Source: Proteiniphilum saccharofermentans
Lineage (GTDB): Bacteria > Bacteroidota > Bacteroidia > Bacteroidales > Dysgonomonadaceae
Direction: 5' to 3'
Length of the DNA stretch: 64,000 bases
Assembly: GCF_900095135.1 (NCBI RefSeq)
Contig: NZ_LT605205.1
Coordinates: 2,480,001-2,544,000, forward strand
Below, piece by piece: positions 1-64,000 of the stretch. The notes under the pieces are model-generated. The model did no database searches. It was not told where the DNA came from and worked only from the letters and a program-made list of their open reading frames with translations. Every line of letters begins with the position of its first letter. Position 1 is the first letter of the stretch. Made by a program: the position numbers and the translations under genes.

Positions 1-492
1 TGATTGCAGTGTTTCAGGATCGCCCAGTATGTAGTGCCCCAAATCGTGGCCGGCAAACACCAGATTCTCAAAATCATCATATATCAGTTCCGAAGGTGAG
101 TCTTCATATGAAAGAATTTCATCGATGATCACTTCCCGTTCCCTTTCGATCTGCCGGTCGGAAAACCGGGAGTGAAAAACAATATCATTCAACAGTTCCA
201 TGGTACGGGGTAAATATTCTTCCGGAAATGCGGCGTACACAAACGTCTCTTCCTTGGAAGTGTAAGCATTAAGCTCTCCTCCTATATTCTCCATCCGGTC
301 GACAACATGATGGGCCCTACGCTTCTCCGTACCTTTGAAGAGCATATGTTCCACAAAATGGGCCATACCCTGCTCAGCAGGAAATTCATCACGGGTTCCA
401 CTATTTACCGCAATCCCGCAATAGGATATGTCGGATGGAAAAGAACGGTGAATGATGCGTAAACCATTCGATAAAGTATGAGTATGTGTCAT
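1..492 (-). CDS. M16 family zinc peptidase, N-terminal part (runs off the window)
   Basis: The reverse strand from the ATG at 492 reads 164 codons without a stop to the window edge, so the C-terminal part is missing. The protein opens MTHTHTLSNGLRII and carries the inverted zinc motif HFVEH (HxxEH) near residue 45, followed by GGELNAYTSKE. Further on, REREVIIDEI supplies the downstream glutamate region expected of M16 peptidases (insulinase / mitochondrial processing peptidase-like). No signal peptide is visible in the part seen, which fits the short M16 forms of Bacteroidales that act in the cytoplasm or at the envelope. It lies just downstream of the 2-hydroxyacid dehydrogenase on the same strand with a 10-bp gap, so co-transcription is likely. 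The family call is firm; the substrate is unknown. Confidence 0.9.
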   Translation of the reverse strand, partial: MTHTHTLSNGLRIIHRSFPSDISYCGIAVNSGTRDEFPAEQGMAHFVEHMLFKGTEKRRAHHVVDRMENIGGELNAYTSKEETFVYAAFPEEYLPRTMELLNDIVFHSRFSDRQIEREREVIIDEILSYEDSPSELIYDDFENLVFAGHDLGHYILGDPETLQS

Positions 493-502
493 TATAAAAA
501 AA

Positions 503-1459
503 TCAATTCACCCGTGATACGGAATAGGTACCTTCATAAAATCCCACAATGTTCTGCGTCATCTCAATCGACATATTGATTCGATCCTCTATGGTTCTGG
601 TTGCGGCGTGGGGAGCAAGCACCACATTATCGAGTTCCAGTAATTCCGGTAAAATATGTGGTTCATTCTCGAACACATCCAGTCCTGCAGCCCAGATTTT
701 GCTTTCTTTCAACGCTTTTGCCAGTGCTTTCTCATCTACCATACTGCCACGGGCCGTATTGATAAATACTGCTGAAGGTTTCATCATATTTAATTGTTCC
801 GCGGCAATCATGTGGTGCGTTTGAGGTGTATACGGCGCATTCAGCGAAATATAATCAGCCGTTCTCAATAGCTCCTCAAATGTCACATACCGGGCATTAT
901 ATTGTTGTTCGATAGCTTTATCCAGCCTATTCCTGTTATGGTAAATAATCCCCATACCCGATGCCACGGCACGACGCGCCAACGATTGTCCGATACGTCC
1001 CATACCAATAATACCCAACGTTTTTCCATATACCGGCATGCCTCCCTCAGCATAAACGCCCCAGCTTACACCTTCAGGGGTGCGTAATTTACGATCGTAA
1101 TAGCCAATACGGCGACCGGCAGCCAGCAAAAGTGCAAAAGCAAATTCAGCTGTAGGCTCACGCGTACTGTTAGGAATATTGGTGACCACAATTCCTTTTT
1201 TTGTAGCGTAATCCACATCGATATTGTTGAATCCCACTCCGAAATTAGAAATCAGTTCTAATTTTACGGCTCTGTCCATAATTTCCCTGTCAGTATAAAA
1301 ACTAAAATTAGGGACAAGAACCTCGTAATCAGGGATCATTTCCAGCACCTCCTCTTTGGTGAAATATGATCTCTCGGTAGGAAGTGTAACATCATACTCT
1401 CCTTCCAAGGTTTTCAACCCTTCCGGCTTCAAACGATACGTAATCAATACTTTTTTCAT
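503..1459 (-). CDS. D-2-hydroxyacid dehydrogenase (NAD-dependent)
   Basis: This 318-residue protein belongs to the D-isomer-specific 2-hydroxyacid dehydrogenase family. The Rossmann nucleotide-binding motif is GMGRIGQSLARRA (about residues 151-163). Family catalytic residues can be seen: Arg in NTARGSMVDE, Glu in DVFENEP, and His in LAPHAATRT (His at about 287). Full length for the family (about 310-330). The exact substrate (glyoxylate, hydroxypyruvate, phosphoglycerate or another 2-oxoacid) cannot be read from the sequence; it lacks the C-terminal ACT domain of long SerA enzymes. It lies upstream of the M16 peptidase gene on the same strand. Confidence 0.88.
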   Translation of the reverse strand: MKKVLITYRLKPEGLKTLEGEYDVTLPTERSYFTKEEVLEMIPDYEVLVPNFSFYTDREIMDRAVKLELISNFGVGFNNIDVDYATKKGIVVTNIPNSTREPTAEFAFALLLAAGRRIGYYDRKLRTPEGVSWGVYAEGGMPVYGKTLGIIGMGRIGQSLARRAVASGMGIIYHNRNRLDKAIEQQYNARYVTFEELLRTADYISLNAPYTPQTHHMIAAEQLNMMKPSAVFINTARGSMVDEKALAKALKESKIWAAGLDVFENEPHILPELLELDNVVLAPHAATRTIEDRINMSIEMTQNIVGFYEGTYSVSRVN

Positions 1460-1519
1460 AAGAATTACGGATTATGAGATACTAAATTACTAATTAATTG
1501 TCAATTAAATAAGTATAAC

Positions 1520-1546
1520 AAAAAAAACGAGCCTTTCGACCCGTTT
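1520..1546 (-). terminator. Rho-independent terminator of the tRNA-Asn unit
   Basis: Read on the minus strand, a 9-bp stem (AAACGGGTC / GGCTCGTTT, including two G-U pairs) closed by a GAAA tetraloop is followed directly by a run of T. It lies 6 bp beyond the 3' end of the promoter-distal tRNA-Asn, so it most likely ends the tRNA transcript. Confidence 0.75.
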
Positions 1547-1551
1547 CTCCG

Positions 1552-1625
1552 CTCTTCCTCTTGGACTTGAACCAAGGACCCTCTGATTAACAGTCAGATG
1601 CTCTAACCAACTGAGCTAAGGAAGA
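1552..1625 (-). tRNA. tRNA-Asn (GTT), promoter-distal copy
   Basis: The reverse strand folds as a 74-nt tRNA: acceptor TCTTCCT/AGGAAGA with G discriminator, D-arm TAGCTCAGTTGG, anticodon arm CTGACTGTTAATCAG with anticodon GTT, and T-arm GGTTCAAGTCC. CCA is not encoded. It is identical to the second copy 103 bp away. Confidence 0.96.
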
Positions 1626-1654
1626 ATATTTACCTTTAAAACTTAACCTTTCTG

Positions 1655-1728
1655 CTCTTCCTCTTGGACTTGAACCAAGGACCCTCTGATTAACAGTCAG
1701 ATGCTCTAACCAACTGAGCTAAGGAAGA
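1655..1728 (-). tRNA. tRNA-Asn (GTT), promoter-proximal copy
   Basis: A second, identical 74-nt tRNA-Asn (GTT) with the same arms. Both copies also share the flanking bases ATATT just before the 5' end on the minus strand, so the duplication includes a little leader. Both sit between one promoter (1754-1784) and one terminator (1520-1546), so they are probably cut from one precursor. Confidence 0.96.
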
Positions 1729-1753
1729 ATATTCTCTCTGCCGAAAAGCGATG

Positions 1754-1784
1754 CAAAAGTAGTATAATTTTCCGAATAAACCAA
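1754..1784 (-). promoter_or_regulatory. Bacteroidota-type promoter for the tRNA-Asn pair
   Basis: On the minus strand TTG, a 20-nt spacer, then TACTTTTG matches the Bacteroidota sigma-A pattern (-33 TTTG/TTG, -7 TAnnTTTG, spacer 19-20). It lies about 26 bp upstream of the first tRNA-Asn. Confidence 0.65.
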
Positions 1785-1839
1785 TAACTCCCGGAAAAAA
1801 ATTAAGTGCAGGCTTTTGTGACGAAAGAACCACTGATTG

Positions 1840-2556
1840 TCATCTTAATCTGTATGCAACACCAAATGTAATGTTGACTGATTGATAATCAGAAATACCC
1901 ATATAATCAAGATTTGTCAGCAATGATATTTTATCGCTCGTATTAATTCTCAACCCCACGCTAAAATCGTAACCTAAATAAGTATCAGACGATTCAAATT
2001 CTGATCCATATGAGGCAGTGAGAACGCCAAAGCCCAACAAACCCTTCGCCTCGAAATTAACTTTCGGGCTAATTGGAGTAGAAGCCAACACCCCAAACAT
2101 CAATCCTCCTATACCATAAGAAACATCATCCACGGTATGCCCACTGCCAAACCACTTTCCGGCAATACCTACATTGGGATGGAACAAGTATCCAAAATCG
2201 ACCAACGACAAAGTGGCACCAACTCCTAAATCGCTCACGTCACCCACTGGGATAGCAGCTCCTAAGGACAATCCAATAAAACCTCTTCTGGAACCAGTGT
2301 CATTCAAACCCTCCACTCTTCTGTTTCGGGTTGAGACAGGCTCTCTGACAATTTTTTCTATTTCATCTGTTTGGTAGACGAAAACACTGCCATCAGAAGT
2401 TTGCAGTTTAATTTGCTCATTCGGGACTTGTTCAATGATGATGCCTCTTAAGATACTCCCGTTTTTGAGGTATACGACATCTATCAGATTGTTTTGCTGA
2501 GAAAAAGCAATTACCGAAACGAACAGTGTCAGAATTAACAAGTTTAATTTTCTCAT
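1840..2556 (-). CDS. Secreted/outer-membrane beta-barrel-like protein of unknown function
   Basis: This 238-residue protein starts with a clear signal peptide (hydrophobic LLILTLFVSVIAFS, cleavage near SQQ). Residues about 25-70 (VVYLKNGSILRGIIIEQVP, then VFVYQTDEIEKIVRE) form the short beta-rich segment often found before Bacteroidota outer-membrane proteins. The rest, from about GFIGLSLGAAIPVG to the end, alternates Gly/aromatic-rich strands and ends in FGVAYRLR, as expected of a small eight-stranded barrel. The gene follows miaA on the same strand with an 18-bp gap. Function is unknown; call based on signal peptide and strand pattern only. Confidence 0.7.
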   Translation of the reverse strand: MRKLNLLILTLFVSVIAFSQQNNLIDVVYLKNGSILRGIIIEQVPNEQIKLQTSDGSVFVYQTDEIEKIVREPVSTRNRRVEGLNDTGSRRGFIGLSLGAAIPVGDVSDLGVGATLSLVDFGYLFHPNVGIAGKWFGSGHTVDDVSYGIGGLMFGVLASTPISPKVNFEAKGLLGFGVLTASYGSEFESSDTYLGYDFSVGLRINTSDKISLLTNLDYMGISDYQSVNITFGVAYRLR

Positions 2557-2574
2557 AATTCGATCATTTTATTA

Positions 2575-3477
2575 TTAAACAAATAGTGCGAATACTCTTT
2601 TCATTACATCCTGGTTCTCATCAGACAGGTTAATCCAAATCGTTTCTTTGTCCTTTTTAAACCAGGTGAGCTGCTTACGGGCATAGTTACGGGAATGTTG
2701 CTTTATTTTTTCTATCGCGAACCCAAGACTATATTTCCCGTCGAAATAGTCGAAAAGTTCTTTATACCCTACAGTATTGAGCGAGTTAAGATGCCGCTGT
2801 GGATAGAAGCTTCTTGCCTCCTCTATCAATCCCTCTTCGATCATCCGGTCCACCCGCCGGTTGATACGGTCATATAGTTCTTCACGATCACGTGTAAAAC
2901 CGATTTTCACAATCCGGAACGGACGTTCTTTCTTTGGATTGGTACGCAGTGATGAGTATGGCCTTCCTGCCATCAGGCATACCTCTAAAGCATGGATCAC
3001 TCGCTTGGGATTTTTCAAATCCACCTCATTGTAAAAAACAGGATCAAGTATTTTTAATTGCTGTCGTATTGGATCGAGACCATCCCTCCGATAAATTTCC
3101 TGTAATTCCTTACGGAGTGTTTCATCTATGGTGGGGATATCGTCAATACCTTTGCAGACCGCATCTATGTACATCATTGAACCACCTGTCATCACTACAA
3201 CCGGATACTGTCCGTATAATTCCTGAAGCAGTGAAAGCGCATCCCGTTCATATTCACTGGCACTATAGTAATCTTCGGGAGAAAGTACACCCACAAAATA
3301 GTGTGTTACCCGACTTAATTGTGCTGAGGTCGGTGCGGCCGTACCAATGGTCATTCCCTTATATATCTGACGGGAATCAGCAGATAATATAGGAGATTCC
3401 AACTCTTCAGCAACTCTCAGGCTCCATTCTGTCTTTCCAACACCTGTAGGGCCAAGAAGCACGAGGAGCGTATTCAT
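2575..3477 (-). CDS. miaA: tRNA dimethylallyltransferase MiaA
   Basis: This enzyme transfers a dimethylallyl group to A37 of tRNAs that read UNN codons. The 300-residue protein has the P-loop [11 protein letters not shown] at residues 9-19, the DSRQIYKGM substrate loop with its catalytic Asp at about 34, and the [12 protein letters not shown] segment typical of MiaA. The tRNA-binding end [14 protein letters not shown] is also present. Length matches the family. It sits between a pRiA4b ORF3-like gene and a putative barrel protein, all on the minus strand. Assignment is firm. Confidence 0.97.
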
Positions 3478-3559
3478 ATCCGGTTGTTGTTCGATGGTTG
3501 TTCAGTTATTGTGCCGAAGAACGCGAAGCTGAATAACAATAATAGTGTTATCGACTGTA

Positions 3560-4117
3560 TTAATATAAATCGTTAGTATCAGGTTCTGCCGGGGCATCAT
3601 CTAATCCTTCAAATCCCTCTCTATCCAATTCGTCCAATTCAAAACTTTCGTCACCATAAAAAGTTTCCCCTATATCTAATGACACAGAGTCTGCTTTCAT
3701 CACCTCGATATCTGCGATTTGCTTTGGAGCTTCACCCAATGAGAGTGTACAGACAGGGGATTTTAGATTTTTACCGGGAATGAGTTCCGACAGTTCAATA
3801 AACAATGCGCGCTCGTTAAAATAATCGAACACAAACATCAGCTTTTGTTTTTCATCTTCGAGATAATCACTCAAAATGCATTCTTCCATAATATAAGAGT
3901 CCTCATCGGAATAGGTATCCATCTCCACCAGAGTAATTTCCTGCTTCTTGCGCCATTTATTATCACAAAGGAAGAACGACGCCATCTCTTTATTACTGAA
4001 TCCCGTACAATCTATAATTGCATTGTAAAAATCCAGGAACGTGGCATCCGCATCGATTTTAATTTCTCTTTTGAAGTTATCGACTTCATCAGACAGGATT
4101 AAAAATTTGAATATCAT
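3560..4117 (-). CDS. pRiA4b ORF3-like (IS1096 TnpR-like) domain protein
   Basis: From the ATG at 4117 the protein is 185 residues and opens MIFKFLILSDEVDNFKREI, followed by the FLDFYNAIIDCTGF segment. This resembles the plasmid pRiA4b ORF-3-like fold, a family common in Bacteroidota beside miaA. The C-terminal third is very acidic (DELDREGFEGLDDAPAEPD). An in-frame ATG lies 21 bp further upstream at 4138, but a -7 box at 4150-4157 would leave almost no leader for it, so 4117 is preferred. No catalytic residues can be named and the biochemical role is unknown. Confidence 0.72.
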   Translation of the reverse strand: MIFKFLILSDEVDNFKREIKIDADATFLDFYNAIIDCTGFSNKEMASFFLCDNKWRKKQEITLVEMDTYSDEDSYIMEECILSDYLEDEKQKLMFVFDYFNERALFIELSELIPGKNLKSPVCTLSLGEAPKQIADIEVMKADSVSLDIGETFYGDESFELDELDREGFEGLDDAPAEPDTNDLY

Positions 4118-4149
4118 TGCGATTTCAGTTTTATGCATTGTTTACATTT

Positions 4150-4179
4150 CAAAGGTAATAAAAAGTTTTAATTTTTCAC
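4150..4179 (-). promoter_or_regulatory. Candidate promoter for the pRiA4b-like gene (and possibly miaA)
   Basis: Minus-strand TACCTTTG at 4150-4157 fits TAnnTTTG. A weak -33 element (GTG in place of TTG) lies 19 nt further upstream at 4177-4179. It predicts a transcript start near 4144, about 27 nt before the ATG at 4117. Confidence 0.5.
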
Positions 4180-4320
4180 ATTTAAGTAATTATTTTAATG
4201 TATCCAAATACACAACAACTGTATGGATGAACCGAATGGGGAAAGCAATTGTTTTATAGGTGTAACATAACTAAGGATATAGAATAAACAATAAAGCGAG
4301 CTATAAATCATTTTGAGGAT

Positions 4321-4638
4321 ATGAAACCGAAATATATGCCCGTCGATCCCGGCTATTTTGAACTTTTTGAGCAGGAGATGGAAAAAAATGATGCAAGAGT
4401 GATCCATTTTGCTTTTGCCAGTGAACCGGAACTGGAAGAGTCGCGCGGAAAGATCATCAAGATAGATGATAAGAGCCAGGAGGGTCATTTTCTTCTCTTT
4501 GAGAATGGCGATGAGGTACGCCTCGACAGGATTATCGTAATTAACGGAATACCGGGCCCCGCCTATGATGAATACGATTCATACGCCCTTGCCCCCCTCA
4601 CTTGCCAGGCAGGTTATGACGATTGTTTTATGGAATAG
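4321..4638 (+). CDS. Small acidic protein of unknown function upstream of rpoN
   Basis: This 105-residue protein opens MKPKYMPVDPGYFELFEQEM and has a central beta-rich part (SRGKIIKIDDKSQEGHFLLFENGDEVRLDRIIVING) that looks like a small SH3/Sm-like barrel. It ends in an acidic Tyr/Cys-containing tail. There is no signal peptide or membrane segment. I do not recognise the family. It lies 47 bp before rpoN on the same strand, and the rpoN promoter overlaps its last codons, so the two may be partly co-transcribed. Coding potential looks real (long reading frame, sensible composition, ATG start). Confidence 0.65.
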   Translation: MKPKYMPVDPGYFELFEQEMEKNDARVIHFAFASEPELEESRGKIIKIDDKSQEGHFLLFENGDEVRLDRIIVINGIPGPAYDEYDSYALAPLTCQAGYDDCFME

Positions 4639-4653
4639 AATTCATTATCTTTG
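4623..4653 (+). promoter_or_regulatory. Candidate rpoN promoter
   Basis: TTG at 4623-4625, a 20-nt spacer and TATCTTTG at 4646-4653 match the Bacteroidota sigma-A pattern. It overlaps the 3' end of the preceding small gene and leaves a leader of about 25 nt before the rpoN ATG at 4686. Confidence 0.6.
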
Positions 4654-4685
4654 CCTCCAACATTTAGACTATTTCAATTGCGTTT

Positions 4686-6137
4686 ATGGCTCTGAAACAA
4701 CAACAGGAACTAAAACAAACTCAACGTCTTTCGCCTCTGCAAATGCAGGTAATAAAACTGGTAGAACTCAATTCGGTAGAGGTGGAAGACCGCATCAAAC
4801 AGGAGATAGAAGATAATCCCGCCCTGGAAGTCTCGGATTCCGGCCCTGCGGGCGAAGAAGAGGAGAACAACGATGTCCCGGAAGATATTCTCTCACAGGA
4901 AGAGATCATTCTTGGGGATTATGCTTCAGAAGATGATATACCGGACTATCGGCTGAATGGAAGCGACCGGAAGAATGAAACCAATATAGTCGAGATCAGT
5001 TATTACGACGACAAGTCATTGAGTGACTCATTGCAGGAACAGATCGGATTATTACAACTGGATGACCAAAGGCAATTGATCGCTGAGTATATTATTGGTA
5101 ATCTCGATGAGAGCGGATATCTGCAACGCGACCTTCAATCGATCTCTGACGACCTGCTGTTTCAACAACAGATAGAGGTATCTCCCCTGCAAATGGAAGA
5201 TGTCCTGTATGAAATTCAGGATCTGGAACCGGCCGGTGTGGGAGCCCGGAATCTCCGGGAATGTCTCCTGCTTCAATTAGGCCGGTATGCATCCACGCCG
5301 GCGGTGGAACATGCCAAAGTGATTCTTTCGGATTATTTCGATGAATTTTCAAGAAAACATTACGAAAAAATCATCCGCCAGATGAATATCACCCAGGATG
5401 AGCTACGCGATGCCATACATGAGATCGTCTCTTTGAATCCGAAACCGGGCAACGCGTTGGGCGGCACACTGCAGACCGCCATGAACAATATCACTCCCGA
5501 TTTTATCGTAGACTCATACAATGGTGAGGTCTCCATCCAACTCAACAACAGTAATGTCCCCAGCCTACAGATAAACCGCTCTTTTTCGGAGATGCTCAAG
5601 GGATACAACGAAAACAAGGAGAGCATGTCGAACGACGATAAACAAGCGATTCTCTTTATGAAACAGAAGGTGGACTCTGCCAAATGGTTCATCGACGCAG
5701 TAAAACAACGCCAGAACACCCTGCAACGCACCATGGAGGCGATTGTGAACTTACAGTATGATTTTTTCCTGACAGAGGATGAGACCCAGCTCAAACCCAT
5801 GATCCTGAAAGACGTGGCAGAAAGAACAGGATTCGATATCTCAACTGTTTCCAGGGTAAGTAATAGTAAGTATGTACAGACCAACACTGGTATTTACCCG
5901 CTCAAATTTTTCTTCTCGGAAGCTATGCAGACCAATACCGGAGAAGATATCTCTTCAAGGGAGGTCAAATTGATCCTCAAGGAAAGTATCGACAATGAAA
6001 ATCCTGTCAAACCTCTTACTGACGACCAACTTACAAAGATTCTCAATGAAAAAGGATATGTGATTGCGCGCCGGACGGTGGCTAAATATCGCGAACAATT
6101 GAATATTCCTGTGGCTCGATTGAGAAAAAAAATATAA
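4686..6137 (+). CDS. rpoN: RNA polymerase sigma-54 factor RpoN
   Basis: Sigma-54 directs RNA polymerase to -24/-12 promoters and needs an AAA+ enhancer-binding activator. The 483-residue protein has the Gln/Leu-rich region I at the start (KQQQELKQTQRLSPLQMQ), an acidic region II (about residues 45-90), the core-binding domain, the helix-turn-helix region near FDISTVSRVSNSKYVQT, and a perfect RpoN box ARRTVAKYRE close to the C-terminus. Length is normal. No enhancer-binding protein is encoded in the window and I did not find a convincing -24/-12 promoter, so its local targets are unknown. Confidence 0.97.
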   Translation: MALKQQQELKQTQRLSPLQMQVIKLVELNSVEVEDRIKQEIEDNPALEVSDSGPAGEEEENNDVPEDILSQEEIILGDYASEDDIPDYRLNGSDRKNETNIVEISYYDDKSLSDSLQEQIGLLQLDDQRQLIAEYIIGNLDESGYLQRDLQSISDDLLFQQQIEVSPLQMEDVLYEIQDLEPAGVGARNLRECLLLQLGRYASTPAVEHAKVILSDYFDEFSRKHYEKIIRQMNITQDELRDAIHEIVSLNPKPGNALGGTLQTAMNNITPDFIVDSYNGEVSIQLNNSNVPSLQINRSFSEMLKGYNENKESMSNDDKQAILFMKQKVDSAKWFIDAVKQRQNTLQRTMEAIVNLQYDFFLTEDETQLKPMILKDVAERTGFDISTVSRVSNSKYVQTNTGIYPLKFFFSEAMQTNTGEDISSREVKLILKESIDNENPVKPLTDDQLTKILNEKGYVIARRTVAKYREQLNIPVARLRKKI

Positions 6138-6164
6138 CTTTGCGAATTCAAAACTGGTTATAGG

Positions 6165-6779
6165 ATGAAGTCTATCGCACACCTAATCTCCACTATATTT
6201 CAACCCCTGCTGATGCCCATCTATGGAGTAATGCTCCTGTTTGTATACACCTACTTTGGAGTAACTTATCTTCAGCAGTTCTGGTTGATCATTACGCCGG
6301 TAATCCTATTTTCATTTGCGATTCCGGCTATTCTCATTTTCATGCTCTATAAGATAGGAGTTATTTCCGACTTGTCGCTGAAGGTACGTCGCGAACGTAT
6401 CTACCCCTATATAATCACATTGCTTTCTTATTCTGTGATGATCTTTTTCTATTATAGAATGAACATGCCCCCATGGTTTTTGATGATCATGGTCTCCTCT
6501 GTCGCTATTATGCTTGTCGCTATCCTCATCACCCTGAAATGGAAAATCAGTGCACATATGTTCGGCATCGGCGGACTCATTGGGGGGGCTATGTCGGTAA
6601 GTTATTTCGTCGAACATTCCAACCCCTATTTTATGTTCATGGGATTGTTTATCATCGCAGGACTGGTTGGCACATCGAGGCTTATCCTCAAACGTCACAC
6701 CCTTGCGCAGGTGATTGCTGGATTCTTATTGGGATTTTTGCTCTCCTTCATTTTTGTCTGGATAGGAGTACAACCATGA
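6165..6779 (+). CDS. PAP2-like integral membrane phosphatase-family protein
   Basis: This 204-residue protein has about six hydrophobic helices. It holds remnants of the PAP2 signature: KISAHMFGIGGL (compare the S-G-H motif) and GTSRLILKRHTLAQVIAGFLLG (compare S-R-x5-H-x3-D). In the last motif the helix following RHT has Gln/Val where a classic PAP2 enzyme has Asp, so activity is uncertain. It probably lies in the inner membrane and may act on lipid phosphates. It follows rpoN with a 27-bp gap on the same strand. Family call is moderate; the substrate is unknown. Confidence 0.75.
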   Translation: MKSIAHLISTIFQPLLMPIYGVMLLFVYTYFGVTYLQQFWLIITPVILFSFAIPAILIFMLYKIGVISDLSLKVRRERIYPYIITLLSYSVMIFFYYRMNMPPWFLMIMVSSVAIMLVAILITLKWKISAHMFGIGGLIGGAMSVSYFVEHSNPYFMFMGLFIIAGLVGTSRLILKRHTLAQVIAGFLLGFLLSFIFVWIGVQP

Positions 6780-6793
6780 ACAGAATCTTGTTT

Positions 6794-6824
6794 TTTGACA
6801 TAAAAGAATTAAATAGTATATTTA
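6794..6824 (+). promoter_or_regulatory. Candidate gcvH promoter
   Basis: TTTG at 6794-6797, a 19-nt spacer and TATATTTA at 6817-6824 match the Bacteroidota promoter with one mismatch in the -7 box (last G is A). It leaves a leader of roughly 27 nt before the gcvH ATG. Confidence 0.55.
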
Positions 6825-6856
6825 CCGCATAAATATTTTTTTAAATTATAATCATT

Positions 6857-7237
6857 ATGAATTTTCCTGAAAATGTAAAGTACTCTTCCGATCATGAATG
6901 GGTAAGAGTGGAAGGCAACGAAGCATACGTTGGAATTACTGATTTTGCGCAAGGTGAATTGGGTGAAATTGTCTATGTCGATGTAACGACAGAAGGTGAA
7001 ACCCTGGGTCAGGGCGAAGTTTTCGGAAGTATTGAAGCTGTGAAGACCGTATCCGACCTGATGATGCCTGTCGGAGGTGAAGTACTGGAAGTGAATACCA
7101 AACTGGAAGACGCTCCGGAGTTAGTGAACAGTGACCCGTTCGGTGAGGGATGGATCATCAGGATAGCAATCAATAGTGCCGGTGAACTGTCGGGTTTGAT
7201 GTCAGCTGCCGAATACAAGGAATTTATCGGAAAGTAA
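6857..7237 (+). CDS. gcvH: Glycine cleavage system H protein
   Basis: GcvH is the lipoyl-carrier protein that shuttles the aminomethyl group between the P, T and L proteins of the glycine cleavage system. The 126-residue protein has the lipoylation motif [12 protein letters not shown] with the modified lysine at residue 63, the N-terminal [10 protein letters not shown] and the C-terminal GEGWIIRI region. The genes for P, T and L proteins are not in the window, so gcvH stands alone, followed by purE. Assignment is firm. Confidence 0.97.
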
Positions 7238-7323
7238 AATTAATGTGATAATATACCAATATGCCAATGAGACTAATTGAAAGAAGAAGTCTGAAGTGAA
7301 GAAGTGGAGAAGTCAAAGACGCT

Positions 7324-7385
7324 AATTTTCAATTTTTAATTTTCAATTCTCAAATAGTCTTGATTCTTGGCTCTTGGTTCTTATA
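7324..7385 (+). repeat. Degenerate 7-bp repeats upstream of purE
   Basis: Two runs of 7-bp period: AATTTTC-like units from 7324 to about 7351, then TCTTGNN units (TCTTGAT, TCTTGGC, TCTTGGT, TCTTATA) at 7358-7385. The run ends 12 bp before the purE ATG at 7398. It is one of a family of heptad arrays in this window. Confidence 0.7.
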
Positions 7386-7397
7386 GTCAAAATAAAA

Positions 7398-7904
7398 ATG
7401 AATCCATTAGTAAGTATTATTATGGGCAGTACTTCCGATCTGCCTATAATGGAAAAAGCAGCCCAATTTCTCAATGAAATGGAAATCCCGTTCGAAATGA
7501 ATGCCCTTTCCGCCCACCGGACTCCCGAAGAAGTGGAAAAATTCGCAAAAGGTGCCAAAGACAAGGGGATCAAAGTGATTATTGCAGCGGCCGGTATGGC
7601 TGCACATCTTCCGGGAGTGATCGCCTCCATGACCACTCTTCCGGTAATTGGCGTACCCATCAATTCATCTCTGGACGGAATGGATGCATTGCTCGCCATC
7701 GTACAAATGCCCCCCGGCATCCCGGTAGCGACCGTAGGAATTAATGGTGCGTTGAATGCAGCTATCCTGGCTTTGCAGATGATTGCTACGGGCGATGAGT
7801 CGGTACAGAAGAAACTGGCAGACTATAAAGTAAGCCTGAAAAATAAGATCACCAAGGCAAACCAGGAATTGGCTTCCGTTTCTTACAAATTCAAAACCAA
7901 CTGA
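7398..7904 (+). CDS. purE: N5-carboxyaminoimidazole ribonucleotide mutase PurE
   Basis: PurE converts N5-CAIR to CAIR in purine synthesis. From the ATG at 7398 the protein is 168 residues. It carries the class I signature MGSTSDLPIMEKA, the SAHRTPEEVEKFAK segment with the catalytic His, and AAAGMAAHLPGVIAS. An earlier non-ATG start would add eight residues (VLIVKIK), but these have no family counterpart and lie in the repeat-rich leader, so 7398 is chosen. No purK is nearby. Assignment is firm. Confidence 0.96.
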   Translation: MNPLVSIIMGSTSDLPIMEKAAQFLNEMEIPFEMNALSAHRTPEEVEKFAKGAKDKGIKVIIAAAGMAAHLPGVIASMTTLPVIGVPINSSLDGMDALLAIVQMPPGIPVATVGINGALNAAILALQMIATGDESVQKKLADYKVSLKNKITKANQELASVSYKFKTN

Positions 7905-7953
7905 TTGATAATTGATAATTGACAGTTGATAATGGATAACAATTGGCATTTTG

Positions 7954-8049
7954 TAATTCATAATTCATAATTCATAATTCATAATTCATAATTCATAATT
8001 CATAATTCATAATTCATAATTCATAATTCATAATTCATAATTCATAATT
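7954..8049 (+). repeat. Perfect 7-bp tandem array (TAATTCA)n
   Basis: Thirteen complete, identical TAATTCA units run from 7954 to 8044, followed by a partial unit (TAATT) to 8049. Degenerate TAATTGA-like heptads precede it from about 7905, and TCTTGNN-like heptads follow it at 8059-8086. It fills most of the 192-bp gap between purE and the M49 peptidase gene. Perfect short tandem repeats of this length are expected to change copy number by slippage. Confidence 0.95.
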
Positions 8050-8096
8050 AGTAATTCGTCTTGGTTCTTGACACTTGTATCTAATTTATAATCAAT

Positions 8097-10163
8097 ATGA
8101 AAAAAGTAATTCTTATGTTAACTGCCCTATCTCTGCTGGCAGCCTGTAACAACAGTAACCAGGCAGATAAGCAAGTACCGGTTGACGACGGTATCGACTA
8201 CGCTACATTCGAATACAAGGTAGACCGGTTTGCAGATATCGAAATACTCCGCTATCCGGTCCCGGGCTTCAACAGCTTGTCGCTGCAACAAAAAGAGCTG
8301 ATCTATTATTTATCGCAGGCCGCACTTGAAGGGCGTGATATCCTCTGGGATCAACACAACCGTTACAACCTGACTATCCGGCGGGTTTGCGAAGGAGTTT
8401 ACGAGAACTATATGGGCGACAAATCGTCCGAAAACTGGAAACATTTCGAGACCTATTTGAAACGGATATGGATGGCTAACGGCATCCATCATCACTATTC
8501 CGAAGACAAGATCATACCGGAATTCCCGCAGGACTACTTCGTCTCTATCGTAAAAGGGGTGGATCCGGGACGCATGCCTTTCCGTGACGGGATGGCTGCC
8601 GATGAGACACTCAATGAAATCCTCCCGGTGATGTTCGATCCGAATGTCATGCCCAAACGGATGAACCAAACGCCGGGCGCCGATATCGTGGCGAACTCGG
8701 CAGTGAACTTCTACGAAGGGGTAACACAAAAAGAGGTAGAAGATTTTTACAATGCAATGAAGGATTCCAACGACAATACACCGGTGTCTTACGGTCTGAA
8801 CAGTAAAGTAACAAAAGAAAATGGCGTTGTCACCGAACAGGTATGGAAACTGGGCGGCATGTACGATAAAGCCATTGAACGCATTATCGGATGGCTGGAA
8901 AAGGCGGCTGTTGTCGCCGAGAACGATCAGCAGAAAGAGGTGATCAACACGCTGGTCTCCTATTACCAAACGGGGGATCTGAAAACGTTCGACGACTATT
9001 CGGTGAAATGGGTGACCGACACCGCTTCCCGTGTAGATTTTATCAACGGTTTTATCGAGACCTACACTGATCCGCTCGGTATGAAAGCGACCTGGGAGTC
9101 TATGGTGAACTTCAAGAGCGAAGAAGCATCCGAGCGTACCCGGATCATCAGCGAAAACGCCCAGTGGTTCGAAGATAATTCTCCTGTCGACGACCGTTTC
9201 AAGAAAGAAGAAGTGAAAGGGGTATCGGCCAAGGTGATTACAGCCGCCATGCTTGGTGGCGACTGCTATCCGGCTACTCCAATCGGCATCAACCTGCCTA
9301 ACTCCAACTGGATCCGACGCGACCATGGCTCCAAATCGGTGACTATTGATAATATCACCTTTGCCTATGACAAAGCGGCAGAAGGGAATGGCTTCAAAGA
9401 AGAGTTCATGTGGAGCGATACCGAACGGGAACGTGCCAAAAAATATGGCACCCTGACCGATAACCTGCATACCGACCTGCACGAATGCCTCGGACATGGA
9501 TCGGGAAAATTACTTCCGGGTGTGGACGGTGACGCACTCAGAGCCTATGGTTCACCGCTGGAAGAAACAAGAGCCGACCTGTTTGCGCTTTATTATCTGG
9601 CTGATCCCAAATTAGTGGAACTGGGGCTTTTACCGGACAATGAGGCTTACAAAACAGAGTATTATGGCTACATCATGAATGGTGCCATGACTCAGCTCAC
9701 CCGTATCCAACCGGGTAAAGATATTGAACAGGCACATATGCGCAACCGGGCATTGATCTCCAACTGGGTGATCGAAAACGGAAAAGCTGACAATGTAGTG
9801 GAATTACAGCAACGTGATGGCAAAACATACGTGGTGATCAACGATTACGACAAACTGCGCAGCCTCTTTGGAGAGTTACTGGCCGAAGTGCAGCGTATCA
9901 AGTCGGAAGGCGATTACGAAGCAGGCAAGAACTTAGTGGAAAAATATGGTGTGAAAGTAAATGCGAATCTGCACAAAGAGGTGCTGGCACGCTATGAAGC
10001 GCTGAATATCGCTCCATACAAGGGATTTGTGAATCCGGTTTATAAACTCGTAACCGATGACAAAGGTAAGGTAACGGATGTAACTGTTTCATATGATGAA
10101 AACTATGTGAACCAGCAGTTGCGTTATTCAAGACAATACTCAGTATTGCCGTTGAAGAATTAA
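8097..10163 (+). CDS. Dipeptidyl-peptidase III-type M49 metallopeptidase, lipoprotein
   Basis: DPP III enzymes remove dipeptides from the N-terminus of short peptides. The 688-residue protein has a lipoprotein signal (LTALSLLAAC, lipid-bearing Cys at about 17), so it should be anchored to an envelope membrane. The zinc motif HECLGH (residues 462-467) is the M49 signature HExxGH in the form known from Bacteroides enzymes. The second motif EETRADL supplies the third zinc ligand and its partner. Length is normal for bacterial DPP III. It is preceded by the TAATTCA array and followed by a terminator, so it looks monocistronic. In a peptide-fermenting organism it would serve outer peptide breakdown; that role is inferred. 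Confidence 0.94.
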   Translation: MKKVILMLTALSLLAACNNSNQADKQVPVDDGIDYATFEYKVDRFADIEILRYPVPGFNSLSLQQKELIYYLSQAALEGRDILWDQHNRYNLTIRRVCEGVYENYMGDKSSENWKHFETYLKRIWMANGIHHHYSEDKIIPEFPQDYFVSIVKGVDPGRMPFRDGMAADETLNEILPVMFDPNVMPKRMNQTPGADIVANSAVNFYEGVTQKEVEDFYNAMKDSNDNTPVSYGLNSKVTKENGVVTEQVWKLGGMYDKAIERIIGWLEKAAVVAENDQQKEVINTLVSYYQTGDLKTFDDYSVKWVTDTASRVDFINGFIETYTDPLGMKATWESMVNFKSEEASERTRIISENAQWFEDNSPVDDRFKKEEVKGVSAKVITAAMLGGDCYPATPIGINLPNSNWIRRDHGSKSVTIDNITFAYDKAAEGNGFKEEFMWSDTERERAKKYGTLTDNLHTDLHECLGHGSGKLLPGVDGDALRAYGSPLEETRADLFALYYLADPKLVELGLLPDNEAYKTEYYGYIMNGAMTQLTRIQPGKDIEQAHMRNRALISNWVIENGKADNVVELQQRDGKTYVVINDYDKLRSLFGELLAEVQRIKSEGDYEAGKNLVEKYGVKVNANLHKEVLARYEALNIAPYKGFVNPVYKLVTDDKGKVTDVTVSYDENYVNQQLRYSRQYSVLPLKN

Positions 10164-10183
10164 TCCTACAGGAAATATCAACA

Positions 10184-10224
10184 AAATGAGGGTGTATCAC
10201 AATTTCGTGGTTTCACCCTCATTT
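10184..10224 (+). terminator. Hairpin terminator after the M49 peptidase gene
   Basis: An 11-bp perfect stem AAATGAGGGTG / CACCCTCATTT with a 19-nt loop lies 20 bp beyond the stop codon. There is an A-run before it but only a weak T-run after it. Confidence 0.6.
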
Positions 10225-10274
10225 CACTAATCACCTTCCCACTTTCCCGCCTTCTCACTTTTCCACATCCAACA

Positions 10275-11564
10275 ATGACTTACGACGAAACAATTGATTA
10301 TCTTTATCGCCAGATGCCCGAATATCAGCGGATCGGCGATAAGGCTTATAAACCCGGGCTTGACAACAGCCTTGCATTAGATGAGATATTCGATCATCCC
10401 CACCAACGTTATAAAACCATCCATGTGGGGGGTACCAACGGGAAAGGCTCCGTTTCACACCTGTTGGCTGCTATCTTACAGGAATCAGGATACAAAGTGG
10501 GATTATATACTTCTCCCCATCTGATCGATTTCCGCGAAAGAATCCGTGTCAATGGAGAGATGATCAGTCGTGAGTTCGTGATGGATTTTGTAGAGCATTA
10601 CAGGGAACAGTTTGAACCGGTAATGCCCTCGTTCTTCGAGTTAACTATGGAGATGGCTTTCCTCTATTTTGCTCAACGGGAGGTGGATGTAGCTGTGATC
10701 GAGGTCGGTCTGGGCGGACGGCTCGATAGCACCAATATCATCTCTCCCGATCTTAGCATTATCACTAACATCGGATTCGATCATATGAAACAGTTAGGCA
10801 ATACATTGCCGAAGATCGCTGCCGAAAAAGCAGGAATCATAAAAGCATATACACCTGTAGTGATTGGAGAAGCGGGCAATACGGAAGTAACACAGGTTTT
10901 TATCGATAAGGCACAGTCGGTGAACGCTCCTATTGTCTTCGCGGAACTCTATATGAACAATTTTAAAGCAGAGAAATGTGAATCAGGATGGTTGCTGTTT
11001 CATGCAGACGGGTACCCTGATGTAAAGAGCGAATTAAGGGGGTTAGCACAAGACAAAAATGCACGAACGGTATTGACGGCGGTGGAAGTTCTCCTTGAAA
11101 CAGGTTATGTGATTCCGAAAGTAGCTGTGTATAAAGGGTTCGCCAATGTGACCTCCATTACCGGATTAATGGGGCGATGGCAACAGTTGCAAACTTCACC
11201 GAAGATCATCTGCGATATCGCGCATAACGCGCATGGGATACGATATGTGGCGGAACAGTTACAATCAGAAAACTTCAATCGTCTCCATATGGTGTTCGGA
11301 ATGGCAAACGATAAAGATATTGATCCCGTCCTTTCTCTCTTACCACGGGATGCTGTTTATTATTTTACAAAAGCATCGGTAGAACGTGCGTTGGATGAAA
11401 AAACGCTGGCACAACAGGCCGAAACATACGGATTGAAAGGAAACAATTTCGGCACTGTGACAAAAGCAATAGAGGCCGCAAAAGAAAACGCCGATAAAAA
11501 CGATCTCATTTTCATCGGCGGTAGTTCCTTTATCGTAGCAGACGCGTTGCCGCTGTTCATATAA
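10275..11564 (+). CDS. folC: Folylpolyglutamate synthase / dihydrofolate synthase FolC
   Basis: FolC adds glutamate to dihydropteroate and to folates. The 429-residue protein has the Mur-ligase-type ATP-binding loop GGTNGKGSVSH (about residues 52-62), the YTSPHLIDFRERI segment, EVGLGGRLDSTN and the C-terminal DIAHNAHG motif. Length is normal. Its stop codon directly abuts the stop codon of the convergent lipoprotein gene with no spacer. thyA and folA, also folate genes, lie 2.2 kb downstream on the same strand. Confidence 0.96.
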   Translation: MTYDETIDYLYRQMPEYQRIGDKAYKPGLDNSLALDEIFDHPHQRYKTIHVGGTNGKGSVSHLLAAILQESGYKVGLYTSPHLIDFRERIRVNGEMISREFVMDFVEHYREQFEPVMPSFFELTMEMAFLYFAQREVDVAVIEVGLGGRLDSTNIISPDLSIITNIGFDHMKQLGNTLPKIAAEKAGIIKAYTPVVIGEAGNTEVTQVFIDKAQSVNAPIVFAELYMNNFKAEKCESGWLLFHADGYPDVKSELRGLAQDKNARTVLTAVEVLLETGYVIPKVAVYKGFANVTSITGLMGRWQQLQTSPKIICDIAHNAHGIRYVAEQLQSENFNRLHMVFGMANDKDIDPVLSLLPRDAVYYFTKASVERALDEKTLAQQAETYGLKGNNFGTVTKAIEAAKENADKNDLIFIGGSSFIVADALPLFI

Positions 11565-12116
11565 TTACCAAACTAACACGATTCGGAAGTTGTAATCTAC
11601 CAGGTACCCATCGGCTCGCACAAGATCGGAGGCCTGAATAAAGAAAGCGACAGTACTATTTCCATTAGGCGCATACTGTACGTCGAAACTGATAGTCTCG
11701 GTATATGTGCCTATAATATTTCCGTTTTCATCCGTTTCTGCATAAGTAAACAAGAATGGAAGTAGTTTCTGTACTTCATCGACTCCCTGCTGGCCTATAA
11801 AAACATAACCTAAAACAGCTCCTTCTTCATAAATAAAATCCGTTAACTCTGGTAAATCATATATCGCCTGATAACGGCCAGCATCAGGATTCCACTCCCA
11901 ATGTTCCTCTAAAACAGTATACGGAAGTATTTCCCACTTCGTAAATTTAGGTTCTAGTTCCTCATTATTCTGCCGCAACGCCTCTTCAATCATCCTACGG
12001 ATCTGAGCCTCAGTCAGATAATCATCAGGATAATCATCAGAACAGGAATACCCTCCAAGCAAAACTGCCACAGAAAGCAATGATAAAGCAACTGTTTTAA
12101 ATAAATTTTTTCCCAT
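11565..12116 (-). CDS. Lipoprotein of unknown function, first of a paralogous pair
   Basis: From the ATG at 12116 the protein is 183 residues, opening MGKNLFKTVALSLLSVAVLLGG and then YSCSDD, a probable lipoprotein signal; an upstream in-frame ATG at 12161 would bury this signal and is rejected. The body shares a clear pattern with the neighbouring gene at 12185-12634: WEWNP, then DFIYEEGAVLGYVFIGQQ, DEVQKLLPF, and a C-terminus ending FRIVLVW. I do not recognise the family. The product is probably membrane-anchored. It is the promoter-distal gene of the pair and ends flush against folC. Confidence 0.75.
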   Translation of the reverse strand: MGKNLFKTVALSLLSVAVLLGGYSCSDDYPDDYLTEAQIRRMIEEALRQNNEELEPKFTKWEILPYTVLEEHWEWNPDAGRYQAIYDLPELTDFIYEEGAVLGYVFIGQQGVDEVQKLLPFLFTYAETDENGNIIGTYTETISFDVQYAPNGNSTVAFFIQASDLVRADGYLVDYNFRIVLVW

Positions 12117-12184
12117 ATAGATAGTTTTAATTGGTTTCCATTCGAGCGTAAAAATAATCATTTTTTATTAAAAAGCATTTGATC

Positions 12185-12634
12185 TCACCAGATCAATACA
12201 AGTCTGAATTGATAGTATACTTTCGCTGCCATATCCTGAATACCGTCAGACGGCTGAATATAGAATGTCACCCTGTTGGTCAAAGAACTATATTCATAGC
12301 CTACCGTTTCCGTAAATACACTGCCATCGTCCAAGAGAATACTTATTGTATAGGGAAGCTGAGTTTGTACCTCATCCTGGTTTTGTACGCCTAAAAAAAC
12401 ATAACCGATCACCGCTCCACTTTCGTAGATGAATTCATCTATGTATTTCATCTGTTTAACTACTTCCCACCTTCTCTTGGCAGGATTCCAACTCCATTCC
12501 GAAGCATTCACTTCATAATCCTGAATATCCCACGCGGTTTCAGTTATATCGTCATCACTACAGGATGAGGCAAAAAAGCCAATACCTACAAACAGAAGGC
12601 CAGCAAAAAAGTAGGGAAATAATTTTCTTTTCAT
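12185..12634 (-). CDS. Lipoprotein of unknown function, second of a paralogous pair
   Basis: This 149-residue protein starts MKRKLFPYFFAGLLFVGIGF followed by FASSCSDDD, a good lipobox. It aligns over its length with the product of 11565-12116: WSWNP, DEFIYESGAVIGYVFLGVQ, DEVQTQLPY, and the terminal FRLVLIW. The other copy has an extra acidic segment (TEAQIRRMIEEALRQNNEE) after the signal that this one lacks. The pair is arranged in tandem on the minus strand, 68 bp apart. The beta-rich pattern and C-terminal aromatic residue are features of the pair; function is unknown. Confidence 0.75.
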   Translation of the reverse strand: MKRKLFPYFFAGLLFVGIGFFASSCSDDDITETAWDIQDYEVNASEWSWNPAKRRWEVVKQMKYIDEFIYESGAVIGYVFLGVQNQDEVQTQLPYTISILLDDGSVFTETVGYEYSSLTNRVTFYIQPSDGIQDMAAKVYYQFRLVLIW

Positions 12635-12843
12635 AATTCGTTATGTTGAAGCCATACAGCTTATTTATAAGCTAAGACTTGAAAAAAATTCTTACGTTTA
12701 ATTTAAAACAGTAAAAGAGGGAAAAAAGTTTAAACCATTCCCCTCTCCATATATTGATGCTTGTCCGAAGTTGTCCAATACAGGAGGATAAAAGTGTGAT
12801 CTTATACCTCTTAAATACCGGTATTACAATCCTAACAATAAAA

Positions 12844-13434
12844 TTACCTTCCTCCCAAAAATCCGCCTAGAATATCGTTCAGGGGATTACCGTCGCCATC
12901 CTTGTCGAGTGCACTACCCAACATATCCATGATGCCTCCACCGGATTTACCTTGCTGTGAATTACCCAGCAGGCCTCCCAGGAGATCGCCCAAACCACCG
13001 GCACCGGTATTGGCCTGACGCTTCTCTTTTCCAAGGTATGCCATTACAATAGGGGCTAACATCGCCAACAAAGGAGCTATCTTATTCATACTGACTCCGG
13101 TTTTCTGAGATATGCCCTGCTCTACAGCCGGAAGTTTATTCCCAAATATATGACCCAGAATTCCATTGCCATCCTGCTGCAATTCTTCTGTATGTCCCTG
13201 TAACATTCCGGAAAGGTTATTCAGAAGCGAACCATCATGTTTTGACTCCAGCGCTTTATTCAGGCTCTCCGCCCCATCGCGGGATTGTGCATTCCTGGTC
13301 ATTCCGGCTAATATTGCCGGCACGGCCATATTGACTACGCCCGACGCCTCTCCTTCATTCATGCCGAGTTGACCGGCTACACTTTTCACAATTGATTGCC
13401 CCACCGGGCTGTTTAATAATTCTGATAGATCCAT
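12844..13434 (-). CDS. DUF937 (YidB-like) protein
   Basis: The 196-residue protein opens MDLSELLNSPVGQSIVKSVA and contains VNMAVPAILAGMTRNA and IAPLLAMLAPIVMAYLGKEK, which fit the DUF937/YidB family of unknown function. The C-terminal third is Gly/Leu-rich and has an acidic loop DKDGDGNPLNDILGG that looks like a calcium-binding EF-hand-type loop. There is no signal peptide. A TATATTTG box on the minus strand at 13465-13472 may drive it. Confidence 0.85.
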   Translation of the reverse strand: MDLSELLNSPVGQSIVKSVAGQLGMNEGEASGVVNMAVPAILAGMTRNAQSRDGAESLNKALESKHDGSLLNNLSGMLQGHTEELQQDGNGILGHIFGNKLPAVEQGISQKTGVSMNKIAPLLAMLAPIVMAYLGKEKRQANTGAGGLGDLLGGLLGNSQQGKSGGGIMDMLGSALDKDGDGNPLNDILGGFLGGR

Positions 13435-13464
13435 TTGCGTGAGTAATTATAAAATAATAAAGCC

Positions 13465-13472
13465 CAAATATA
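13465..13472 (-). promoter_or_regulatory. Candidate -7 box for the DUF937 gene
   Basis: Minus-strand TATATTTG fits TAnnTTTG and lies about 30 bp upstream of the ATG at 13434. No matching -33 element at the usual distance was seen. Confidence 0.4.
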
Positions 13473-13581
13473 TATTTATTAAACAATCTGTTCCTTTATT
13501 AAGTTCTTAGAATTGACGTAATGAGGAATAAAACCACACTATAGGATTACCGTAATTTACAATTACTTTTTCAACAATGGA

Positions 13582-13611
13582 TTGCCAGCTGTGAAAAAAA
13601 CATTATTTTTG
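13582..13611 (+). promoter_or_regulatory. Promoter of thyA-folA
   Basis: TTG at 13582-13584, exactly 19 nt, then TATTTTTG at 13604-13611 is a full match to the Bacteroidota promoter. It gives a leader of about 125 nt that includes the TCTTNNN heptad array. The rest of the 309-bp gap 13435-13743 holds no gene that I can see. Confidence 0.7.
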
Positions 13612-13693
13612 TCTATCCACATTATTATGGATGATAATTTTTCAATATAAGGAGAACAACGGACAAAGTCGTATGAGAAGCGTAATCAAAATG

Positions 13694-13742
13694 TCTTACG
13701 TCTTGAATCTTGATTCTTTGCTCTTTATTCTTTACTCTAAAA
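13694..13742 (+). repeat. TCTTNNN heptad array upstream of thyA
   Basis: Seven consecutive 7-bp units all beginning TCTT or TCTA (TCTTACG, TCTTGAA, TCTTGAT, TCTTTGC, TCTTTAT, TCTTTAC, TCTAAAA). The array ends one base before the thyA ATG, so it forms the end of the mRNA leader. Confidence 0.8.
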
Positions 13743-13743
13743 T

Positions 13744-14538
13744 ATGAAACAATATCTTGATTTATTACAGCGGGTGCTCGACGAAGGGGTTAAAAAGGAA
13801 GACCGTACAGGAACCGGAACCATCAGTATCTTCGGACATCAGAGCAGGTACAGGATGAGTGACGGATTTCCGGTACTTACCACTAAAAAATTACATCTGA
13901 AATCGATCATCCACGAATTGCTTTGGTTCCTCAATGGGGATACCAATGTGAAATATCTGAACGATAATGGCGTGCGTATCTGGAATGAGTGGGCTGATGA
14001 AGATGGCGACCTGGGGCATATCTACGGGTATCAATGGCGTTCATGGCCCGATTATAACGGCGGACATATCGACCAGATATCAGAGGTAGTGAATACCATC
14101 AAAAATAATCCCGATTCCCGACGTATTATTGTCAGTTCATGGAATGTGGCTGATATTCCCAGTATGAACCTTCCTCCTTGCCACGCTTTTTTTCAATTTT
14201 ATGTGGCTGACGGAAAACTGAGCCTTCAACTCTATCAACGTAGTGCGGACATTTTTCTGGGAGTGCCGTTCAATATCGCTTCCTATGCGTTACTGCTGAA
14301 AATGATGGCCCAAGTGACCGGGTTGGAGGAGGGTGATTTCATCCACACTTTCGGGGATGCCCATATCTACCTGAATCATCTTGAACAGGTGAATCTTCAA
14401 CTGTCGCGTGAACCGCGGCCACTACCAAATATGAAGGTCAACCCTGATGTAAAGGATATATTCGGCTTCCGTTTCGAGGACTTCGAACTGGCAGACTACG
14501 ATCCACACCCACACATTAAAGGTATTGTCAGTATATGA
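13744..14538 (+). CDS. thyA: Thymidylate synthase ThyA
   Basis: ThyA methylates dUMP to dTMP using methylene-tetrahydrofolate. The 264-residue protein has the catalytic Cys in [12 protein letters not shown], the dUMP-binding [13 protein letters not shown], and the RRIIVSSWN arginine motif. Length equals the E. coli enzyme. The next gene, folA, overlaps its stop by 4 bp (ATGA), so the two are co-translated; together they regenerate the folate used in the reaction. Confidence 0.98.
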
Positions 14539-15044
14539 TGAATCAGAAGAAACCACATATCGCCATTATTGTCGCACTCGATGAACAGAACGGTATCGGG
14601 CGAAGAGGCGAACTGCTTTGCCATCTTCCCGCCGACCTGAAGCATTTTAAGGAGCTCACCACAGGACACACCATCATTATGGGAAGAAAGACCTATCAAT
14701 CGCTTCCTAAAGGTGCACTGCCCAACCGAACCAATATAGTAATTACTTCTGATAAGGAAGACAATTACCCTGGCTGCGTCGTGGTACGTTCTGTCGATGA
14801 AGCGCTGGCCCGTTGCAAAAATGAGGACACGGTTTTTATTATCGGTGGAGGGCAACTTTACCGTTCAACCCTCGACCTTGCGGAGATACTCTATCTCACC
14901 CGCATACATCACACTTTTGACGATGCCGATACTTTTTTTCCGGAAATAGATCTCAACAAATGGGAGTTGATTCAACAACAAACATACCAGACAGACGAAA
15001 AACATCAATATAATTATTCATTTCATACCTGTATAAAAAAATAA
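14535..15044 (+). CDS. folA: Dihydrofolate reductase FolA
   Basis: DHFR reduces dihydrofolate to tetrahydrofolate with NADPH. The 169-residue protein shows the N-terminal [20 protein letters not shown], the substrate loop [12 protein letters not shown] with the catalytic acidic residue, the GRKTYQSLP motif, and the [10 protein letters not shown] segment. Its start overlaps thyA by 4 bp. Ten bases after its stop lies the ECF sigma gene of the PUL, so read-through into that locus is possible. Confidence 0.97.
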
Positions 15045-15053
15045 GTTGTAAAA

Positions 15054-15623
15054 ATGGATGTGAATAGTTGGAAAGAGTTTCTGCAGGGCGACGAAAAAGC
15101 ATTTTCGTCGCTATATCGTAGTTACTTCAATGAACTTTTTGCATACGGTCTGAAAATAGGTTTCGATGAGGAGGTATGCAAAGATGCCATACAGGATGTT
15201 TTTTACAAAATATACATCTCCCGAAACCAACTGACCCACATCAGAAATATTGAATCTTACTTGCTCCACTGCCTGAAGAACAGATTATTTGATATCCACA
15301 ATCTGGAAACTAAAATTAACCATATAAATTACAATGATATCATTCTCGAAAGTGAAAACAGTGTCGTAGAAAAGATCATTGAGGAAGAGACAGAGTTGCA
15401 GTGGGAAAGTAAAATAAAACAATCACTGAAAACTCTGCCTCCAAAACAAAGAAAGATAATCTATTACCATTATCAGCTCAACCTTTCTTTCGATGAGATA
15501 GCTGCCTTACTGGATATGACACCCGAAGCAGTAAAAAAATCAACTTACAGGGCACTACAGAAAATGAGAGGAAGTCAGCAACTAAAGAATCCTTTTTTTA
15601 CTTTCCTTTTCTTCGTTCTTTAA
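15054..15623 (+). CDS. ECF-type sigma-70 factor of the PUL
   Basis: This 189-residue protein has sigma region 2 (FSSLYRSYFNELFAYG, then AIQDVFYKIYISRN) and region 4 (LPPKQRKIIYYHYQ, then SFDEIAALLDMTPEAVKKS). There is no extra domain, as in the Bacteroidota SusC-linked ECF group. It is followed directly by a FecR-type anti-sigma gene and an STN-containing SusC, the standard trans-envelope signalling set: substrate binding at SusC is passed through FecR to free the sigma factor. No clear promoter was seen in the 10 bp after folA. Confidence 0.93.
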   Translation: MDVNSWKEFLQGDEKAFSSLYRSYFNELFAYGLKIGFDEEVCKDAIQDVFYKIYISRNQLTHIRNIESYLLHCLKNRLFDIHNLETKINHINYNDIILESENSVVEKIIEEETELQWESKIKQSLKTLPPKQRKIIYYHYQLNLSFDEIAALLDMTPEAVKKSTYRALQKMRGSQQLKNPFFTFLFFVL

Positions 15624-15708
15624 CCATATTTTGTTAATCTTTATTAATATTGTCTCCCCTTTGTCTTTTTTGAAGTCTTTAATATATAACCGAATGATAT
15701 TGTCTGTT

Positions 15709-16884
15709 ATGGATCAAAAAGATTTTTTGTGTGACGACCTTTTCATATACTGGAGAATCCACCCGACGAAAGAACTGGATACTTTCTGGGTGAATTTTCT
15801 CAAAGAGAACGAAGATTATAGGGAATCCTTCAATAAAGCTATTGAAACATTTGAAATAATACGAAAAGGGAAAGAGATACTTGAAGTGGGAGAAACTTCA
15901 ATACTACAGGAGCTAAAAGATAAAATCGAGAAAGAGAAATTAAAGAAAAGAAGGAAAATACGAAAGATACTAGCTTCATCTGCCGCTGCCATATTGCTTC
16001 TTTTATTGATTTCCTCGATCTTTATTCTGTATGAAAAGAAGGAAAATGTGGATTCCCTCACATCTTCCATAGGAGAGGTAGTGAATAATAACAATATACA
16101 ACTTTTTACCGGCAGTAATGTATTAGAAATCGATAATAATTCAGTGCTGGATTTATCCGGGGAGAAATATGGCACCATAATCCAACAGTCACATTCGCAG
16201 AAAAAAATCGATCTGGGTAACAACCAGACAAACAAACTTATTGTACCTTATGGGAAAAGGTCGACATTGATTTTAGCTGACGGATCGAAAGTACATCTGA
16301 ATTCCGGAACTAAAATGGAGTTTCCATCCATATTTTCCGGGGAGAAAAGGGAAATCAATCTAGAAGGAGAGATTTATATTGAAGTGGCAAAGCAAACCAA
16401 TGCACCTTTCGTTATTCACACCCCTAATTCCCAAATTACTGTCTACGGAACTTCTTTCAATGTATCTTCCTATTCCGAAGACGCGAAAGAGTCTGTTGTT
16501 TTAGTAAATGGTGCAGTGGAAGTGAAAAGTGTAAACAGCACCATACAATTGGAGCCCAATGAAATGGCTGAGATTGAGAATGGACAAATATTACGGAAAC
16601 AGGTGGATGTTTCAGATTATATTGGTTGGACAAGTGGTTATATGCAATTAAATAGGGCGCCATTGAACGAAGTATTGAAGAAAATAGGACGATACTATAA
16701 TATAAAGTTCCAGTACGGATTAGATCTCGACCTGTATGACCAAACTTGTTCAGGTAAATTGTTCCTTTCGGATAATCTGGATGATGTACTCGAAGCTTTT
16801 TCAAAGATGACCTATCTGCAATATACTAAACAGAACGATGAAATAATATTCATCCGCCAACAACAAATAAATCAACATTATTAA
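15709..16884 (+). CDS. FecR-family anti-sigma factor
   Basis: From the ATG at 15709 (MDQKDFLCDDLF) the protein is 391 residues. An N-terminal cytoplasmic part is followed by one membrane helix (ILASSAAAILLLLLISSIF, about residues 85-105). The periplasmic FecR domain follows, with GKRSTLILADGSKVHLNSGT and the GTSFNVSSY motif, and then a C-terminal DUF4974-like domain (MQLNRAPLNEVLKKIGRYYNI). It should hold the neighbouring ECF sigma inactive until the SusC partner signals. Upstream in-frame starts at 15631 or 15694 add a hydrophobic non-family stretch and are less likely. Confidence 0.93.
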   Translation: MDQKDFLCDDLFIYWRIHPTKELDTFWVNFLKENEDYRESFNKAIETFEIIRKGKEILEVGETSILQELKDKIEKEKLKKRRKIRKILASSAAAILLLLLISSIFILYEKKENVDSLTSSIGEVVNNNNIQLFTGSNVLEIDNNSVLDLSGEKYGTIIQQSHSQKKIDLGNNQTNKLIVPYGKRSTLILADGSKVHLNSGTKMEFPSIFSGEKREINLEGEIYIEVAKQTNAPFVIHTPNSQITVYGTSFNVSSYSEDAKESVVLVNGAVEVKSVNSTIQLEPNEMAEIENGQILRKQVDVSDYIGWTSGYMQLNRAPLNEVLKKIGRYYNIKFQYGLDLDLYDQTCSGKLFLSDNLDDVLEAFSKMTYLQYTKQNDEIIFIRQQQINQHY

Positions 16885-16931
16885 TTAAAAATTAACTATT
16901 TATGCCTATGGGAAAAGAACAATGAAAAAAA

Positions 16932-16959
16932 GTCGAGTAATGCGGCAACATTACCCGAC
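16932..16959 (+). terminator. Hairpin between fecR and susC (possible attenuator)
   Basis: GTCGAGTAATG and CATTACCCGAC form an 11-position stem with one mismatch and a 6-nt loop, preceded by seven A residues. The downstream sequence is A-rich rather than T-rich, so it may be a partial terminator or a processing site that separates regulator and SusC expression. Confidence 0.4.
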
Positions 16960-17081
16960 CAAAATAAATTTCGCGGTTAAGCAAGAGCATTGGTCAAACA
17001 AGTTTGATTATGCCATTAGCAACAGCAAATTTACAAAGTGAATCTAATTTATTGGTAAAAATTAAAATTCAAAACAAAGAT

Positions 17082-20000
17082 ATGCAAGAAAAGTATACAT
17101 GTAAAGCATTTACCACGAAAAAGAATGATAAGTTTTTAAAAATCATGAAAATCTATTTTTTAATCACTTTCCTCTGCATTTTTTCTGTTACGGCAGAGAA
17201 TATTTATTCCCAGTCGAAAACGGTCAGTGTCGAACTAAAAAACATAACGCTAAAAGATGCTTTTCGTGAATTAGAAAAAAACAGTGACTACCTGTTTCTT
17301 TTTATGGATAACACCGAAAGAGGTTTATCAACGAATGTGAACGTATCCTTTAACAACAAATCTATAAACGAAATAATGGATTTGTTGTTGAAAAATACAG
17401 ACCTGGTCTACTCTATCGTCAACAGGCAGATCACCATTTCAAGGAAACCGGGAACTATTGAAAATGGGAAAAAAGCTGACAATAAAGTCAGTACCAAAGA
17501 AGTGCAGCAAACCCGTAAAACCATTACCGGAACAGTAAGGGATGCTAACGGAGAATCCATTATAGGGGCTAATATTATTGAAGTAGGTACATCTAATGGA
17601 ACCATTACCGATGTAAATGGAAACTTCACCTTGAATGTGGCAAACGATGCGGCTATCCAGATCACTTATATCGGATATCTGAGCCAAACAGTCAATACAA
17701 CGGGAAACACAAACTTCAACATCACTCTCAGAGAAGATACGCAAGCGCTTGAAGAGGTGGTGGTCGTGGGGTACGGCATTCAACGCAAAGAAAATCTTAC
17801 CGGTGCGGTTGCAACCGTGGATGTAGGTAAAGCATTGAGCGGACGTCCTATTACCGACGTTGGTCGCGGATTGCAAGGAACTACACCGGGGCTTTCGGTT
17901 GTTATACCAAGCGGAGAGATCGGTTCTGATCCAACGATCAAAGTTCGTGGACAGATCGGTTCTATTGAAGGCGGCTCGGCTCCACTTATTCTATTGGATA
18001 ACGTTGAAATACCATCACTCTTAATGGTCAACCCCGATGATATCGAATCTATTTCCGTATTAAAAGATGCGGCTTCTGCTTCTATTTACGGAGCGAAAGC
18101 TGCTTTCGGGGTTATCCTTATCACTACCAAAAAAGGAGCTGCCCAGCAACGCGTGAATGTGAGTTATTCGGGAAATTTCACTTGGCAAAATATCTCCAAA
18201 AAGATGGAAATGGGCGGTATAGACGCTTTGCAGTATAGTGTGGATGCTTTTAAAAACGCAGGCGGAACAGTAGCCGGCGCTTTTGTGCAAATTACAGAGG
18301 AAGGACTGGAAAAAGCCAAAGCCTGGCATGAAAAATATTACGGGAAAATAGGCGTAGAAGATCCATACGTTTATGGACGTGACTGGTACGTAGACGCCAA
18401 CAACCGCAAAATAGGTTTAAGGACATTCGACCCTTATGATTACATGATTAAAGAATGGACTCCTTCCATGAACCACAATGTTTCCGTCAGTGGAAAAACA
18501 CTAAATACCACCTACAATGTCGGTGTGGGTTATATAAGTCAGGACGGTTTGATGAAACCGGCAAAACACGACGACTTTAAACGCTACAACGGATCATTGA
18601 GGTTAAGCACGGATATCAACAAATACCTGACAGCAAGGGCAGGTGCCATGTATTCTGCCAGAGAAAAGAGATATGGGTATGCAACCAGTTCCACTACCGC
18701 CGATCCATGGCTCTATCTTTACCGTTGGGGACCCACCATGCCCATGGGGTATGACGAGAACGGAAGCATAATCAGAAGCCCTTATTCCGAGCTTAAACAA
18801 GCCAATACAGCCTCAAGAAGTAATGACTATACCAGTGTGAATATTGGCGCTACGCTCAATATAACAAAAGACTGGAAGTTTGATGTTGACTTTAATCATT
18901 CCAAGAATGATTACATCACATTACAACCTGGGACACGTTATACGGCGGCAAATTCCTGGGTGGCTGCTGTGGTAAAGAATGATGAAAACGGAAACCGTAT
19001 ATATGTCAACGATGCCGGTGAAGTTGTTTCATCTACCACCGCGGGAGCAATGCCTGCCTTCATGTTGAACACACACGAATATACGGGAAGCGGTTCCAAT
19101 CCTGACCATATATACCGCCGTTCGGAAAAATCGGTGCGCGACACCTGGAACATGACTACGACGTATGACCTGAATTTGAATGAAGATCATAATTTTAATT
19201 TTTTGTTGGGTGTAAACCGTGTTACGTATGAAACGGAGTGGAACTGGTCGCAGAAAACAAAATTATTGGACATCGCAAATCCTCAGTTTAACCTTGCCGT
19301 AGGTACTGAAACAGTTGGCGGGGATTTTGACTGGGATGCTCAACTGGGTTATTTCGGCCGTGTCAATTATACGTTTAAAGAGCGGTATTTGTTTGAAGCA
19401 AATCTGCGTTACGATGGTACGTCCAAGTTTCCTTCCAATTTGAGATGGAGATACTTCCCTTCATTTTCAGCAGGTTGGCGTCTAAGTGAAGAGCCGTTTA
19501 TGCAGTTCATGCAACCCACGCTTTCATCGTTGAAATTAAGAGGGTCTTGGGGGAGCATCGGCGACCAGACAGTAGCAAACAGTTTGTACGTTCCCACTAT
19601 CACAATCGGTACGATTTCTTATCTGGATGAAAATGGAAACAAATTATTTTATGCAGCCCCACCCGCGGCCGTCTCACCCAAAATCGGATGGCAGAATATC
19701 GAGACCCTGAATTTAGGAATAGATACCCGACTCTTCAAAAACTCATTTGGAATCACTTTCGATTGGTATCAGCGCGATACCAAGGATATGATTATTCCCG
19801 GTGCAAATGTCAGTCTTGCTTACGGTACAGGCGCACCCAAGCAAAATCTGGGAGAATTAAGAACCAAGGGTTGGGAGTTATTGGTCGACTATACGCATCG
19901 TTTTAACAACAAATTATCTGTCAATGCGATGGTGACCGTCTCCGATGCTGTCACTGAAATTACGAAATACAGCGACACTCAATTGGTCAGCGGTTGGTAT

Positions 20001-20855
20001 GTAGGAAAAACGTACGGAGAAATATGGGGTTATGAAACCGATCGCTTATATCAAAAAGATGACTTTGTATGGAATGGAGATCAAATAGTAACCACGTATG
20101 CATTGTACGGGAAAGAAGTGGCAGCAGGTACTGCCGGAGCTAAAGTCGTAAACAAGCTTTCTGACCCGAATGGCGTATACCAGGATCGTTTTCAATCCGG
20201 TAATTACAGGATGGGGCCGGGCGACCCTAAATTTGTTGACCTTAACGGCGACGGGGACATCAGTCCGGGAAGCAGTACGGTCGATGACCCGGGCGACAGG
20301 AAAGTCATTGGTAATTCAACTCCGAGGTATGAATACGGATTCCGTTTGGGAGCCGAATATAAAGGATTCGACTTCTCCGTCTTTTTCCAAGGTGTGGGCA
20401 AACGTGAACTCTGGGGAAATGGATTTCTGGCGATCCCCGGATATAACTCATCGGACGGCGCCATGCCGCAGGCTATTGCCGGTAATTATTGGAGGGAAGA
20501 CCACACGGATGCGTTCTATCCTCGCGCGTATAATCTTGGCAGTTCAAATAATACATTGGGCATTGTACCCCAAACTCGTTATTTATTGGATATGTCCTAT
20601 TTAAGAATGAAGAACCTGACTTTCGGATATTCATTGCCTGCCAATTTGATTACGAAGATAGGGCTTCAAAAAACGCGTGTTTACATTGCTTTGGAAAACT
20701 TCCTGACGTTTGATAACCTGAATGATCTCCCGATTGACCCGGAAGAAGTGCAAGGTTATTCAATGTTCAATGACGAAAACTATAACTCCGGTCGTACGGG
20801 GGTAGGAGCTCCAACAATGAAATCGATGTCAGTTGGTTTTCAATTAAATTTTTAA
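17082..20855 (+). CDS. SusC/RagA TonB-linked outer-membrane transporter with STN signalling domain
   Basis: From the ATG at 17082 the product is 1257 residues. A long signal region (hydrophobic YFLITFLCIFSVTA, about residues 24-38) is followed by an STN domain (about 48-120), a carboxypeptidase-regulatory-like domain (about 147-217; ITGTVRDANGESIIGANI), the SusC motif LEEVVVVGYG (223-232), the plug and a 22-strand barrel ending VGFQLNF. It imports glycan fragments with its SusD lid. The STN domain marks it as a transducer that talks to the FecR/ECF pair just upstream. An earlier in-frame start at 17004 has no support. Confidence 0.96.
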   Translation: MQEKYTCKAFTTKKNDKFLKIMKIYFLITFLCIFSVTAENIYSQSKTVSVELKNITLKDAFRELEKNSDYLFLFMDNTERGLSTNVNVSFNNKSINEIMDLLLKNTDLVYSIVNRQITISRKPGTIENGKKADNKVSTKEVQQTRKTITGTVRDANGESIIGANIIEVGTSNGTITDVNGNFTLNVANDAAIQITYIGYLSQTVNTTGNTNFNITLREDTQALEEVVVVGYGIQRKENLTGAVATVDVGKALSGRPITDVGRGLQGTTPGLSVVIPSGEIGSDPTIKVRGQIGSIEGGSAPLILLDNVEIPSLLMVNPDDIESISVLKDAASASIYGAKAAFGVILITTKKGAAQQRVNVSYSGNFTWQNISKKMEMGGIDALQYSVDAFKNAGGTVAGAFVQITEEGLEKAKAWHEKYYGKIGVEDPYVYGRDWYVDANNRKIGLRTFDPYDYMIKEWTPSMNHNVSVSGKTLNTTYNVGVGYISQDGLMKPAKHDDFKRYNGSLRLSTDINKYLTARAGAMYSAREKRYGYATSSTTADPWLYLYRWGPTMPMGYDENGSIIRSPYSELKQANTASRSNDYTSVNIGATLNITKDWKFDVDFNHSKNDYITLQPGTRYTAANSWVAAVVKNDENGNRIYVNDAGEVVSSTTAGAMPAFMLNTHEYTGSGSNPDHIYRRSEKSVRDTWNMTTTYDLNLNEDHNFNFLLGVNRVTYETEWNWSQKTKLLDIANPQFNLAVGTETVGGDFDWDAQLGYFGRVNYTFKERYLFEANLRYDGTSKFPSNLRWRYFPSFSAGWRLSEEPFMQFMQPTLSSLKLRGSWGSIGDQTVANSLYVPTITIGTISYLDENGNKLFYAAPPAAVSPKIGWQNIETLNLGIDTRLFKNSFGITFDWYQRDTKDMIIPGANVSLAYGTGAPKQNLGELRTKGWELLVDYTHRFNNKLSVNAMVTVSDAVTEITKYSDTQLVSGWYVGKTYGEIWGYETDRLYQKDDFVWNGDQIVTTYALYGKEVAAGTAGAKVVNKLSDPNGVYQDRFQSGNYRMGPGDPKFVDLNGDGDISPGSSTVDDPGDRKVIGNSTPRYEYGFRLGAEYKGFDFSVFFQGVGKRELWGNGFLAIPGYNSSDGAMPQAIAGNYWREDHTDAFYPRAYNLGSSNNTLGIVPQTRYLLDMSYLRMKNLTFGYSLPANLITKIGLQKTRVYIALENFLTFDNLNDLPIDPEEVQGYSMFNDENYNSGRTGVGAPTMKSMSVGFQLNF

Positions 20856-20868
20856 ATAAGATCATAAA

Positions 20869-22695
20869 ATGAAGAAACATATATTTTATACGCTACTTAT
20901 TGTCGTGCTCGTCTCAGTCGGTTGCGACGATATATTGGATCGCCCCCAGAAAACAAAAGCCAATGATGAAACGTACTGGAGGAGCGAATCCGATTTCCGT
21001 TTATATGCAAATGAATTTTATACGCAGTATTTTGTGGGGTACAGCGCGAGTTGGGGGGTGGATTATGCTCCTCTACGCGGCTATTATTTTTCTGACGATG
21101 TGGCTTATACCGGTACGCAAAGCAACCTGGAGAACGCCATTCCCTCAAGCCGCGGATCTACGTCATTGGCTTCTACCAGCGATCTCTGGCTCACCAAGTA
21201 CGCCAGCGCCACTTGGAACTTTGGATGGGTACGCAAAGTAAACATCATGATAGAACGTCTTGAAAAAGTGGGGGTTAATTATTTATCGGAAGAGGCTTAT
21301 AACCATTGGATGGGGGTAGCCCGTTTCTTTCGGGCCTTTGAATATCACCGTTTAGTCTGGTCGTTTGGCGATGTTCCCTATTATGGAACAACATTTTCAG
21401 AAGACAATTCAGACGAAATGTATAAAGACAGAACACCCAGAAAAGAAGTCATGGAGCATGTGTATGACGATTTACGCTTTGCTTTTGCCAATATCCGGAC
21501 AAATGATGGCGCAATGTACCTGAATAAAGACATTGCTGCTGGATTTATCACGCGCATCATGCTCTACGAAGGAACCTGGCAAAAATACCATAACATCAGC
21601 CAGGAAAACGCGAAGAAGTATCTTGAATTTGCCCAGGAAGCCGGCGATTATGTGATTGGGACAGGAAAGTACGCGATTTCAGGCGACTTCAGGAGTTTAT
21701 TTGGTTCGTTCGACTTAAAAGGTCATCCGGAAGTGTTAATGTACAGACATTATGACGCAGCCAATGCCACACACGCTGTGGCTTCCTATTCAAATGGAAG
21801 GGAATCTCAAAATCCATCCTCCAATTTGGCATTGGCAAAGGCCTTTATCTGCAATGACGGTAAACCGTACCAGACTTCAAGCGTTGCAAACGCCGACATT
21901 TTAGACATTACCAATATGATCAAAACGCGCGATCCCCGTTTCGAAGCTACTTTCTATAACTACCCTAAAATAGAGGCGTCCACGCTTTTGTATGCGTGCA
22001 AATTTATTTCGCGCGAAGGATCGTCTTGGGTTGGAACGCTACCTCCTCAATACGGGAGTATGACAAATACAAACGACTATCCCGTAATGCGTTATTCTGA
22101 AGTATTGCTGAACTGGATCGAAGCGAAAGCCGAACTGGAGACATTAGGTGGAACGGCAGTAACCCAGGCAGATATAAGCATATCTATCAATGCCATACGC
22201 AACAGGCCTTTGGATAATGAAGCCATTGCATTGGGCGTTCAACAAACAGCGGCAATGGATTTGGCTCTTATCAATGATTCTTTTGATCCTGCACGGGATA
22301 GCGATGTTCCGGCCCTTATTTGGGAAATTCGCCGCGAACGCCGAATGGAGTTCGTATATGAACACACCCGTTTAGCCGACATTCGACGTTGGAAAAAACT
22401 GGAATATATGGATAACAATAAATATCCGGATACGATGTTGGGGTTGTGGATTGATATAGCCAATGAACTACCCACTTATCTCGTTACGACCACCAGGGTA
22501 ATGAAAGCTGATGGAACCATCGTGACATACAACGGCTCAAATGCAAGCGATATGGTGGGATTCTACATCCCAACAAACGCAAATGCAAGGGACTTATTCG
22601 GGGATTTTAATTACCTGGCGCCTGTAGGAAAAGCACAAATAGAGCAGTATGCCGATGCCGGCTATACTTTGACACAAACCGCCGGATGGTTTTAA
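20869..22695 (+). CDS. SusD/RagB-family glycan-binding lipoprotein
   Basis: This 608-residue protein begins MKKHIFYTLLIVVLVSVGC with a lipobox Cys at residue 19, then DDILDRPQKTKANDETYW, the usual SusD opening. It has the TPR-like helical pattern and the conserved late segment PALIWEIRRERRMEFVYE with RLADIRRWKK, seen in nearly all SusD proteins. It is displayed on the cell surface as the lid of the SusC transporter encoded 13 bp upstream. A strong terminator follows it. Confidence 0.96.
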   Translation: MKKHIFYTLLIVVLVSVGCDDILDRPQKTKANDETYWRSESDFRLYANEFYTQYFVGYSASWGVDYAPLRGYYFSDDVAYTGTQSNLENAIPSSRGSTSLASTSDLWLTKYASATWNFGWVRKVNIMIERLEKVGVNYLSEEAYNHWMGVARFFRAFEYHRLVWSFGDVPYYGTTFSEDNSDEMYKDRTPRKEVMEHVYDDLRFAFANIRTNDGAMYLNKDIAAGFITRIMLYEGTWQKYHNISQENAKKYLEFAQEAGDYVIGTGKYAISGDFRSLFGSFDLKGHPEVLMYRHYDAANATHAVASYSNGRESQNPSSNLALAKAFICNDGKPYQTSSVANADILDITNMIKTRDPRFEATFYNYPKIEASTLLYACKFISREGSSWVGTLPPQYGSMTNTNDYPVMRYSEVLLNWIEAKAELETLGGTAVTQADISISINAIRNRPLDNEAIALGVQQTAAMDLALINDSFDPARDSDVPALIWEIRRERRMEFVYEHTRLADIRRWKKLEYMDNNKYPDTMLGLWIDIANELPTYLVTTTRVMKADGTIVTYNGSNASDMVGFYIPTNANARDLFGDFNYLAPVGKAQIEQYADAGYTLTQTAGWF

Positions 22696-22715
22696 CCTAT
22701 AAGACTTGATAAAGT

Positions 22716-22743
22716 AAAAGGAGAGGCGCTTGCCTCTCCTTTT
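22716..22743 (+). terminator. Strong terminator after susD
   Basis: A perfect 12-bp stem AAAAGGAGAGGC / GCCTCTCCTTTT with loop GCTT, ending in TTTT, lies 20 bp after the SusD stop. It should reduce transcription of the enzyme genes relative to susCD. Confidence 0.85.
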
Positions 22744-22780
22744 CGGTGATCCGAGAATGATTAGCAAAATAGAAGAAATA

Positions 22781-25081
22781 ATGAAAAAAGAATCTATACA
22801 ATTTAATCTGTTCTTTGTATTGTTTTTATCCTTTTCAATCGGACTCCAGGGACAAAAGAAACATAAGGATATCGAAAAGGATTTTTTCCCTTTTTCCGTA
22901 TGGTACAGCGGTGGCAAAGCCCGGGCTCCTATGCTGTCTGCAATTACGCCTCGTTCTACGGATGAATGGACAACCGATTTGAAACAGATAAAAGATCTTG
23001 GGTTTAATACCGTCCGTACTTGGGTTGAGTGGGCTGCTTGCGAACCGGAACCGGGAAGATATAATTTCGACAATTTACACCTTCTGATGCGGATGGCTAA
23101 TGAAGTAGGACTAAAAGTATTTATACAGATCTATGTGGACTCAGCCCCGGACTGGGTTGCCCACAATCACCCACACGCACTGTTCGAGACACAGAGTGGA
23201 CATAAAGTACATCCGCAATCAGCTCCCGGAGCCTGTATGGACAACAAAGCGGTAGAAGATGCCATACTCAACTTTTACTCGGAAACAGCCAAAGTAGCTA
23301 ATTCGTATCCCAATTTATTCGGATGGGATTTGTGGAGTGAACCACATATCATCAACTGGGCGTCCCTCAATTATATTCCTAATGTCCAATTCTGTTTCTG
23401 CGAGGGGACACAGACAAAGTTTAGGAAATGGCTTGAGAAAAAATATCACACTCTCGAAAATTTAAATACGGCTTGGTACCGCAATTTCACTGACTGGACA
23501 CAAGTAGAAGCTCCCAGATTCAGTACAATTTTAAGTTATACCGACTTTATTGACTGGAAAACTTTCATATACGAAAAACTGGTGGAAGACATGCAAGCCC
23601 GTTATAACGCAATAAGAAAAGTCGATACAACACACCTCATTACCGCCCATGCTGTCGGGGCATCTCTCTTTCAATCTCCTCACGTAGGAGCCGGTGCCAC
23701 TGATGACTTTTTAATGGCCAGGCCATTGGATTACTATGGCGTTTCAATCTATCCAAAACACAATAACCCTCAATACGCCTGGTCGGTGACCACACTTCGT
23801 ACCGTGATGGATTTTATTAGAAGTGCAAACCGGGAAAAAGGAGGATGGTATGTAGGGGAACTGCAGGCCGGATTGGGAACCGTAGCACTTCAGGTGAGCG
23901 ATCCGGTCACTTCTGACGACCACCGCATATGGATATGGTCGGCTATTGCAAAAGGAGCCAAAGGAGTGAATATCTATGCTTATTACCCCATGTCATCCGG
24001 ATATGAAGCGGGAGGATACGGCTTGATCAATCTGGATGGGACCATCACAGAGAGGGCTGTCAATGCGGGACAAATAGCTGATGTGGTAAACCGCAATCAA
24101 CAGCTTTTCCTGAATGCCACCCCCGTCAAGGCTGAAGTAGGGATCGTCTACAATCCACTGACTCAAATGGTGGGAGGTATGCAGCGTCAGGATTTCCCCG
24201 GGGCTTTAAACCAGTCGCTGATCGGTTACTTCCAAACATTTGCCAATTACAATATACCTGTAGATTTTATACACAGAGAACATATTGAAAAACAAGATTT
24301 TTCACAATATAAACTGATCATTATCCCCTATCCGATCATGTTTACCAGGAAGGCTGCCGCAGGTTTACGAAACTTTGTAGAAAATGGAGGATATGTATTG
24401 GCTGAGGCGCGTATTGGATGGAATGACGATCGGGGTTATGCATCAGAAATTATCCCTGGCCTCGGAATGCATGACATATTCGGGGTAAGGGAAGATGAAA
24501 TCAGAATGCGTGATGATATCAGGTTTACCATAACAAATGAAAATCATCCCGCTCTACAAGGTTTTGATGAAAATAGCAAACTTACAGGATCATTGTATGT
24601 ACAGTCGTTAAAACTGCTTGACAACAGTGATGCAAAGATTTTAGCCAGCACCGGGCAAGGGCAACCCACCATTGTAAGCAACCGATACGGGAAAGGAGAA
24701 TCTATGCTGGTAGGAACTTATATGGGAATGGCCAACTTCTCGAAAATCAATCCTGATAATGACAAATTCTTTGTCAACTTATTGAATTGGGCAAAGATCG
24801 AAAGGCCTTTCACTACAACCCTTGACGGACGGAGCTCAAATCAGGTGGAAGTCAGGCTTCAGGATAAAAAGGATGGTTATCTCCTTTTTATCATCAACCA
24901 CAGCAGCGAAAGTGAAGAAATCGGTGTAGAGCTAAATATAGGCTCAAACGGTACATACACTGTGCGGGATATTATCAATGAAACGATAAAAAAGGCATAC
25001 AGCATCGATAATAAATTGATTATCAATTCTCGTATCGACAGTAAAGGTATCCATATCATAGAATTAACCGCAGACAAGTAA
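22781..25081 (+). CDS. GH42-like secreted beta-glycosidase
   Basis: From the ATG at 22781 the protein is 766 residues with a signal peptide (FFVLFLSFSIGLQGQ). A TIM-barrel domain matches the GH42 beta-galactosidase family: NTVRTWVEWAACEPEPG, then GWDLWSEPH with the likely acid/base Glu187, and WYVGELQAG with the likely nucleophile Glu360. A trimerisation/GATase-like domain follows (about 445-650; KLIIIPYPIMFTRKAAAGLR) and a beta-sandwich tail. The family includes beta-galactosidases, but secreted GH42-like proteins of PULs can have other specificities. The start at 22730 would lie in the terminator stem and is rejected. Confidence 0.88.
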   Translation: MKKESIQFNLFFVLFLSFSIGLQGQKKHKDIEKDFFPFSVWYSGGKARAPMLSAITPRSTDEWTTDLKQIKDLGFNTVRTWVEWAACEPEPGRYNFDNLHLLMRMANEVGLKVFIQIYVDSAPDWVAHNHPHALFETQSGHKVHPQSAPGACMDNKAVEDAILNFYSETAKVANSYPNLFGWDLWSEPHIINWASLNYIPNVQFCFCEGTQTKFRKWLEKKYHTLENLNTAWYRNFTDWTQVEAPRFSTILSYTDFIDWKTFIYEKLVEDMQARYNAIRKVDTTHLITAHAVGASLFQSPHVGAGATDDFLMARPLDYYGVSIYPKHNNPQYAWSVTTLRTVMDFIRSANREKGGWYVGELQAGLGTVALQVSDPVTSDDHRIWIWSAIAKGAKGVNIYAYYPMSSGYEAGGYGLINLDGTITERAVNAGQIADVVNRNQQLFLNATPVKAEVGIVYNPLTQMVGGMQRQDFPGALNQSLIGYFQTFANYNIPVDFIHREHIEKQDFSQYKLIIIPYPIMFTRKAAAGLRNFVENGGYVLAEARIGWNDDRGYASEIIPGLGMHDIFGVREDEIRMRDDIRFTITNENHPALQGFDENSKLTGSLYVQSLKLLDNSDAKILASTGQGQPTIVSNRYGKGESMLVGTYMGMANFSKINPDNDKFFVNLLNWAKIERPFTTTLDGRSSNQVEVRLQDKKDGYLLFIINHSSESEEIGVELNIGSNGTYTVRDIINETIKKAYSIDNKLIINSRIDSKGIHIIELTADK

Positions 25082-25105
25082 ATATCAAATAGAAGGGGTT
25101 AGTCC

Positions 25106-26065
25106 ATGGCTGTAATAAGTATTGATTTAGGAGGCACTAAAATTACAGGCGCTCTTTTTGATGAAAATGGCGAAATATGCTGTAGGGTATCTCATCTTCT
25201 GGAAAAGAGGAAAGGAGACGAGGTTGGACTGCTGGTATTGAATGTAATCGACACGTTAATTGAGCAATCCGGGTGCCAGAGAGAGGTCATTGAAGCGTTG
25301 GGTATTTGTGTTCCGGGTATAGCGAACAGCAAAACGGAACTAATATGGGCACCCAACATCGATTGGGAAAATTATCCGCTCCGGAAGAAAATAGAAAATC
25401 ATTTAAAAAATGACCCGATTGCAATTAAGATTGCCAGTGACAGAACATGTTATATTTTAGGGGAACATTGGAAAGGTACCGCAAAAAATACCACGAACGC
25501 AGTCTACCTTTCAATTGGTACAGGGATAGGTGTTGGACTCCTGATTGATGGGAAGATCATCCATGGACATGGAGATATAGCGGGAGCTGCAGGATGGTTT
25601 GCCATGGGAACCCCCTATTCAGAAGAATACAAAAAATATGGATGTTTTGAGAGTTACGCGTCAGGAGACGGTATTGCCCGTCAGGCAAAAAAGATTTTGA
25701 GAGAAGGGCATCTGTTTAAAGGAAGTTCATTATACAAAAAAAATATCGAAGAGGTTTCAAGTAAAGATATTTTTGAAGAATTTTATAAAGATGACCCGCT
25801 TGCTATATCTGTTATTGAAAAAGCGATTGATCTTTGGGCTATGGCTTCTGCCAATTTAGTCAGCCTGTTAAACCCTGAAATGATTATATGGGGCGGGGGC
25901 GTGTTCGGCCCGGCCACAGAATTAATAGGCCGTATTTATGAAAAAGCTTCCAGATGGGCACAGCCCATTGCGATAAAGCAGGTAAAATTCGAAAAGTCAA
26001 TTTTACAGGGGAACGCCGGACTATACGGCGCCGGTTATCTGGCGCTTACATCAAGAACAAAATAA
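25106..26065 (+). CDS. ROK-family sugar kinase lacking the zinc cysteine cluster
   Basis: This 319-residue protein has the ATP-binding DLGGTKITGALFD (residues 7-19), the catalytic Asp in SDRTCYILGE (Asp112), and the ROK pattern SIGTGIGVGLLIDGKIIHG. In standard ROK kinases the next part is EIGH...CxCGxxGCLE. Here it reads AGAAGWFAMG and PYSEEYKKYGCFES, so the zinc-ligand His (Trp164) and two of three Cys are absent; only Cys180 remains. It probably phosphorylates the monosaccharide released by the PUL. Glucokinase, N-acetylglucosamine or N-acetylmannosamine kinase are all possible. It lies 24 bp after the GH42 gene. Confidence 0.88.
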   Translation: MAVISIDLGGTKITGALFDENGEICCRVSHLLEKRKGDEVGLLVLNVIDTLIEQSGCQREVIEALGICVPGIANSKTELIWAPNIDWENYPLRKKIENHLKNDPIAIKIASDRTCYILGEHWKGTAKNTTNAVYLSIGTGIGVGLLIDGKIIHGHGDIAGAAGWFAMGTPYSEEYKKYGCFESYASGDGIARQAKKILREGHLFKGSSLYKKNIEEVSSKDIFEEFYKDDPLAISVIEKAIDLWAMASANLVSLLNPEMIIWGGGVFGPATELIGRIYEKASRWAQPIAIKQVKFEKSILQGNAGLYGAGYLALTSRTK

Positions 26066-26077
26066 CAGCAGGATTGC

Positions 26078-27238
26078 ATGGGATACAATAAAACTTTGGT
26101 GTATATAGCAGCCTGTATAGGCATGGCTTTTTTCGGGGTTGCATTTATTGTCATGGGCGCTGTTTTGCCCTCTTTAACCGCAACATATTCTCTCGACGCA
26201 GTAGGTTCATCTTCTTTGGTATCTCTGCTGCCTGTAGGGGTATTGGCAGGTTCACTGCTGTTCGGGGTCATCGTCGACAGGTACGGATATAAATTGTTAC
26301 TCGTAGTAAGCACGCTGTTTACTTTGTCGGGGATCGAAGGTTTGTCGTTTTTTGAGAACCTGAATATTTTACGTATCTGCATATTCCTTATCGGTCTGGG
26401 TGGAGGGATGCTGAACGGATCTACCAACGCACTTGCGTCTGATATTTCGAATGACAGGGAACGGGGCTCAAGACTGAGTATTCTTGGGGTCTGTTACGGT
26501 ATAGGTGCATTGGGGGTACCTCTTTTATTGGGTATGCTATCCAAAACATACAATTATCAGTTCATATTGCAATGCACCGGATTGGTGATGCTTTTATCCG
26601 TTCTTTATTTTATTGCGATAAAATTTCCCGAACCGAAAATCAAACAGGGATTTCCTTTTAAACAGGCTATCCGGTTAATCAAAGAGCCCTTGCTCCTGAT
26701 AATGGGCTTTTTCCTCTTTTTCCAAAGTGGCATAGAGGGTCTTACGAATAACTGGACTACCAGCTATCTCGACGGAAGAACAGCAATCGGTAGTGACGAG
26801 GCGGTGCTGTGCCTCACATTCTTTGTACTGGGAATGACTGTTTCCCGTTTAATATTGAGTTATTTATTACGTATTTTAAAACATGAATATATACTTTTGG
26901 GAGGAATTATGACAGCCATTATCGGGATAATTATTCTCGATTATGCCTATAATTTACAATTAGCGGCTATTAGTCTGTTTATTGCGGGATTTGGCCTTGC
27001 GGCAGGATTCCCGGTGATCATCAGCTATATAGGCACAGCATACAAAAATATAAGCGGGACAGCAATCGGTCTGGCAATGTTCATTGCATTGACTGGCAAT
27101 ACATTGCTGAATTTTACAATGGGATTTATTTCTGAAACATTTGGAATTTCATCCTTTCCGGTTTTTATTATTATTTTATTGTTGATACAGGGTATCATTC
27201 TCCTTACGAATTCAAAATCAATTAAAAATATCTATTAA
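26078..27238 (+). CDS. MFS sugar transporter of the PUL
   Basis: The 386-residue protein has twelve predicted membrane helices. It shows the MFS loop-2/3 motif in GVIVDRYGYKLLLV and a second-half equivalent. Helix-rich glycines (FLIGLGGGMLNGSTNALASD) resemble the FucP/GlcP-like sugar symporters. It lies between a sugar kinase (12 bp upstream) and a sugar isomerase (11 bp downstream), so it probably brings the released mono- or disaccharide across the inner membrane. Confidence 0.9.
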   Translation: MGYNKTLVYIAACIGMAFFGVAFIVMGAVLPSLTATYSLDAVGSSSLVSLLPVGVLAGSLLFGVIVDRYGYKLLLVVSTLFTLSGIEGLSFFENLNILRICIFLIGLGGGMLNGSTNALASDISNDRERGSRLSILGVCYGIGALGVPLLLGMLSKTYNYQFILQCTGLVMLLSVLYFIAIKFPEPKIKQGFPFKQAIRLIKEPLLLIMGFFLFFQSGIEGLTNNWTTSYLDGRTAIGSDEAVLCLTFFVLGMTVSRLILSYLLRILKHEYILLGGIMTAIIGIIILDYAYNLQLAAISLFIAGFGLAAGFPVIISYIGTAYKNISGTAIGLAMFIALTGNTLLNFTMGFISETFGISSFPVFIIILLLIQGIILLTNSKSIKNIY

Positions 27239-27249
27239 ATTTTACAATT

Positions 27250-28011
27250 ATGTTATCACTTGAATGGTTGGCAAATGCAAGGGGCATTATGCAAAAAATC
27301 GAAGAAACTCAGCTGGAAAATATCAAAGAGGCTGCATCAATAATGGCTGATAGTATTGAGTCAAACAACTGGGTACATACATTTGGTTGTGGACATGCCA
27401 CGATACCCGTGGAAGAAATGTATCCCCGTATTGGAGGTTTTGTCGGATTTCATCCTATGGTAGAATTGCCAATGACATTTTTCACCGGGATAACCGGACA
27501 AATGGGTATCCACCAGTTTTTATTCCTTGAACGTGCCGAAGGGTATGGTGATGCGATCATGAAAGCATACAATTTCAACGAGAAAGATTGTATCTGGATT
27601 TTTTCACACACAGGGATCAACAATGTGAACATTGACGTGGCTTTGAGGGCAAAGGAACTGGGAATGAAAGTGATTGTGTATGGATCCGCTGCCGAAGCCA
27701 AAGGTAAAGTAACCCGCCACCCAAGCGGGAAAACAATTTTCGAAATCGCTGATATTGTTGTAGACTCGTGTGTTCCCGTGGTAGATGCTTCCGTCAATCT
27801 GAAGAATCACCAGGACAAAATAGGCCCGGTATCTACGCTGGCATTTGTAACATTGGTCTGGATGACTGTCACTACTGTGGCTGAGATCCTGGCGGACAGG
27901 GGCGTTCAATTATTCATACATCCGTCACACAATGTTCCCGGTGATACCACTGCCCAGGAACGACTCGACGCTTGCCTTGCCGAATACAAGAAACGTGTTG
28001 CTTCGGTTTAA
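27250..28011 (+). CDS. SIS-domain sugar isomerase-like protein (UPF0309-like)
   Basis: The 253-residue protein carries one SIS domain: WVHTFGCGHATIPVEEM (about residues 40-56), IFSHTGINNVNIDVALRAKELG (about 117-138) and the late FIHPSHNVPGDTTAQERL. It resembles the stand-alone sugar-isomerase-domain family also called UPF0309. SIS domains bind phosphosugars, so with the ROK kinase two genes upstream it could isomerise, deaminate or cleave a phosphorylated (amino)sugar. The exact reaction is unknown. Tight spacing (11 and 15 bp) places it inside the operon. Confidence 0.87.
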   Translation: MLSLEWLANARGIMQKIEETQLENIKEAASIMADSIESNNWVHTFGCGHATIPVEEMYPRIGGFVGFHPMVELPMTFFTGITGQMGIHQFLFLERAEGYGDAIMKAYNFNEKDCIWIFSHTGINNVNIDVALRAKELGMKVIVYGSAAEAKGKVTRHPSGKTIFEIADIVVDSCVPVVDASVNLKNHQDKIGPVSTLAFVTLVWMTVTTVAEILADRGVQLFIHPSHNVPGDTTAQERLDACLAEYKKRVASV

Positions 28012-28026
28012 AAAAGTGCAGAATTT

Positions 28027-30525
28027 ATGAACAGTAACAAATCCCGATTTGGTATGGTAAAACTAAACATAACGCTGTTATTTATTTTTGTTTTCTGTAC
28101 AGGTCATGCCCAATCATCCTGGATACGTGTCAACCAGGTCGGCTATCTCGAAGACGATGTGAAAGTGGCCGTCTGGATCAGCAAGGAGAACAATGTTGTC
28201 CGCGAATTCCAGGTAATAGATCTGGCTACGAAAGAGACCGTATTTACAGGGTCCGATATCCGGAATACAGGGAAGCAGCCGGCATTCGAATCATCGGCAA
28301 GGCTTAATTTCACGGCACTCAAAAGGCCGGGTAGTTACATCGTGAAAGTGGGCGAAACAGAATCCGTCCCATTCTGTATTGGCAACGATGTGTATGCCGG
28401 GGCAGCGGATATCCCGTTAAAGTACATGCGCCAACAACGATGTGGTTACAACCCTTTCCTCAAAGACTCATGCCATGTGCACGATGCCATTTCCGTAGGT
28501 GATCCCGAAGGAAAGCGGGACGGACTCTATTTTAATACTGTCGGCGGATGGCACGATGCGTCGGATTACCTGCAATACGTGACTACGTCCGCCAATGCCG
28601 TCTATCAAATGCTCTTTGCATACAGCCAACATCCCGGATCATTTTCAGACAGGTATGATGCAAACGGACATGAAGGAGCAAACGGCATTCCCGATATCCT
28701 GGACGAAGCCAAATGGGGATTGGATTGGTTGGTGAAAATGAATCCCGACGCCGATACCTATTTCAACCAACTGGCTGACGACAGGGATCATGTGGGATTT
28801 ACATTGCCCAACGAACAGAAGGTCGATTACGGCTGGGGGCCGGGAAAAGAACGCCCCGTCTATTTTGTCAGTCCCAAACCGCAGGGGTTGTTCAAGTATA
28901 AGAACAGGAGTACCGGAATGGCTTCCACCTTAGGAAAATATGCCTCTTCATTTTCTTTGGGCGCTAAACTCCTGGCCGACTATTACCCCGAATTTTCCGA
29001 TTTGTTAGCGCAAAAAGCACAGGATGCCTATCACAAAGGCGCTGAAAACCCCGGGGTTTCACAAACAGCCCCCGGGGGAGCGCCCTATTTCTATGAAGAG
29101 GATAATTGGGCCGACGACATGCAGCTGGCAGCCATGGAAATGTACAATTCTACCGGACAAAAAGAGTATCTGACACAAGCAATCAATTATGGCAGGTTGG
29201 AGCCTGTAACCCCTTGGATGGGCGCCGATTCGGCTCGTCATTATCAATGGTACCCGTTCGTAAACCTTGGCAATTATCATTTAGCGGCACAGCATGGCAA
29301 TCTACGCGCTCAAAAAGAGTTTATACGAAATATGAGGACAGGCTTGCAACGGGTAAAAGAACGGGCTGAAGGGGATGCTTTCCTGAACGGAATACCGTTT
29401 ATCTGGTGCTCCAATAACCTGACGGTAGGTTTTATTACCCAGTGCAGATTATACCACGACATCACAGGCGATGATTCATTTCTTGAAATCGAAACCGCCA
29501 TGCGCGACTGGCTGCTGGGATGTAATCCATGGGGTACCTCCATGATTGTGGGATATCCCGAACAGGGTGACACACCGACAGATCCGCATTCAGCGTTCAC
29601 ACACCTCCACCGGATACCGGTCACAGGAGGCATAGTAGACGGCCCCATTTATCACTCTATTTTCAGTAGTTTAATCGGTATCTATCTGACAAATGAAGAT
29701 GAATACGCCGATTTTCAGTCGGACTATGTGGTATACCATGATGATTACGCCGATTATTCTACCAATGAACCGACTATGGATGGAACCGCCTCGCTTACTT
29801 ATTATCTGGGTTATCTGAGTGCACAGGCAAAGCTAGCGAAAAAAGTAGCAGGAGGTATCGTACGCGGCGATACATCCAAAAAACAACTGTCGCTTGTTTT
29901 TACCGGCCACGAATATGCCGACGGAGCCAGGAAAATACAAGAAGTGCTGAAAAAAAATAATATAAAAGGCACATTCTTCCTCACCGGCGATTTCTACAGG
30001 AAATACCCCGCCATTGCAAGGGATCTCCAGAAGGACGGCCACTACCTTGGACCACACTCCGACAAACATCTTTTGTATGCAGACTGGAAGAACCGTGATT
30101 CGACCCTGATCTTACGGACTGATTTCGAAAAAGATCTGAATGATAATTATCAGGCGATGGAAGAAATCGGATTAAAAATTGAATCTCCACGATACTTTAT
30201 GCCACCCTACGAATGGTATAATCAGGAAATAAGCAACTGGACCGAAGCGATGGGCGTACAAATAGTGAATTTCACCCCCGGTACAACTTCCAATGCCGAT
30301 TATACAACGCCTGATATGAAGAATTATCTTTCGTCGGAAACAATTTACAACAACATCCTGGCGTATGAAGAAAAGAATGGATTGAATGGCTTTCTACTCC
30401 TGGTCCATATTGGCACCGATCCGAAACGGATTGACAAATTGTACGACCGGTTGGAAGATATGATAAAGGAACTGAAAAAAAGAGGTTATGAATTTAAGAG
30501 AGTAGATAAACTATTGAAAGATTGA
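28027..30525 (+). CDS. GH9 glycosidase fused to a polysaccharide-deacetylase (CE4-like) domain
   Basis: This 832-residue protein has a signal peptide (LLFIFVFCTGHAQ), an Ig-like CelD-N domain (IRVNQVGYLEDDVKVAVW, about residues 33-120), and a GH9 catalytic domain. GGWHDASDY holds the catalytic base (Asp177/Asp180) and YSTNEPTMDG the acid (Glu581). From about 619 to the end lies a NodB-like deacetylase fold: LVFTGHEYADG replaces the usual TFDDG motif, while the metal-binding HSDKH (677-681), MPPYEWYN and LLLVHIGTDP are kept. GH9 includes cellulases and exo-glucosaminidases; the fused deacetylase suggests an N-acetylated substrate. An alternative start is 28054. Confidence 0.9.
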   Translation: MNSNKSRFGMVKLNITLLFIFVFCTGHAQSSWIRVNQVGYLEDDVKVAVWISKENNVVREFQVIDLATKETVFTGSDIRNTGKQPAFESSARLNFTALKRPGSYIVKVGETESVPFCIGNDVYAGAADIPLKYMRQQRCGYNPFLKDSCHVHDAISVGDPEGKRDGLYFNTVGGWHDASDYLQYVTTSANAVYQMLFAYSQHPGSFSDRYDANGHEGANGIPDILDEAKWGLDWLVKMNPDADTYFNQLADDRDHVGFTLPNEQKVDYGWGPGKERPVYFVSPKPQGLFKYKNRSTGMASTLGKYASSFSLGAKLLADYYPEFSDLLAQKAQDAYHKGAENPGVSQTAPGGAPYFYEEDNWADDMQLAAMEMYNSTGQKEYLTQAINYGRLEPVTPWMGADSARHYQWYPFVNLGNYHLAAQHGNLRAQKEFIRNMRTGLQRVKERAEGDAFLNGIPFIWCSNNLTVGFITQCRLYHDITGDDSFLEIETAMRDWLLGCNPWGTSMIVGYPEQGDTPTDPHSAFTHLHRIPVTGGIVDGPIYHSIFSSLIGIYLTNEDEYADFQSDYVVYHDDYADYSTNEPTMDGTASLTYYLGYLSAQAKLAKKVAGGIVRGDTSKKQLSLVFTGHEYADGARKIQEVLKKNNIKGTFFLTGDFYRKYPAIARDLQKDGHYLGPHSDKHLLYADWKNRDSTLILRTDFEKDLNDNYQAMEEIGLKIESPRYFMPPYEWYNQEISNWTEAMGVQIVNFTPGTTSNADYTTPDMKNYLSSETIYNNILAYEEKNGLNGFLLLVHIGTDPKRIDKLYDRLEDMIKELKKRGYEFKRVDKLLKD

Positions 30526-30545
30526 AGTGATCCACCGATTTTTCT

Positions 30546-30553
30546 TATTTTTG
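30546..30553 (+). promoter_or_regulatory. Candidate -7 box for the amidase/Xly gene
   Basis: TATTTTTG fits TAnnTTTG, with a TTG 21 nt upstream at 30522-30524 (slightly long spacer). It lies about 107 bp before the ATG at 30661 and marks a probable new transcription unit after the PUL. Confidence 0.45.
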
Positions 30554-30660
30554 TAAAAATTCAGAAAAGCATCTATTGATCGTCAGTCCTCCGTACTCAA
30601 ACTTATCATTTCATTTTGATAAACAGTCCTATATCCATAAAGAGAAAGTAAAATAATCAC

Positions 30661-33600
30661 ATGAAAAGATCCGTTTTTATTCTATTCATCCTTGCTCTAT
30701 CTTATTCTGTTTTTTCACAGAATCCTGCCGACGATTCATTGAAACTGAAATTGAACAGTTCTCTCACCAATATCTATAAAGAAGTCATACTGCGTCCCGG
30801 AAGGGTTACGGTAGACAGTATTGTACTGAATGAACGGAAAAAGAGTATAGAGTTGCACACCAACCTGTCGCTATCATACCTCCCCATGCGGGAAAATACC
30901 GTACTGCATATCTATGACAGCGTACGCTACCACCTGCCTCCGGCACAGAAAAAATATCACATAAGCGTTTTTTCCGACGGACAGGAGATCAGCCACCTGA
31001 TCCCCAATTTCTTCCGGAGTAAGCAGAAAGACAAGAACCGGATGATCGCACACCGGGTAAAAAAACCGCTCGTCACCAATATCTCTTCTCCTATGGGAGA
31101 TTTCGACAAAGGATTGCAAAACAACCATATTGCACTGTGGCAAAGCCATGGTTGGTATTACGAGCAGAAACTGGGACGGTGGGAATGGCAGCGGGCACGT
31201 ATCTTCCAAACGGTAGAAGACCTTTACACACAGAGTTATGTCCTGCCGTTCCTGGTACCGATGCTTGAGAACGCGGGAGCGAACGTACTGATGCCACGCG
31301 AACGGGATTATAACAAAACAGAACTGATCATAGACAATGATAGTCCTGCAGAAGCGAACAACTCCGGCCAGCCTGCCAGATATGGCGATTCACACTATAA
31401 GGAAATCAATGGAAAAGAAAGATGGCAAAATACCGATTCCGCAGGTTTTGCCAATCCAAAAGAAATCTATCCGGATGGTGAAAATCCGTTCAGGATGGGA
31501 ACAGCCAGACAAATCAAGACAATAACCCGCGGTGAAGAGAGCCTCGCCGAATGGTATCCCGATATTCCCGAAAAGGGAAAATATGGTGTCTATGTATCCT
31601 ATCAAACAGTCAGGAACAGTACAGACGACGCGCTCTACAGCGTGTATCATGCCGGTGGAAGGACCGATTTCCGGGTCAACCAGCAAATGGGGGGCGGCAC
31701 CTGGATATTTCTGGGATATTTTTATTTCGACGAAGGAAATAATCATAAAATAACACTCACCAACAGGAGCAGCCGTGCAGGGAGGATTGTCATTGCCGAT
31801 GCAGTAAAAATAGGTGGGGGAATGGGAAATATCGCAAGAATGCCCCATCCCGACGGATTTGAAAAAGAAAATACAAAAAGTTCCGAAAAACAGGTTTCCA
31901 AGGAAACACTTATACCAAAGATCAACTATTCACCCGAGATAAGCGGCTACCCGCGTTATACCGAGGGAGCACGTTACTGGATGCAGTGGGCGGGCGTACC
32001 CGACAGCGTATACAACCGCACTGAAGGGAAGAATGATTATACCGACGACTATGCATCACGCGGTGCATGGGTGAACTGGCTGGCAGGTGGCTCGCCGGTA
32101 CTGCCCAAAGAAGAGGGGCTCAATATCCCTGTGGACATGGCTTTTGCTTTCCATACCGATGCAGGGACTTTCTGGGGAGATACCATAGTAGGAACACTCG
32201 GTATTTATATGACGCATTTTAACGACAGGTTATTCGAAAACGGAAGATCGAGATGGGCCTCGCGCGATCTCTCCGAACTGGTGATGGAAGAGATCGTCAG
32301 CGATATACGACGCGAATTCGAACCGGAATGGACACGCCGCCATCTCTGGAACCGTTCTTATGCCGAAGCGCGTATGCCTGACGTACCGACCATGCTACTG
32401 GAATTGTTGTCCCATCAAAACTTCGCAGATATGCGCTACGGGTTGGATCCCTCTTTCCGCTTTACCGTGAGCCGCTCCATCTACAAAGGGATGCTCCGCT
32501 TCCTGGCGAACCAGTACAACCGTCCCTACGTAGTACAACCACTTCCTGTAAAAGAGTTCAGCACCCGCTTCTCCGGCGATACGGAAGTAGAATTGAAATG
32601 GCAGCCATCGCCCGATCCCGCGGAACCGTCAGCCACTCCCACCCGGTATATAGTCTATACCCGCCTCAACGGTGGAGGATTCGATAACGGTGTGATGGTG
32701 AACAATAACAGTTATGTGGCATCCATACAAAAAGACACTGTTTACAGTTTTAAGGTAGTGGCTGTGAATGACGGTGGTATCAGCTTTCCCTCGGAGATAC
32801 TATCCGTATGCCGTAAAACGGGCCAGAGAGGGGAAGTCTTAATCGTAAACGGATTTACGAGGGTTTCCGCTCCGTTCAGTTTTACTACTTCCGAAGACAG
32901 CATCGCCGGTTTTGCAGGAAATGTGGACAATGGCGTACCCTATATTGCCGACCATCATTTTATAGGCCATATGCATGAATTCCGTCGCGTGATCCCATGG
33001 ATGGACGACGACGCATCGGGTTTCGGTGACAGCGGTGCGAATTACGAAACTACCGCAATTGCAGGTAATACTTTCGATTATCCCTTTATTCACGGGCAGG
33101 CCTTTGCCAAAGCAGGCTATTCATTTGTATCCTCATCTGTCGCTGCTATTGAAAATAAAAGCCTATCTTTAAACTCCTATAGTATTGTGGACTGGATACT
33201 GGGTAAACAACGGGAATGGTCGGTAGCACGGGGAGCAAAACCACCACGGTTCAAAACATTCTCCAAATCCAACCAGGAAGCTATTGCCAATTATTGTAAT
33301 AACGGCGGCAGCATCATCGTCAGCGGTGCTTTTGTGGGAACCGACCTGTGGGACAATCCGTATGCTTCAGCGGAAGACAGGGAGTGGGCACAAAACACCC
33401 TCAGATACAAATGGCGCAACAATTATGGAGCAGTAACCGGAAAGGTCAAAGCGGTGGCTTCGCCCTTCCCTTCCGTTCAGGGAAATTGGTCCTATTATAA
33501 TACCCTGAACAGTGAAAGCTATGTGGTGGAATATCCCGATGCCATTGAACCGGCAGACGAGAATGCCTTTACCGTCTTTCGCTATTCAGAGAATAATCTA

Positions 33601-33729
33601 AGCGCCGGCGTCATATATAAAGGAGAACAATATGGTACTGCCATACTGGGATTTCCGATAGAAGCCATAAAAGGCACGGAGAACCGGAATAAATTGGTGA
33701 GAGGACTGCTTGAAGCTTTGATTGATTAG
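30661..33729 (+). CDS. N-acetylmuramoyl-L-alanine amidase-like protein with inserted Xly/golvesin-type and Fn3 domains
   Basis: The 1022-residue secreted protein (signal MKRSVFILFILALSYSVFSQ) belongs to the group often annotated as xanthan lyase. It shows a split amidase-3-type domain. The first half has ALWQSHG (His163) and MPRERD (Glu214). The second half has AFHTDAG (His498) and MLLELLSHQNFADM (Glu581). These residues match the zinc ligands and catalytic Glu of cell-wall amidases. Between the halves lies a golvesin/Xly carbohydrate-binding-like domain (about residues 270-390; YGVYVSYQT, VIADAVKIGGG). A fibronectin III domain (about 625-715) and a C-terminal GATase-like domain follow. Its likely role is stripping stem peptides from peptidoglycan; xanthan degradation is unsupported. 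Confidence 0.82.
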   Translation: MKRSVFILFILALSYSVFSQNPADDSLKLKLNSSLTNIYKEVILRPGRVTVDSIVLNERKKSIELHTNLSLSYLPMRENTVLHIYDSVRYHLPPAQKKYHISVFSDGQEISHLIPNFFRSKQKDKNRMIAHRVKKPLVTNISSPMGDFDKGLQNNHIALWQSHGWYYEQKLGRWEWQRARIFQTVEDLYTQSYVLPFLVPMLENAGANVLMPRERDYNKTELIIDNDSPAEANNSGQPARYGDSHYKEINGKERWQNTDSAGFANPKEIYPDGENPFRMGTARQIKTITRGEESLAEWYPDIPEKGKYGVYVSYQTVRNSTDDALYSVYHAGGRTDFRVNQQMGGGTWIFLGYFYFDEGNNHKITLTNRSSRAGRIVIADAVKIGGGMGNIARMPHPDGFEKENTKSSEKQVSKETLIPKINYSPEISGYPRYTEGARYWMQWAGVPDSVYNRTEGKNDYTDDYASRGAWVNWLAGGSPVLPKEEGLNIPVDMAFAFHTDAGTFWGDTIVGTLGIYMTHFNDRLFENGRSRWASRDLSELVMEEIVSDIRREFEPEWTRRHLWNRSYAEARMPDVPTMLLELLSHQNFADMRYGLDPSFRFTVSRSIYKGMLRFLANQYNRPYVVQPLPVKEFSTRFSGDTEVELKWQPSPDPAEPSATPTRYIVYTRLNGGGFDNGVMVNNNSYVASIQKDTVYSFKVVAVNDGGISFPSEILSVCRKTGQRGEVLIVNGFTRVSAPFSFTTSEDSIAGFAGNVDNGVPYIADHHFIGHMHEFRRVIPWMDDDASGFGDSGANYETTAIAGNTFDYPFIHGQAFAKAGYSFVSSSVAAIENKSLSLNSYSIVDWILGKQREWSVARGAKPPRFKTFSKSNQEAIANYCNNGGSIIVSGAFVGTDLWDNPYASAEDREWAQNTLRYKWRNNYGAVTGKVKAVASPFPSVQGNWSYYNTLNSESYVVEYPDAIEPADENAFTVFRYSENNLSAGVIYKGEQYGTAILGFPIEAIKGTENRNKLVRGLLEALID

Positions 33730-33789
33730 AAGTGTGAAGTAGTCAAATCTATAATTTAAGAACACCTAAATTAGAATAAGTCAATTAGT

Positions 33790-33852
33790 TAATTAGTAAT
33801 TGGTAATTGGTAATTGGTAATTGGTAATTGGTAATTACTAATTGATAATTAA
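33790..33852 (+). repeat. TAATTNN heptad array, nine units (63 bp)
   Basis: Nine units in perfect 7-bp register: TAATTAG, five TAATTGG, TAATTAC, TAATTGA and TAATTAA. It lies 60 bp after the amidase gene and ends 13 bp before the preferred GT2 start at 33866. Confidence 0.9.
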
Positions 33853-33865
33853 AAAATCGGATTTT

Positions 33866-35347
33866 ATGCAAAAAATAAACGCCTTTATTCTTTTCACACA
33901 ACCTGAACAGGCAAGAAAAACAGTAGAAGAACTTAAACAGTCGGAACTGATACAAAATATTTATCTGCTTACTCCGGATGAAACTGTCACAACTTTGGAA
34001 GGTTGTGAAAAGATTATCATCGATAGACTGCAAAGCACGGAAACGATCAGAAAAATCGCCGGTAAATCTACTACCGGTCACACACTTATCTATCAGAAAC
34101 CGTCCGTCCTGAAACCGGGTTATTTTGCCCTTGAACGGATGACCCGCATTGCCGGAGATATGCAGGCGGGAATGGTATATGCCGACTATTACGCGGTTAT
34201 CGACGGCGAAAAAAAGAATCACCCCGTAATAGATTACCAGGAAGGAAGCCTGCGCGATGATTTCAATTTCGGGTCGTTACTGCTCTATAATGCAGACGCA
34301 TTCAAAGAGGCAGCAGCAAGGATGAATGAGGATTACCGGTTCGCCGGACTATATGACTTGCGGCTCAAAGTCTCACAACACCATCCGCTGATACATATCA
34401 ATGAATACCTTTACACGGAGATAGAAGAGGACAAACGTGCATCGGGAGAAAAAATATTCGATTACGTGGATCCCAAAAACCGGCAGGTGCAGATCGAGAT
34501 GGAACAGGCCTGCACTCAACACCTGAAAGAAGTGGGAGCCTACCTGGCACCACAATTCGAAGAAATCGAATTCAACAAAGATCATTTCGAATATGAAGCT
34601 TCTGTGATCATTCCGGTGCGTAACCGTGTAAAAACCATTAAAGATGCCATCGCATCCGTATTGAAACAGAAGACTGGTTTCCCATTCAATCTCATTGTGG
34701 TGGATAACTACTCTACGGACGGTACCACAGAGGCTGTCGACGAATTTAAAGATGATGAACGACTGATACATATTATCCCGGAGAGGGATGACCTGGGCAT
34801 AGGTGGATGCTGGAATCTGGGAGTACACCACCCGAAGTGCGGCAAGTTTTCCGTACAGCTCGATAGCGACGATGTCTACAGCGGTGAAGATACACTGCAA
34901 AAAATTGTCGACGCCTTCTACGAACAGCAGTGCGCCATGGTGGTAGGCACCTACCGGATGACCAACTTCCATATGGAGGAGATTCCACCGGGCATTATCG
35001 ACCATCGCGAATGGACACCTGATAATGGTCGGAATAACGCTCTGCGCATCAACGGGTTGGGAGCTCCTCGCGCATTCTATACGCCGGTACTGCGCGATAT
35101 CAAAGTGCCCAACACCAGCTATGGTGAGGATTATGCCCTGGGATTGAATATCTCACGGCGCTACCAGATAGGCCGCATTTATGATGTGCTTTACCTCTGC
35201 CGCCGTTGGGAGGATAATAGTGATGCGTCGCTCGATATAGTGAAAATGAACGCACATAACCTCTATAAAGACAGGATCAGGACATGGGAATTACAGGCAA
35301 GGAAGAAGGTGACAATTGACAATGGACAATTGAAAATTGAAAATTGA
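33866..35347 (+). CDS. GT2-type glycosyltransferase with a degenerate N-terminal half
   Basis: From the ATG at 33866 the protein is 493 residues. The C-terminal half (from about residue 245) is a clear GT-A family 2 domain: ASVIIPVRNRVKTIKDAIAS, VVDNYSTDGT, and the metal-binding QLDSDDVY. The N-terminal half has a similar strand-helix order with AGMVYADYYAV where a DxD could sit, so it may be a second, worn GT-A domain. There is no signal peptide or membrane helix. It sits between the amidase-like and SpoIID genes; its acceptor is unknown. The last codons (TIDNGQLKIEN) are encoded by a heptad repeat array. Confidence 0.88.
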   Translation: MQKINAFILFTQPEQARKTVEELKQSELIQNIYLLTPDETVTTLEGCEKIIIDRLQSTETIRKIAGKSTTGHTLIYQKPSVLKPGYFALERMTRIAGDMQAGMVYADYYAVIDGEKKNHPVIDYQEGSLRDDFNFGSLLLYNADAFKEAAARMNEDYRFAGLYDLRLKVSQHHPLIHINEYLYTEIEEDKRASGEKIFDYVDPKNRQVQIEMEQACTQHLKEVGAYLAPQFEEIEFNKDHFEYEASVIIPVRNRVKTIKDAIASVLKQKTGFPFNLIVVDNYSTDGTTEAVDEFKDDERLIHIIPERDDLGIGGCWNLGVHHPKCGKFSVQLDSDDVYSGEDTLQKIVDAFYEQQCAMVVGTYRMTNFHMEEIPPGIIDHREWTPDNGRNNALRINGLGAPRAFYTPVLRDIKVPNTSYGEDYALGLNISRRYQIGRIYDVLYLCRRWEDNSDASLDIVKMNAHNLYKDRIRTWELQARKKVTIDNGQLKIEN

Positions 35348-35360
35348 AAATTGAAAGTTA
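35313..35360 (+). repeat. AATTGA-type heptad array over the 3' end of the GT2 gene
   Basis: About seven 7-bp units (CAATTGA, CAATGGA, CAATTGA, then AAATTGA units) run through the GT2 stop codon at 35345-35347. The array supplies the last codons and the stop. A further short TAATTAA-like stretch precedes the SpoIID ATG. Confidence 0.85.
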
Positions 35361-35409
35361 AAAATGATATTCAACAACCCACAATCAACTATCAATTAGT
35401 AATTAAAAT

Positions 35410-36732
35410 ATGAACGCACCGCTGATTCATGTAGGCATATTATTGCAACAGCAAAAAATTGATTTTTCGCTGCCTGACGGTTATAAGTCGAACGGTCGGG
35501 AAATACAGCCGGGAGATTATTCGGTTGAAATCTCGGGGGAAAAGATCCTTTTCAAGGGGGAGATATCCGATGAACTCGTTTTCGAAGCCGATGATCTGCA
35601 TCACAATGCTTTCGGATTGAAAAATGTGATCATCGGCGTGCAATTTCATTGGGAACGAAAGGAAGATCAATATTTTTTGGGTAGCCTGAAATTTATCGTG
35701 GAAAACGGCAGTCTCTCGGCGATCAATATCGTTTCATTAGAAGATTACCTCACCAGTGTGATCTCATCCGAAATGAGTGCTACAAGTTCCGAAGAGCTGC
35801 TGAAAGCACATGCTGTCATCTCACGAAGCTGGCTGCTGGCACAGATACAAAAGAGCCAATCTCTTGAAAATTCAGAAACCGGTTACCGGACTTCGTTTGA
35901 AACACCTACAGAAATAGTCCGTTGGTACGACCGGGAGAATCACAATCGGTTCGACGTCTGTGCCGACGACCACTGCCAGCGCTACCAGGGAATCACCCGT
36001 CAATCCACCGAATTGGTAAAAAAGGTGATTCAGGAAACATGGGGAGAAGTCCTTTTCTATGACGGTGCCATCTGCGACGCCCGCTTCTCAAAGTGTTGCG
36101 GCGGCGTGATGGAAACATTCGAGAACGTATGGGAACCCGTAATACATCCCTATCTGCAGGCAAAACCCGACTATACTGAAGGTTCCCCCCTACCCGACCT
36201 GACCATCGAAGACAATGCGGAGGAATGGATCCGCACTTCACCTCCCGCTTTTTGTAACACACAGGATGCAAATGTATTAAAACAAGTGCTGAACGATTAT
36301 GACCGGGAAACAGCCGATTTTTATCGCTGGAAGACAATTTATTCACAGGAAGAACTGTCGGTTCTTATCAGAGAACGTTCCGGGATCGATTTCGGTGAGA
36401 TCATCGCCCTGCAACCGCTCGAAAGAGGTGCTTCCGGCCGTATCATCCGTCTGAAGATCATCGGCACGGAACGGGTGATGACGATAGGGAAAGAATTGGA
36501 AATACGGCGTACTTTATCGAAGTCGCATCTTTATAGTTCCGCATTCGTAGTCGATACACAGGACGAAGACGAGAACGGAATCCCGCAGACATTCATACTC
36601 ACCGGCGCCGGATGGGGCCATGGCGTAGGACTGTGCCAGATAGGCGCCGCCATCATGGCTGAGAAAGGATACGGCTATAATGAGATACTGGCGCATTATT
36701 TTCCTGCATCTGAAACAATTACTAATTACTAA
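35410..36732 (+). CDS. SpoIID/LytB-domain protein (probable peptidoglycan lytic transglycosylase)
   Basis: SpoIID cleaves glycan strands that have lost their stem peptides. This 440-residue protein has the core motif SLEDYLTSVISSEMSATSS with the likely catalytic Glu121, followed by ELLKAHAVISRSWLL. Later motifs are CQRYQGITRQST, ARFSKCCGGVMETFENVW and the C-terminal GAGWGHGVGLCQIGA. No signal peptide or membrane anchor is visible at the N-terminus (MNAPLIHVGILLQQQKIDF), which is odd for a cell-wall enzyme. It lies after the GT2 gene and just before an insertion element. Its stop codon is inside a heptad array. Confidence 0.9.
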   Translation: MNAPLIHVGILLQQQKIDFSLPDGYKSNGREIQPGDYSVEISGEKILFKGEISDELVFEADDLHHNAFGLKNVIIGVQFHWERKEDQYFLGSLKFIVENGSLSAINIVSLEDYLTSVISSEMSATSSEELLKAHAVISRSWLLAQIQKSQSLENSETGYRTSFETPTEIVRWYDRENHNRFDVCADDHCQRYQGITRQSTELVKKVIQETWGEVLFYDGAICDARFSKCCGGVMETFENVWEPVIHPYLQAKPDYTEGSPLPDLTIEDNAEEWIRTSPPAFCNTQDANVLKQVLNDYDRETADFYRWKTIYSQEELSVLIRERSGIDFGEIIALQPLERGASGRIIRLKIIGTERVMTIGKELEIRRTLSKSHLYSSAFVVDTQDEDENGIPQTFILTGAGWGHGVGLCQIGAAIMAEKGYGYNEILAHYFPASETITNY

Positions 36733-36750
36733 TTACCAATTACTAATGAT
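36716..36750 (+). repeat. TAATTAC heptad array at the SpoIID 3' end, next to the IS
   Basis: Five 7-bp units (CAATTAC, TAATTAC, TAATTAC, CAATTAC, TAATGAT) cover the last SpoIID codons and its stop and end where the IS3 left end begins. Confidence 0.85.
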
Positions 36751-36812
36751 TTGGAGTTACTAACTTTGCTGGGACAAAAAGTTAAGCATAAAAAACTTAC
36801 ATTTGTCAAAGT

Positions 36813-37112
36813 ATGAGAAAACAAAGAACACATTATGACAAGGCATTTAAAGATAATGCCGTCAAATTAAGTTTCGAGCGGAAGAATGTTTCCGAACTCG
36901 CACACGAATTGGGCATATCACCTGCACTATTGTATCGCTGGTGCAAAGAGTACCGGGAACGTGGGGAAAGCAGTTTCCCGGGCAACGGAGTCCGTTCTCG
37001 TGAAAGAGAAGCCGGAAGGGTTGCAGAACTGGAAAAACGCCTTAAAGAGGCTGAAACAGAGCGTGACATATTAAAAAAAGCCTTAGGCATCATCTCCACG
37101 AGCGATCGTTGA
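36813..37112 (+). CDS. IS3-family transposase OrfA
   Basis: The 99-residue protein has the helix-turn-helix (VSELAHELGISPALLYRWCKEY) and leucine-zipper-like C-terminus (VAELEKRLKEAETERDILKKAL) of IS3-group OrfA. A seven-A run at 37073-37079 (codons TTA AAA AAA GCC) is a typical -1 slippery site. Reading on in the -1 frame is open from there into orfB, so an OrfAB fusion transposase is expected. Confidence 0.95.
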   Translation: MRKQRTHYDKAFKDNAVKLSFERKNVSELAHELGISPALLYRWCKEYRERGESSFPGNGVRSREREAGRVAELEKRLKEAETERDILKKALGIISTSDR

Positions 37113-38002
37113 TTTATCAATTTATAAAGGATTACAACTCGAGGGAGTGGACGATTGGGATGATGTGCAGAGTATTGAGTGTATCTCGCAGCAGTTATTA
37201 CCGTTGGATTAAGAACCCTATAAATAAACGAGAACAAAAGCATATGGAACTTAGCCGAGAGATTAAAGATGCATACTTCGATGCCAAGGGGCGCAACGGC
37301 AGTCCCAGGTTGGCTAAAGATTTGCAAGCATCCGGAGTCAATGTTTCCAGAACAACTGTTGCCCGTCATATGAGAAATATGGGATTGCGCAGCAAGCTTT
37401 CTAAGAAGTTTAGGGTAACCACTGATGCATCCCACAATTACAATGTAGCGCCTAATTTGCTTAACCGTGAGTTCAATCAAAAAGAACCAATGAGGGCTTG
37501 TGTGTCCGACATTACTTACATCTGCTGTAAGGATGGATTCCTTTACCTTACGTGCGTGATTGATCTTTTTGATCGAAAACTCATTGGGTGGTCTATCAGC
37601 GATAATTTGACTGCTTCCGGCACTGTCATACCGGCTATCAGGATGGCCAACCGAAACAGACCGTTTAAAGAAGGGATGATCTTTCACTCTGACAGGGGCA
37701 TTCAATATGCCTGCAAACAGACCGTTAATTTGTTGCAGTACCATAGGGTAGAGCAAAGCATGAGCGGGAAAGGCAACTGTTGGGATAATGCGGTGGCTGA
37801 AAGTTTCTTTAAATCTTTCAAAACCGAGTTGATTTATGGTACCAAGCTTAAAACAAAAGAGCAGATGTGCTTGGATGTATTTGAATATATTGAATCCTGG
37901 TATAATCATAAAAGAAGATTCTCAGCATTGGGTAATTTGACTATTGATGAATTTTGGAAACAGTACAATATTAAAAAACAATTAATTAAAAATGTTGCTT
38001 AA
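37109..38002 (+). CDS. IS3-family transposase OrfB (DDE integrase domain)
   Basis: The 297-residue reading frame starts with a TTG that overlaps the orfA stop and lies in the -1 frame. It contains an HTH_21-type segment (YHKAR-like DAKGRNGSPRLAKDLQ) and the rve catalytic core with the DDE residues in CVSDITY, FHSDRGIQY and NAVAESFFKSFKTE. No stop or frameshift interrupts it, so the element may be active. Translation is probably by frameshift from orfA rather than from the TTG. Confidence 0.95.
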   Translation: MIYQFIKDYNSREWTIGMMCRVLSVSRSSYYRWIKNPINKREQKHMELSREIKDAYFDAKGRNGSPRLAKDLQASGVNVSRTTVARHMRNMGLRSKLSKKFRVTTDASHNYNVAPNLLNREFNQKEPMRACVSDITYICCKDGFLYLTCVIDLFDRKLIGWSISDNLTASGTVIPAIRMANRNRPFKEGMIFHSDRGIQYACKQTVNLLQYHRVEQSMSGKGNCWDNAVAESFFKSFKTELIYGTKLKTKEQMCLDVFEYIESWYNHKRRFSALGNLTIDEFWKQYNIKKQLIKNVA

Positions 38003-38092
38003 CTTATTGTCTCAAATAAGTTGGCAATTCCAATTGGTTGGTTTATATCAGGAAAGGGATATTAAACTTATGACTAATTACAATGGTTGATT

Positions 38093-38456
38093 ATGGTTTA
38101 TCCTGAGAAAGAGAATATTATATTAGATAAGACATATAACTATGCGATAAGAATTGTGAAGTTATATCAGTATTTGTAAAGAGAAAAAGGAATTTGAGTT
38201 ATCCCGACAAATTCTACGAAGTGGGACATCTATCGGTGCAAATGTCGAAGAGTCTGTTGGAGGGCTTTCCCGAAAAGATTTTCTGGCCAAATTGGGTGTA
38301 TCGTATCGGGAAGCCCGTGAAACCCGTTTTTGGTTAAGATTATTAAGAGATACAGATTATATATCTAAAGAACAAAGTGAAAGCATGTTAGAAGATCTGG
38401 AAGAAATTATCCGTATTATCACGGCAATTCAGAAAACAATAAAAAATAAAGATTAA
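38093..38456 (+). pseudogene. Four-helix-bundle (S23 / 23S-rRNA intervening-sequence type) protein gene, frameshifted
   Basis: The ATG at 38093 opens MVYPEKENIILDKTYNYAIRI, continues VKLYQYL, and stops at a TAA at 38177-38179. The next frame carries on directly from 38181 with EKKEFELSRQILRSGTSIGA, NVEESVGGLSRKDFLAKLGV and SYREARETRFWLRLL, ending at a TAA at 38454-38456. Together they form one about 120-residue protein of the four-helix-bundle family, known from 23S rRNA intervening sequences and common as free genes in Bacteroidota. A single small indel near 38175-38180 breaks it. It fills the otherwise gene-free 567-bp stretch after the IS. Confidence 0.82.
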
Positions 38457-38565
38457 TTGGTAAGTACAAGATTGAAATTAGTTTATATTATTCATTTCAC
38501 TTATCATAATTGATTCTCAATCTTTTGAGGTTTAAAATAATTAAAACTATTTAGTGTTCAGTACT

Positions 38566-38600
38566 TAATTGGTAATTAGTAATTTGTAATTGGTAATTAA
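38566..38600 (+). repeat. TAATTNN heptad array, five units, touching the MurT-like start
   Basis: Five units in register (TAATTGG, TAATTAG, TAATTTG, TAATTGG, TAATTAA) end one base before the ATG at 38602. Confidence 0.9.
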
Positions 38601-38601
38601 A

Positions 38602-39891
38602 ATGAAATCAACACGCAATCCCTGGGCATGGATCCCTACCTTGTATTTTGCCGAAGGTTTACCCTACGTAGCGGTAATGGTCGTTTCCGTAGTTATGTAC
38701 AAACGCTTCGGATTATCCAATACCGAAATAGCCCTGTACACCAGTTGGCTCTACCTTCCATGGGTCATCAAACCCTTCTGGAGCCCGTTCGTGGATATCC
38801 TGAAAACCAAACGGTGGTGGATCGTATCCATGCAGTTGCTGATCGGCGCCGGATTCGCGGGTATTGCCTTTACCCTACCTACCCCATTCTACCTGCAGGC
38901 ATCACTCGCATTCTTCTGGCTGATGGCCTTCAGTTCCGCTACACACGATATCGCTGCCGACGGCTTTTACATGCTGGCACTGGACGATTCACAGCAATCA
39001 TTCTTTGTCGGCATACGTAGCACCTTCTATCGCCTCGCCTCCATTGCGGGGCAGGGACTACTTGTGATCCTGGCCGGATTCCTCGAGAAAAGTACCGGCA
39101 ATATCCCATACGCCTGGAGTATTACCTTTTTCATTCTGGCAGGTTTATTTATCGCTTTCTTTGCCTGGCACCGCTTTATGCTGCCCTACCCTGCAAGCGA
39201 TACGGGAAAAGTCGCACATACCCCGAAAGAGGTAATGACAGAGTTCGGGAACACATTCAAATCATTTTTCACGAAGAAAGGGATCGGTTTGGCCATCGCC
39301 TTTATGCTCTTATACCGGCTGGCTGAAGCCATGTTGGTGAAGCTGGCATCACCTTTCCTGCTTGATGCCCGGGCAGTGGGAGGCGTAGGATTAAGCACAC
39401 AGGAAGTTGGTCTCGCCTATGGTACGGTCGGCGTGATATCCCTCACCTTTGGAGGTATCATTGGCGGTATCGTTGCATCGCGTAAAGGATTAAAATACTG
39501 GCTTTGGCCTATGGCACTGGCTATCACCCTACCCAATGCCGCCTATCTCTTACTGGCAATATACCAACCCGAAAGTTTTATTTGGGTAAATATAGCAGTG
39601 GCTATCGAACAACTTGGTTACGGATTTGGCTTTACCGCCTATATGCTCTACCTGATCTATTTCTCTCAGGGCGAACATAAGACTGCACACTACTCCATCT
39701 GTACGGGATTCATGGCACTGGGAATGATGCTCCCGGGTATGGCGGCCGGCTGGATTCAGGAGCAACTGGGATATGTGAATTTCTTTGTTTTTATTATGAT
39801 CGCTACCATCCCTACCCTTCTGTTGATTCCATTTATGAAAATAGATAAGGATTTTGGGAAAGCAAAGAAAGAAACACCAGCAGAAGAATAA
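38602..39891 (+). CDS. AmpG/MurT-like MFS permease for muropeptides or MurNAc
   Basis: The 429-residue protein has about 12 membrane helices and opens MKSTRNPWAWIPTLYFAEGL, followed by PYVAVMVVSVVMYKRFGLSN, the pattern of AmpG-type permeases (sugar of cell-wall fragments into the cytoplasm). SSATHDIAADGFYM and the paired loops (WSPFVDILKTKRWW) fit MFS motifs. An upstream TTG at 38590 lies in the repeat array and is rejected. The next genes encode NamZ, a kinase and MurQ, which makes import of MurNAc or a MurNAc-containing fragment the likely role; the analogous permease in Tannerella is MurT. Confidence 0.88.
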   Translation: MKSTRNPWAWIPTLYFAEGLPYVAVMVVSVVMYKRFGLSNTEIALYTSWLYLPWVIKPFWSPFVDILKTKRWWIVSMQLLIGAGFAGIAFTLPTPFYLQASLAFFWLMAFSSATHDIAADGFYMLALDDSQQSFFVGIRSTFYRLASIAGQGLLVILAGFLEKSTGNIPYAWSITFFILAGLFIAFFAWHRFMLPYPASDTGKVAHTPKEVMTEFGNTFKSFFTKKGIGLAIAFMLLYRLAEAMLVKLASPFLLDARAVGGVGLSTQEVGLAYGTVGVISLTFGGIIGGIVASRKGLKYWLWPMALAITLPNAAYLLLAIYQPESFIWVNIAVAIEQLGYGFGFTAYMLYLIYFSQGEHKTAHYSICTGFMALGMMLPGMAAGWIQEQLGYVNFFVFIMIATIPTLLLIPFMKIDKDFGKAKKETPAEE

Positions 39892-39968
39892 GCTGAGTAA
39901 TCAGATAGTACGTTACGCGTGATAGTGCCTTCGGTGATATATACTGCGTATGATAATACCTGTGGCGA

Positions 39969-40031
39969 TAATTGGTAATTAGTAATTAGTAATTGGTAAT
40001 TGATAATTGATATTTAGTAATTGGTAATTTA
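39969..40031 (+). repeat. TAATTNN heptad array, nine units (63 bp), before namZ
   Basis: Nine units in 7-bp register (one reads TATTTAG) end 7 bp before the ATG at 40039. It has the same total length as the arrays at 33790 and 54390. Confidence 0.9.
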
Positions 40032-40038
40032 AAAAAAC

Positions 40039-41283
40039 ATGAATAATTTGAGGTTAATAACAGCATTTATTATATGTGGTTTACTCATTTCCCTCTCCTC
40101 TTCCGCCCAGAAAATAAACGTGAAGACCGGTATCGAAGTGTTGAAAGAAGCCAACTTTAAAATATTACAAGGGAAACGCGTAGGACTGATCACTAATCCG
40201 ACTGGAGTCGATAACAACCTGACATCGACCATCGATATCCTGTATGAAGCGCCCAATGTGCAACTGGTAGCACTCTATGGCCCGGAACATGGCGTACGCG
40301 GTGATGTGCATGCCGGCGATAAAATAGAATCATTCACTGATCCCAATACCGGAGTACCTGTCCATTCCCTCTACGGAGCTACCCGAAAACCCACCAAAGA
40401 GATGCTGGAAGGCGTGGATGTACTTGTGTATGATATCCAGGATATAGGATGCCGGTCTTATACCTATATATCTACCATGTATCTGGCTATGCAGGCCGCC
40501 GCAGAAAACAACATCGAATTTGTGGTACTCGACCGCCCAAACCCGTTAGGCGGCCTGAAAGTGGAAGGGAACCTGGTGGAAGAAGGTTTCTTCTCTTTTG
40601 TAAGCCAACTGCGGATCCCTTATGTCTACGGCCTTACCTGCGGAGAATTGGCAGAAATGATCATCGGAGAAAAGATGATTCCTCAACCTTGTAAACTGAC
40701 GGTGGTAAAAATGAAAAAATGGCGTCGGAAAATGAATTTCGAAGACACAGGGTTACCCTGGATTCCCACCTCACCCCATATACCGTTCGCCCATTCAGCC
40801 TATTTTTATCCTGTTTCGGGGATCCTGGGTGAACTGGGGTATATGTCTATCGGCGTGGGTTATACGCTTCCCTTTGAGATGTTCGCAGCCGAATGGATCA
40901 ATGCCGAAGAGTTTGCCGGGGCATTAAATGCCAAGCGACTGCCGGGAGTAACGTTCCGTCCTATCCACCTGAAACCCTATTATTCGGTTGGGCAAGGAAG
41001 CAACTTTCAGGGAGTACAGATATATCTGACTGATTTCCGGAAAGCACGCCTGTCGGATATCCAGTTCCATGTAATGGAGGTCGCCGCACAACTTTACCCT
41101 GACAAAAAGGTATTTGATCATGCTCCCGAAAACAGGTTCGACATGTTCGACAAAGTGAGCGGCAGTGATTTTATCCGACTGGAATTTTCCAAAAACCACC
41201 GTTTCGCAGATATTCAATCCTACTGGACAAAAGATGAAGAAGCATTCAGGAAATTGTCGAAGAAGTATTATCTTTACCGCTGA
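40039..41283 (+). CDS. namZ: DUF1343 / GH171 exo-beta-N-acetylmuramidase NamZ
   Basis: NamZ-type enzymes release MurNAc from the non-reducing end of peptide-free peptidoglycan chains. The 414-residue protein has a signal peptide (AFIICGLLISLSSSAQ) and family motifs ALYGPEHGVRGDVHAG, VYDIQDIGCRSYTYIS, VVLDRPNPLGG and GVGYTLPFEMFAAEW. Length is normal. It acts outside the inner membrane, upstream of the permease, kinase and MurQ encoded around it. The family link to exo-muramidase is established for Bacillus and Tannerella homologues. Confidence 0.93.
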   Translation: MNNLRLITAFIICGLLISLSSSAQKINVKTGIEVLKEANFKILQGKRVGLITNPTGVDNNLTSTIDILYEAPNVQLVALYGPEHGVRGDVHAGDKIESFTDPNTGVPVHSLYGATRKPTKEMLEGVDVLVYDIQDIGCRSYTYISTMYLAMQAAAENNIEFVVLDRPNPLGGLKVEGNLVEEGFFSFVSQLRIPYVYGLTCGELAEMIIGEKMIPQPCKLTVVKMKKWRRKMNFEDTGLPWIPTSPHIPFAHSAYFYPVSGILGELGYMSIGVGYTLPFEMFAAEWINAEEFAGALNAKRLPGVTFRPIHLKPYYSVGQGSNFQGVQIYLTDFRKARLSDIQFHVMEVAAQLYPDKKVFDHAPENRFDMFDKVSGSDFIRLEFSKNHRFADIQSYWTKDEEAFRKLSKKYYLYR

Positions 41284-41332
41284 TATAAAGTCAAATGGAA
41301 ATCCTGTTTATGTAACGCTATCATAGCAAAAA

Positions 41333-42505
41333 ATGAATACAATAACTACACCTCAGCAGAGCGGTCGGTTGCTTTCGCTCGATATTCTCCGGGGGATCAC
41401 TATCGCCGGCATGATCATGGTTAACAATCCCGGTTCATGGAGATATGTCTATACACCCCTCGGCCATGCACATTGGCATGGGCTCACGCCCACCGACCTG
41501 GTATTCCCGTTCTTTATGTTTATCATGGGGGTATCCACCTTTATGTCGTTACGAAAATTCCACTTCGAACCGTCTAAAGGAGCTATCTGGAAAATTGTAC
41601 GGCGCACCATCCTTATTTTCGTAATCGGGCTGGCACTGGGCTGGTTCGGACAACTGTGCAGGGGACTCGCCTCAGGAGAACCTTTCATGCAAGCCGCTAC
41701 CCATTTCGATACTCTTCGTATATTGGGCGTACTGCAACGATTGGGGTTGGCTTACGGTTTCGCAGCACTTATCGCAGTATTTGTGAAAAGTAAGTATCTG
41801 CCCTGGTTGATTACCTTGCTTTTATTGGGATATTTCCTGATCCTACAATTCGGAAAAGGATTCGAGATGTCGGAGCAGAACATCATTGCCGTAGTCGACC
41901 GCGCGTTATGGGGTACTGATCATATGTACAAAGACACCGCACCGTCAGGAGAACGGATTGCATTCGACCCGGAAGGTTTGCTCAGCACACTTCCTTCCAT
42001 TGCCCATGTACTGATCGGCTTCCTCTTCGGTAAGCTTATCGTTGATAACAAGGAGAATCATACCCGCGTAGAAAAACTGCTGATCTTGGGAACCGTACTT
42101 GCATTCGCCGGATTACTGCTACAATATGGCTGCCCTATCAACAAGAAAATATGGAGTCCTACTTTCGTCCTTGCTACTACAGGTTTTGCCGCCCAACTAC
42201 TAGGGTTACTTATCTGGATCATCGATATCAATAAAAAAGAGCGATGGAGCCGGTTTTTCCATGCATTCGGTGTAAATCCGCTTATCGTGTATGTGTTTGC
42301 AGGAGTATTCGCTACCCTACTTTCCAACATCAGGTTTACAGTGCAGGGGGAAGCTATTTCCATCAAAACGTTTGTCTATGAAATGTTACTGCGTCCCTGG
42401 GCAGGTGATTATTTCGGATCGTTGCTTTACGCACTCCTGTTTGTCACTGCTTGTTGGCTGTTCGGATATATCCTCTACAAACGGAATATTTACATCAAAT
42501 TATGA
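41333..42505 (+). CDS. NagX-like membrane acetyltransferase (DUF5009 / HGSNAT-like)
   Basis: The 390-residue membrane protein opens LLSLDILRGITIAGMIMVNN and has HAHWHGLTPTDLVFPFFMFIMG in its first periplasmic/helical segment, both signatures of the COG4299 family related to heparan-alpha-glucosaminide N-acetyltransferase. About ten membrane helices follow. Such proteins are thought to acetylate glucosamine across the membrane and often sit in GlcNAc or MurNAc gene clusters. Here it lies between NamZ (49 bp) and the sugar kinase (76 bp). The activity is inferred from family and context. Confidence 0.85.
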   Translation: MNTITTPQQSGRLLSLDILRGITIAGMIMVNNPGSWRYVYTPLGHAHWHGLTPTDLVFPFFMFIMGVSTFMSLRKFHFEPSKGAIWKIVRRTILIFVIGLALGWFGQLCRGLASGEPFMQAATHFDTLRILGVLQRLGLAYGFAALIAVFVKSKYLPWLITLLLLGYFLILQFGKGFEMSEQNIIAVVDRALWGTDHMYKDTAPSGERIAFDPEGLLSTLPSIAHVLIGFLFGKLIVDNKENHTRVEKLLILGTVLAFAGLLLQYGCPINKKIWSPTFVLATTGFAAQLLGLLIWIIDINKKERWSRFFHAFGVNPLIVYVFAGVFATLLSNIRFTVQGEAISIKTFVYEMLLRPWAGDYFGSLLYALLFVTACWLFGYILYKRNIYIKL

Positions 42506-42581
42506 TAGCCAATTTCGTTGCGATAATGCACTATGGGCGATAATTAAAAGGAATTTACAAATTATCCATGGATTTTGCCAT

Positions 42582-43421
42582 ATGCAAGAAATATTAATAG
42601 CCGATAGCGGCGCTACAAAATCAGACTGGTGTCTTACAAGAAACGGAGAGATAATACACCGTTTTTCCGGGAAAGGTATTAGTCCTGTATATCAGACACA
42701 AGAAGAGATCGCTGAAGAGATAAGGTTACATGTATATCCTCTCTTAAAAGAGGCCAATATAGAAGCGATTTATTTCTATGGAGCAGGGTGTATCCCTGAG
42801 AAAACGGGCCTGGTACGCGATGCCATTCGTCAATCATTTCCCGTTGAGACTGTTCAAGTCTACAGCGATCTGATAGCAGCGACTCACAGCCTTTGTGGAC
42901 GCAAATCCGGAATTGCCTGTATCCTGGGAACCGGAAGTAATTCCTGTGAATGGGATGGTACAAGTATCGTGAACCAGATATCTCCGCTCGGTTTTATTTT
43001 GGGTGACGAAGGAAGTGGTGCTGTATTGGGAAAAAATCTGATAGGAGATGCTTTGAAAAATCAACTTACTGAGGGGCTGAAAGAAACATTACTCGACGAG
43101 TATGATCTTACACCTGCACTTGTTATTGACAAAGTATACCGTCAACCTTTCCCTAACCGTTTTCTGGCAAGCCTCTGCCCGTTTCTACTCAACCATATCG
43201 AAGACCCGACTATCCGGAGAATCATTACCCGCAGTTTTTCTGCTTTTTTTGAAAGGAATGTGATGCAGTACGATTATCAAAAAAATAAAGTTAATTTTGT
43301 GGGCTCTATCGCATGGTATTTTTCCGATCCGTTGAAGGAAGTCGCGGCAGAAAAAGGAATTGAGATCGGAACAATATCCCAATCACCTATGCCGGGACTG
43401 ATTGAGTATCACAAACTGTAA
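42582..43421 (+). CDS. BadF/BadG-type amino-sugar kinase (MurK-like)
   Basis: From the ATG at 42582 the protein is 279 residues and opens MQEILIADSGATKSDWCLTR, the first phosphate loop of the ASKHA fold. A second ATP loop is ILGTGSNSCEWDG and the adenosine motif FVGSIAWYF. The LGDEGSGAVLGKNLI segment is typical of N-acetylglucosamine/N-acetylmuramate kinases of the BadF group. The much earlier in-frame start at 42291 would overlap the preceding gene by 215 bp and is rejected. Next to murQ, its likely substrate is MurNAc (giving MurNAc-6-P), with GlcNAc as the alternative. Confidence 0.88.
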   Translation: MQEILIADSGATKSDWCLTRNGEIIHRFSGKGISPVYQTQEEIAEEIRLHVYPLLKEANIEAIYFYGAGCIPEKTGLVRDAIRQSFPVETVQVYSDLIAATHSLCGRKSGIACILGTGSNSCEWDGTSIVNQISPLGFILGDEGSGAVLGKNLIGDALKNQLTEGLKETLLDEYDLTPALVIDKVYRQPFPNRFLASLCPFLLNHIEDPTIRRIITRSFSAFFERNVMQYDYQKNKVNFVGSIAWYFSDPLKEVAAEKGIEIGTISQSPMPGLIEYHKL

Positions 43422-43483
43422 ATTACTAATTACAAATTACTAATTTAAGTATACCAATCAATTAGCCACATTAGCACTACCTG

Positions 43484-43528
43484 TCCCGACTCGTCGGGAT
43501 AGTTGCTACTTGTCCCGATTCATCGGGA
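43484..43528 (+). repeat. Two tandem 16-nt palindromic hairpins
   Basis: TCCCGACTCGTCGGGA (43484-43499) and TCCCGATTCATCGGGA (43513-43528) are both perfect 7-bp stems with a TC loop, 29 bp apart. They differ by a paired C-G to T-A change that keeps the stem. They lie in the 196-bp murK-murQ gap with further AT-rich repeats. Confidence 0.75.
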
Positions 43529-43617
43529 TTGGCACATTTAACTACGCTTCGCTCCGTTGAACGTTGTTTGTCACATTAAATTAATCATCAAATTAGCAAA
43601 TCATCAAATCAATAGTC

Positions 43618-44439
43618 ATGTCTTTTACTAAAATAACAGAGCAATCATCGCTCTATGACAACTTAGAACAAAAATCCGTTCTCGAAATTCTTACAGAGAT
43701 CAATCAAGAAGATCAGAAAGTGGCGCTTGCCGTACAGAAAACCATTCCCGAAATAGAGAAACTGGTGACCGGCATCGTGGCAAGAATGCAGCGAGGCGGG
43801 CGTCTTTTCTATATCGGTGCAGGTACAAGCGGCAGGCTTGGAGTGCTCGACGCCTCTGAGATTCCACCTACCTTCGGCATGCCTGACACTTATGTGATCG
43901 GGTTGATTGCCGGAGGAGACGTCGCGTTACGTAATCCGGTGGAAGCAGCCGAAGACAACCTTGAGAAATCGTGGGAAGAGCTTATAGCACATAAGATCGA
44001 TCAAAACGATGTGTTGGTTGGTATTGCAGCTTCGGGCACCACTCCTTATGTGATAGGGGCGTTACGCCACGCACGTGAAAAGGGTATCCTTACGGCAGCC
44101 ATCTGCTGTAATCCCGATTCTCCCGTAGCAGCTGAAGCGGAGATTAAGATAGAACCCATTGTCGGGCCGGAATATGTGACCGGCAGTACCCGTATGAAGG
44201 CGGGAACAGCCCAGAAGATGGTACTCAATATGATCACGACAAGCACCATGATCAAGCTTGGGAGGGTAAAAGGCAACCGTATGGTAAATATGCAACTCAC
44301 TAACCAAAAGTTGGTGGACAGAGGCACACGTATGATCGTCGATGAACTGGGACTCCCATACGAACAGGCAAAAAACCTGTTACTGCTCCACGGATCAGTC
44401 AAGAATGCCGTCAATAGTTATCACTCTAAGAAGGAATAG
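43618..44439 (+). CDS. murQ: N-acetylmuramic acid 6-phosphate etherase MurQ
   Basis: MurQ removes the lactyl ether from MurNAc-6-P to give GlcNAc-6-P. The 273-residue protein has the family hallmark GAGTSGRLGVLDASEIPPTFG within its SIS domain, GIAASGTTPYVIGAL, and the GSTRMKAGTAQKMVLNMITT segment. It is slightly shorter than the E. coli enzyme (298) because the C-terminal end is trimmed. It is the last enzyme of the MurNAc route in this cluster. Confidence 0.97.
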   Translation: MSFTKITEQSSLYDNLEQKSVLEILTEINQEDQKVALAVQKTIPEIEKLVTGIVARMQRGGRLFYIGAGTSGRLGVLDASEIPPTFGMPDTYVIGLIAGGDVALRNPVEAAEDNLEKSWEELIAHKIDQNDVLVGIAASGTTPYVIGALRHAREKGILTAAICCNPDSPVAAEAEIKIEPIVGPEYVTGSTRMKAGTAQKMVLNMITTSTMIKLGRVKGNRMVNMQLTNQKLVDRGTRMIVDELGLPYEQAKNLLLLHGSVKNAVNSYHSKKE

Positions 44440-44450
44440 AATTGTACAAT

Positions 44451-44792
44451 ATGGCAATCATCATTTACACCGATCATCCCGATCTTTTACTGGACAAGAT
44501 CTATGAGGCAATAGAAAACAAAAAAGCGGATAAATGGGTAGCGACTGCAGACGGTTATCTTACCTACGGATCACTTCTATGGAAAAATGAAGCTTTTTTT
44601 AAGCCTGAGATCTGGGTAGATGACAAACAACTCCGTTTCGGATTGATAAAACGAAAGGACAGAAAACATATCTCGACAAAACTCTATACAGCTTTTCATA
44701 CGAAACTGGTTGAGTTGCTGCTCTCCCGTTTCGACCGGAATTTCCGGAATGTAACGGCTACAGCCGCACGCACAGAACCCGACCGGTTCTGA
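44451..44792 (+). CDS. Small conserved-looking protein of unknown function after murQ
   Basis: From the ATG at 44451 the product is 113 residues, opening MAIIIYTDHPDLLLDKIYEA. It has a two-part alpha/beta pattern, basic in the middle (LIKRKDRKHISTKLY) and ending in a polar tail. There is no signal peptide or membrane helix. It follows murQ by 11 bp and is probably co-transcribed. I do not recognise the family. Confidence 0.68.
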   Translation: MAIIIYTDHPDLLLDKIYEAIENKKADKWVATADGYLTYGSLLWKNEAFFKPEIWVDDKQLRFGLIKRKDRKHISTKLYTAFHTKLVELLLSRFDRNFRNVTATAARTEPDRF

Positions 44793-44811
44793 TTTTACAC
44801 GATTCTCTTAA

Positions 44812-44832
44812 AAAAACACATTGGCTGTTTTT
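44812..44832 (+). terminator. Weak hairpin after the murQ operon
   Basis: AAAAACA and TGTTTTT pair around a 7-nt loop, giving a short AT-rich stem ending in a T-run, 20 bp after the stop of the small gene. It is a plausible but weak terminator. Confidence 0.4.
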
Positions 44833-44919
44833 ATTCTCTTAAGAAACAAAAGTTTCAACGCATTTTTTGAACGGAGAAAAACGTTCTGGAATGCTTTATT
44901 CCAAGTTCCTATTGCTAAC

Positions 44920-44954
44920 TTCTTAGTTCTTAGTTTCAACTTCTAAACTTTCAG
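44920..44954 (+). repeat. TTCTTAG-type heptad array before the esterase gene
   Basis: Five 7-bp units (two TTCTTAG, then TTTCAAC, TTCTAAA, CTTTCAG) end two bases before the ATG at 44957. Confidence 0.65.
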
Positions 44955-44956
44955 TT

Positions 44957-45778
44957 ATGATCCGAATTCCAACTCTATTCCTGCTTATCGCTTTATTTTC
45001 CTCAGCGGTGGCACAAGACACACAATACAAAACTATTTCCGACATACCCTATTATGCGGAAGAAATGCGCCGGCAAGACAGCTATATTGGAGAGCGGTGC
45101 CTGCTCGATATTTACTATCCGGTAAATAAAAAAGATTTTACTACAGTCGTCTGGTTTCACGGTGGCGGCCTGACAGGAGGCAATAAAGAACTTCCCGAAG
45201 CACTAAAAAATAAAGATCTGTGCATTGTCGGCGTCAACTATAGGCTTGCTCCGGGGGTAAAAGCACCCGCTTATATTGAAGATGCGGCAGCAGCGGTGGC
45301 ATGGGTCTTTAAAAATATCGGGAGATATGGAGGCGAGAGTTCGCGAATATTTGTATCGGGACATTCTGCCGGAGGATATCTGTCCATGATGATTGGATTG
45401 GATAAACAATATCTTGCAGTTCACGGTATCGATGCCGACAGTATTGCCGGCCTGATCCCTTTCAGCGGGCAGGCTATCACCCACTTTACTATACGAAAGG
45501 AGAACGATATCGATGACAAACAACCGGTTATAGATAAATATGCCCCGCTGTTTCATGTCCGCTCCGACGCCCCTCCTATGCTGCTTATCACGGGAGACCG
45601 CGAGCTGGAAATGCTGGGCCGCTATGAAGAGAACGCCTATCTCGCCCGCATGATGAAAGTAGCAGGACATCAGGATACCCGTTTACTCGAACTGCAAGGT
45701 TATGGGCATGACATGGCATATCCCGCATTTCCTTTGATGTTAAATGAGATAACACGCTTAAACAGAGAGAAAAAATAA
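44957..45778 (+). CDS. Secreted alpha/beta-hydrolase (HSL-type esterase)
   Basis: This 273-residue protein has a signal peptide (MIRIPTLFLLIALFSSAVAQ). The oxyanion-hole motif HGGGLTGG (about residues 70-77) and the nucleophile elbow GHSAGG (Ser at about 138) mark it as a hormone-sensitive-lipase-type carboxylesterase. The catalytic Asp (TGDRELEML) and His (GYGHDMAYP) are also visible. The substrate is unknown; acetyl groups on cell-wall sugars would fit the neighbours but are only a guess. Confidence 0.88.
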   Translation: MIRIPTLFLLIALFSSAVAQDTQYKTISDIPYYAEEMRRQDSYIGERCLLDIYYPVNKKDFTTVVWFHGGGLTGGNKELPEALKNKDLCIVGVNYRLAPGVKAPAYIEDAAAAVAWVFKNIGRYGGESSRIFVSGHSAGGYLSMMIGLDKQYLAVHGIDADSIAGLIPFSGQAITHFTIRKENDIDDKQPVIDKYAPLFHVRSDAPPMLLITGDRELEMLGRYEENAYLARMMKVAGHQDTRLLELQGYGHDMAYPAFPLMLNEITRLNREKK

Positions 45779-45807
45779 TATCCCTGTAGAAACAGATTTA
45801 TTTTGCC

Positions 45808-45815
45808 TACCTTTG
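45808..45815 (+). promoter_or_regulatory. Candidate -7 box for the FemAB gene
   Basis: TACCTTTG fits TAnnTTTG and lies 21 bp before the ATG at 45837. No clear -33 element was seen. Confidence 0.5.
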
Positions 45816-45836
45816 CAGGTTTAAAATAAAGAAGAT

Positions 45837-46961
45837 ATGCTAACGAACGTCTTCCTCAAGGAGACCGAAGAGTTGTATGCTACACCTATTTTACAGCAAA
45901 CGGCCTTCTGGTCGGAGGTGAAAACATCCCTGGGAGCTAACACCCTTGCCGTCAATTTTACGTCACAAAGGCCCGATCTCTTTCCGAAATTAGGAGATCA
46001 GTCATACATTAAATCGGATCTGCTGGTTATTTTACAGCAGATCAATCGGAATCATTCTGTAGCTTATGTGCCTTACGGCCCGGAAATTGAACCGGCCGAC
46101 GAATTCCAGGGTATGTTTTTAGAAGAACTCTCCGAGTCTCTCCGCTCAGTTCTGCCTTCCGATTGCATCCATATTCGTTATGACCTTTGCTGGGAATCAT
46201 ACTGGGCCAGGGAGAAAGATCATTTCGACGAGAACGGGATATGGAAAGGCGAACCGGAAAGTCTCTCACAGGAACTACGGTTCAATTTCAGTACGCATAA
46301 CTGGAATTTCAAGAAAGCCCACTCCAATATTTTGCCGGCTAATACCATCTATCTCGATCTGACACAGGATAAAGAAACCCTTCTCCAAAGGATGAAACTG
46401 AAAACACGTTACAATATCAAATTAGCACAACGCAAAGGGGTGACGGTAAGATCGATGGGCATGGAAGGAATGGATATCTGGTATGAACTCTATAAAGAGA
46501 CAGCGACCAGGAATCACCTTCTCCTGAACGATATCAAGTATTTTCGGGCAGTGCTTGACGCCCGTGCAGACAATACCAGTTCTCCGGCCGATGTAAGCCT
46601 TCTTATAGCGGAATACGACGAAAAACCGTTAGCGGCTATGTTCCTGGTCATTACAGGTAACAGAGGATCTTATCTTTACGGTGCATCCTCATCGTCACAC
46701 CGTAACCTTATGGCAACCTACGCATTGCAATGGGAAGCGATCATGAGATCACAACAGGCGGGTTGCACCCAGTATGACATGTTCGGCATTTCCCCTTCAC
46801 CCGATCCCGAACATCCGCTCTACGGCTTATACAAATTCAAATCGGGATTCGGAGGTGAAATATACCATAGTCTCGGCTGCTGGGATTATCCGTTAGATAA
46901 GGAGACCTATAACCTCTTCCGTGCATCAGAACTGCGTAGTCAGGGATATCATTTAAGTTAA
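45837..46961 (+). CDS. FemAB/FemX-type aminoacyltransferase (peptidoglycan bridge)
   Basis: FemX-type proteins add amino acids from aminoacyl-tRNA to lipid II stem peptides. The 374-residue protein has two GNAT-like halves. The first ends in YLDLTQDKETLLQRMKLKTRYNI with KLAQRKGV, a Fem signature. The second contains LAAMFLVITGNRGSYLYGASSS and LYGLYKFKSGFGGE. It lacks the coiled-coil arm of Staphylococcus FemA. It is likely cytoplasmic. It extends the peptidoglycan theme of the preceding cluster, although it has its own -7 box. Confidence 0.88.
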   Translation: MLTNVFLKETEELYATPILQQTAFWSEVKTSLGANTLAVNFTSQRPDLFPKLGDQSYIKSDLLVILQQINRNHSVAYVPYGPEIEPADEFQGMFLEELSESLRSVLPSDCIHIRYDLCWESYWAREKDHFDENGIWKGEPESLSQELRFNFSTHNWNFKKAHSNILPANTIYLDLTQDKETLLQRMKLKTRYNIKLAQRKGVTVRSMGMEGMDIWYELYKETATRNHLLLNDIKYFRAVLDARADNTSSPADVSLLIAEYDEKPLAAMFLVITGNRGSYLYGASSSSHRNLMATYALQWEAIMRSQQAGCTQYDMFGISPSPDPEHPLYGLYKFKSGFGGEIYHSLGCWDYPLDKETYNLFRASELRSQGYHLS

Positions 46962-47002
46962 AACTTTCTTAAAAATAACTTTTCTATCTAAAATTCATTT
47001 TG

Positions 47003-47010
47003 TATCTTTG
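47003..47010 (+). promoter_or_regulatory. Candidate -7 box for the NfeD-flotillin operon
   Basis: TATCTTTG fits TAnnTTTG, 30 bp before the preferred ATG at 47041. The -33 position reads TTTT rather than TTTG. Confidence 0.5.
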
Positions 47011-47040
47011 AGCATTAATGGCCTAATGAAATTGAATATT

Positions 47041-47610
47041 ATGGATATCCTGCAAAACGCCGAACCCCTGTTGCGAACCTTTTGGTATATCGCCGCCCCT
47101 GTTACCGTGATTTTTATTATCCAGACTATTCTGACATTTATAGGTGGAGATTCCATGGACGGAGTAGAAGCCGATTTCGAAGGCGACCTGAGTGACGGGG
47201 ATGCCCCGTTTCAACTATTCTCTCTCCGGAATCTCATTAATTTTTTACTCGGCTTCGGATGGGCAGGGATCGCATTCTATAATCTTATCCCCAACAAAAC
47301 CTTACTGATCCTGACAGCCGTAATCTCCGGAGTTTTGTTTGTAGCTATCTTCTTTATGATCGTAAGGGTTTTCCTGCGGTTGGCAGAAGATAATTCATTC
47401 AAGATGGAAAAGGCACTCCATAAAACAGCCGAAGTATATCTGACCATTCCGGCGAATCGCATGGGTAAAGGAAAAATACTTATCAGTGTGGGCGGCTCGC
47501 TACGCGAACTGGACGCCATGACCGATGAGAAAGAACCTATTCATTCGCAGTCGACCGTAAAAATCGTCAAAATAGAAAATAACAACATTCTAATAGTCGA
47601 AAAAATCTAA
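47041..47610 (+). CDS. NfeD/YuaF-like membrane protein, flotillin partner
   Basis: From the ATG at 47041 (MDILQNAEPLL) the protein is 189 residues. It has three membrane helices (about residues 15-35, 60-80 and 85-115) and a C-terminal OB-fold-like beta domain (AEVYLTIPANRMGKGKILIS and STVKIVKIENNNILIVE). This is the layout of NfeD1b/YuaF proteins that accompany SPFH proteins. The flotillin gene begins 6 bp after its stop, so they should be co-expressed. The earlier in-frame start at 47008 lies on the -7 box and is rejected. Confidence 0.85.
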   Translation: MDILQNAEPLLRTFWYIAAPVTVIFIIQTILTFIGGDSMDGVEADFEGDLSDGDAPFQLFSLRNLINFLLGFGWAGIAFYNLIPNKTLLILTAVISGVLFVAIFFMIVRVFLRLAEDNSFKMEKALHKTAEVYLTIPANRMGKGKILISVGGSLRELDAMTDEKEPIHSQSTVKIVKIENNNILIVEKI

Positions 47611-47616
47611 ATATTT

Positions 47617-49080
47617 ATGACACCCGAAATGCTTTCATCACCCATGTTTTTAATTATTGTCCTGGCAGTCGTCATCTTCGTCACCATCCTGGCATTGGCA
47701 TCGCGCTTTAAGAGATGTCCCTCCGACAAGATACTGGTCGTCTACGGACGGACCGGCGGGTCATCGGCCCGATGTATCCATGGCGGTGGTGCTTTTATCT
47801 GGCCCGTCATTCAGGATTATGCGTTCCTTGACCTGAAACCGTTATCAATAGAGGCTAATCTCACCAATGCATTGAGCCGACAGAATATTCGTGTAGATGT
47901 TCCTTCCCGCTTTACCATTGCCATCTCATCGGAACCGGAATTAATGAATACCGCAGCTGAAAGGTTACTCGGCCTTACTCCCGATAAAATCAGGGAACTG
48001 GCATCCGATATTCTTTTCGGACAGTTACGTCTGGTGATCGCCACCATGTCGATCGAAGAGATCAACTCCGACCGTGATAAATTCCTCGAGGCCATCTCTA
48101 AGACCGTAGATTCAGAATTGAAGAAAGTGGGCCTGAAGCTTATCAATGTGAACGTAACCGACATCAGGGATGAATCGGGATATATTGAAGCGTTGGGTAA
48201 GGAAGCCGCAGCCAAAGCGATTAACGAAGCCAAAATAAGTGTGGCGGAACAGGAAAAGATTGGTGAAACCGGTAAGGCCGTGGCCGATAAAGACCGTGAG
48301 GTGAACATTGCCTCGGCCAGAAAAGACGAAGCGATCGGCAAAGCCGAAGCCGATAAACTGACTCGTATCAAAACATCGGAAGCCAATGCCACAGCGGTGG
48401 AAGGAGAAAATACGGCAAAAATCACCATCGCCCAATCCGATGCCGCACGCCGTGAAAAAGAAGCCGAGGCAGCACGTATTGCCGTAGCAGCAGAAAAGGT
48501 ACAGCAGGCAAAAGCCCTGGAAGAAGCCTATTCTGCAGAGCAAAAAGCGGAGAATGCACGTGCTGAACGCGAACGTTCCACCGAAACAGCCAATATCGTG
48601 GTGCCGGCTGAAATTGCCAAACAGAAAGCGATCATCGACGCACAAGCCGAGGCCGAACGTATCCGCGTACAGGCAAAAGGGGAAGCCGACGCTATCTTTG
48701 CCAAGATGGATGCGGAAGCGCGTGGGCTATTCGAAATCCTCAGTAAGCAGGCACAAGGATACAGAGATGTGGTTTCCGCCGCAGGTGGAAATCCCGACAA
48801 AGCTTATCAATTGCTGATGATCGAGAAACTTCCTGAACTGATTAAAACGCAGGTCGAAGCAGTGAAGAATCTGAAGATAGATAAAGTGACCGTCTGGGAC
48901 GCGGGCAATAACGAACAGGGCAAGGGATCTACTGCCAACTTCGTATCGGGACTGATGAAAACTATTCCACCCCTCGATGATCTGTTCAACATGGCGGGAA
49001 TGAACCTTCCTAATTATTTGAAAGGGGAAGACCGCCCGGAAATAATCCCGGTGGAAGAAGAGACTGAAAAAGAGGAATAG
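47617..49080 (+). CDS. Flotillin-family SPFH protein
   Basis: The 487-residue protein has one N-terminal membrane segment (FLIIVLAVVIFVTILALA), then the SPFH/band-7 domain (DKILVVYGRTGG to about residue 190). A long Ala/Glu-rich coiled coil follows (about 190-380; many EAxxxR/K repeats). It resembles FloT/YqiK-type flotillins that organise membrane microdomains. The paired NfeD-like gene upstream supports this. It ends with acidic residues (PVEEETEKEE). A bidirectional terminator follows. Confidence 0.94.
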   Translation: MTPEMLSSPMFLIIVLAVVIFVTILALASRFKRCPSDKILVVYGRTGGSSARCIHGGGAFIWPVIQDYAFLDLKPLSIEANLTNALSRQNIRVDVPSRFTIAISSEPELMNTAAERLLGLTPDKIRELASDILFGQLRLVIATMSIEEINSDRDKFLEAISKTVDSELKKVGLKLINVNVTDIRDESGYIEALGKEAAAKAINEAKISVAEQEKIGETGKAVADKDREVNIASARKDEAIGKAEADKLTRIKTSEANATAVEGENTAKITIAQSDAARREKEAEAARIAVAAEKVQQAKALEEAYSAEQKAENARAERERSTETANIVVPAEIAKQKAIIDAQAEAERIRVQAKGEADAIFAKMDAEARGLFEILSKQAQGYRDVVSAAGGNPDKAYQLLMIEKLPELIKTQVEAVKNLKIDKVTVWDAGNNEQGKGSTANFVSGLMKTIPPLDDLFNMAGMNLPNYLKGEDRPEIIPVEEETEKEE

Positions 49081-49114
49081 AAGATCTAAAATCTCAAGTA
49101 GAAGTAGAGCAAAA

Positions 49115-49148
49115 GAGGGTGGAATCACATTACAGCAATTCCACCCTC
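49115..49148. terminator. Bidirectional terminator between flotillin and KAS III genes
   Basis: An 11-bp perfect stem GAGGGTGGAAT / ATTCCACCCTC with a 12-nt loop is flanked by AAAA on the left and TTTTT shortly after on the right. It lies between two convergent genes and can serve both strands. Confidence 0.8.
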
Positions 49149-49176
49149 AATTTTTAGGGGTAAAGTAAGAATAACC

Positions 49177-50259
49177 TTATGGAACCCGGTAAACAATACT
49201 GTTAATATTCATACCGGCACCTACCGAAGCCAATACAATATTGTCTCCGCTTCTGAGGGTATGCCCATCCATCTCACCACGTGTAATGATATCGAGCAAC
49301 GTAGGGACGGTAGCCACCGATGAGTTACCCAACCATGAAATAGTCATCGGCATAATATGTTCAGGGACCTCCTTGAGGTTATACAATTTAAATAACCGCT
49401 TCAGGATAGCATCGTCCATCTTCCCGTTTGCCTGATGGATCAGTACCTTACCGATTTCATTGACATGCAATTTCAATTTATCAAGTCCGGCTTTAATGGC
49501 TTTCGGCACGTTCTCAAGGGCGTACTGATAAAGACGCCGGCCATTCATCTTCAGGTAATATTCTTTTTTCTCTGCCAATTCGGGTTTATAGGAATATCCA
49601 AGATAAAGCATATTGGCATATTCCAATGCATCGCTACGCGAATTATGACCGATAACACCTACAGGAGTATCGCTTTCTCTCGCCTCCATGACCGCTGCGC
49701 CTGCACCGTCGGCATAGATCATACTGTCACGGTCGTGCGGGTCGGATATACGTGACAGTACATCTGCCCCTACAACCAATATCTTCTTTGCATCACCGGA
49801 ACGGATATAGTAGTCGGCCTGAATAACCGCCTGCACCCACCCCGGACAACCATACAAAATATCATATGCTACGGCAGAGGGATTGGCAATGCCCAGTTTC
49901 TGCTTCAAACGGGCAGCCATCGTAGGCAATACATCTATCCGCATATTATCCTTGGTTGTCTCACCGAAGTTATGGGCAAAAATAATATAATCGAGTTCCT
50001 CCTTATCCACTCCGGCCGCCTCTAAAGCTCTCTGGGATGCTACAAGAGCCAGATCGGAAGTCGACTCATCATCGCTGGCATAGCGCCGCTCGGCAATAGT
50101 GGTGATCTCTTCAAATTTCCGGGTGATCTCCTCGTTGGGCGTGAGCAATTTTTCTCCGGTAGAGTCATAAAACTCGTAATTGTGAAAAAACTCGTTCTTT
50201 ATCTGTTTGGCAGGAACATAACTGCCTGTTCCGGTAAAAACACTATAAAGCTTACTCAT
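49177..50259 (-). CDS. 3-oxoacyl-ACP synthase III-like (KAS III / FabH-type) enzyme
   Basis: The 360-residue protein has the catalytic triad of the FabH group: Cys in YDILYGCPGW, His in LIHQANGKMDD, and Asn in WLGNSSVATVP. The C-terminal GAGMNINSIVYRV is typical. It is longer than E. coli FabH (317) and starts SKLYSVFTGTGSYVPAKQI. The acyl substrate cannot be told; housekeeping fatty-acid initiation or a specialised condensation (OleA-like) are both possible. A minus-strand TACTTTTG box lies at 50332-50339. Confidence 0.9.
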   Translation of the reverse strand: MSKLYSVFTGTGSYVPAKQIKNEFFHNYEFYDSTGEKLLTPNEEITRKFEEITTIAERRYASDDESTSDLALVASQRALEAAGVDKEELDYIIFAHNFGETTKDNMRIDVLPTMAARLKQKLGIANPSAVAYDILYGCPGWVQAVIQADYYIRSGDAKKILVVGADVLSRISDPHDRDSMIYADGAGAAVMEARESDTPVGVIGHNSRSDALEYANMLYLGYSYKPELAEKKEYYLKMNGRRLYQYALENVPKAIKAGLDKLKLHVNEIGKVLIHQANGKMDDAILKRLFKLYNLKEVPEHIMPMTISWLGNSSVATVPTLLDIITRGEMDGHTLRSGDNIVLASVGAGMNINSIVYRVP

Positions 50260-50331
50260 TGTAAATCTTTCTTAATTGACTTGATAACCTTGTATCTCTT
50301 TTTTTACCTCTCTACTTCCTGTTAGGGAATA

Positions 50332-50339
50332 CAAAAGTA
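50332..50339 (-). promoter_or_regulatory. Candidate -7 box for the KAS III gene
   Basis: Minus-strand TACTTTTG fits TAnnTTTG and lies 72 bp upstream of the ATG at 50259. No -33 element is present at the usual spacing. Confidence 0.4.
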
Positions 50340-50408
50340 CATGATTTTTTCTAAATAAACCACAAACAGGTAAAAATAACCATTTTAATCAACGGAAAAC
50401 TAATTGTA

Positions 50409-51713
50409 TTAATGGGTTATCCCGGTTTCGGGTATTTTGGTGATGACCGGATTAGAGACATCCTCGTAAAGTTCCAGGTCGAAATATTTAGCTGCTGCTG
50501 TCACATGATCAAGCACGTCGGAACATATATCTTCATATTTAAGCCAATTGGTTGTAGCAGTAAAGAAATAGAGTTCCAGGGGAAGTCCCTTTGAAGTAGG
50601 TTGCAACTGGCGTACCAGTATCAGCAGCCCTTGATGCACATCAGGATGATTTTTCAGATAAGAGAGCAGGTAATGTCTGTAAAGGCCCATATTGGTCAGA
50701 TTTCTTCCATTGATGGAAAGTGACTTGTCCACACCCCTCGCCTTGTTGTACTCATCGATCTCTGCACTCCTTGAACGGATATAATCCGAAATAAGTCCTA
50801 TCCTTTCCAGTTCTTTCAACTCGTCATCCTTCATAAACCGGATGGTGGACTGTTTCACGAAAACGGAACGTTTTAATCTTCTCCCGCCGGTCTCTACCAT
50901 ACCGCGCCAGTTCTGGAACGACTCCGACACCAGTGAGTAAGGAGGGATAGTGGTAATGGTCTTATCGAAATTCCTTATTTTCACGGTAGTGAGTGAAATT
51001 TCGAACACATCCCCGTCTGCATCATACTTGGGCATGGTGATCCAGTCACCAATACGCACCATATCATTGGCCGACACCTGGATACTGGCCATAAATCCAA
51101 GGATAGGGTCTTTGAATACCAGCATCAATACGGCAGAAAGGGCTCCCAGGCCGGTCAGGATATGAGCAGGATTTTGTCCGGTAAGGATAGAGAAAAAGAC
51201 GATAAAGCCGACACAATAGAGCACAATCTTCACCACCTGGGCATAACTTTCCAGCGGCTTATCCCTCATCCTTGGTTTCTTGGCAAGCGAGTCGAAGAAT
51301 GCATTAAGAACAGACATCAGAAGCCATATCACATAGAATATCAGGAAAATATCGATTAATTTATTGATCAACACCATTGTTTTCGGGAATTGGTCAAAAA
51401 TAATAGGGATGGAACCTTTTACCAGGCTATAGGGTATCACCATTGCCAGGTAATGAGGAAATCTTCTGTTAGAAAGATTTTTAGGGAATTCGGCGCGTGA
51501 AATCTTCCCAAAACGGTTGAGTATCTTCTTCAGGATAGTACGGGTAAGGTATTGCACTATAAATACCAATGCTGTTAATACTATCAACAGGATGACCAGG
51601 TTGATATACTTAGCCCAGGTATCCGTAATTCCGAGGCTTTGGAGTAATTGGAGGGACCAATCGCTGACAGCATTGGTCGAACGTGAAATTTGTTGGATGT
51701 TCTCTTCGTTCAT
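50409..51713 (-). CDS. MscS-family mechanosensitive channel
   Basis: The 434-residue protein has about five membrane helices before the MscS core. The pore-lining helix is near ILTGLGALSAVLMLVFKDPILGFMASIQ, followed by the beta domain VRIGDWITMPKYDADGDVFEI, SLTTVKIRNFDKTITTIPPYSL. It resembles the YbdG-type MscS homologues with a long cytoplasmic insert (RSARSVDKSLS-like region, about residues 290-350). It should open under membrane tension to release solutes. It lies between KAS III and the divergently transcribed carboxy(nor)spermidine gene. Confidence 0.92.
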   Translation of the reverse strand: MNEENIQQISRSTNAVSDWSLQLLQSLGITDTWAKYINLVILLIVLTALVFIVQYLTRTILKKILNRFGKISRAEFPKNLSNRRFPHYLAMVIPYSLVKGSIPIIFDQFPKTMVLINKLIDIFLIFYVIWLLMSVLNAFFDSLAKKPRMRDKPLESYAQVVKIVLYCVGFIVFFSILTGQNPAHILTGLGALSAVLMLVFKDPILGFMASIQVSANDMVRIGDWITMPKYDADGDVFEISLTTVKIRNFDKTITTIPPYSLVSESFQNWRGMVETGGRRLKRSVFVKQSTIRFMKDDELKELERIGLISDYIRSRSAEIDEYNKARGVDKSLSINGRNLTNMGLYRHYLLSYLKNHPDVHQGLLILVRQLQPTSKGLPLELYFFTATTNWLKYEDICSDVLDHVTAAAKYFDLELYEDVSNPVITKIPETGITH

Positions 51714-51842
51714 AAAATTATTTGTCTTTTAAAGAAGCCTGACAGCACAAAGATTAAGCGCAAAGATTATCAGGGTCAGGAATCAAAACATGCGTTATTT
51801 GATTAACTAATTAATACATCATCAGATGAAGTGATGAGACAA

Positions 51843-51850
51843 CAAAGGTA
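51843..51850 (-). promoter_or_regulatory. Candidate -7 box for the MscS gene
   Basis: Minus-strand TACCTTTG fits TAnnTTTG, 129 bp upstream of the ATG at 51713. It stands back to back with the plus-strand box at 51892. Confidence 0.4.
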
Positions 51851-51891
51851 CAATTTTTAGGTGAAACACGCCTCATTTCATGGATTCATTG

Positions 51892-51899
51892 TATATTTG
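51892..51899 (+). promoter_or_regulatory. Candidate -7 box for the carboxy(nor)spermidine dehydrogenase gene
   Basis: TATATTTG fits TAnnTTTG, 95 bp before the preferred ATG at 51995. Confidence 0.45.
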
Positions 51900-51994
51900 T
51901 AGGATAGGATTTGTCAAGGCAGTCCTTACTCTGCTATGAAGAGATGAAGGAATTGCTCTTAATATTTATTATATCTAAACAACTTAACAAAAAT

Positions 51995-53197
51995 ATGGGA
52001 AAAGTACTGATCATTGGCGCCGGTGGTGTGGGAACAGTGGTAGCCAATAAAGTGGCACAAAACAGCGATATCTTCACCGATATTATGCTGGCAAGCCGTA
52101 CCAAAAGTAAATGCGATGCCATTGCTGAAGATGTGAAACGCCGTACAGGTGTAACCATTCAGACGGCACAGGTGGATGCCGACAATGTACCGGAATTGGT
52201 AAAGCTGTTCAACGAGCAAAAACCGGAATTGGTGATTAATGTAGCGTTGCCCTATCAGGACCTGACCATCATGGATGCCTGCCTGGAATGTGGCGTACAT
52301 TATCTGGATACGGCCAATTACGAGCCGAAAGATGAAGCCAAGTTCGAATACAAATGGCAGTGGGCCTATAAAGAAAAGTTCGAAAGAGCGGGACTGACAG
52401 CCATCCTCGGCTGCGGCTTCGATCCCGGAGTGACAAGTATCTTTACGGCATATGCCGCCAAACATCATTTCGATGAGATCCACTATCTCGATATTGTGGA
52501 TTGCAACGCTGGCGATCATGGTAAAGCCTTTGCTACCAATTTCAATCCCGAGATCAATATCCGCGAAGTAACACAAAAAGGAAAATACTGGGAAAACGGG
52601 CAATGGGTTGAAACGGAGCCGCACGAAATCCACAAGCCGCTCACCTACCCCGAGATCGGCCCCAAAGAGTCCTACGTGATCTATCACGAGGAATTGGAAT
52701 CGCTCGTGAAGAACTTCCCCACCCTCAAACGGGCACGCTTCTGGATGACTTTCGGACAGGAGTACCTCACCCACCTGCGTGTGATCCAGAACATCGGTAT
52801 GGCCCGGATCGATGAAGTGGAATACAACGGACAAAAGATTGTACCTATCCAGTTTCTGAAAGCGGTACTTCCCGATCCCGGCGAACTGGGAGAGAATTAC
52901 ACGGGAGAGACATCCATTGGATGCCGTATACGGGGTATTAAAGACGGTAAAGAACGTACCTACTATATCTATAATAACTGTAGCCACGAAGAGGCTTACA
53001 AAGAGACCGGTGCCCAGGGTGTAAGCTATACTACCGGCGTACCGGCAACCATCGGGGCCATGATGTTTTTGCAGGGTATCTGGAAGAAACCGGGCGTATT
53101 CAACGTAGAAGAGTTCGATCCCGATCCCTTCATGGATCAACTCAATAAACAGGGATTGCCCTGGCACGAACAGTTCGACATAGATATGGAAGTATAA
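51995..53197 (+). CDS. Carboxynorspermidine/carboxyspermidine dehydrogenase (saccharopine dehydrogenase family)
   Basis: From the ATG at 51995 the protein is 400 residues and opens MGKVLIIGAGGVGTVVANKV (Rossmann loop at about 8-14). It continues with the substrate segment LECGVHYLDTANYEP and CGFDPGVTSIFTAYAAKHHF, characteristic of the polyamine branch of the family. In Bacteroides the homologue makes carboxyspermidine for spermidine synthesis, so the same role is likely here. The partner decarboxylase is not in the window. An earlier in-frame start at 51911 adds 28 residues without family support. Confidence 0.9.
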   Translation: MGKVLIIGAGGVGTVVANKVAQNSDIFTDIMLASRTKSKCDAIAEDVKRRTGVTIQTAQVDADNVPELVKLFNEQKPELVINVALPYQDLTIMDACLECGVHYLDTANYEPKDEAKFEYKWQWAYKEKFERAGLTAILGCGFDPGVTSIFTAYAAKHHFDEIHYLDIVDCNAGDHGKAFATNFNPEINIREVTQKGKYWENGQWVETEPHEIHKPLTYPEIGPKESYVIYHEELESLVKNFPTLKRARFWMTFGQEYLTHLRVIQNIGMARIDEVEYNGQKIVPIQFLKAVLPDPGELGENYTGETSIGCRIRGIKDGKERTYYIYNNCSHEEAYKETGAQGVSYTTGVPATIGAMMFLQGIWKKPGVFNVEEFDPDPFMDQLNKQGLPWHEQFDIDMEV

Positions 53198-53211
53198 AAG
53201 AAATTATTTTT

Positions 53212-53239
53212 AAACCTTGCATTACCAATTGCAAGGTTT
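53212..53239 (+). terminator. Terminator between the polyamine gene and pyrB
   Basis: A 10-bp perfect stem AAACCTTGCA / TGCAAGGTTT with loop TTACCAAT runs into a T-stretch, 15 bp after the stop at 53197. The pyrB -7 box begins six bases after the stem. Confidence 0.8.
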
Positions 53240-53244
53240 TTTTC

Positions 53245-53252
53245 TAATTTTG
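53245..53252 (+). promoter_or_regulatory. Candidate -7 box of pyrB
   Basis: TAATTTTG fits TAnnTTTG, 24 bp before the pyrB ATG at 53277. The -33 region would fall inside the terminator stem just upstream, so the two elements overlap. Confidence 0.5.
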
Positions 53253-53276
53253 TCAATAATCTCAAAACAGAGACAA

Positions 53277-54194
53277 ATGGGGATCAAAAGTTTAGTCAAT
53301 ATCGTCGATTACGACAGGGATGATATCTATCGTATCATCAAAAGTGCTTCCAGGTTCAAGCAGAATCCTGACCGTGATTTGTTGCAGGGAAAAGTGTGTG
53401 CCACGCTTTTCTTCGAGCCGTCTACCCGTACAAGGCTCAGTTTCGAGACGGCAGTTAACCGTCTGCGCGGACGTATCATCGGCTTCTCCGACTCGGCCAC
53501 CAGCAGTTCCACTAAGGGGGAGTCGCTTAAAGACACCATCATGATGGTAAGCAACTATGCCGACCTCATCATTATGCGCCACCATCTGGAAGGATCGGCC
53601 CGCTACGCCTCGGAGATATCGCCCGTACCCGTAATCAATGCCGGGGATGGTTCAAACCAGCATCCCACGCAGACAATGCTCGACCTGTTCACCATCTACG
53701 AGACGCAGGGGACATTAGAAAACCTCACTGTCACCATCGTGGGCGACCTGAAATACGGGCGTGCGGTACACTCGCTTATCCAGGGACTCTCCCACTTCAA
53801 TCCTACATTCAATTTCGTGGCGCCGGAAGAGTTACATATCCCCGACAAGTACAAAACGTTCTGCGACAACAAACAGATCCCTTACAGGGAATTTACGGAA
53901 TTCTCCCCCGAAGCGATCAACAGCGCCGACATCCTTTATATGACCCGCGTGCAGAAAGAACGTTTTACCGACCTGATGGAATATGAAAAAGTAAAGAATG
54001 TATATATCCTGCATAACCGTATGCTGGATGAGTCTAAAGAGAATCTGAAGGTGCTGCACCCGCTTCCGCGCGTGAAAGAAATCGACCAGGACGTGGATGA
54101 GAGCCCGAAAGCTTACTATTTTGAACAGGCAAAGAACGGGATGTATACACGCCAGGCAATTATTTGTGATTTAATGGGAATCGTAGATAATTGA
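53277..54194 (+). CDS. pyrB: Aspartate carbamoyltransferase catalytic subunit PyrB
   Basis: PyrB joins carbamoyl phosphate and aspartate in the first committed pyrimidine step. From the ATG at 53277 the protein is 305 residues. It has the carbamoyl-phosphate motif [15 protein letters not shown], the loop [17 protein letters not shown] and the [12 protein letters not shown] segment, plus [11 protein letters not shown] near the end. The partner pyrI follows, but after an unusually long 268-bp gap filled with repeats. Confidence 0.97.
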
Positions 54195-54328
54195 AAATTG
54201 AAAATTGAAAGTTGAAAATTAATAGTGAAATCTGTGAGTAAGTGAGAGTAAAACAAGTTTACTTGGGTTTGCCGGGCAGGAGCAGATTGCGCGAAACGAA
54301 TGGTGAAAAATGGCAGGAAGGTCAGACT

Positions 54329-54364
54329 GGGAGATTGAGAAGACTGGGAGGCTGGGAGACCGGG
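54329..54364 (+). repeat. G-rich repeat in the pyrB-pyrI gap (possible G-quadruplex)
   Basis: Four GGG runs at 54329-54331, 54346-54348, 54354-54356 and 54362-54364 occur within short GGGAG-type repeats. Loops are 14, 5 and 5 nt, so the first is long for a stable quadruplex. Confidence 0.5.
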
Positions 54365-54389
54365 AGACCAACGAACCGAAAAAGATCGC

Positions 54390-54452
54390 TAATTTGTAAT
54401 TGGTAATTTGTAATTGATAATTAGTAATTGGTAATTAGTAATTAGTAATTTT
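54390..54452 (+). repeat. TAATTNN heptad array, nine units (63 bp), before pyrI
   Basis: Nine units in 7-bp register, all starting TAATT, end 10 bp before the pyrI ATG at 54463. A shorter AAATTGA-type run also follows the pyrB stop (54193-54220). Confidence 0.9.
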
Positions 54453-54462
54453 TAAAAAAACT

Positions 54463-54915
54463 ATGGGAAAAGAACTACAGGTTGCAGCGCTCGAGAATGG
54501 CACAGCCATCGATCATATACCCAGTGATGCCGTTTTCAAAGTGGTCTCACTGCTTCAACTGCAGAAACTGAACAACCGGATCACTATCGGCAATAATCTG
54601 AAGAGCAGCAAGATGGGATCCAAAGGGATCATCAAGGTATCGGATAAATTCTTCCGTGAAGATGAACTCAACCGTATTGCTTTGGTTGCGCCTAATGTAA
54701 ATTTGAATATTATCCGTAATTTCGAGGTGGTAGAGAAAAAGAAGGTGGTACTTCCCGATGAGATTGTGGAGATCATGAAGTGCAACAATCCCAAATGTAT
54801 CACCAACAATGAACCGATGAAAACCCGGTTCCATGTGACAGACAAAGAAAAAGTGGAACTTCAGTGCCACTACTGCGAAGTAAAAATAAAAAAAGAAGAA
54901 GTAGTCCTTCTATAA
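54463..54915 (+). CDS. pyrI: Aspartate carbamoyltransferase regulatory subunit PyrI
   Basis: PyrI binds nucleotides and confers feedback control on PyrB. The 150-residue protein has the N-terminal allosteric domain ([17 protein letters not shown], then [12 protein letters not shown]) and the C-terminal zinc domain with four Cys in CNNPKCITN and CHYC. Length is normal. metA starts 17 bp after its stop. Confidence 0.97.
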
Positions 54916-54932
54916 TTGAAATTGAACTAATT

Positions 54933-55868
54933 ATGCCCGTCAATATACCCGATAAATTACCCGCGATTGAGATATTAAAAAAGGAGCATATTTTTGTGAT
55001 GGACGATTTGCGTGCATCCACACAGGATATACGTCCGCTGAGAATCCTGATTCTCAACCTGATGCCGGTCAAAGTCACGACCGAGACCGATCTTATACGC
55101 CTTCTGTCCAATTCTCCGCTTCAGGTTGAGATTGAATTTCTGGGACTCTCCACGCATACTCCCAAGAATACGCCTATCGAGCACCTCATGTCGTTTTACA
55201 CCAATTTCTCCAAAATAAAAAATGCCTATTACGACGGGATGATTATCACCGGAGCACCGGTAGAAATGCTGCCTTTTGATGAGGTGAAGTATTGGAAAGA
55301 GTTCACCCAGATTTTAGATTGGGCACGTACGCATGTCACCTCCACTTTCTATATCTGCTGGGGGGCCCAGGCTGCATTGCATCATTTTTACGGTATCAAT
55401 AAATATCCGTTGGAGAAAAAACTCTTCGGCGTTTTCAAGCATAGGATAAACGATCCTTCATTCCCCTTGTTCCGCGGCTTCGATGACGAATTCTATGCAC
55501 CTCACAGCAGGCATACCACTATCCTGGCCGAAGAGATCAACCGGCATCCCGCTCTGACCATTCTCTCCGAATCGGATGAAGCCGGCGTATATATTGTCAC
55601 TTCGCGTGGCGGAAGGGAGTTTTACGTAACCGGCCACTCCGAATACTCTCCTTCCACCCTGCATAAGGAATATATACGTGACAAGGAGAAAGGGATGGAC
55701 TCTGTCGCACTGCCTGAAAACTATTACAGGAACAATGATCCTGAACAACCCCCGTTAGTGCAATGGAGATCTCACGCCAATCTGTTATACATAAACTGGT
55801 TGAATTACTTTGTATATCAGGCCACTCCATTCAACATCGAAGAGGTTGCACAGTTGGGAGAGTTGTAA
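54933..55868 (+). CDS. metA: Homoserine O-acyltransferase MetA
   Basis: MetA activates homoserine with an acyl group at the start of methionine synthesis. From the ATG at 54933 (MPVNIPDKLPAIEILKKEHI) the protein is 311 residues. It has the NLMPVKVTTETDLIRLL segment, the catalytic Cys in YICWGAQAALHHFYG, and the HSEYSPSTLHKEY motif with the catalytic His and Glu. Whether it uses acetyl- or succinyl-CoA cannot be settled by eye; most MetA proteins outside enterobacteria use acetyl-CoA. An overlapping earlier start at 54864 is out of family and rejected. Confidence 0.95.
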   Translation: MPVNIPDKLPAIEILKKEHIFVMDDLRASTQDIRPLRILILNLMPVKVTTETDLIRLLSNSPLQVEIEFLGLSTHTPKNTPIEHLMSFYTNFSKIKNAYYDGMIITGAPVEMLPFDEVKYWKEFTQILDWARTHVTSTFYICWGAQAALHHFYGINKYPLEKKLFGVFKHRINDPSFPLFRGFDDEFYAPHSRHTTILAEEINRHPALTILSESDEAGVYIVTSRGGREFYVTGHSEYSPSTLHKEYIRDKEKGMDSVALPENYYRNNDPEQPPLVQWRSHANLLYINWLNYFVYQATPFNIEEVAQLGEL

Positions 55869-55895
55869 AACATTAGTAGCCTGGAAACACCGGTA

Positions 55896-55927
55896 AGGGA
55901 AACGCTCATCTCAAGAGCATATTCCCT
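55896..55927. terminator. Hairpin between metA and the PII-like gene
   Basis: AGGGAA / TTCCCT with an inner GCTC / GAGC stem forms an interrupted hairpin in the 93-bp gap between two convergent genes. A TTTTTA run follows some 13 bases later. A terminator role is plausible only. Confidence 0.4.
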
Positions 55928-55961
55928 CATCCGATCTGTTTTTACTTTTACCCTGACCCGG

Positions 55962-56279
55962 TCATTCAACCGGTTTTACCACGGTGTACTCCTCTATTCC
56001 CCACATGTAGGCGGCGACAAGTTCACTGTTGTTGAACGCTGCCGCATTCATCTTATTGATTTCTCCGATCAACCCCTTTGCTTTCACCGGATCAACCTCC
56101 TGCACAATAATGGCAGAGTTGTAACCCGGCCATACGGCGGTATTTTGCCGGGGTTCTCCCCACCGGCTCATGGCTGTCACCTGCTCTATTACCTGATAAT
56201 CGGCATACTCCATTTCATTGAGGAAAAGTGTCAGGGTTTCCAGCATACTTACGTTACATGTAATATAGATAAACTTCAT
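55962..56279 (-). CDS. PII-like (GlnB-fold) small protein of the RND efflux operon
   Basis: The 105-residue protein opens MKFIYITCNVSMLETLTLFL and has the beta-alpha-beta repeat of the PII/GlnB fold. A T-loop-like stretch (QVTAMSRWGEPRQNTAVWPG) and a second half SAIIVQEVDPVKAKGLIGEI follow. Similar PII-like proteins are known next to heavy-metal-type RND pump genes. Residues for nucleotide binding in classical GlnB are not clearly kept. It follows the RND gene by 75 bp on the same strand and is probably the last gene of the efflux operon. Confidence 0.75.
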   Translation of the reverse strand: MKFIYITCNVSMLETLTLFLNEMEYADYQVIEQVTAMSRWGEPRQNTAVWPGYNSAIIVQEVDPVKAKGLIGEINKMNAAAFNNSELVAAYMWGIEEYTVVKPVE

Positions 56280-56354
56280 TTTAAAACTATGATTAATGTT
56301 TATAGCGGGAGGCGCAATCTTTCATCGCCCTCCCACTACAAAAACAATGAGTGA

Positions 56355-59300
56355 TTAATTTGTCCTATTCTCTTCTGTTTTATCTGTTCCCTTGCCCAAT
56401 CGTACCGAGATACGATCCTTTACCAATGTACGGTGATAGAGCGCCGTATACATGGTGGGAACCAGTATCAGGGTGGTGAGCACCGACACGAACAGTCCGC
56501 CAATAATCGTGACACCCAGCGGGGCATACATCTCTTTTCCCATTCCTGTACTGAGCGCCATGGGCAACATACCGAGGATGGTGGTAAGCGAGGTCATCAG
56601 TACGGGGCGCAGACGCGAGCGCCCGGCCTCCATCACGGCATCACGAAGAGAATAGTTCCGTTTACGCAGCATATTGGTATAGTCGACCAGCACGATTCCG
56701 TTATTCACTACAATCCCTACAAGCATGATCAGTCCGATGAAGGTGACAACGCTTAACGTGATATTGGTGATAAAGAACGCCAGGATAACCCCCACAAGGG
56801 TAAAGGGAATGGCAAAAAGAATGATAAAGGGGTCTTTAAACGATTCAAATTGCGCCGCCATCACCATATACACCAGCGCTATACCCAAAAAGAAAATCAG
56901 ATAGAGCGATTGAAATGATGAAGACTGGTCATCTACCTGTCCACCGATCTCAACGGTTATACCCTCCGGGACGGTGGTTTCATCGATCAACTGCTGGGCC
57001 AGCCGGGTAGCTTCACCCAGGGAGATATCATTTAAATTGGCGACAGTTTTCACATATCTCTGTTGTGACAGGCGCTGTATCTCAATCGGACCGCTCTCTT
57101 CCACAATATCGGCAACCGACGAGAGGGGTATCTGTTGCCCCAGCAGGTTGGTAATCTGCATTTCACGGAGTTTCGACACTTCATTGCGGTACTCCGGCGC
57201 ATATTGTATCACCACACCGTAATCGCTTCCCTCTTCGGTAAACTCACCCGACTCGGTGCCGTACAGGTTCTGCCGTACCTGCATCCCCACCATGGCAACA
57301 TTTAATGCCATCTGTGATGCTTTCTCCTTATCGACCCGCACCTGTACCTCTAACTTGCCGGGATCGACAGTGGTTGTGACATCGGTAAACGACTTCTCGG
57401 CTATCATTTTTTTCTCAAAATCAAGAGCCACAGCTTTGATTTTATCCAGATCATTTCCGGAAACAATAATTTCGATGGGTTTTTTATTTCCCGTTACGGC
57501 AGTAGCCAGCGCGCTCCCTCCCTGTATACTCACTTCCTCTATTTGCGGGATCGCTTCCACCCGCTGACGGATAGATTCGGCCACTTCGGCGGCAGAGCGA
57601 CTCCGTTGCTCAACCGGCACAAGGTGACAAAGTACCGTCCCTACGTTTTTCCCCTCTTTGAAACCTACGGTTGTAAGCGCCCCGTCACGTGTCTGCCCCG
57701 AGATCGACGCGATGGCGCCGTCGGCTATTTCAGGTATTTCGTCGAGCATAATTTTTAATATCTGCTGCCCGACGCTGTCTGTTTGATTTGCCGCCGTTCC
57801 TACTTCGGTTTCGAACACTACGGATACCGTTCCCGCGTCAAAATCGGGAATATAGTCGGTACCTATTCGTTTGCCTAACCACATCGTTAACACAAAAACA
57901 AGCAGTGCCACGACCAACGTCACGCCTTTATGAAAAACCGCCCATCCCAGTACCCGTTTGTACCCGTCTTCGATCCGGTTGAATATCTTTTCACTGGCAG
58001 TATAGAGTTTAGAACGGCGCTGTTCTTCCTTATCGCGAGGAGTCCTCTTCAGCAGCTTCGACGAAAGCATAGGAGTGAGTGTAAGCGCCGCGAAGAGCGA
58101 CATGGTCATGCAGACGACCGTAAGAATGGCAAGCTGTTTAAACATGATTCCTACAATCCCCCCCATAAAAAGGAGCGGGAGAAATACCACCAATGTTGTC
58201 GCCGTTGATGCAATAATAGCCATGCCCATCTCCGAAGTTCCAAAGATAGCCGCCTGTTTGGGATCGGCTCCCTTTTCGATATGCTGCGTGATATTTTCGA
58301 GCACCACGATCGCATTATCCACCACCATTCCTATGGCAATCACGAGCGACATCAACGAAAATATGTTGATGGTATAGTCCATGATATACATCGCTATGAA
58401 TGCGGAAATAAGAGATACCGGCATGGTGATGAAGACAATGAAGCTCGATTTCCACTCACGCAGGAACATAAGGACAACCAACGTTACAAAGACAAGGGCG
58501 TACCATATAGAAGAGGTGAGGTTCCTGATGGAACCGGTAATGATCTCTTCCGAGCTGAGCACCTCGTTCACCCGGATATCTGCAGGTAGTTGTTGCTCAA
58601 GCTCTGCCATCTTCGCACGGACGGCATCCACCACCTCCACGGTATTGGCTCCCGACTGTTTCTGTACCATCAAAGCCACTCCTTCGCCGATGTGATTACG
58701 GGCAAACGATTCTTTTTCCTTGAACGTATCCTCGATGTCGGCCACATCTCTCAACCGTACAACCTGACCGTTGAACGCTTTCAACACCGTATTACCTATT
58801 TCATCCACCGATTCGAATTTCCCGGGCACACGCACAGAGAAATCGTACACACCCAGATTGATGTTTCCCGCGGGGATATTGATGTTATTGGCTTTAAGCA
58901 TCGTGGATATCTGCGACGTTGACAGTCCGTATGCCTTCATCTGTTGCGGATTGATATTTACTTTTATCTCACGTTCGGGTTGTCCCAAATAGAGCACTGT
59001 CCCCACCCCTTCCACCTTGCGCAGGGCAGAGGCGATATCTTCCTCCACAATATGCTCGATACCGTTGTAATGGGCATCGGCATTGATGGCATACGCCAGA
59101 ACCGGCATCATCGAGGAGTTGATCTTGTAGATAATGGGTTGTTGTGCTGCTGCCGGCAGTCGATTCTTTCCCAACTCGATCAGGTCGCGCGCATTGTTTG
59201 CCGCGGAGGTCACATCACCTCCCCATTCATAACTGAGTTGAATGAATGAGACGTTCTCTTTCGATGTCGATTTGATTTCCGTCAAACGCTCTGCGGCAGA

Positions 59301-59513
59301 GAGCACGGTTTCCAATGGCTTGGTGACCTGTTCTTCCACCTCGTTGGCCGAGGCTCCGGGATATACGGTGATCACCGTCACGGAAGGGAACTCCATTTCC
59401 GGCATCAGGTCAAGCGGCAACATCTTGAGCGATACGATTCCCAGCAGGATAATTGCTATGAACAGCATGGCGGTTGCCACAGGTCTTTTCACACCTATTT
59501 CGGGTAATTTCAT
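56355..59513 (-). CDS. RND efflux transporter, AcrB/HAE-like inner-membrane pump
   Basis: This 1052-residue protein has the 12-helix RND layout with two large periplasmic loops. It opens MKLPEIGVKRPVATAMLFIA. The proton-relay helix reads MVVDNAIVVLENITQHIEKG, as in the HAE (hydrophobe/amphiphile) group. The second half has the matching LVGIVVNNGIVLVDYTNMLR. Substrates are likely drugs, bile acids or other amphiphiles. The genes for the adaptor and TolC-like channel lie upstream on the same strand, so this is a complete tripartite pump. Confidence 0.96.
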   Translation of the reverse strand: MKLPEIGVKRPVATAMLFIAIILLGIVSLKMLPLDLMPEMEFPSVTVITVYPGASANEVEEQVTKPLETVLSAAERLTEIKSTSKENVSFIQLSYEWGGDVTSAANNARDLIELGKNRLPAAAQQPIIYKINSSMMPVLAYAINADAHYNGIEHIVEEDIASALRKVEGVGTVLYLGQPEREIKVNINPQQMKAYGLSTSQISTMLKANNINIPAGNINLGVYDFSVRVPGKFESVDEIGNTVLKAFNGQVVRLRDVADIEDTFKEKESFARNHIGEGVALMVQKQSGANTVEVVDAVRAKMAELEQQLPADIRVNEVLSSEEIITGSIRNLTSSIWYALVFVTLVVLMFLREWKSSFIVFITMPVSLISAFIAMYIMDYTINIFSLMSLVIAIGMVVDNAIVVLENITQHIEKGADPKQAAIFGTSEMGMAIIASTATTLVVFLPLLFMGGIVGIMFKQLAILTVVCMTMSLFAALTLTPMLSSKLLKRTPRDKEEQRRSKLYTASEKIFNRIEDGYKRVLGWAVFHKGVTLVVALLVFVLTMWLGKRIGTDYIPDFDAGTVSVVFETEVGTAANQTDSVGQQILKIMLDEIPEIADGAIASISGQTRDGALTTVGFKEGKNVGTVLCHLVPVEQRSRSAAEVAESIRQRVEAIPQIEEVSIQGGSALATAVTGNKKPIEIIVSGNDLDKIKAVALDFEKKMIAEKSFTDVTTTVDPGKLEVQVRVDKEKASQMALNVAMVGMQVRQNLYGTESGEFTEEGSDYGVVIQYAPEYRNEVSKLREMQITNLLGQQIPLSSVADIVEESGPIEIQRLSQQRYVKTVANLNDISLGEATRLAQQLIDETTVPEGITVEIGGQVDDQSSSFQSLYLIFFLGIALVYMVMAAQFESFKDPFIILFAIPFTLVGVILAFFITNITLSVVTFIGLIMLVGIVVNNGIVLVDYTNMLRKRNYSLRDAVMEAGRSRLRPVLMTSLTTILGMLPMALSTGMGKEMYAPLGVTIIGGLFVSVLTTLILVPTMYTALYHRTLVKDRISVRLGKGTDKTEENRTN

Positions 59514-59558
59514 TTGTATATTGTTTATAAGATGATCAAAAGCAGGATAAACTCCCTG

Positions 59559-60626
59559 TTATTTATTCACCATTTCAATAAGCGAACCGTCGTCCAATTT
59601 ATTTTTCCCATCGACAACCACATACTCATCGGCACGGATTTCGGGGATCCGGACAAGGTTCCCTTTTGATTCGCCACGCGTGACTTTCCGACGGGTGACC
59701 CGGTTCTGGTCGACGACCATAAAGAGGTAGTCTTCGCCCGTTCCCTGTTGCCTGTACAGGGCATTTACGGGAACAAACACGCCGGTTGTCTGCGGCATCG
59801 AGATCGAAACCCTGCCGAACATACCCGGTTTCAATTTCATTTCCCTGTTGGGAATGGTAACCTCTACCGTGGCGGTACGGGTCACCGACGACAGGACAGG
59901 TGAAATATAGCTCACTTTCCCTGAAACGGGTTCATCCGGATAAGCATCAAACACCACATCCGCATGTTGTCCCCGGCTGATGGAGTTAATCTCTTTTTCG
60001 TTCACTTCTACAGTTATTTTCAGCGGATTGAGCTGGCGTATGGTAAGTATACCGCTCTGCATTTTCAGGTCGGAGCTTACCGAAGGGACAAACGTATAAT
60101 TCTCTCCCTCCTGCACCGTTATATCGGTTAATACTCCCCCGAAAGGAGCGGTAATAGAGGTATTCTTCTTCAGCATATTTACTTTGGTTTGCGACGCGTC
60201 GAACTTGGCCTTCATATGGTCGTAGTCCATCACGCTCACGCTCTCTTTTTCTTTCAGGCGGCTTATCCGTTCAAAATCCTTGCGAATCGTTTCCAATTCA
60301 ATTTGTGCCTGAATCAGCATTTCGTCCGACATCTCGGCTATCACGGCTCCTTCCGGGACATAACTGCCCTTGGAGAAGTGAATCTTCTCCACCCGTCCCG
60401 GGATAGAAGCTCCGAGAGCAGCTTCCCTGTTTGCTTCGGCCGTACCTGTAAAATTCAACACGGGAATATACGCCATCTCTTTCGCAACCTGCACAGTGAC
60501 TTTTGTCGCAGTTGCCGGACTTGTTGCGGAATGACCGCTGTTCTCTGTCGTTTTTGTACTGCATCCGCCCGCAAAAATGGCGAGCAAACAGGTTGTGTAA
60601 GCTATTTTATTTGTCAGTTGCATCAT
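59559..60626 (-). CDS. RND periplasmic adaptor (membrane-fusion) lipoprotein
   Basis: The 355-residue protein has a lipoprotein signal (TTCLLAIFAGGC; lipid Cys at about 22). The HlyD/AcrA domain order is clear: lipoyl half (GSIPGRVEKIHFSKGSYVPEG-like segment, about residues 75-105), a short coiled coil (about 105-160), the second lipoyl half (NTSITAPFGGVLTDITVQEGENY), and a beta-barrel region (VTVEVNEKEINSISRG). It bridges the RND pump and the TolC-like channel. Gaps to both neighbours are about 45 bp. Confidence 0.95.
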   Translation of the reverse strand: MMQLTNKIAYTTCLLAIFAGGCSTKTTENSGHSATSPATATKVTVQVAKEMAYIPVLNFTGTAEANREAALGASIPGRVEKIHFSKGSYVPEGAVIAEMSDEMLIQAQIELETIRKDFERISRLKEKESVSVMDYDHMKAKFDASQTKVNMLKKNTSITAPFGGVLTDITVQEGENYTFVPSVSSDLKMQSGILTIRQLNPLKITVEVNEKEINSISRGQHADVVFDAYPDEPVSGKVSYISPVLSSVTRTATVEVTIPNREMKLKPGMFGRVSISMPQTTGVFVPVNALYRQQGTGEDYLFMVVDQNRVTRRKVTRGESKGNLVRIPEIRADEYVVVDGKNKLDDGSLIEMVNK

Positions 60627-60668
60627 TGTGTTGTAATGTATATTTTTTGTTTAAAATGTAAGTAAGCC

Positions 60669-62165
60669 TCAATAAAGGTGATTGTAAATCTCGCCTGTCG
60701 ATTTATCCAGTTCCAGAAGTGTTGTCCTCATCTCCACCAGCGCGTCGATATGTTCCGAGGAGGCATTCTCCCATTGCAGTTGGGCTTCAAGCAATTCAGT
60801 CAGGCGGCTCCGGCCTTCCATCAGGTTCTCTTTTGCCATGCGCATATTTTCTTCAGCCTGCTTTCTGGAAAGCCCGGTCATCTCCGCTTTTTTCAATGCC
60901 TCACTGTATCGATAGCGATTCTGGCGAATTTGCAGGTCAATCATTTCGCGGGCTTCGTTGAGTTCAAGCTGTACATTCTTCGTCTTCAGCTTCGCGGCAT
61001 GGAGATCATGTCGGCGTTCACCCCAAGTAAAAATAGGTATCGAGACCATTACTCCCACACTCCAATTTCCCCCGAACTCACTTCTCAATCCATTGTAGGG
61101 ATTAGGATTCATCCATCCATACCCCCCGGTAAGCGCCACATCGGGCATAAATCTGGAACGTTCGATATTTCTTTTCGACTCCATGATGGCTGCCTTCTCC
61201 TTCAACATGGTTATCTCTGCCCGGTTATCGGGAGAGATTTCCTGGTAGAAAGAAGCCGGCATGGAAAGCGGAGGCTTTTCCATAGTATCCGTATCGACCT
61301 CTATCTCGCTCTCTTCCATCCCGATAATCTGTGCCAGCGCCATTTTTGAGAGCGCGCATCCGTTTTCGGCCTGCAATGTTTTCAGTTTTGCTTCGTTTTG
61401 TTTTACCTGGGCTTTCAACACATCATTCCGCGTAATGATACCCTCGGCATACATATTCTCGAGGTCGGTGACCAGCCTGTCGAGCAACGCTTCATAAGCA
61501 TTTGCCAGCTTCAATTTTTCCTGTAGCGACACCACACGCCAAAAAGCTTCGTCGGTCTTGGCCACGACCTCCGCCCGGGTCAGCACCTCCTTCTCTTTGG
61601 CAATATTTTCAGCTCGCCTGGCAATGTGGTTGGCTTCCGTGATTTTAAAACCCGTAAAGATCGGTTGGGTAACGGTAAAACGGGCATAATAACTGTTCTT
61701 ATGGTCAAAAACAAGTTTATCGGCCGGCAGCATCGCGTAGTTCTTAAAGATGGGATTCCCCGCCTGATCGACCATGGGCGCCCCTGTTTCAGGATTGAAG
61801 ACAAGCGTGTTCACAGCCGTCTCGGGATCTTTCAACGCTTCCGGATTAAACCTCCCCGTTGCGGGATCAATGGTGTTGAACGGCACTACCGGAAGGAACA
61901 GGTCATTCTCCAGCGGTTGAATAGCCTTGCCTGTACGTAACCATGCCCCTCCGAAACTTACTTTGGGAAGATATTGTGTTTGCGCGGATTTTCTGGCATG
62001 GGTGGCTGCCTGCATCTCATTTTGCGCGATACGAATTTCCCTGTTCTGTTCAAGCGCCAACGTACGGCACACATCGAGCGTGAGTTTTTGCTGGGCAGAG
62101 AGAGGGAAAACAAAGAGTGTGATCAGTGTCAATAAACAGGTAAATTGCTGTTTGTCTGGATTCAT
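60669..62165 (-). CDS. TolC-family outer-membrane efflux channel
   Basis: From the ATG at 62165 (MNPDKQQFTCLLTLITLFVF) the protein is 498 residues with a signal peptide ending near LSAQQ. It shows the two-fold repeat of TolC proteins with long helices rich in Ala/Glu/Gln (RAENIAKEKEVLTRAEVVAK and later AEENMRMAKENLMEGRSRLTEL). The start at 62180 adds five residues and is equally possible. It is the first gene of the tripartite pump operon. Confidence 0.94.
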   Translation of the reverse strand: MNPDKQQFTCLLTLITLFVFPLSAQQKLTLDVCRTLALEQNREIRIAQNEMQAATHARKSAQTQYLPKVSFGGAWLRTGKAIQPLENDLFLPVVPFNTIDPATGRFNPEALKDPETAVNTLVFNPETGAPMVDQAGNPIFKNYAMLPADKLVFDHKNSYYARFTVTQPIFTGFKITEANHIARRAENIAKEKEVLTRAEVVAKTDEAFWRVVSLQEKLKLANAYEALLDRLVTDLENMYAEGIITRNDVLKAQVKQNEAKLKTLQAENGCALSKMALAQIIGMEESEIEVDTDTMEKPPLSMPASFYQEISPDNRAEITMLKEKAAIMESKRNIERSRFMPDVALTGGYGWMNPNPYNGLRSEFGGNWSVGVMVSIPIFTWGERRHDLHAAKLKTKNVQLELNEAREMIDLQIRQNRYRYSEALKKAEMTGLSRKQAEENMRMAKENLMEGRSRLTELLEAQLQWENASSEHIDALVEMRTTLLELDKSTGEIYNHLY

Positions 62166-62206
62166 AATTCTCATTTTCATCTGTTTTCATTCTACATTTA
62201 CGGCTG

Positions 62207-62214
62207 CAAAATTA
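62207..62214 (-). promoter_or_regulatory. Candidate -7 box of the RND efflux operon
   Basis: Minus-strand TAATTTTG fits TAnnTTTG, 42 bp upstream of the TolC ATG at 62165. No clear -33 element is seen. The rest of the 268-bp gap 62166-62433 holds nothing else that I can recognise apart from an eight-G run near 62320. Confidence 0.45.
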
Positions 62215-62433
62215 TGAAACAACAGCTGACCCTGTTTTGAAAAAAATACCGAGTTGGAAAAATTGAATCTTTAAACGACGATAACGTACTTTAAAGCGAT
62301 TACAGGGTAGCGTGACAGGGGGGGGAATAATCAACATTTCCGGTCGGGAATAACCAAAGGGAATAGCAAGCCCTTCCGGCAAGAGGAATCGAGCGGTATT
62401 TACAACAAGAAAGATAAGGAGGTGAGAGAAAGT

Positions 62434-63201
62434 CTATAGGATATTATCCATGTACCAGTTTTTAAAGTCACGATTGCGCGCCCGGCTTACAATGATTCGT
62501 TCGGGCGTTTCCATCGAAAGATTTACCGCCAGCTTACCTCCGAACCAAATTGACATATCCTCTATGGCGCGATGTGATACAATATATTGCCGGTTGGCAC
62601 GAAAGAATTGGGCCGGATTCAACTGGCTCATTAACTCATCGAGGGAATTGTCCAGAGAGAATGTCTTTTGATTGAAACAGATAATTTTTGCTATTTTAAA
62701 TTCGGTATAGATATAGGCAATTTCATCCACCGGCAGCGGGGTAAGCTTGTCTTTATTCGGAATGAGGAAATGCCTCTTATAGGGTATCTTCGATTCATGC
62801 ATCGATTGCATGATTTGCGAGACAAGCTCTCTGTTATTTTGTTGGGAGGTTAATGAAGTGAGCTTGTTCATCGCCCTCTCAAGATCCTGCCTGATGATCG
62901 GTTTCAGCAGATAGTCGATGCTGTTTACCTCGAATGCTTTTAACGCATATTCATCGTAGGCGGTAGTAAAGATAATGGGACTAAGGATTTCAACTTCCTC
63001 GAAAACCGAGAAAACATCACCATCGGCCAAATGAATATCCATAAAAACCACATCGGGGGAAGCGTTTATCGAAAACCACTCTACAGACTCTTCCACACTT
63101 TGCAGCACGGCCAGAATTTCCGTACTTCCATCCACTTCTTGTATCATCCGCTCCAGGTTTTGTGCGGCAACAAATTCATCTTCTACAATTACTATTTTCA
63201 T
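62434..63201 (-). CDS. LytTR-family response regulator
   Basis: The 255-residue protein has a receiver domain (MKIVIVEDEFVAAQNL with acidic residues at 8-9, phospho-acceptor Asp55 in VVFMDIHLADGD, Lys in YLLKPI). A C-terminal LytTR DNA-binding domain follows (about residues 140-250; IAYIYTEFKIAKII, then FFRANRQYIVSHRAI). It pairs with the LytS-type kinase encoded upstream on the same strand. Its position next to the RND operon suggests it may control the pump; that is inference. Confidence 0.94.
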   Translation of the reverse strand: MKIVIVEDEFVAAQNLERMIQEVDGSTEILAVLQSVEESVEWFSINASPDVVFMDIHLADGDVFSVFEEVEILSPIIFTTAYDEYALKAFEVNSIDYLLKPIIRQDLERAMNKLTSLTSQQNNRELVSQIMQSMHESKIPYKRHFLIPNKDKLTPLPVDEIAYIYTEFKIAKIICFNQKTFSLDNSLDELMSQLNPAQFFRANRQYIVSHRAIEDMSIWFGGKLAVNLSMETPERIIVSRARNRDFKNWYMDNIL

Positions 63202-63400
63202 CTGTTTGTTTTTATTTCTTATTTTTTCACACTATCGCCAGATGGAACCATTGATGATTAAAATAATCATTCAATTACATTAGACTATTTATACGCTCAA
63301 CATAGTCAAAACAAGTTTTGCCTCTGTATTCGCTTAACGAAATAGTTCCTTTGCATGTTCAACGATTATTTTAACCATGCCGGTTTCATCGAAGGTGCCT

Positions 63401-64000
63401 TTACTTACCCTTATAAATATCCATATCTTTTATGAGCGGGATCTCAACGGAAAATAGCCCGTGGGCAGAACAGACAATGATCTCTTTTCCGAACATCAAT
63501 CTGTATTGTTCGTTCAGATTCGACAGCCCCAACCCGCTACTCTCCCTCTCCCCGGTTTTTATCTGCAGGTTATTCTCCACACGCACTTTGTCATCCGGCA
63601 GGGTTTCGATCACGATACGAAGAGGTTTTTTCCGACTGACGACATTATGCTTGATGGCGTTCTCAATGAGTATTTGCAGTCCTGACGGGATCATATAATA
63701 TCCCTTTTTTTCATCGTCGATACGTATTTGCACATCCAACCCGTCGTTATACCGGATCTTCATCAGATAGATATATGACTCTGCGAACTCCAACTCATCA
63801 ACCAATCTGGCCACCTCCCTACTCTGCATCGTATAACGGAACACATGGGAAAGTTGTTCCACATAATTTTTGGCACGTTGATCATCATATCCGATCAATC
63901 CGTTCAACGTATTCAGCGAATTGAACAGAAAATGCGGATCGGTCTGGTTCTTGAGTGCATTATACCGATTTTGCAGACTCTCGAAAACAAGGTGTTGGTT
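63401..64000 (-). CDS. LytS-type sensor histidine kinase, C-terminal part (runs off the window)
   Basis: The reverse strand reads open from the window edge at 64000 to a stop at 63401, so about 199 codons of the C-terminal part are present and the start is missing. It holds the His-kinase motif QTDPHFLFNSLNTLNGLIG with the phosphorylated His. It also has the ATPase parts PSGLQILIENAIKHNV (N box) and SSGLGLSNLNEQYRLMFG (G box), the hallmarks of PF06580/LytS kinases. An internal Met near 63907 is not the true start. The partner regulator gene lies 199 bp downstream. Confidence 0.93.
   Translation of the reverse strand, partial: NQHLVFESLQNRYNALKNQTDPHFLFNSLNTLNGLIGYDDQRAKNYVEQLSHVFRYTMQSREVARLVDELEFAESYIYLMKIRYNDGLDVQIRIDDEKKGYYMIPSGLQILIENAIKHNVVSRKKPLRIVIETLPDDKVRVENNLQIKTGERESSGLGLSNLNEQYRLMFGKEIIVCSAHGLFSVEIPLIKDMDIYKGK

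Follow-up and report, generated by a model that had tools for sequence, protein, structure and literature searches.

Among solved sequences, the nearest to the CE4-like domain described here are peptidoglycan deacetylases of the PdaA type. PdaA from Bacillus subtilis (1ny1, 1w17) is a CE4 MurNAc deacetylase/transamidase that has a base Asp (D73), Thr71 and an Arg in motif 3 (MT3). In the accessible part of a recent report, SwsB from the same species is presented as a CE4 relative that acts as a muramic-delta-lactam cyclase and not as a deacetylase; compared with PdaA, the base D73, the MT3 Arg and the Thr of beta1 are changed, and the MT5 His is essential (PMC12444981). The available portions of two further papers describe Escherichia coli SddA as deacetylating GlcNAc of denuded strands (PMC12440217) and BA0150 as catalytically inert (PMC10967932). 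On the glycosidase side, the GH9 enzymes PBPRA0520 and VC0615 are known to act on glucosamine oligomers. For Tannerella forsythia, the available part of the operon study states that Tanf_08345-08385 form one transcript by RT-PCR and that a 'xanthane lyase' belongs to this MurNAc transcript (PMC5388701). Among the literature matches listed we found no paper on GH9 together with a deacetylase, and our literature search found no assay for the CE4-like subfamily treated here.

Materials and methods

The window is a stretch of 64,000 nucleotides from Proteiniphilum saccharofermentans (NZ_LT605205.1, positions 2,480,001-2,544,000; assembly GCF_900095135.1), and all feature coordinates are relative to it. 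At least 552 stretches encoding a relative were listed, and 80 named loci were used for conservation. Together with the window they form a main set of 81 sequences, 80 of which have a readable motif 1 (MT1); L117 carries an in-frame stop and has no readable MT1. A second set of 55 sequences was collected without motif patterns, and the GH9 alignment consists of 41 GH9-CE4-like fusions. Neighbour counts are raw tallies without a computed chance expectation. AmpG, MurT, MurK and MurQ were named from their places in the T. forsythia operon, as given in the accessible part of its description. The signal peptide of the 832-aa protein is putative and was judged by eye only.

Table 1. Positions of the features discussed, in window coordinates
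Feature	Position	Strand	Evidence
SusC/SusD-type outer-membrane uptake pair	17004..22695	+	
GH42-like glycosidase	22778..25081	+	Pfam GH42, 158 bits
ROK sugar kinase	25106..26065	+	Pfam ROK
MFS transporter	26078..27238	+	Pfam MFS_1
SIS-domain sugar-phosphate isomerase-like gene, 15 bp upstream of the GH9-CE4-like ORF	27250..28011	+	NCBIfam PRK02947, 228 bits, over cut-off
ORF, 832 aa: putative signal peptide, CelD_N, GH9 and CE4-like (NodB-fold) domain	28027..30525	+	Pfam, AF2
CelD_N Ig-like domain, residues 29-112	28111..28362	+	Pfam PF02927, 76.2 bits, cut-off 24.6
GH9 catalytic domain, residues 123-594	28393..29808	+	Pfam PF00759, 227 bits, cut-off 27.7
GH9 D177 and D180 (WHDASD; base and water-binding Asp)	28555..28566	+	41/41; role by family homology
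GH9 E581 (STNEPTMD; catalytic acid)	29767..29769	+	41/41; role by family homology
CE4-like NodB-fold domain, residues 605-832	29839..30522	+	AF2 pLDDT 95.2, pTM 0.92; VIA Z 22-26
Replaced motif 1 FTGHEYADG, residues 625-633	29899..29925	+	[DE]632 and G633 invariant, 80/80 readable
Motif 2 HSDKH, residues 677-681 (H677, H681)	30055..30069	+	81/81; 55/55 in second set
Motif 3 variant MPPYEWYN, residues 725-732: Arg lost, E729 gained	30199..30222	+	E729 81/81; 725 Arg 0/81
Motif 4 Asp, D758	30298..30300	+	81/81
Motif 5 His, H794	30406..30408	+	81/81
Golvesin_C 'xanthan lyase'-type protein, possibly amidase-like	30661..33729	+	Pfam Golvesin_C and fn3
Glycosyltransferase and SpoIID/LytB-domain protein	33866..36732	+	
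AmpG-like MFS, NamZ, DUF5009-like (MurT position), MurK-like kinase, MurQ-like etherase	38602..44439	+	Pfam and gene order

A recurrent fusion

We found that a GH9 glycosidase and a CE4-type domain lie in one chain, as an earlier note, made from the sequence alone, had proposed. Besides the GH9 match (Table 1), Pfam recognizes Polysacc_deac_1 at residues 614-746 (61.2 bits, cut-off 23.1). The whole-protein AF2 model has a mean pLDDT of 85.9, and in the AF2 domain model residues 605-832 adopt the NodB fold, with the best VIA Z values to CE4 structures. The fusion is real and recurrent: of the 60 further genomes in the family sample, 17 carry it (in one case truncated by a contig end) and five have the two genes separate but adjacent, and this recurrence rules out a chance or frameshift origin. 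Within the 80 loci, GH9 and the CE4-like domain share one ORF in 46, and in a further 21 a GH9 lies at another place in the fetched stretch. Both parts are under purifying selection, dN/dS being 0.054-0.067 for the CE4-like and 0.020-0.045 for the GH9 part in four of five pairs, the remaining pair being saturated in each case. The CE4-like domain also persists where GH9 has eroded (L058/L062, one species); in L068 its fusion partner is the Golvesin protein, in L031 a Beta-lactamase2-type domain.

The CE4-like domain

PdaA and the CE4-like domain have the NodB fold (Z ~24.5, rmsd 2.0 over 204 residues) as well as MT2, MT4 and MT5 in common, and PdaA is among the best profile matches. In contrast, D73 (the base), Thr71 and the MT3 Arg of PdaA have all been exchanged, with E729 and [DE]632 as new residues. 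Where the CE4 TFDDG is expected stands FTGHEYADG, just as the earlier note had read it. In the alignment to PdaA none of the 80 readable sequences has an Asp at 626 or 627, the place of the MT1 Asp-Asp. F625 (80/80), T626 (79/80, one Ser), [DE]632 and G633 (80/80 each) are fixed or nearly so, but the exact letters vary: residue 627 is G74/A5/S1 and residue 628 is D41/H34/G5, and in view of the latter we dropped FTGHEYADG itself as the conserved unit, which is F-[TS]-[GAS]-x4-[DE]-G. Distant members in the second set read F-S-A-D-x-A-F-E-G, and L055 reads F-P-A-D-S-T-F-E-G. Residue 624, the place of the PdaA beta1 Thr, is V/I/A/L/M in 80/80; Thr is retained there in one of the 55 sequences of the second set (L060).

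The other CE4 motifs had been taken as kept, which is true of the His pair of HSDKH and of the His of LLLVHIG (residues 790-796), all invariant, but not of MPPYEWYN. Here Pro726 is present in 81/81, residue 725, usually Arg, is L53/I14/M13/V1, and the Gly that follows RPPY has become Glu throughout. The second set gives E729 in 55/55, D758 and H794 in 54/54, and [DE]632 and G633 in 53/54 each. The altered motif 1 is a fixed hallmark of the CE4-like subfamily, a widespread variant of the known NodB/CE4 fold that extends across Bacteroidota, Acidobacteria, Ignavibacteria and further phyla; a gellan-lyase-like NodB entry in CDD may already cover it. Random loss of the motif among homologues had been named beforehand as counter-evidence, and instead all 80 readable sequences share the replacement, with variation in single letters. 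Because the replacement set is strictly conserved, decay of motif 1 is unlikely, and the pattern suggests altered chemistry.

It might be argued that the domain performs no chemistry at all but, as a pseudoenzyme, binds (denuded) peptidoglycan or a chitin-like glycan and presents it to GH9. The absence of the MT1 Asp-Asp and of the MT3 Arg would fit this, as would the usual tie of the domain to GH9 and the existence of other CE4 pseudoenzymes, namely BA3943, by its entry titles, and BA0150 (4m1b), our closest fold match by Z and inert according to the accessible part of its report (PMC10967932). However, the His pair, the MT4 Asp, the MT5 His and the new Glu are kept in all 81 sequences, seemingly beyond the needs of binding, and the domain persists on its own or beside different partners (L062, L068, L031), so that we hold this explanation to be unlikely, if deserving of attention.

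A different explanation is suggested by SwsB: the domain could form an intramolecular amide (muramic-delta-lactam) or carry out transamidation on muramic acid, with no deacetylation. As far as the accessible part of the SwsB report goes, the same three places are changed in both proteins, here from Asp to T626, from Arg to L/I/M/V725 (81/81) and from Thr to V/I/A/L/M624, and the MT5 His, essential in SwsB, is retained. SwsB differs by having Asn, Ala and Leu at the lost places, an extra N-terminal domain and a role in sporulation rather than in scavenging. PdaB, PdaA and YlxY, the last of which we take by accession to be SwsB, are among the NCBIfam matches of the 832-aa protein, all far under cut-off (TIGR02873, ylxY, 49.8 bits against 391.5), and the Golvesin/amidase-like fusion would parallel CwlD-PdaA. 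Yet the locus is catabolic, a lactam would divert muramic acid from the MurK/MurQ route, and the bacteria concerned are not known to form spores. Moreover, we know of no counterpart of E729 or [DE]632 in SwsB, and Thr624 is kept in L060. Chemistry of the SwsB type therefore appears distinctly improbable to us.

The GH9 domain

The residues predicted to serve GH9 catalysis are intact in all 41 aligned fusions (Table 1). The earlier note pointed to the exo-glucosaminidases within GH9, but by sequence our domain is closer to endoglucanases: among solved GH9 sequences the latter are the best matches (3x17, 196 bits), against 53.6 bits for 5dgq and 56.9 bits for 6gdt, and PBPRA0520/VC0615 are not the closest relatives. 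These Vibrio-type exo enzymes have the GH9 fold in common with our domain. In GH9 exo-glucosaminidases long alpha1-alpha2 and alpha9-alpha10 loops close the pocket; in the AF2 model the alpha9-alpha10 linker appears short (~14 residues, with ~48 between alpha1 and alpha2, by our own helix numbering of the DSSP string). The endoglucanase matches would fit a GH9 cellulase of the ordinary kind whose tail, of the acetyl-xylan-esterase type, has decayed. This is barely credible, since the His-x-Arg that we take to be the substrate-site signature of GH9 cellulases, and which appears as NPHHR in 3x17, is not kept (position 523 is A32/P6/S3 in the 41 fusions), a scan of 16 neighbouring genes turned up no cellulase or xylanase, and the tail is conserved in dN/dS and motif counts.

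Gene neighbourhood

A gap of 135 bp separates the GH9-CE4-like gene from the genes of a Tannerella-type muropeptide/MurNAc operon downstream. In the accessible description of T. forsythia the order xanthan lyase-gtf-gtf-lytB-ampG-ybbC-murT-murK-murQ equals that of window positions 30661-44439, where there is one gtf instead of two and an IS between lytB and ampG. The GH9-CE4-like gene of T. forsythia itself (L072) has no such operon gene in its 20.7-kb stretch and adjoins SusC-like genes. NamZ scored over its Pfam cut-off and DUF5009 under it (19.5 bits, cut-off 25); the MurK position gave no Pfam match at E 0.001. The Golvesin_C protein has no Amidase match of its own in Pfam, and its homologue in L074 has a sub-threshold one (Amidase_3, 21 bits versus 27). 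The GH42-like gene is weakly similar to an archaeal exo-beta-D-glucosaminidase (NF041127, E 2.5e-10, 39 bits, far under the cut-off of 1500). The genome encodes NagB at another place, and the SIS gene is therefore dispensable for the NagB step. AnmK has no match in the genome, which disfavours GlcNAc-anhydroMurNAc as the main product.

Among relatives, at least one of six peptidoglycan probes (Golv, NamZ, MurQ, MurK, AmpG, SpoIID) occurs in the fetched stretch of 17 of 80 loci and none in 63, nor in that of any Pedobacter or Chitinophaga locus. Neighbours of the MurQ, MurK, NamZ, amidase, GHL10 or NlpC/P60 kind recur in Dysgonomonadaceae, Paludibacter, Pontibacter, Cyclobacteriaceae and G002/G359. 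L145/L146 have GH9, CE4 and MurQ side by side; a GHL10-type gene is found in nine of 80 loci (L065, L066, L073, L086 and five Pontibacter; by clustering, with Pfam on L108 and L086 only) and also in L145, and the five Pontibacter loci have an Amidase_2-type gene (Pfam on L087 only) and MurQ in common. In an even sample of 395 genomes, 42 of them CE4-like-positive, MurQ adjoins the CE4-like gene in at least two (G002 and G359, one genus); the two genes lie 13 kb apart in the window and far apart in many genomes. Eight genomes have an SIS match of at least 66% identity: in three, the window included, no more than 5 kb separate it from the CE4-like gene, in two the CE4-like gene is on another contig and in three there is none.

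These neighbours also bear on the substrate, which could be chitin-type or another exopolysaccharide (e.g. xanthan- or gellan-like), the link to the peptidoglycan operon being incidental. The 63 loci without a probe are in line with this, as are the GH18 that adjoins the CE4-like gene in L143, the GH9 xanthanase 6fhj among our fold matches and the Golvesin_C domain of xanthan lyase in the downstream protein. On the other hand, the peptidoglycan-type neighbours recur across several groups, and in the accessible part of the T. forsythia study the 'xanthane lyase' lies within the MurNAc transcript (PMC5388701). We consider such a substrate improbable. Of the N-acetylglucosamine polymer originally suggested as target, the GlcNAc-containing glycan is supported by the context, but the MurNAc/muropeptide operon argues best for peptidoglycan and not for chitin.

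Discussion

We tentatively propose, as a quite possible reading, that the protein is an enzyme of two modules, which we infer to be exported, that serves to scavenge peptidoglycan by processing its sugar backbone with a rebuilt CE4-like site and GH9. Amidases would first remove the peptides, and the CE4-like domain would then work on the acetamido group of the peptide-free sugar, most likely GlcNAc. The domain retains the MT4 Asp and the MT5 His as well as the His-x3-His metal site but has lost the base Asp and the Arg that partners it; E729 and/or [DE]632 might act as replacement base or third ligand. GH9, presumably inverting and with its base and acid intact, would cut the resulting glucosaminyl bond; MurNAc would pass to MurT/MurK/MurQ, and the amino sugar would be handled by the neighbouring MFS transporter, ROK kinase and SIS isomerase.

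Support for peptidoglycan scavenging comes from the invariance of E729, MT2, MT4, MT5 and [DE]632-G633, from purifying selection and a CE4-like domain that outlasts GH9 in L058/L062, from the T. forsythia-type gene order directly downstream (in its accessible description), from the MurQ, GHL10 and Amidase_2 neighbours and the Golvesin and Beta-lactamase2 fusions in relatives, and from the SIS gene near the CE4-like gene in three of eight genomes. Deacetylation would be consistent with the PdaA-type nearest sequences and with the precedent of SddA (PF04748), which in the accessible part of its report is likewise a peptidoglycan deacetylase linked to amidases, although it belongs to another Pfam family and keeps D31/D32, proposed metal ligands required for activity. 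However, the absence of both MT1 Asp and the inertness reported for BA0150 weaken the scavenging reading, as do the small number of loci with a peptidoglycan probe, the lack of any in Pedobacter or Chitinophaga, and a NagB that makes the SIS gene dispensable for its step. Deacetylation should not be assumed, because the lost Asp/Arg/Thr network matches SwsB as far as it is described. The glucosaminidase step is weakened by the closeness of GH9 to endoglucanases and by the short alpha9-alpha10 linker of the model, and the GH18 paired with the gene in one locus makes chitin possible.

A bolder form of this proposal, which we regard as possible but doubtful, is that a NodB-fold subfamily has dismantled the CE4 Asp/Arg/Thr network and built a new site at E729 and [DE]632. 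Together with a GH9 glucosaminidase it would form an unrecognised peptidoglycan-catabolic route, in which the amino sugar of peptide-free strands is modified and then cut by GH9, which would replace NagZ and alternate with NamZ. If the rebuilt site is active, a NodB-fold enzyme would work, or change its reaction, without the usual base, which would parallel the recent case of SwsB, and there would be a functional lead for several hundred proteins (at least 552 stretches encode a relative). A possible glucosaminyl-cleaving step would then also be added to peptidoglycan scavenging in Bacteroidota, MurNAc-dependent species included.

Conservation and fold of the altered domain

In this analysis we find that the altered GH9-CE4 protein is real, conserved and widespread. 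The earlier note had assigned a set of CE4 motifs to the C-terminal domain, and translation of the gene places them where it claimed. The protein's N-terminus looks, by eye, like a signal peptide, and the gene is the sole GH9 match in the 4.41-Mb genome (E 0.001). The AF2 model has a pLDDT of 85.9 over the full length; modelled by itself, the CE4-like domain reaches 95.2 and falls among CE4 structures (Foldseek with VIA-align: BA0150, Z 25.8; BA3943 mutant, 24.5; PdaA, 24.5), and 2j13 and PdaA ranked top in its profile search. The domain is a variant of the NodB/CE4 kind. Aligned with the peptidoglycan deacetylase PdaA, it has T626 in place of the base D73, V624 in place of Thr71 and M725 in place of the MT3 Arg. 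We keep the tail out of the CE4 esterases because neither MT1 nor the Arg of MT3 is preserved.

Among 55 domains from the phylum and family searches (one truncated), H677, H681 and E729 occur in 55/55, D758 and H794 in 54/54 and [DE]632 in 53/54; motif 1 of a divergent group reads F-S-A-D-x-A-F-E-G. In the window and 80 named loci, H677, H681, E729, N732, D758 and H794 occur in 81/81 and [DE]632 and G633 in all 80 readable sequences, while Arg at residue 725 occurs in none; parts of motifs 2 and 3 were in the search patterns for these loci, so those columns are biased in the 81-sequence set. Motif 1 columns were absent from every pattern, and the 55 domains were selected without patterns. What is peculiar to the domain is that it has gained invariant E729 and [DE]632 with the metal His pair retained. 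Nei-Gojobori dN/dS values, rough because synonymous sites are near saturation, were 0.054-0.067 for the CE4-like domain (five pairs; L066 saturated) and 0.020-0.045 for GH9 (five pairs; L067 saturated); they show a tail under constraint, somewhat weaker than that on GH9.

The cited passages of PMC10967932 describe the CE4 motifs MT1-MT5, an inert BA0150, and PuuE, with both MT1 Asp absent and no metal dependence. Proteins that have lost the Asp/Arg/Thr network are thus known to carry out other chemistry, SwsB among them. It is possible, if rather unlikely, that the CE4-like domain is a pseudoenzyme, like the inert BA0150; its invariant residues speak against this. Chemistry of the SwsB type (muramic-delta-lactam cyclase) is quite improbable; the lost network is shared, and no counterpart of E729 or [DE]632 is known in SwsB. 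Our search of open-licence papers found none assaying or describing the GH9-CE4 protein.

Occurrence of the domain and of the fusion

The C-terminal domain was matched in 42 of 395 genomes evenly sampled from the phylum; weak matches at 31-34% identity (the sole one in genome G394 and a second in G345) may be ordinary CE4. In the family sample 29 of 61 genomes matched, which by our reading of the search output divide into 18 with the fusion (window counted, one ending at a contig end), five with GH9 and CE4-like as neighbouring separate genes, three with GH9 alone (one stop-broken) and three with CE4-like alone. GH9 and CE4 share one ORF in 46/80 named loci (counting L062, with GH9 remnants only), are separate genes in 21 (19/80 adjacent, 2/80 farther apart), and in 13/80 no GH9 lies within the fetched stretch. 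In Proteiniphilum acetatigenes (L062/L058) GH9 has shrunk to remnants; a single ORF of 327 aa keeps the protein start and full CE4-like domain, and a second NamZ-like gene lies ahead of it.

Features of the window and of selected loci
Feature	Position	Remarks
GH42-like, ROK, MFS, SIS genes	window 22778-28011	logic like archaeal GlcN pathway
GH9-CE4 gene	window 28027-30525 (+)	832 residues; CelD_N, GH9, Polysacc_deac_1, each above its own Pfam cut-off
'Xanthan lyase'-type protein	window 30661-33729	Golvesin_C domain
IS3-like element (family by eye)	window 36753-38031	between SpoIID and AmpG-like genes; terminal inverted repeats imperfect, 26/34 matching
FemAB-family protein	window 45837-46961	short distance downstream of MurQ-like gene
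CE4-like/Beta-lactamase2-type fusion	L031:265-2172	
CE4-like domain, then Golvesin/amidase-like protein	L068:150-3887	single ORF, one signal peptide (by eye); downstream GT, NamZ, DUF5009-like, MurK-like, MurQ-like
Paludibacter L076		NlpC/P60, MR_MLE enolase-type, Golvesin, beta-lactamase-type proteins, NamZ, GH20
Cyclobacteriaceae L086		CE4, GH9, ROK (two pieces), MFS, SIS, MurK-like, GHL10
G074 (L143)		GH9-CE4, GH18, ROK, MFS, SIS
Aminicenantes L128		glucosamine-isomerase-type gene, divergent from CE4

Gene neighbourhoods

The window runs FecR-like (by eye), SusC, SusD, GH42-like, ROK, MFS, SIS, GH9-CE4, Golvesin protein, GT, SpoIID, the IS, AmpG-like, NamZ, DUF5009-like, MurK-like and MurQ-like. 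Gaps are 11-82 bp from SusC through GH9-CE4 (start codons chosen by us), and the Golvesin gene follows after 135 bp. A SIS gene again lies close to CE4-like genes in G074 and G353. From the Golvesin protein onward the genes are arranged as in operon Tanf_08345-08385 of T. forsythia, a single transcript by RT-PCR in the cited part of PMC5388701. The IS insertion may split transcription of the operon's two halves; in P. acetatigenes L062 the SpoIID and AmpG-like genes adjoin each other. The Golvesin protein may be an amidase interrupted by an inserted domain, and its L074 homologue has a sub-threshold Amidase_3 match.

At least one of Golv, NamZ, MurQ, MurK, AmpG and SpoIID lies within the fetched stretch in 17/80 named loci, and none in those of Pedobacter, Chitinophaga and Acidobacteria, where several contigs are short. 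GHL10-type genes (GHL10 being the DigH family) were found by clustering (Pfam on L108 and L086 only) in 9/80 loci: L065, L066, L073, L086 and five of Pontibacter. DigH is specific for denuded strands, as stated in the cited part of PMC12288456. The five Pontibacter loci have in common DUF4397, GHL10, GH9, CE4, Amidase_2, phosphoesterase/PQQ, MurQ and SSF genes (Pfam on one member per cluster). In L088, L104, L105, L119, L127 and L140 a Beta-lactamase2-type gene (Pfam on L105), a relative of the domain fused in L031, stands ahead of the GH9/CE4 gene. In G002 and G359, GH9-CE4-MurQ and a transporter-type gene are consecutive (SSF by Pfam in L145).

The GH9 domain and a possible route

D177, D180 and E581 are kept in 41/41 aligned GH9 fusions, in which the Arg of His-x-Arg, present in 3x17, is substituted. 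The GH9 profile search gave 196 bits for 3x17, 53.6 for PBPRA0520 and 56.9 for VC0615, a ranking that Foldseek matches. The latter two are exo-glucosaminidases that long loops close off, and no residue clearly accounts for their amine preference (PMC6096475). Because similarity to them is lower and they offer no such residue, the proposed role rests on context: GH9 would act exo on glucosamine, as gene context rather than its sequence suggests.

The archaeal chitin pathway, a deacetylase followed by an exo-glucosaminidase, is a working precedent (PMC6566704, in part), and SddA deacetylates GlcNAc of denuded peptidoglycan (PMC12440217, in part). The most coherent model for the GH9-CE4 protein is a route from amidase through the CE4-like domain to GH9. 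Peptidoglycan would be acted on by the amidase, the CE4-like domain would modify GlcNAc of the peptide-free strands, and GH9 would release the sugar, with NamZ removing MurNAc alongside.
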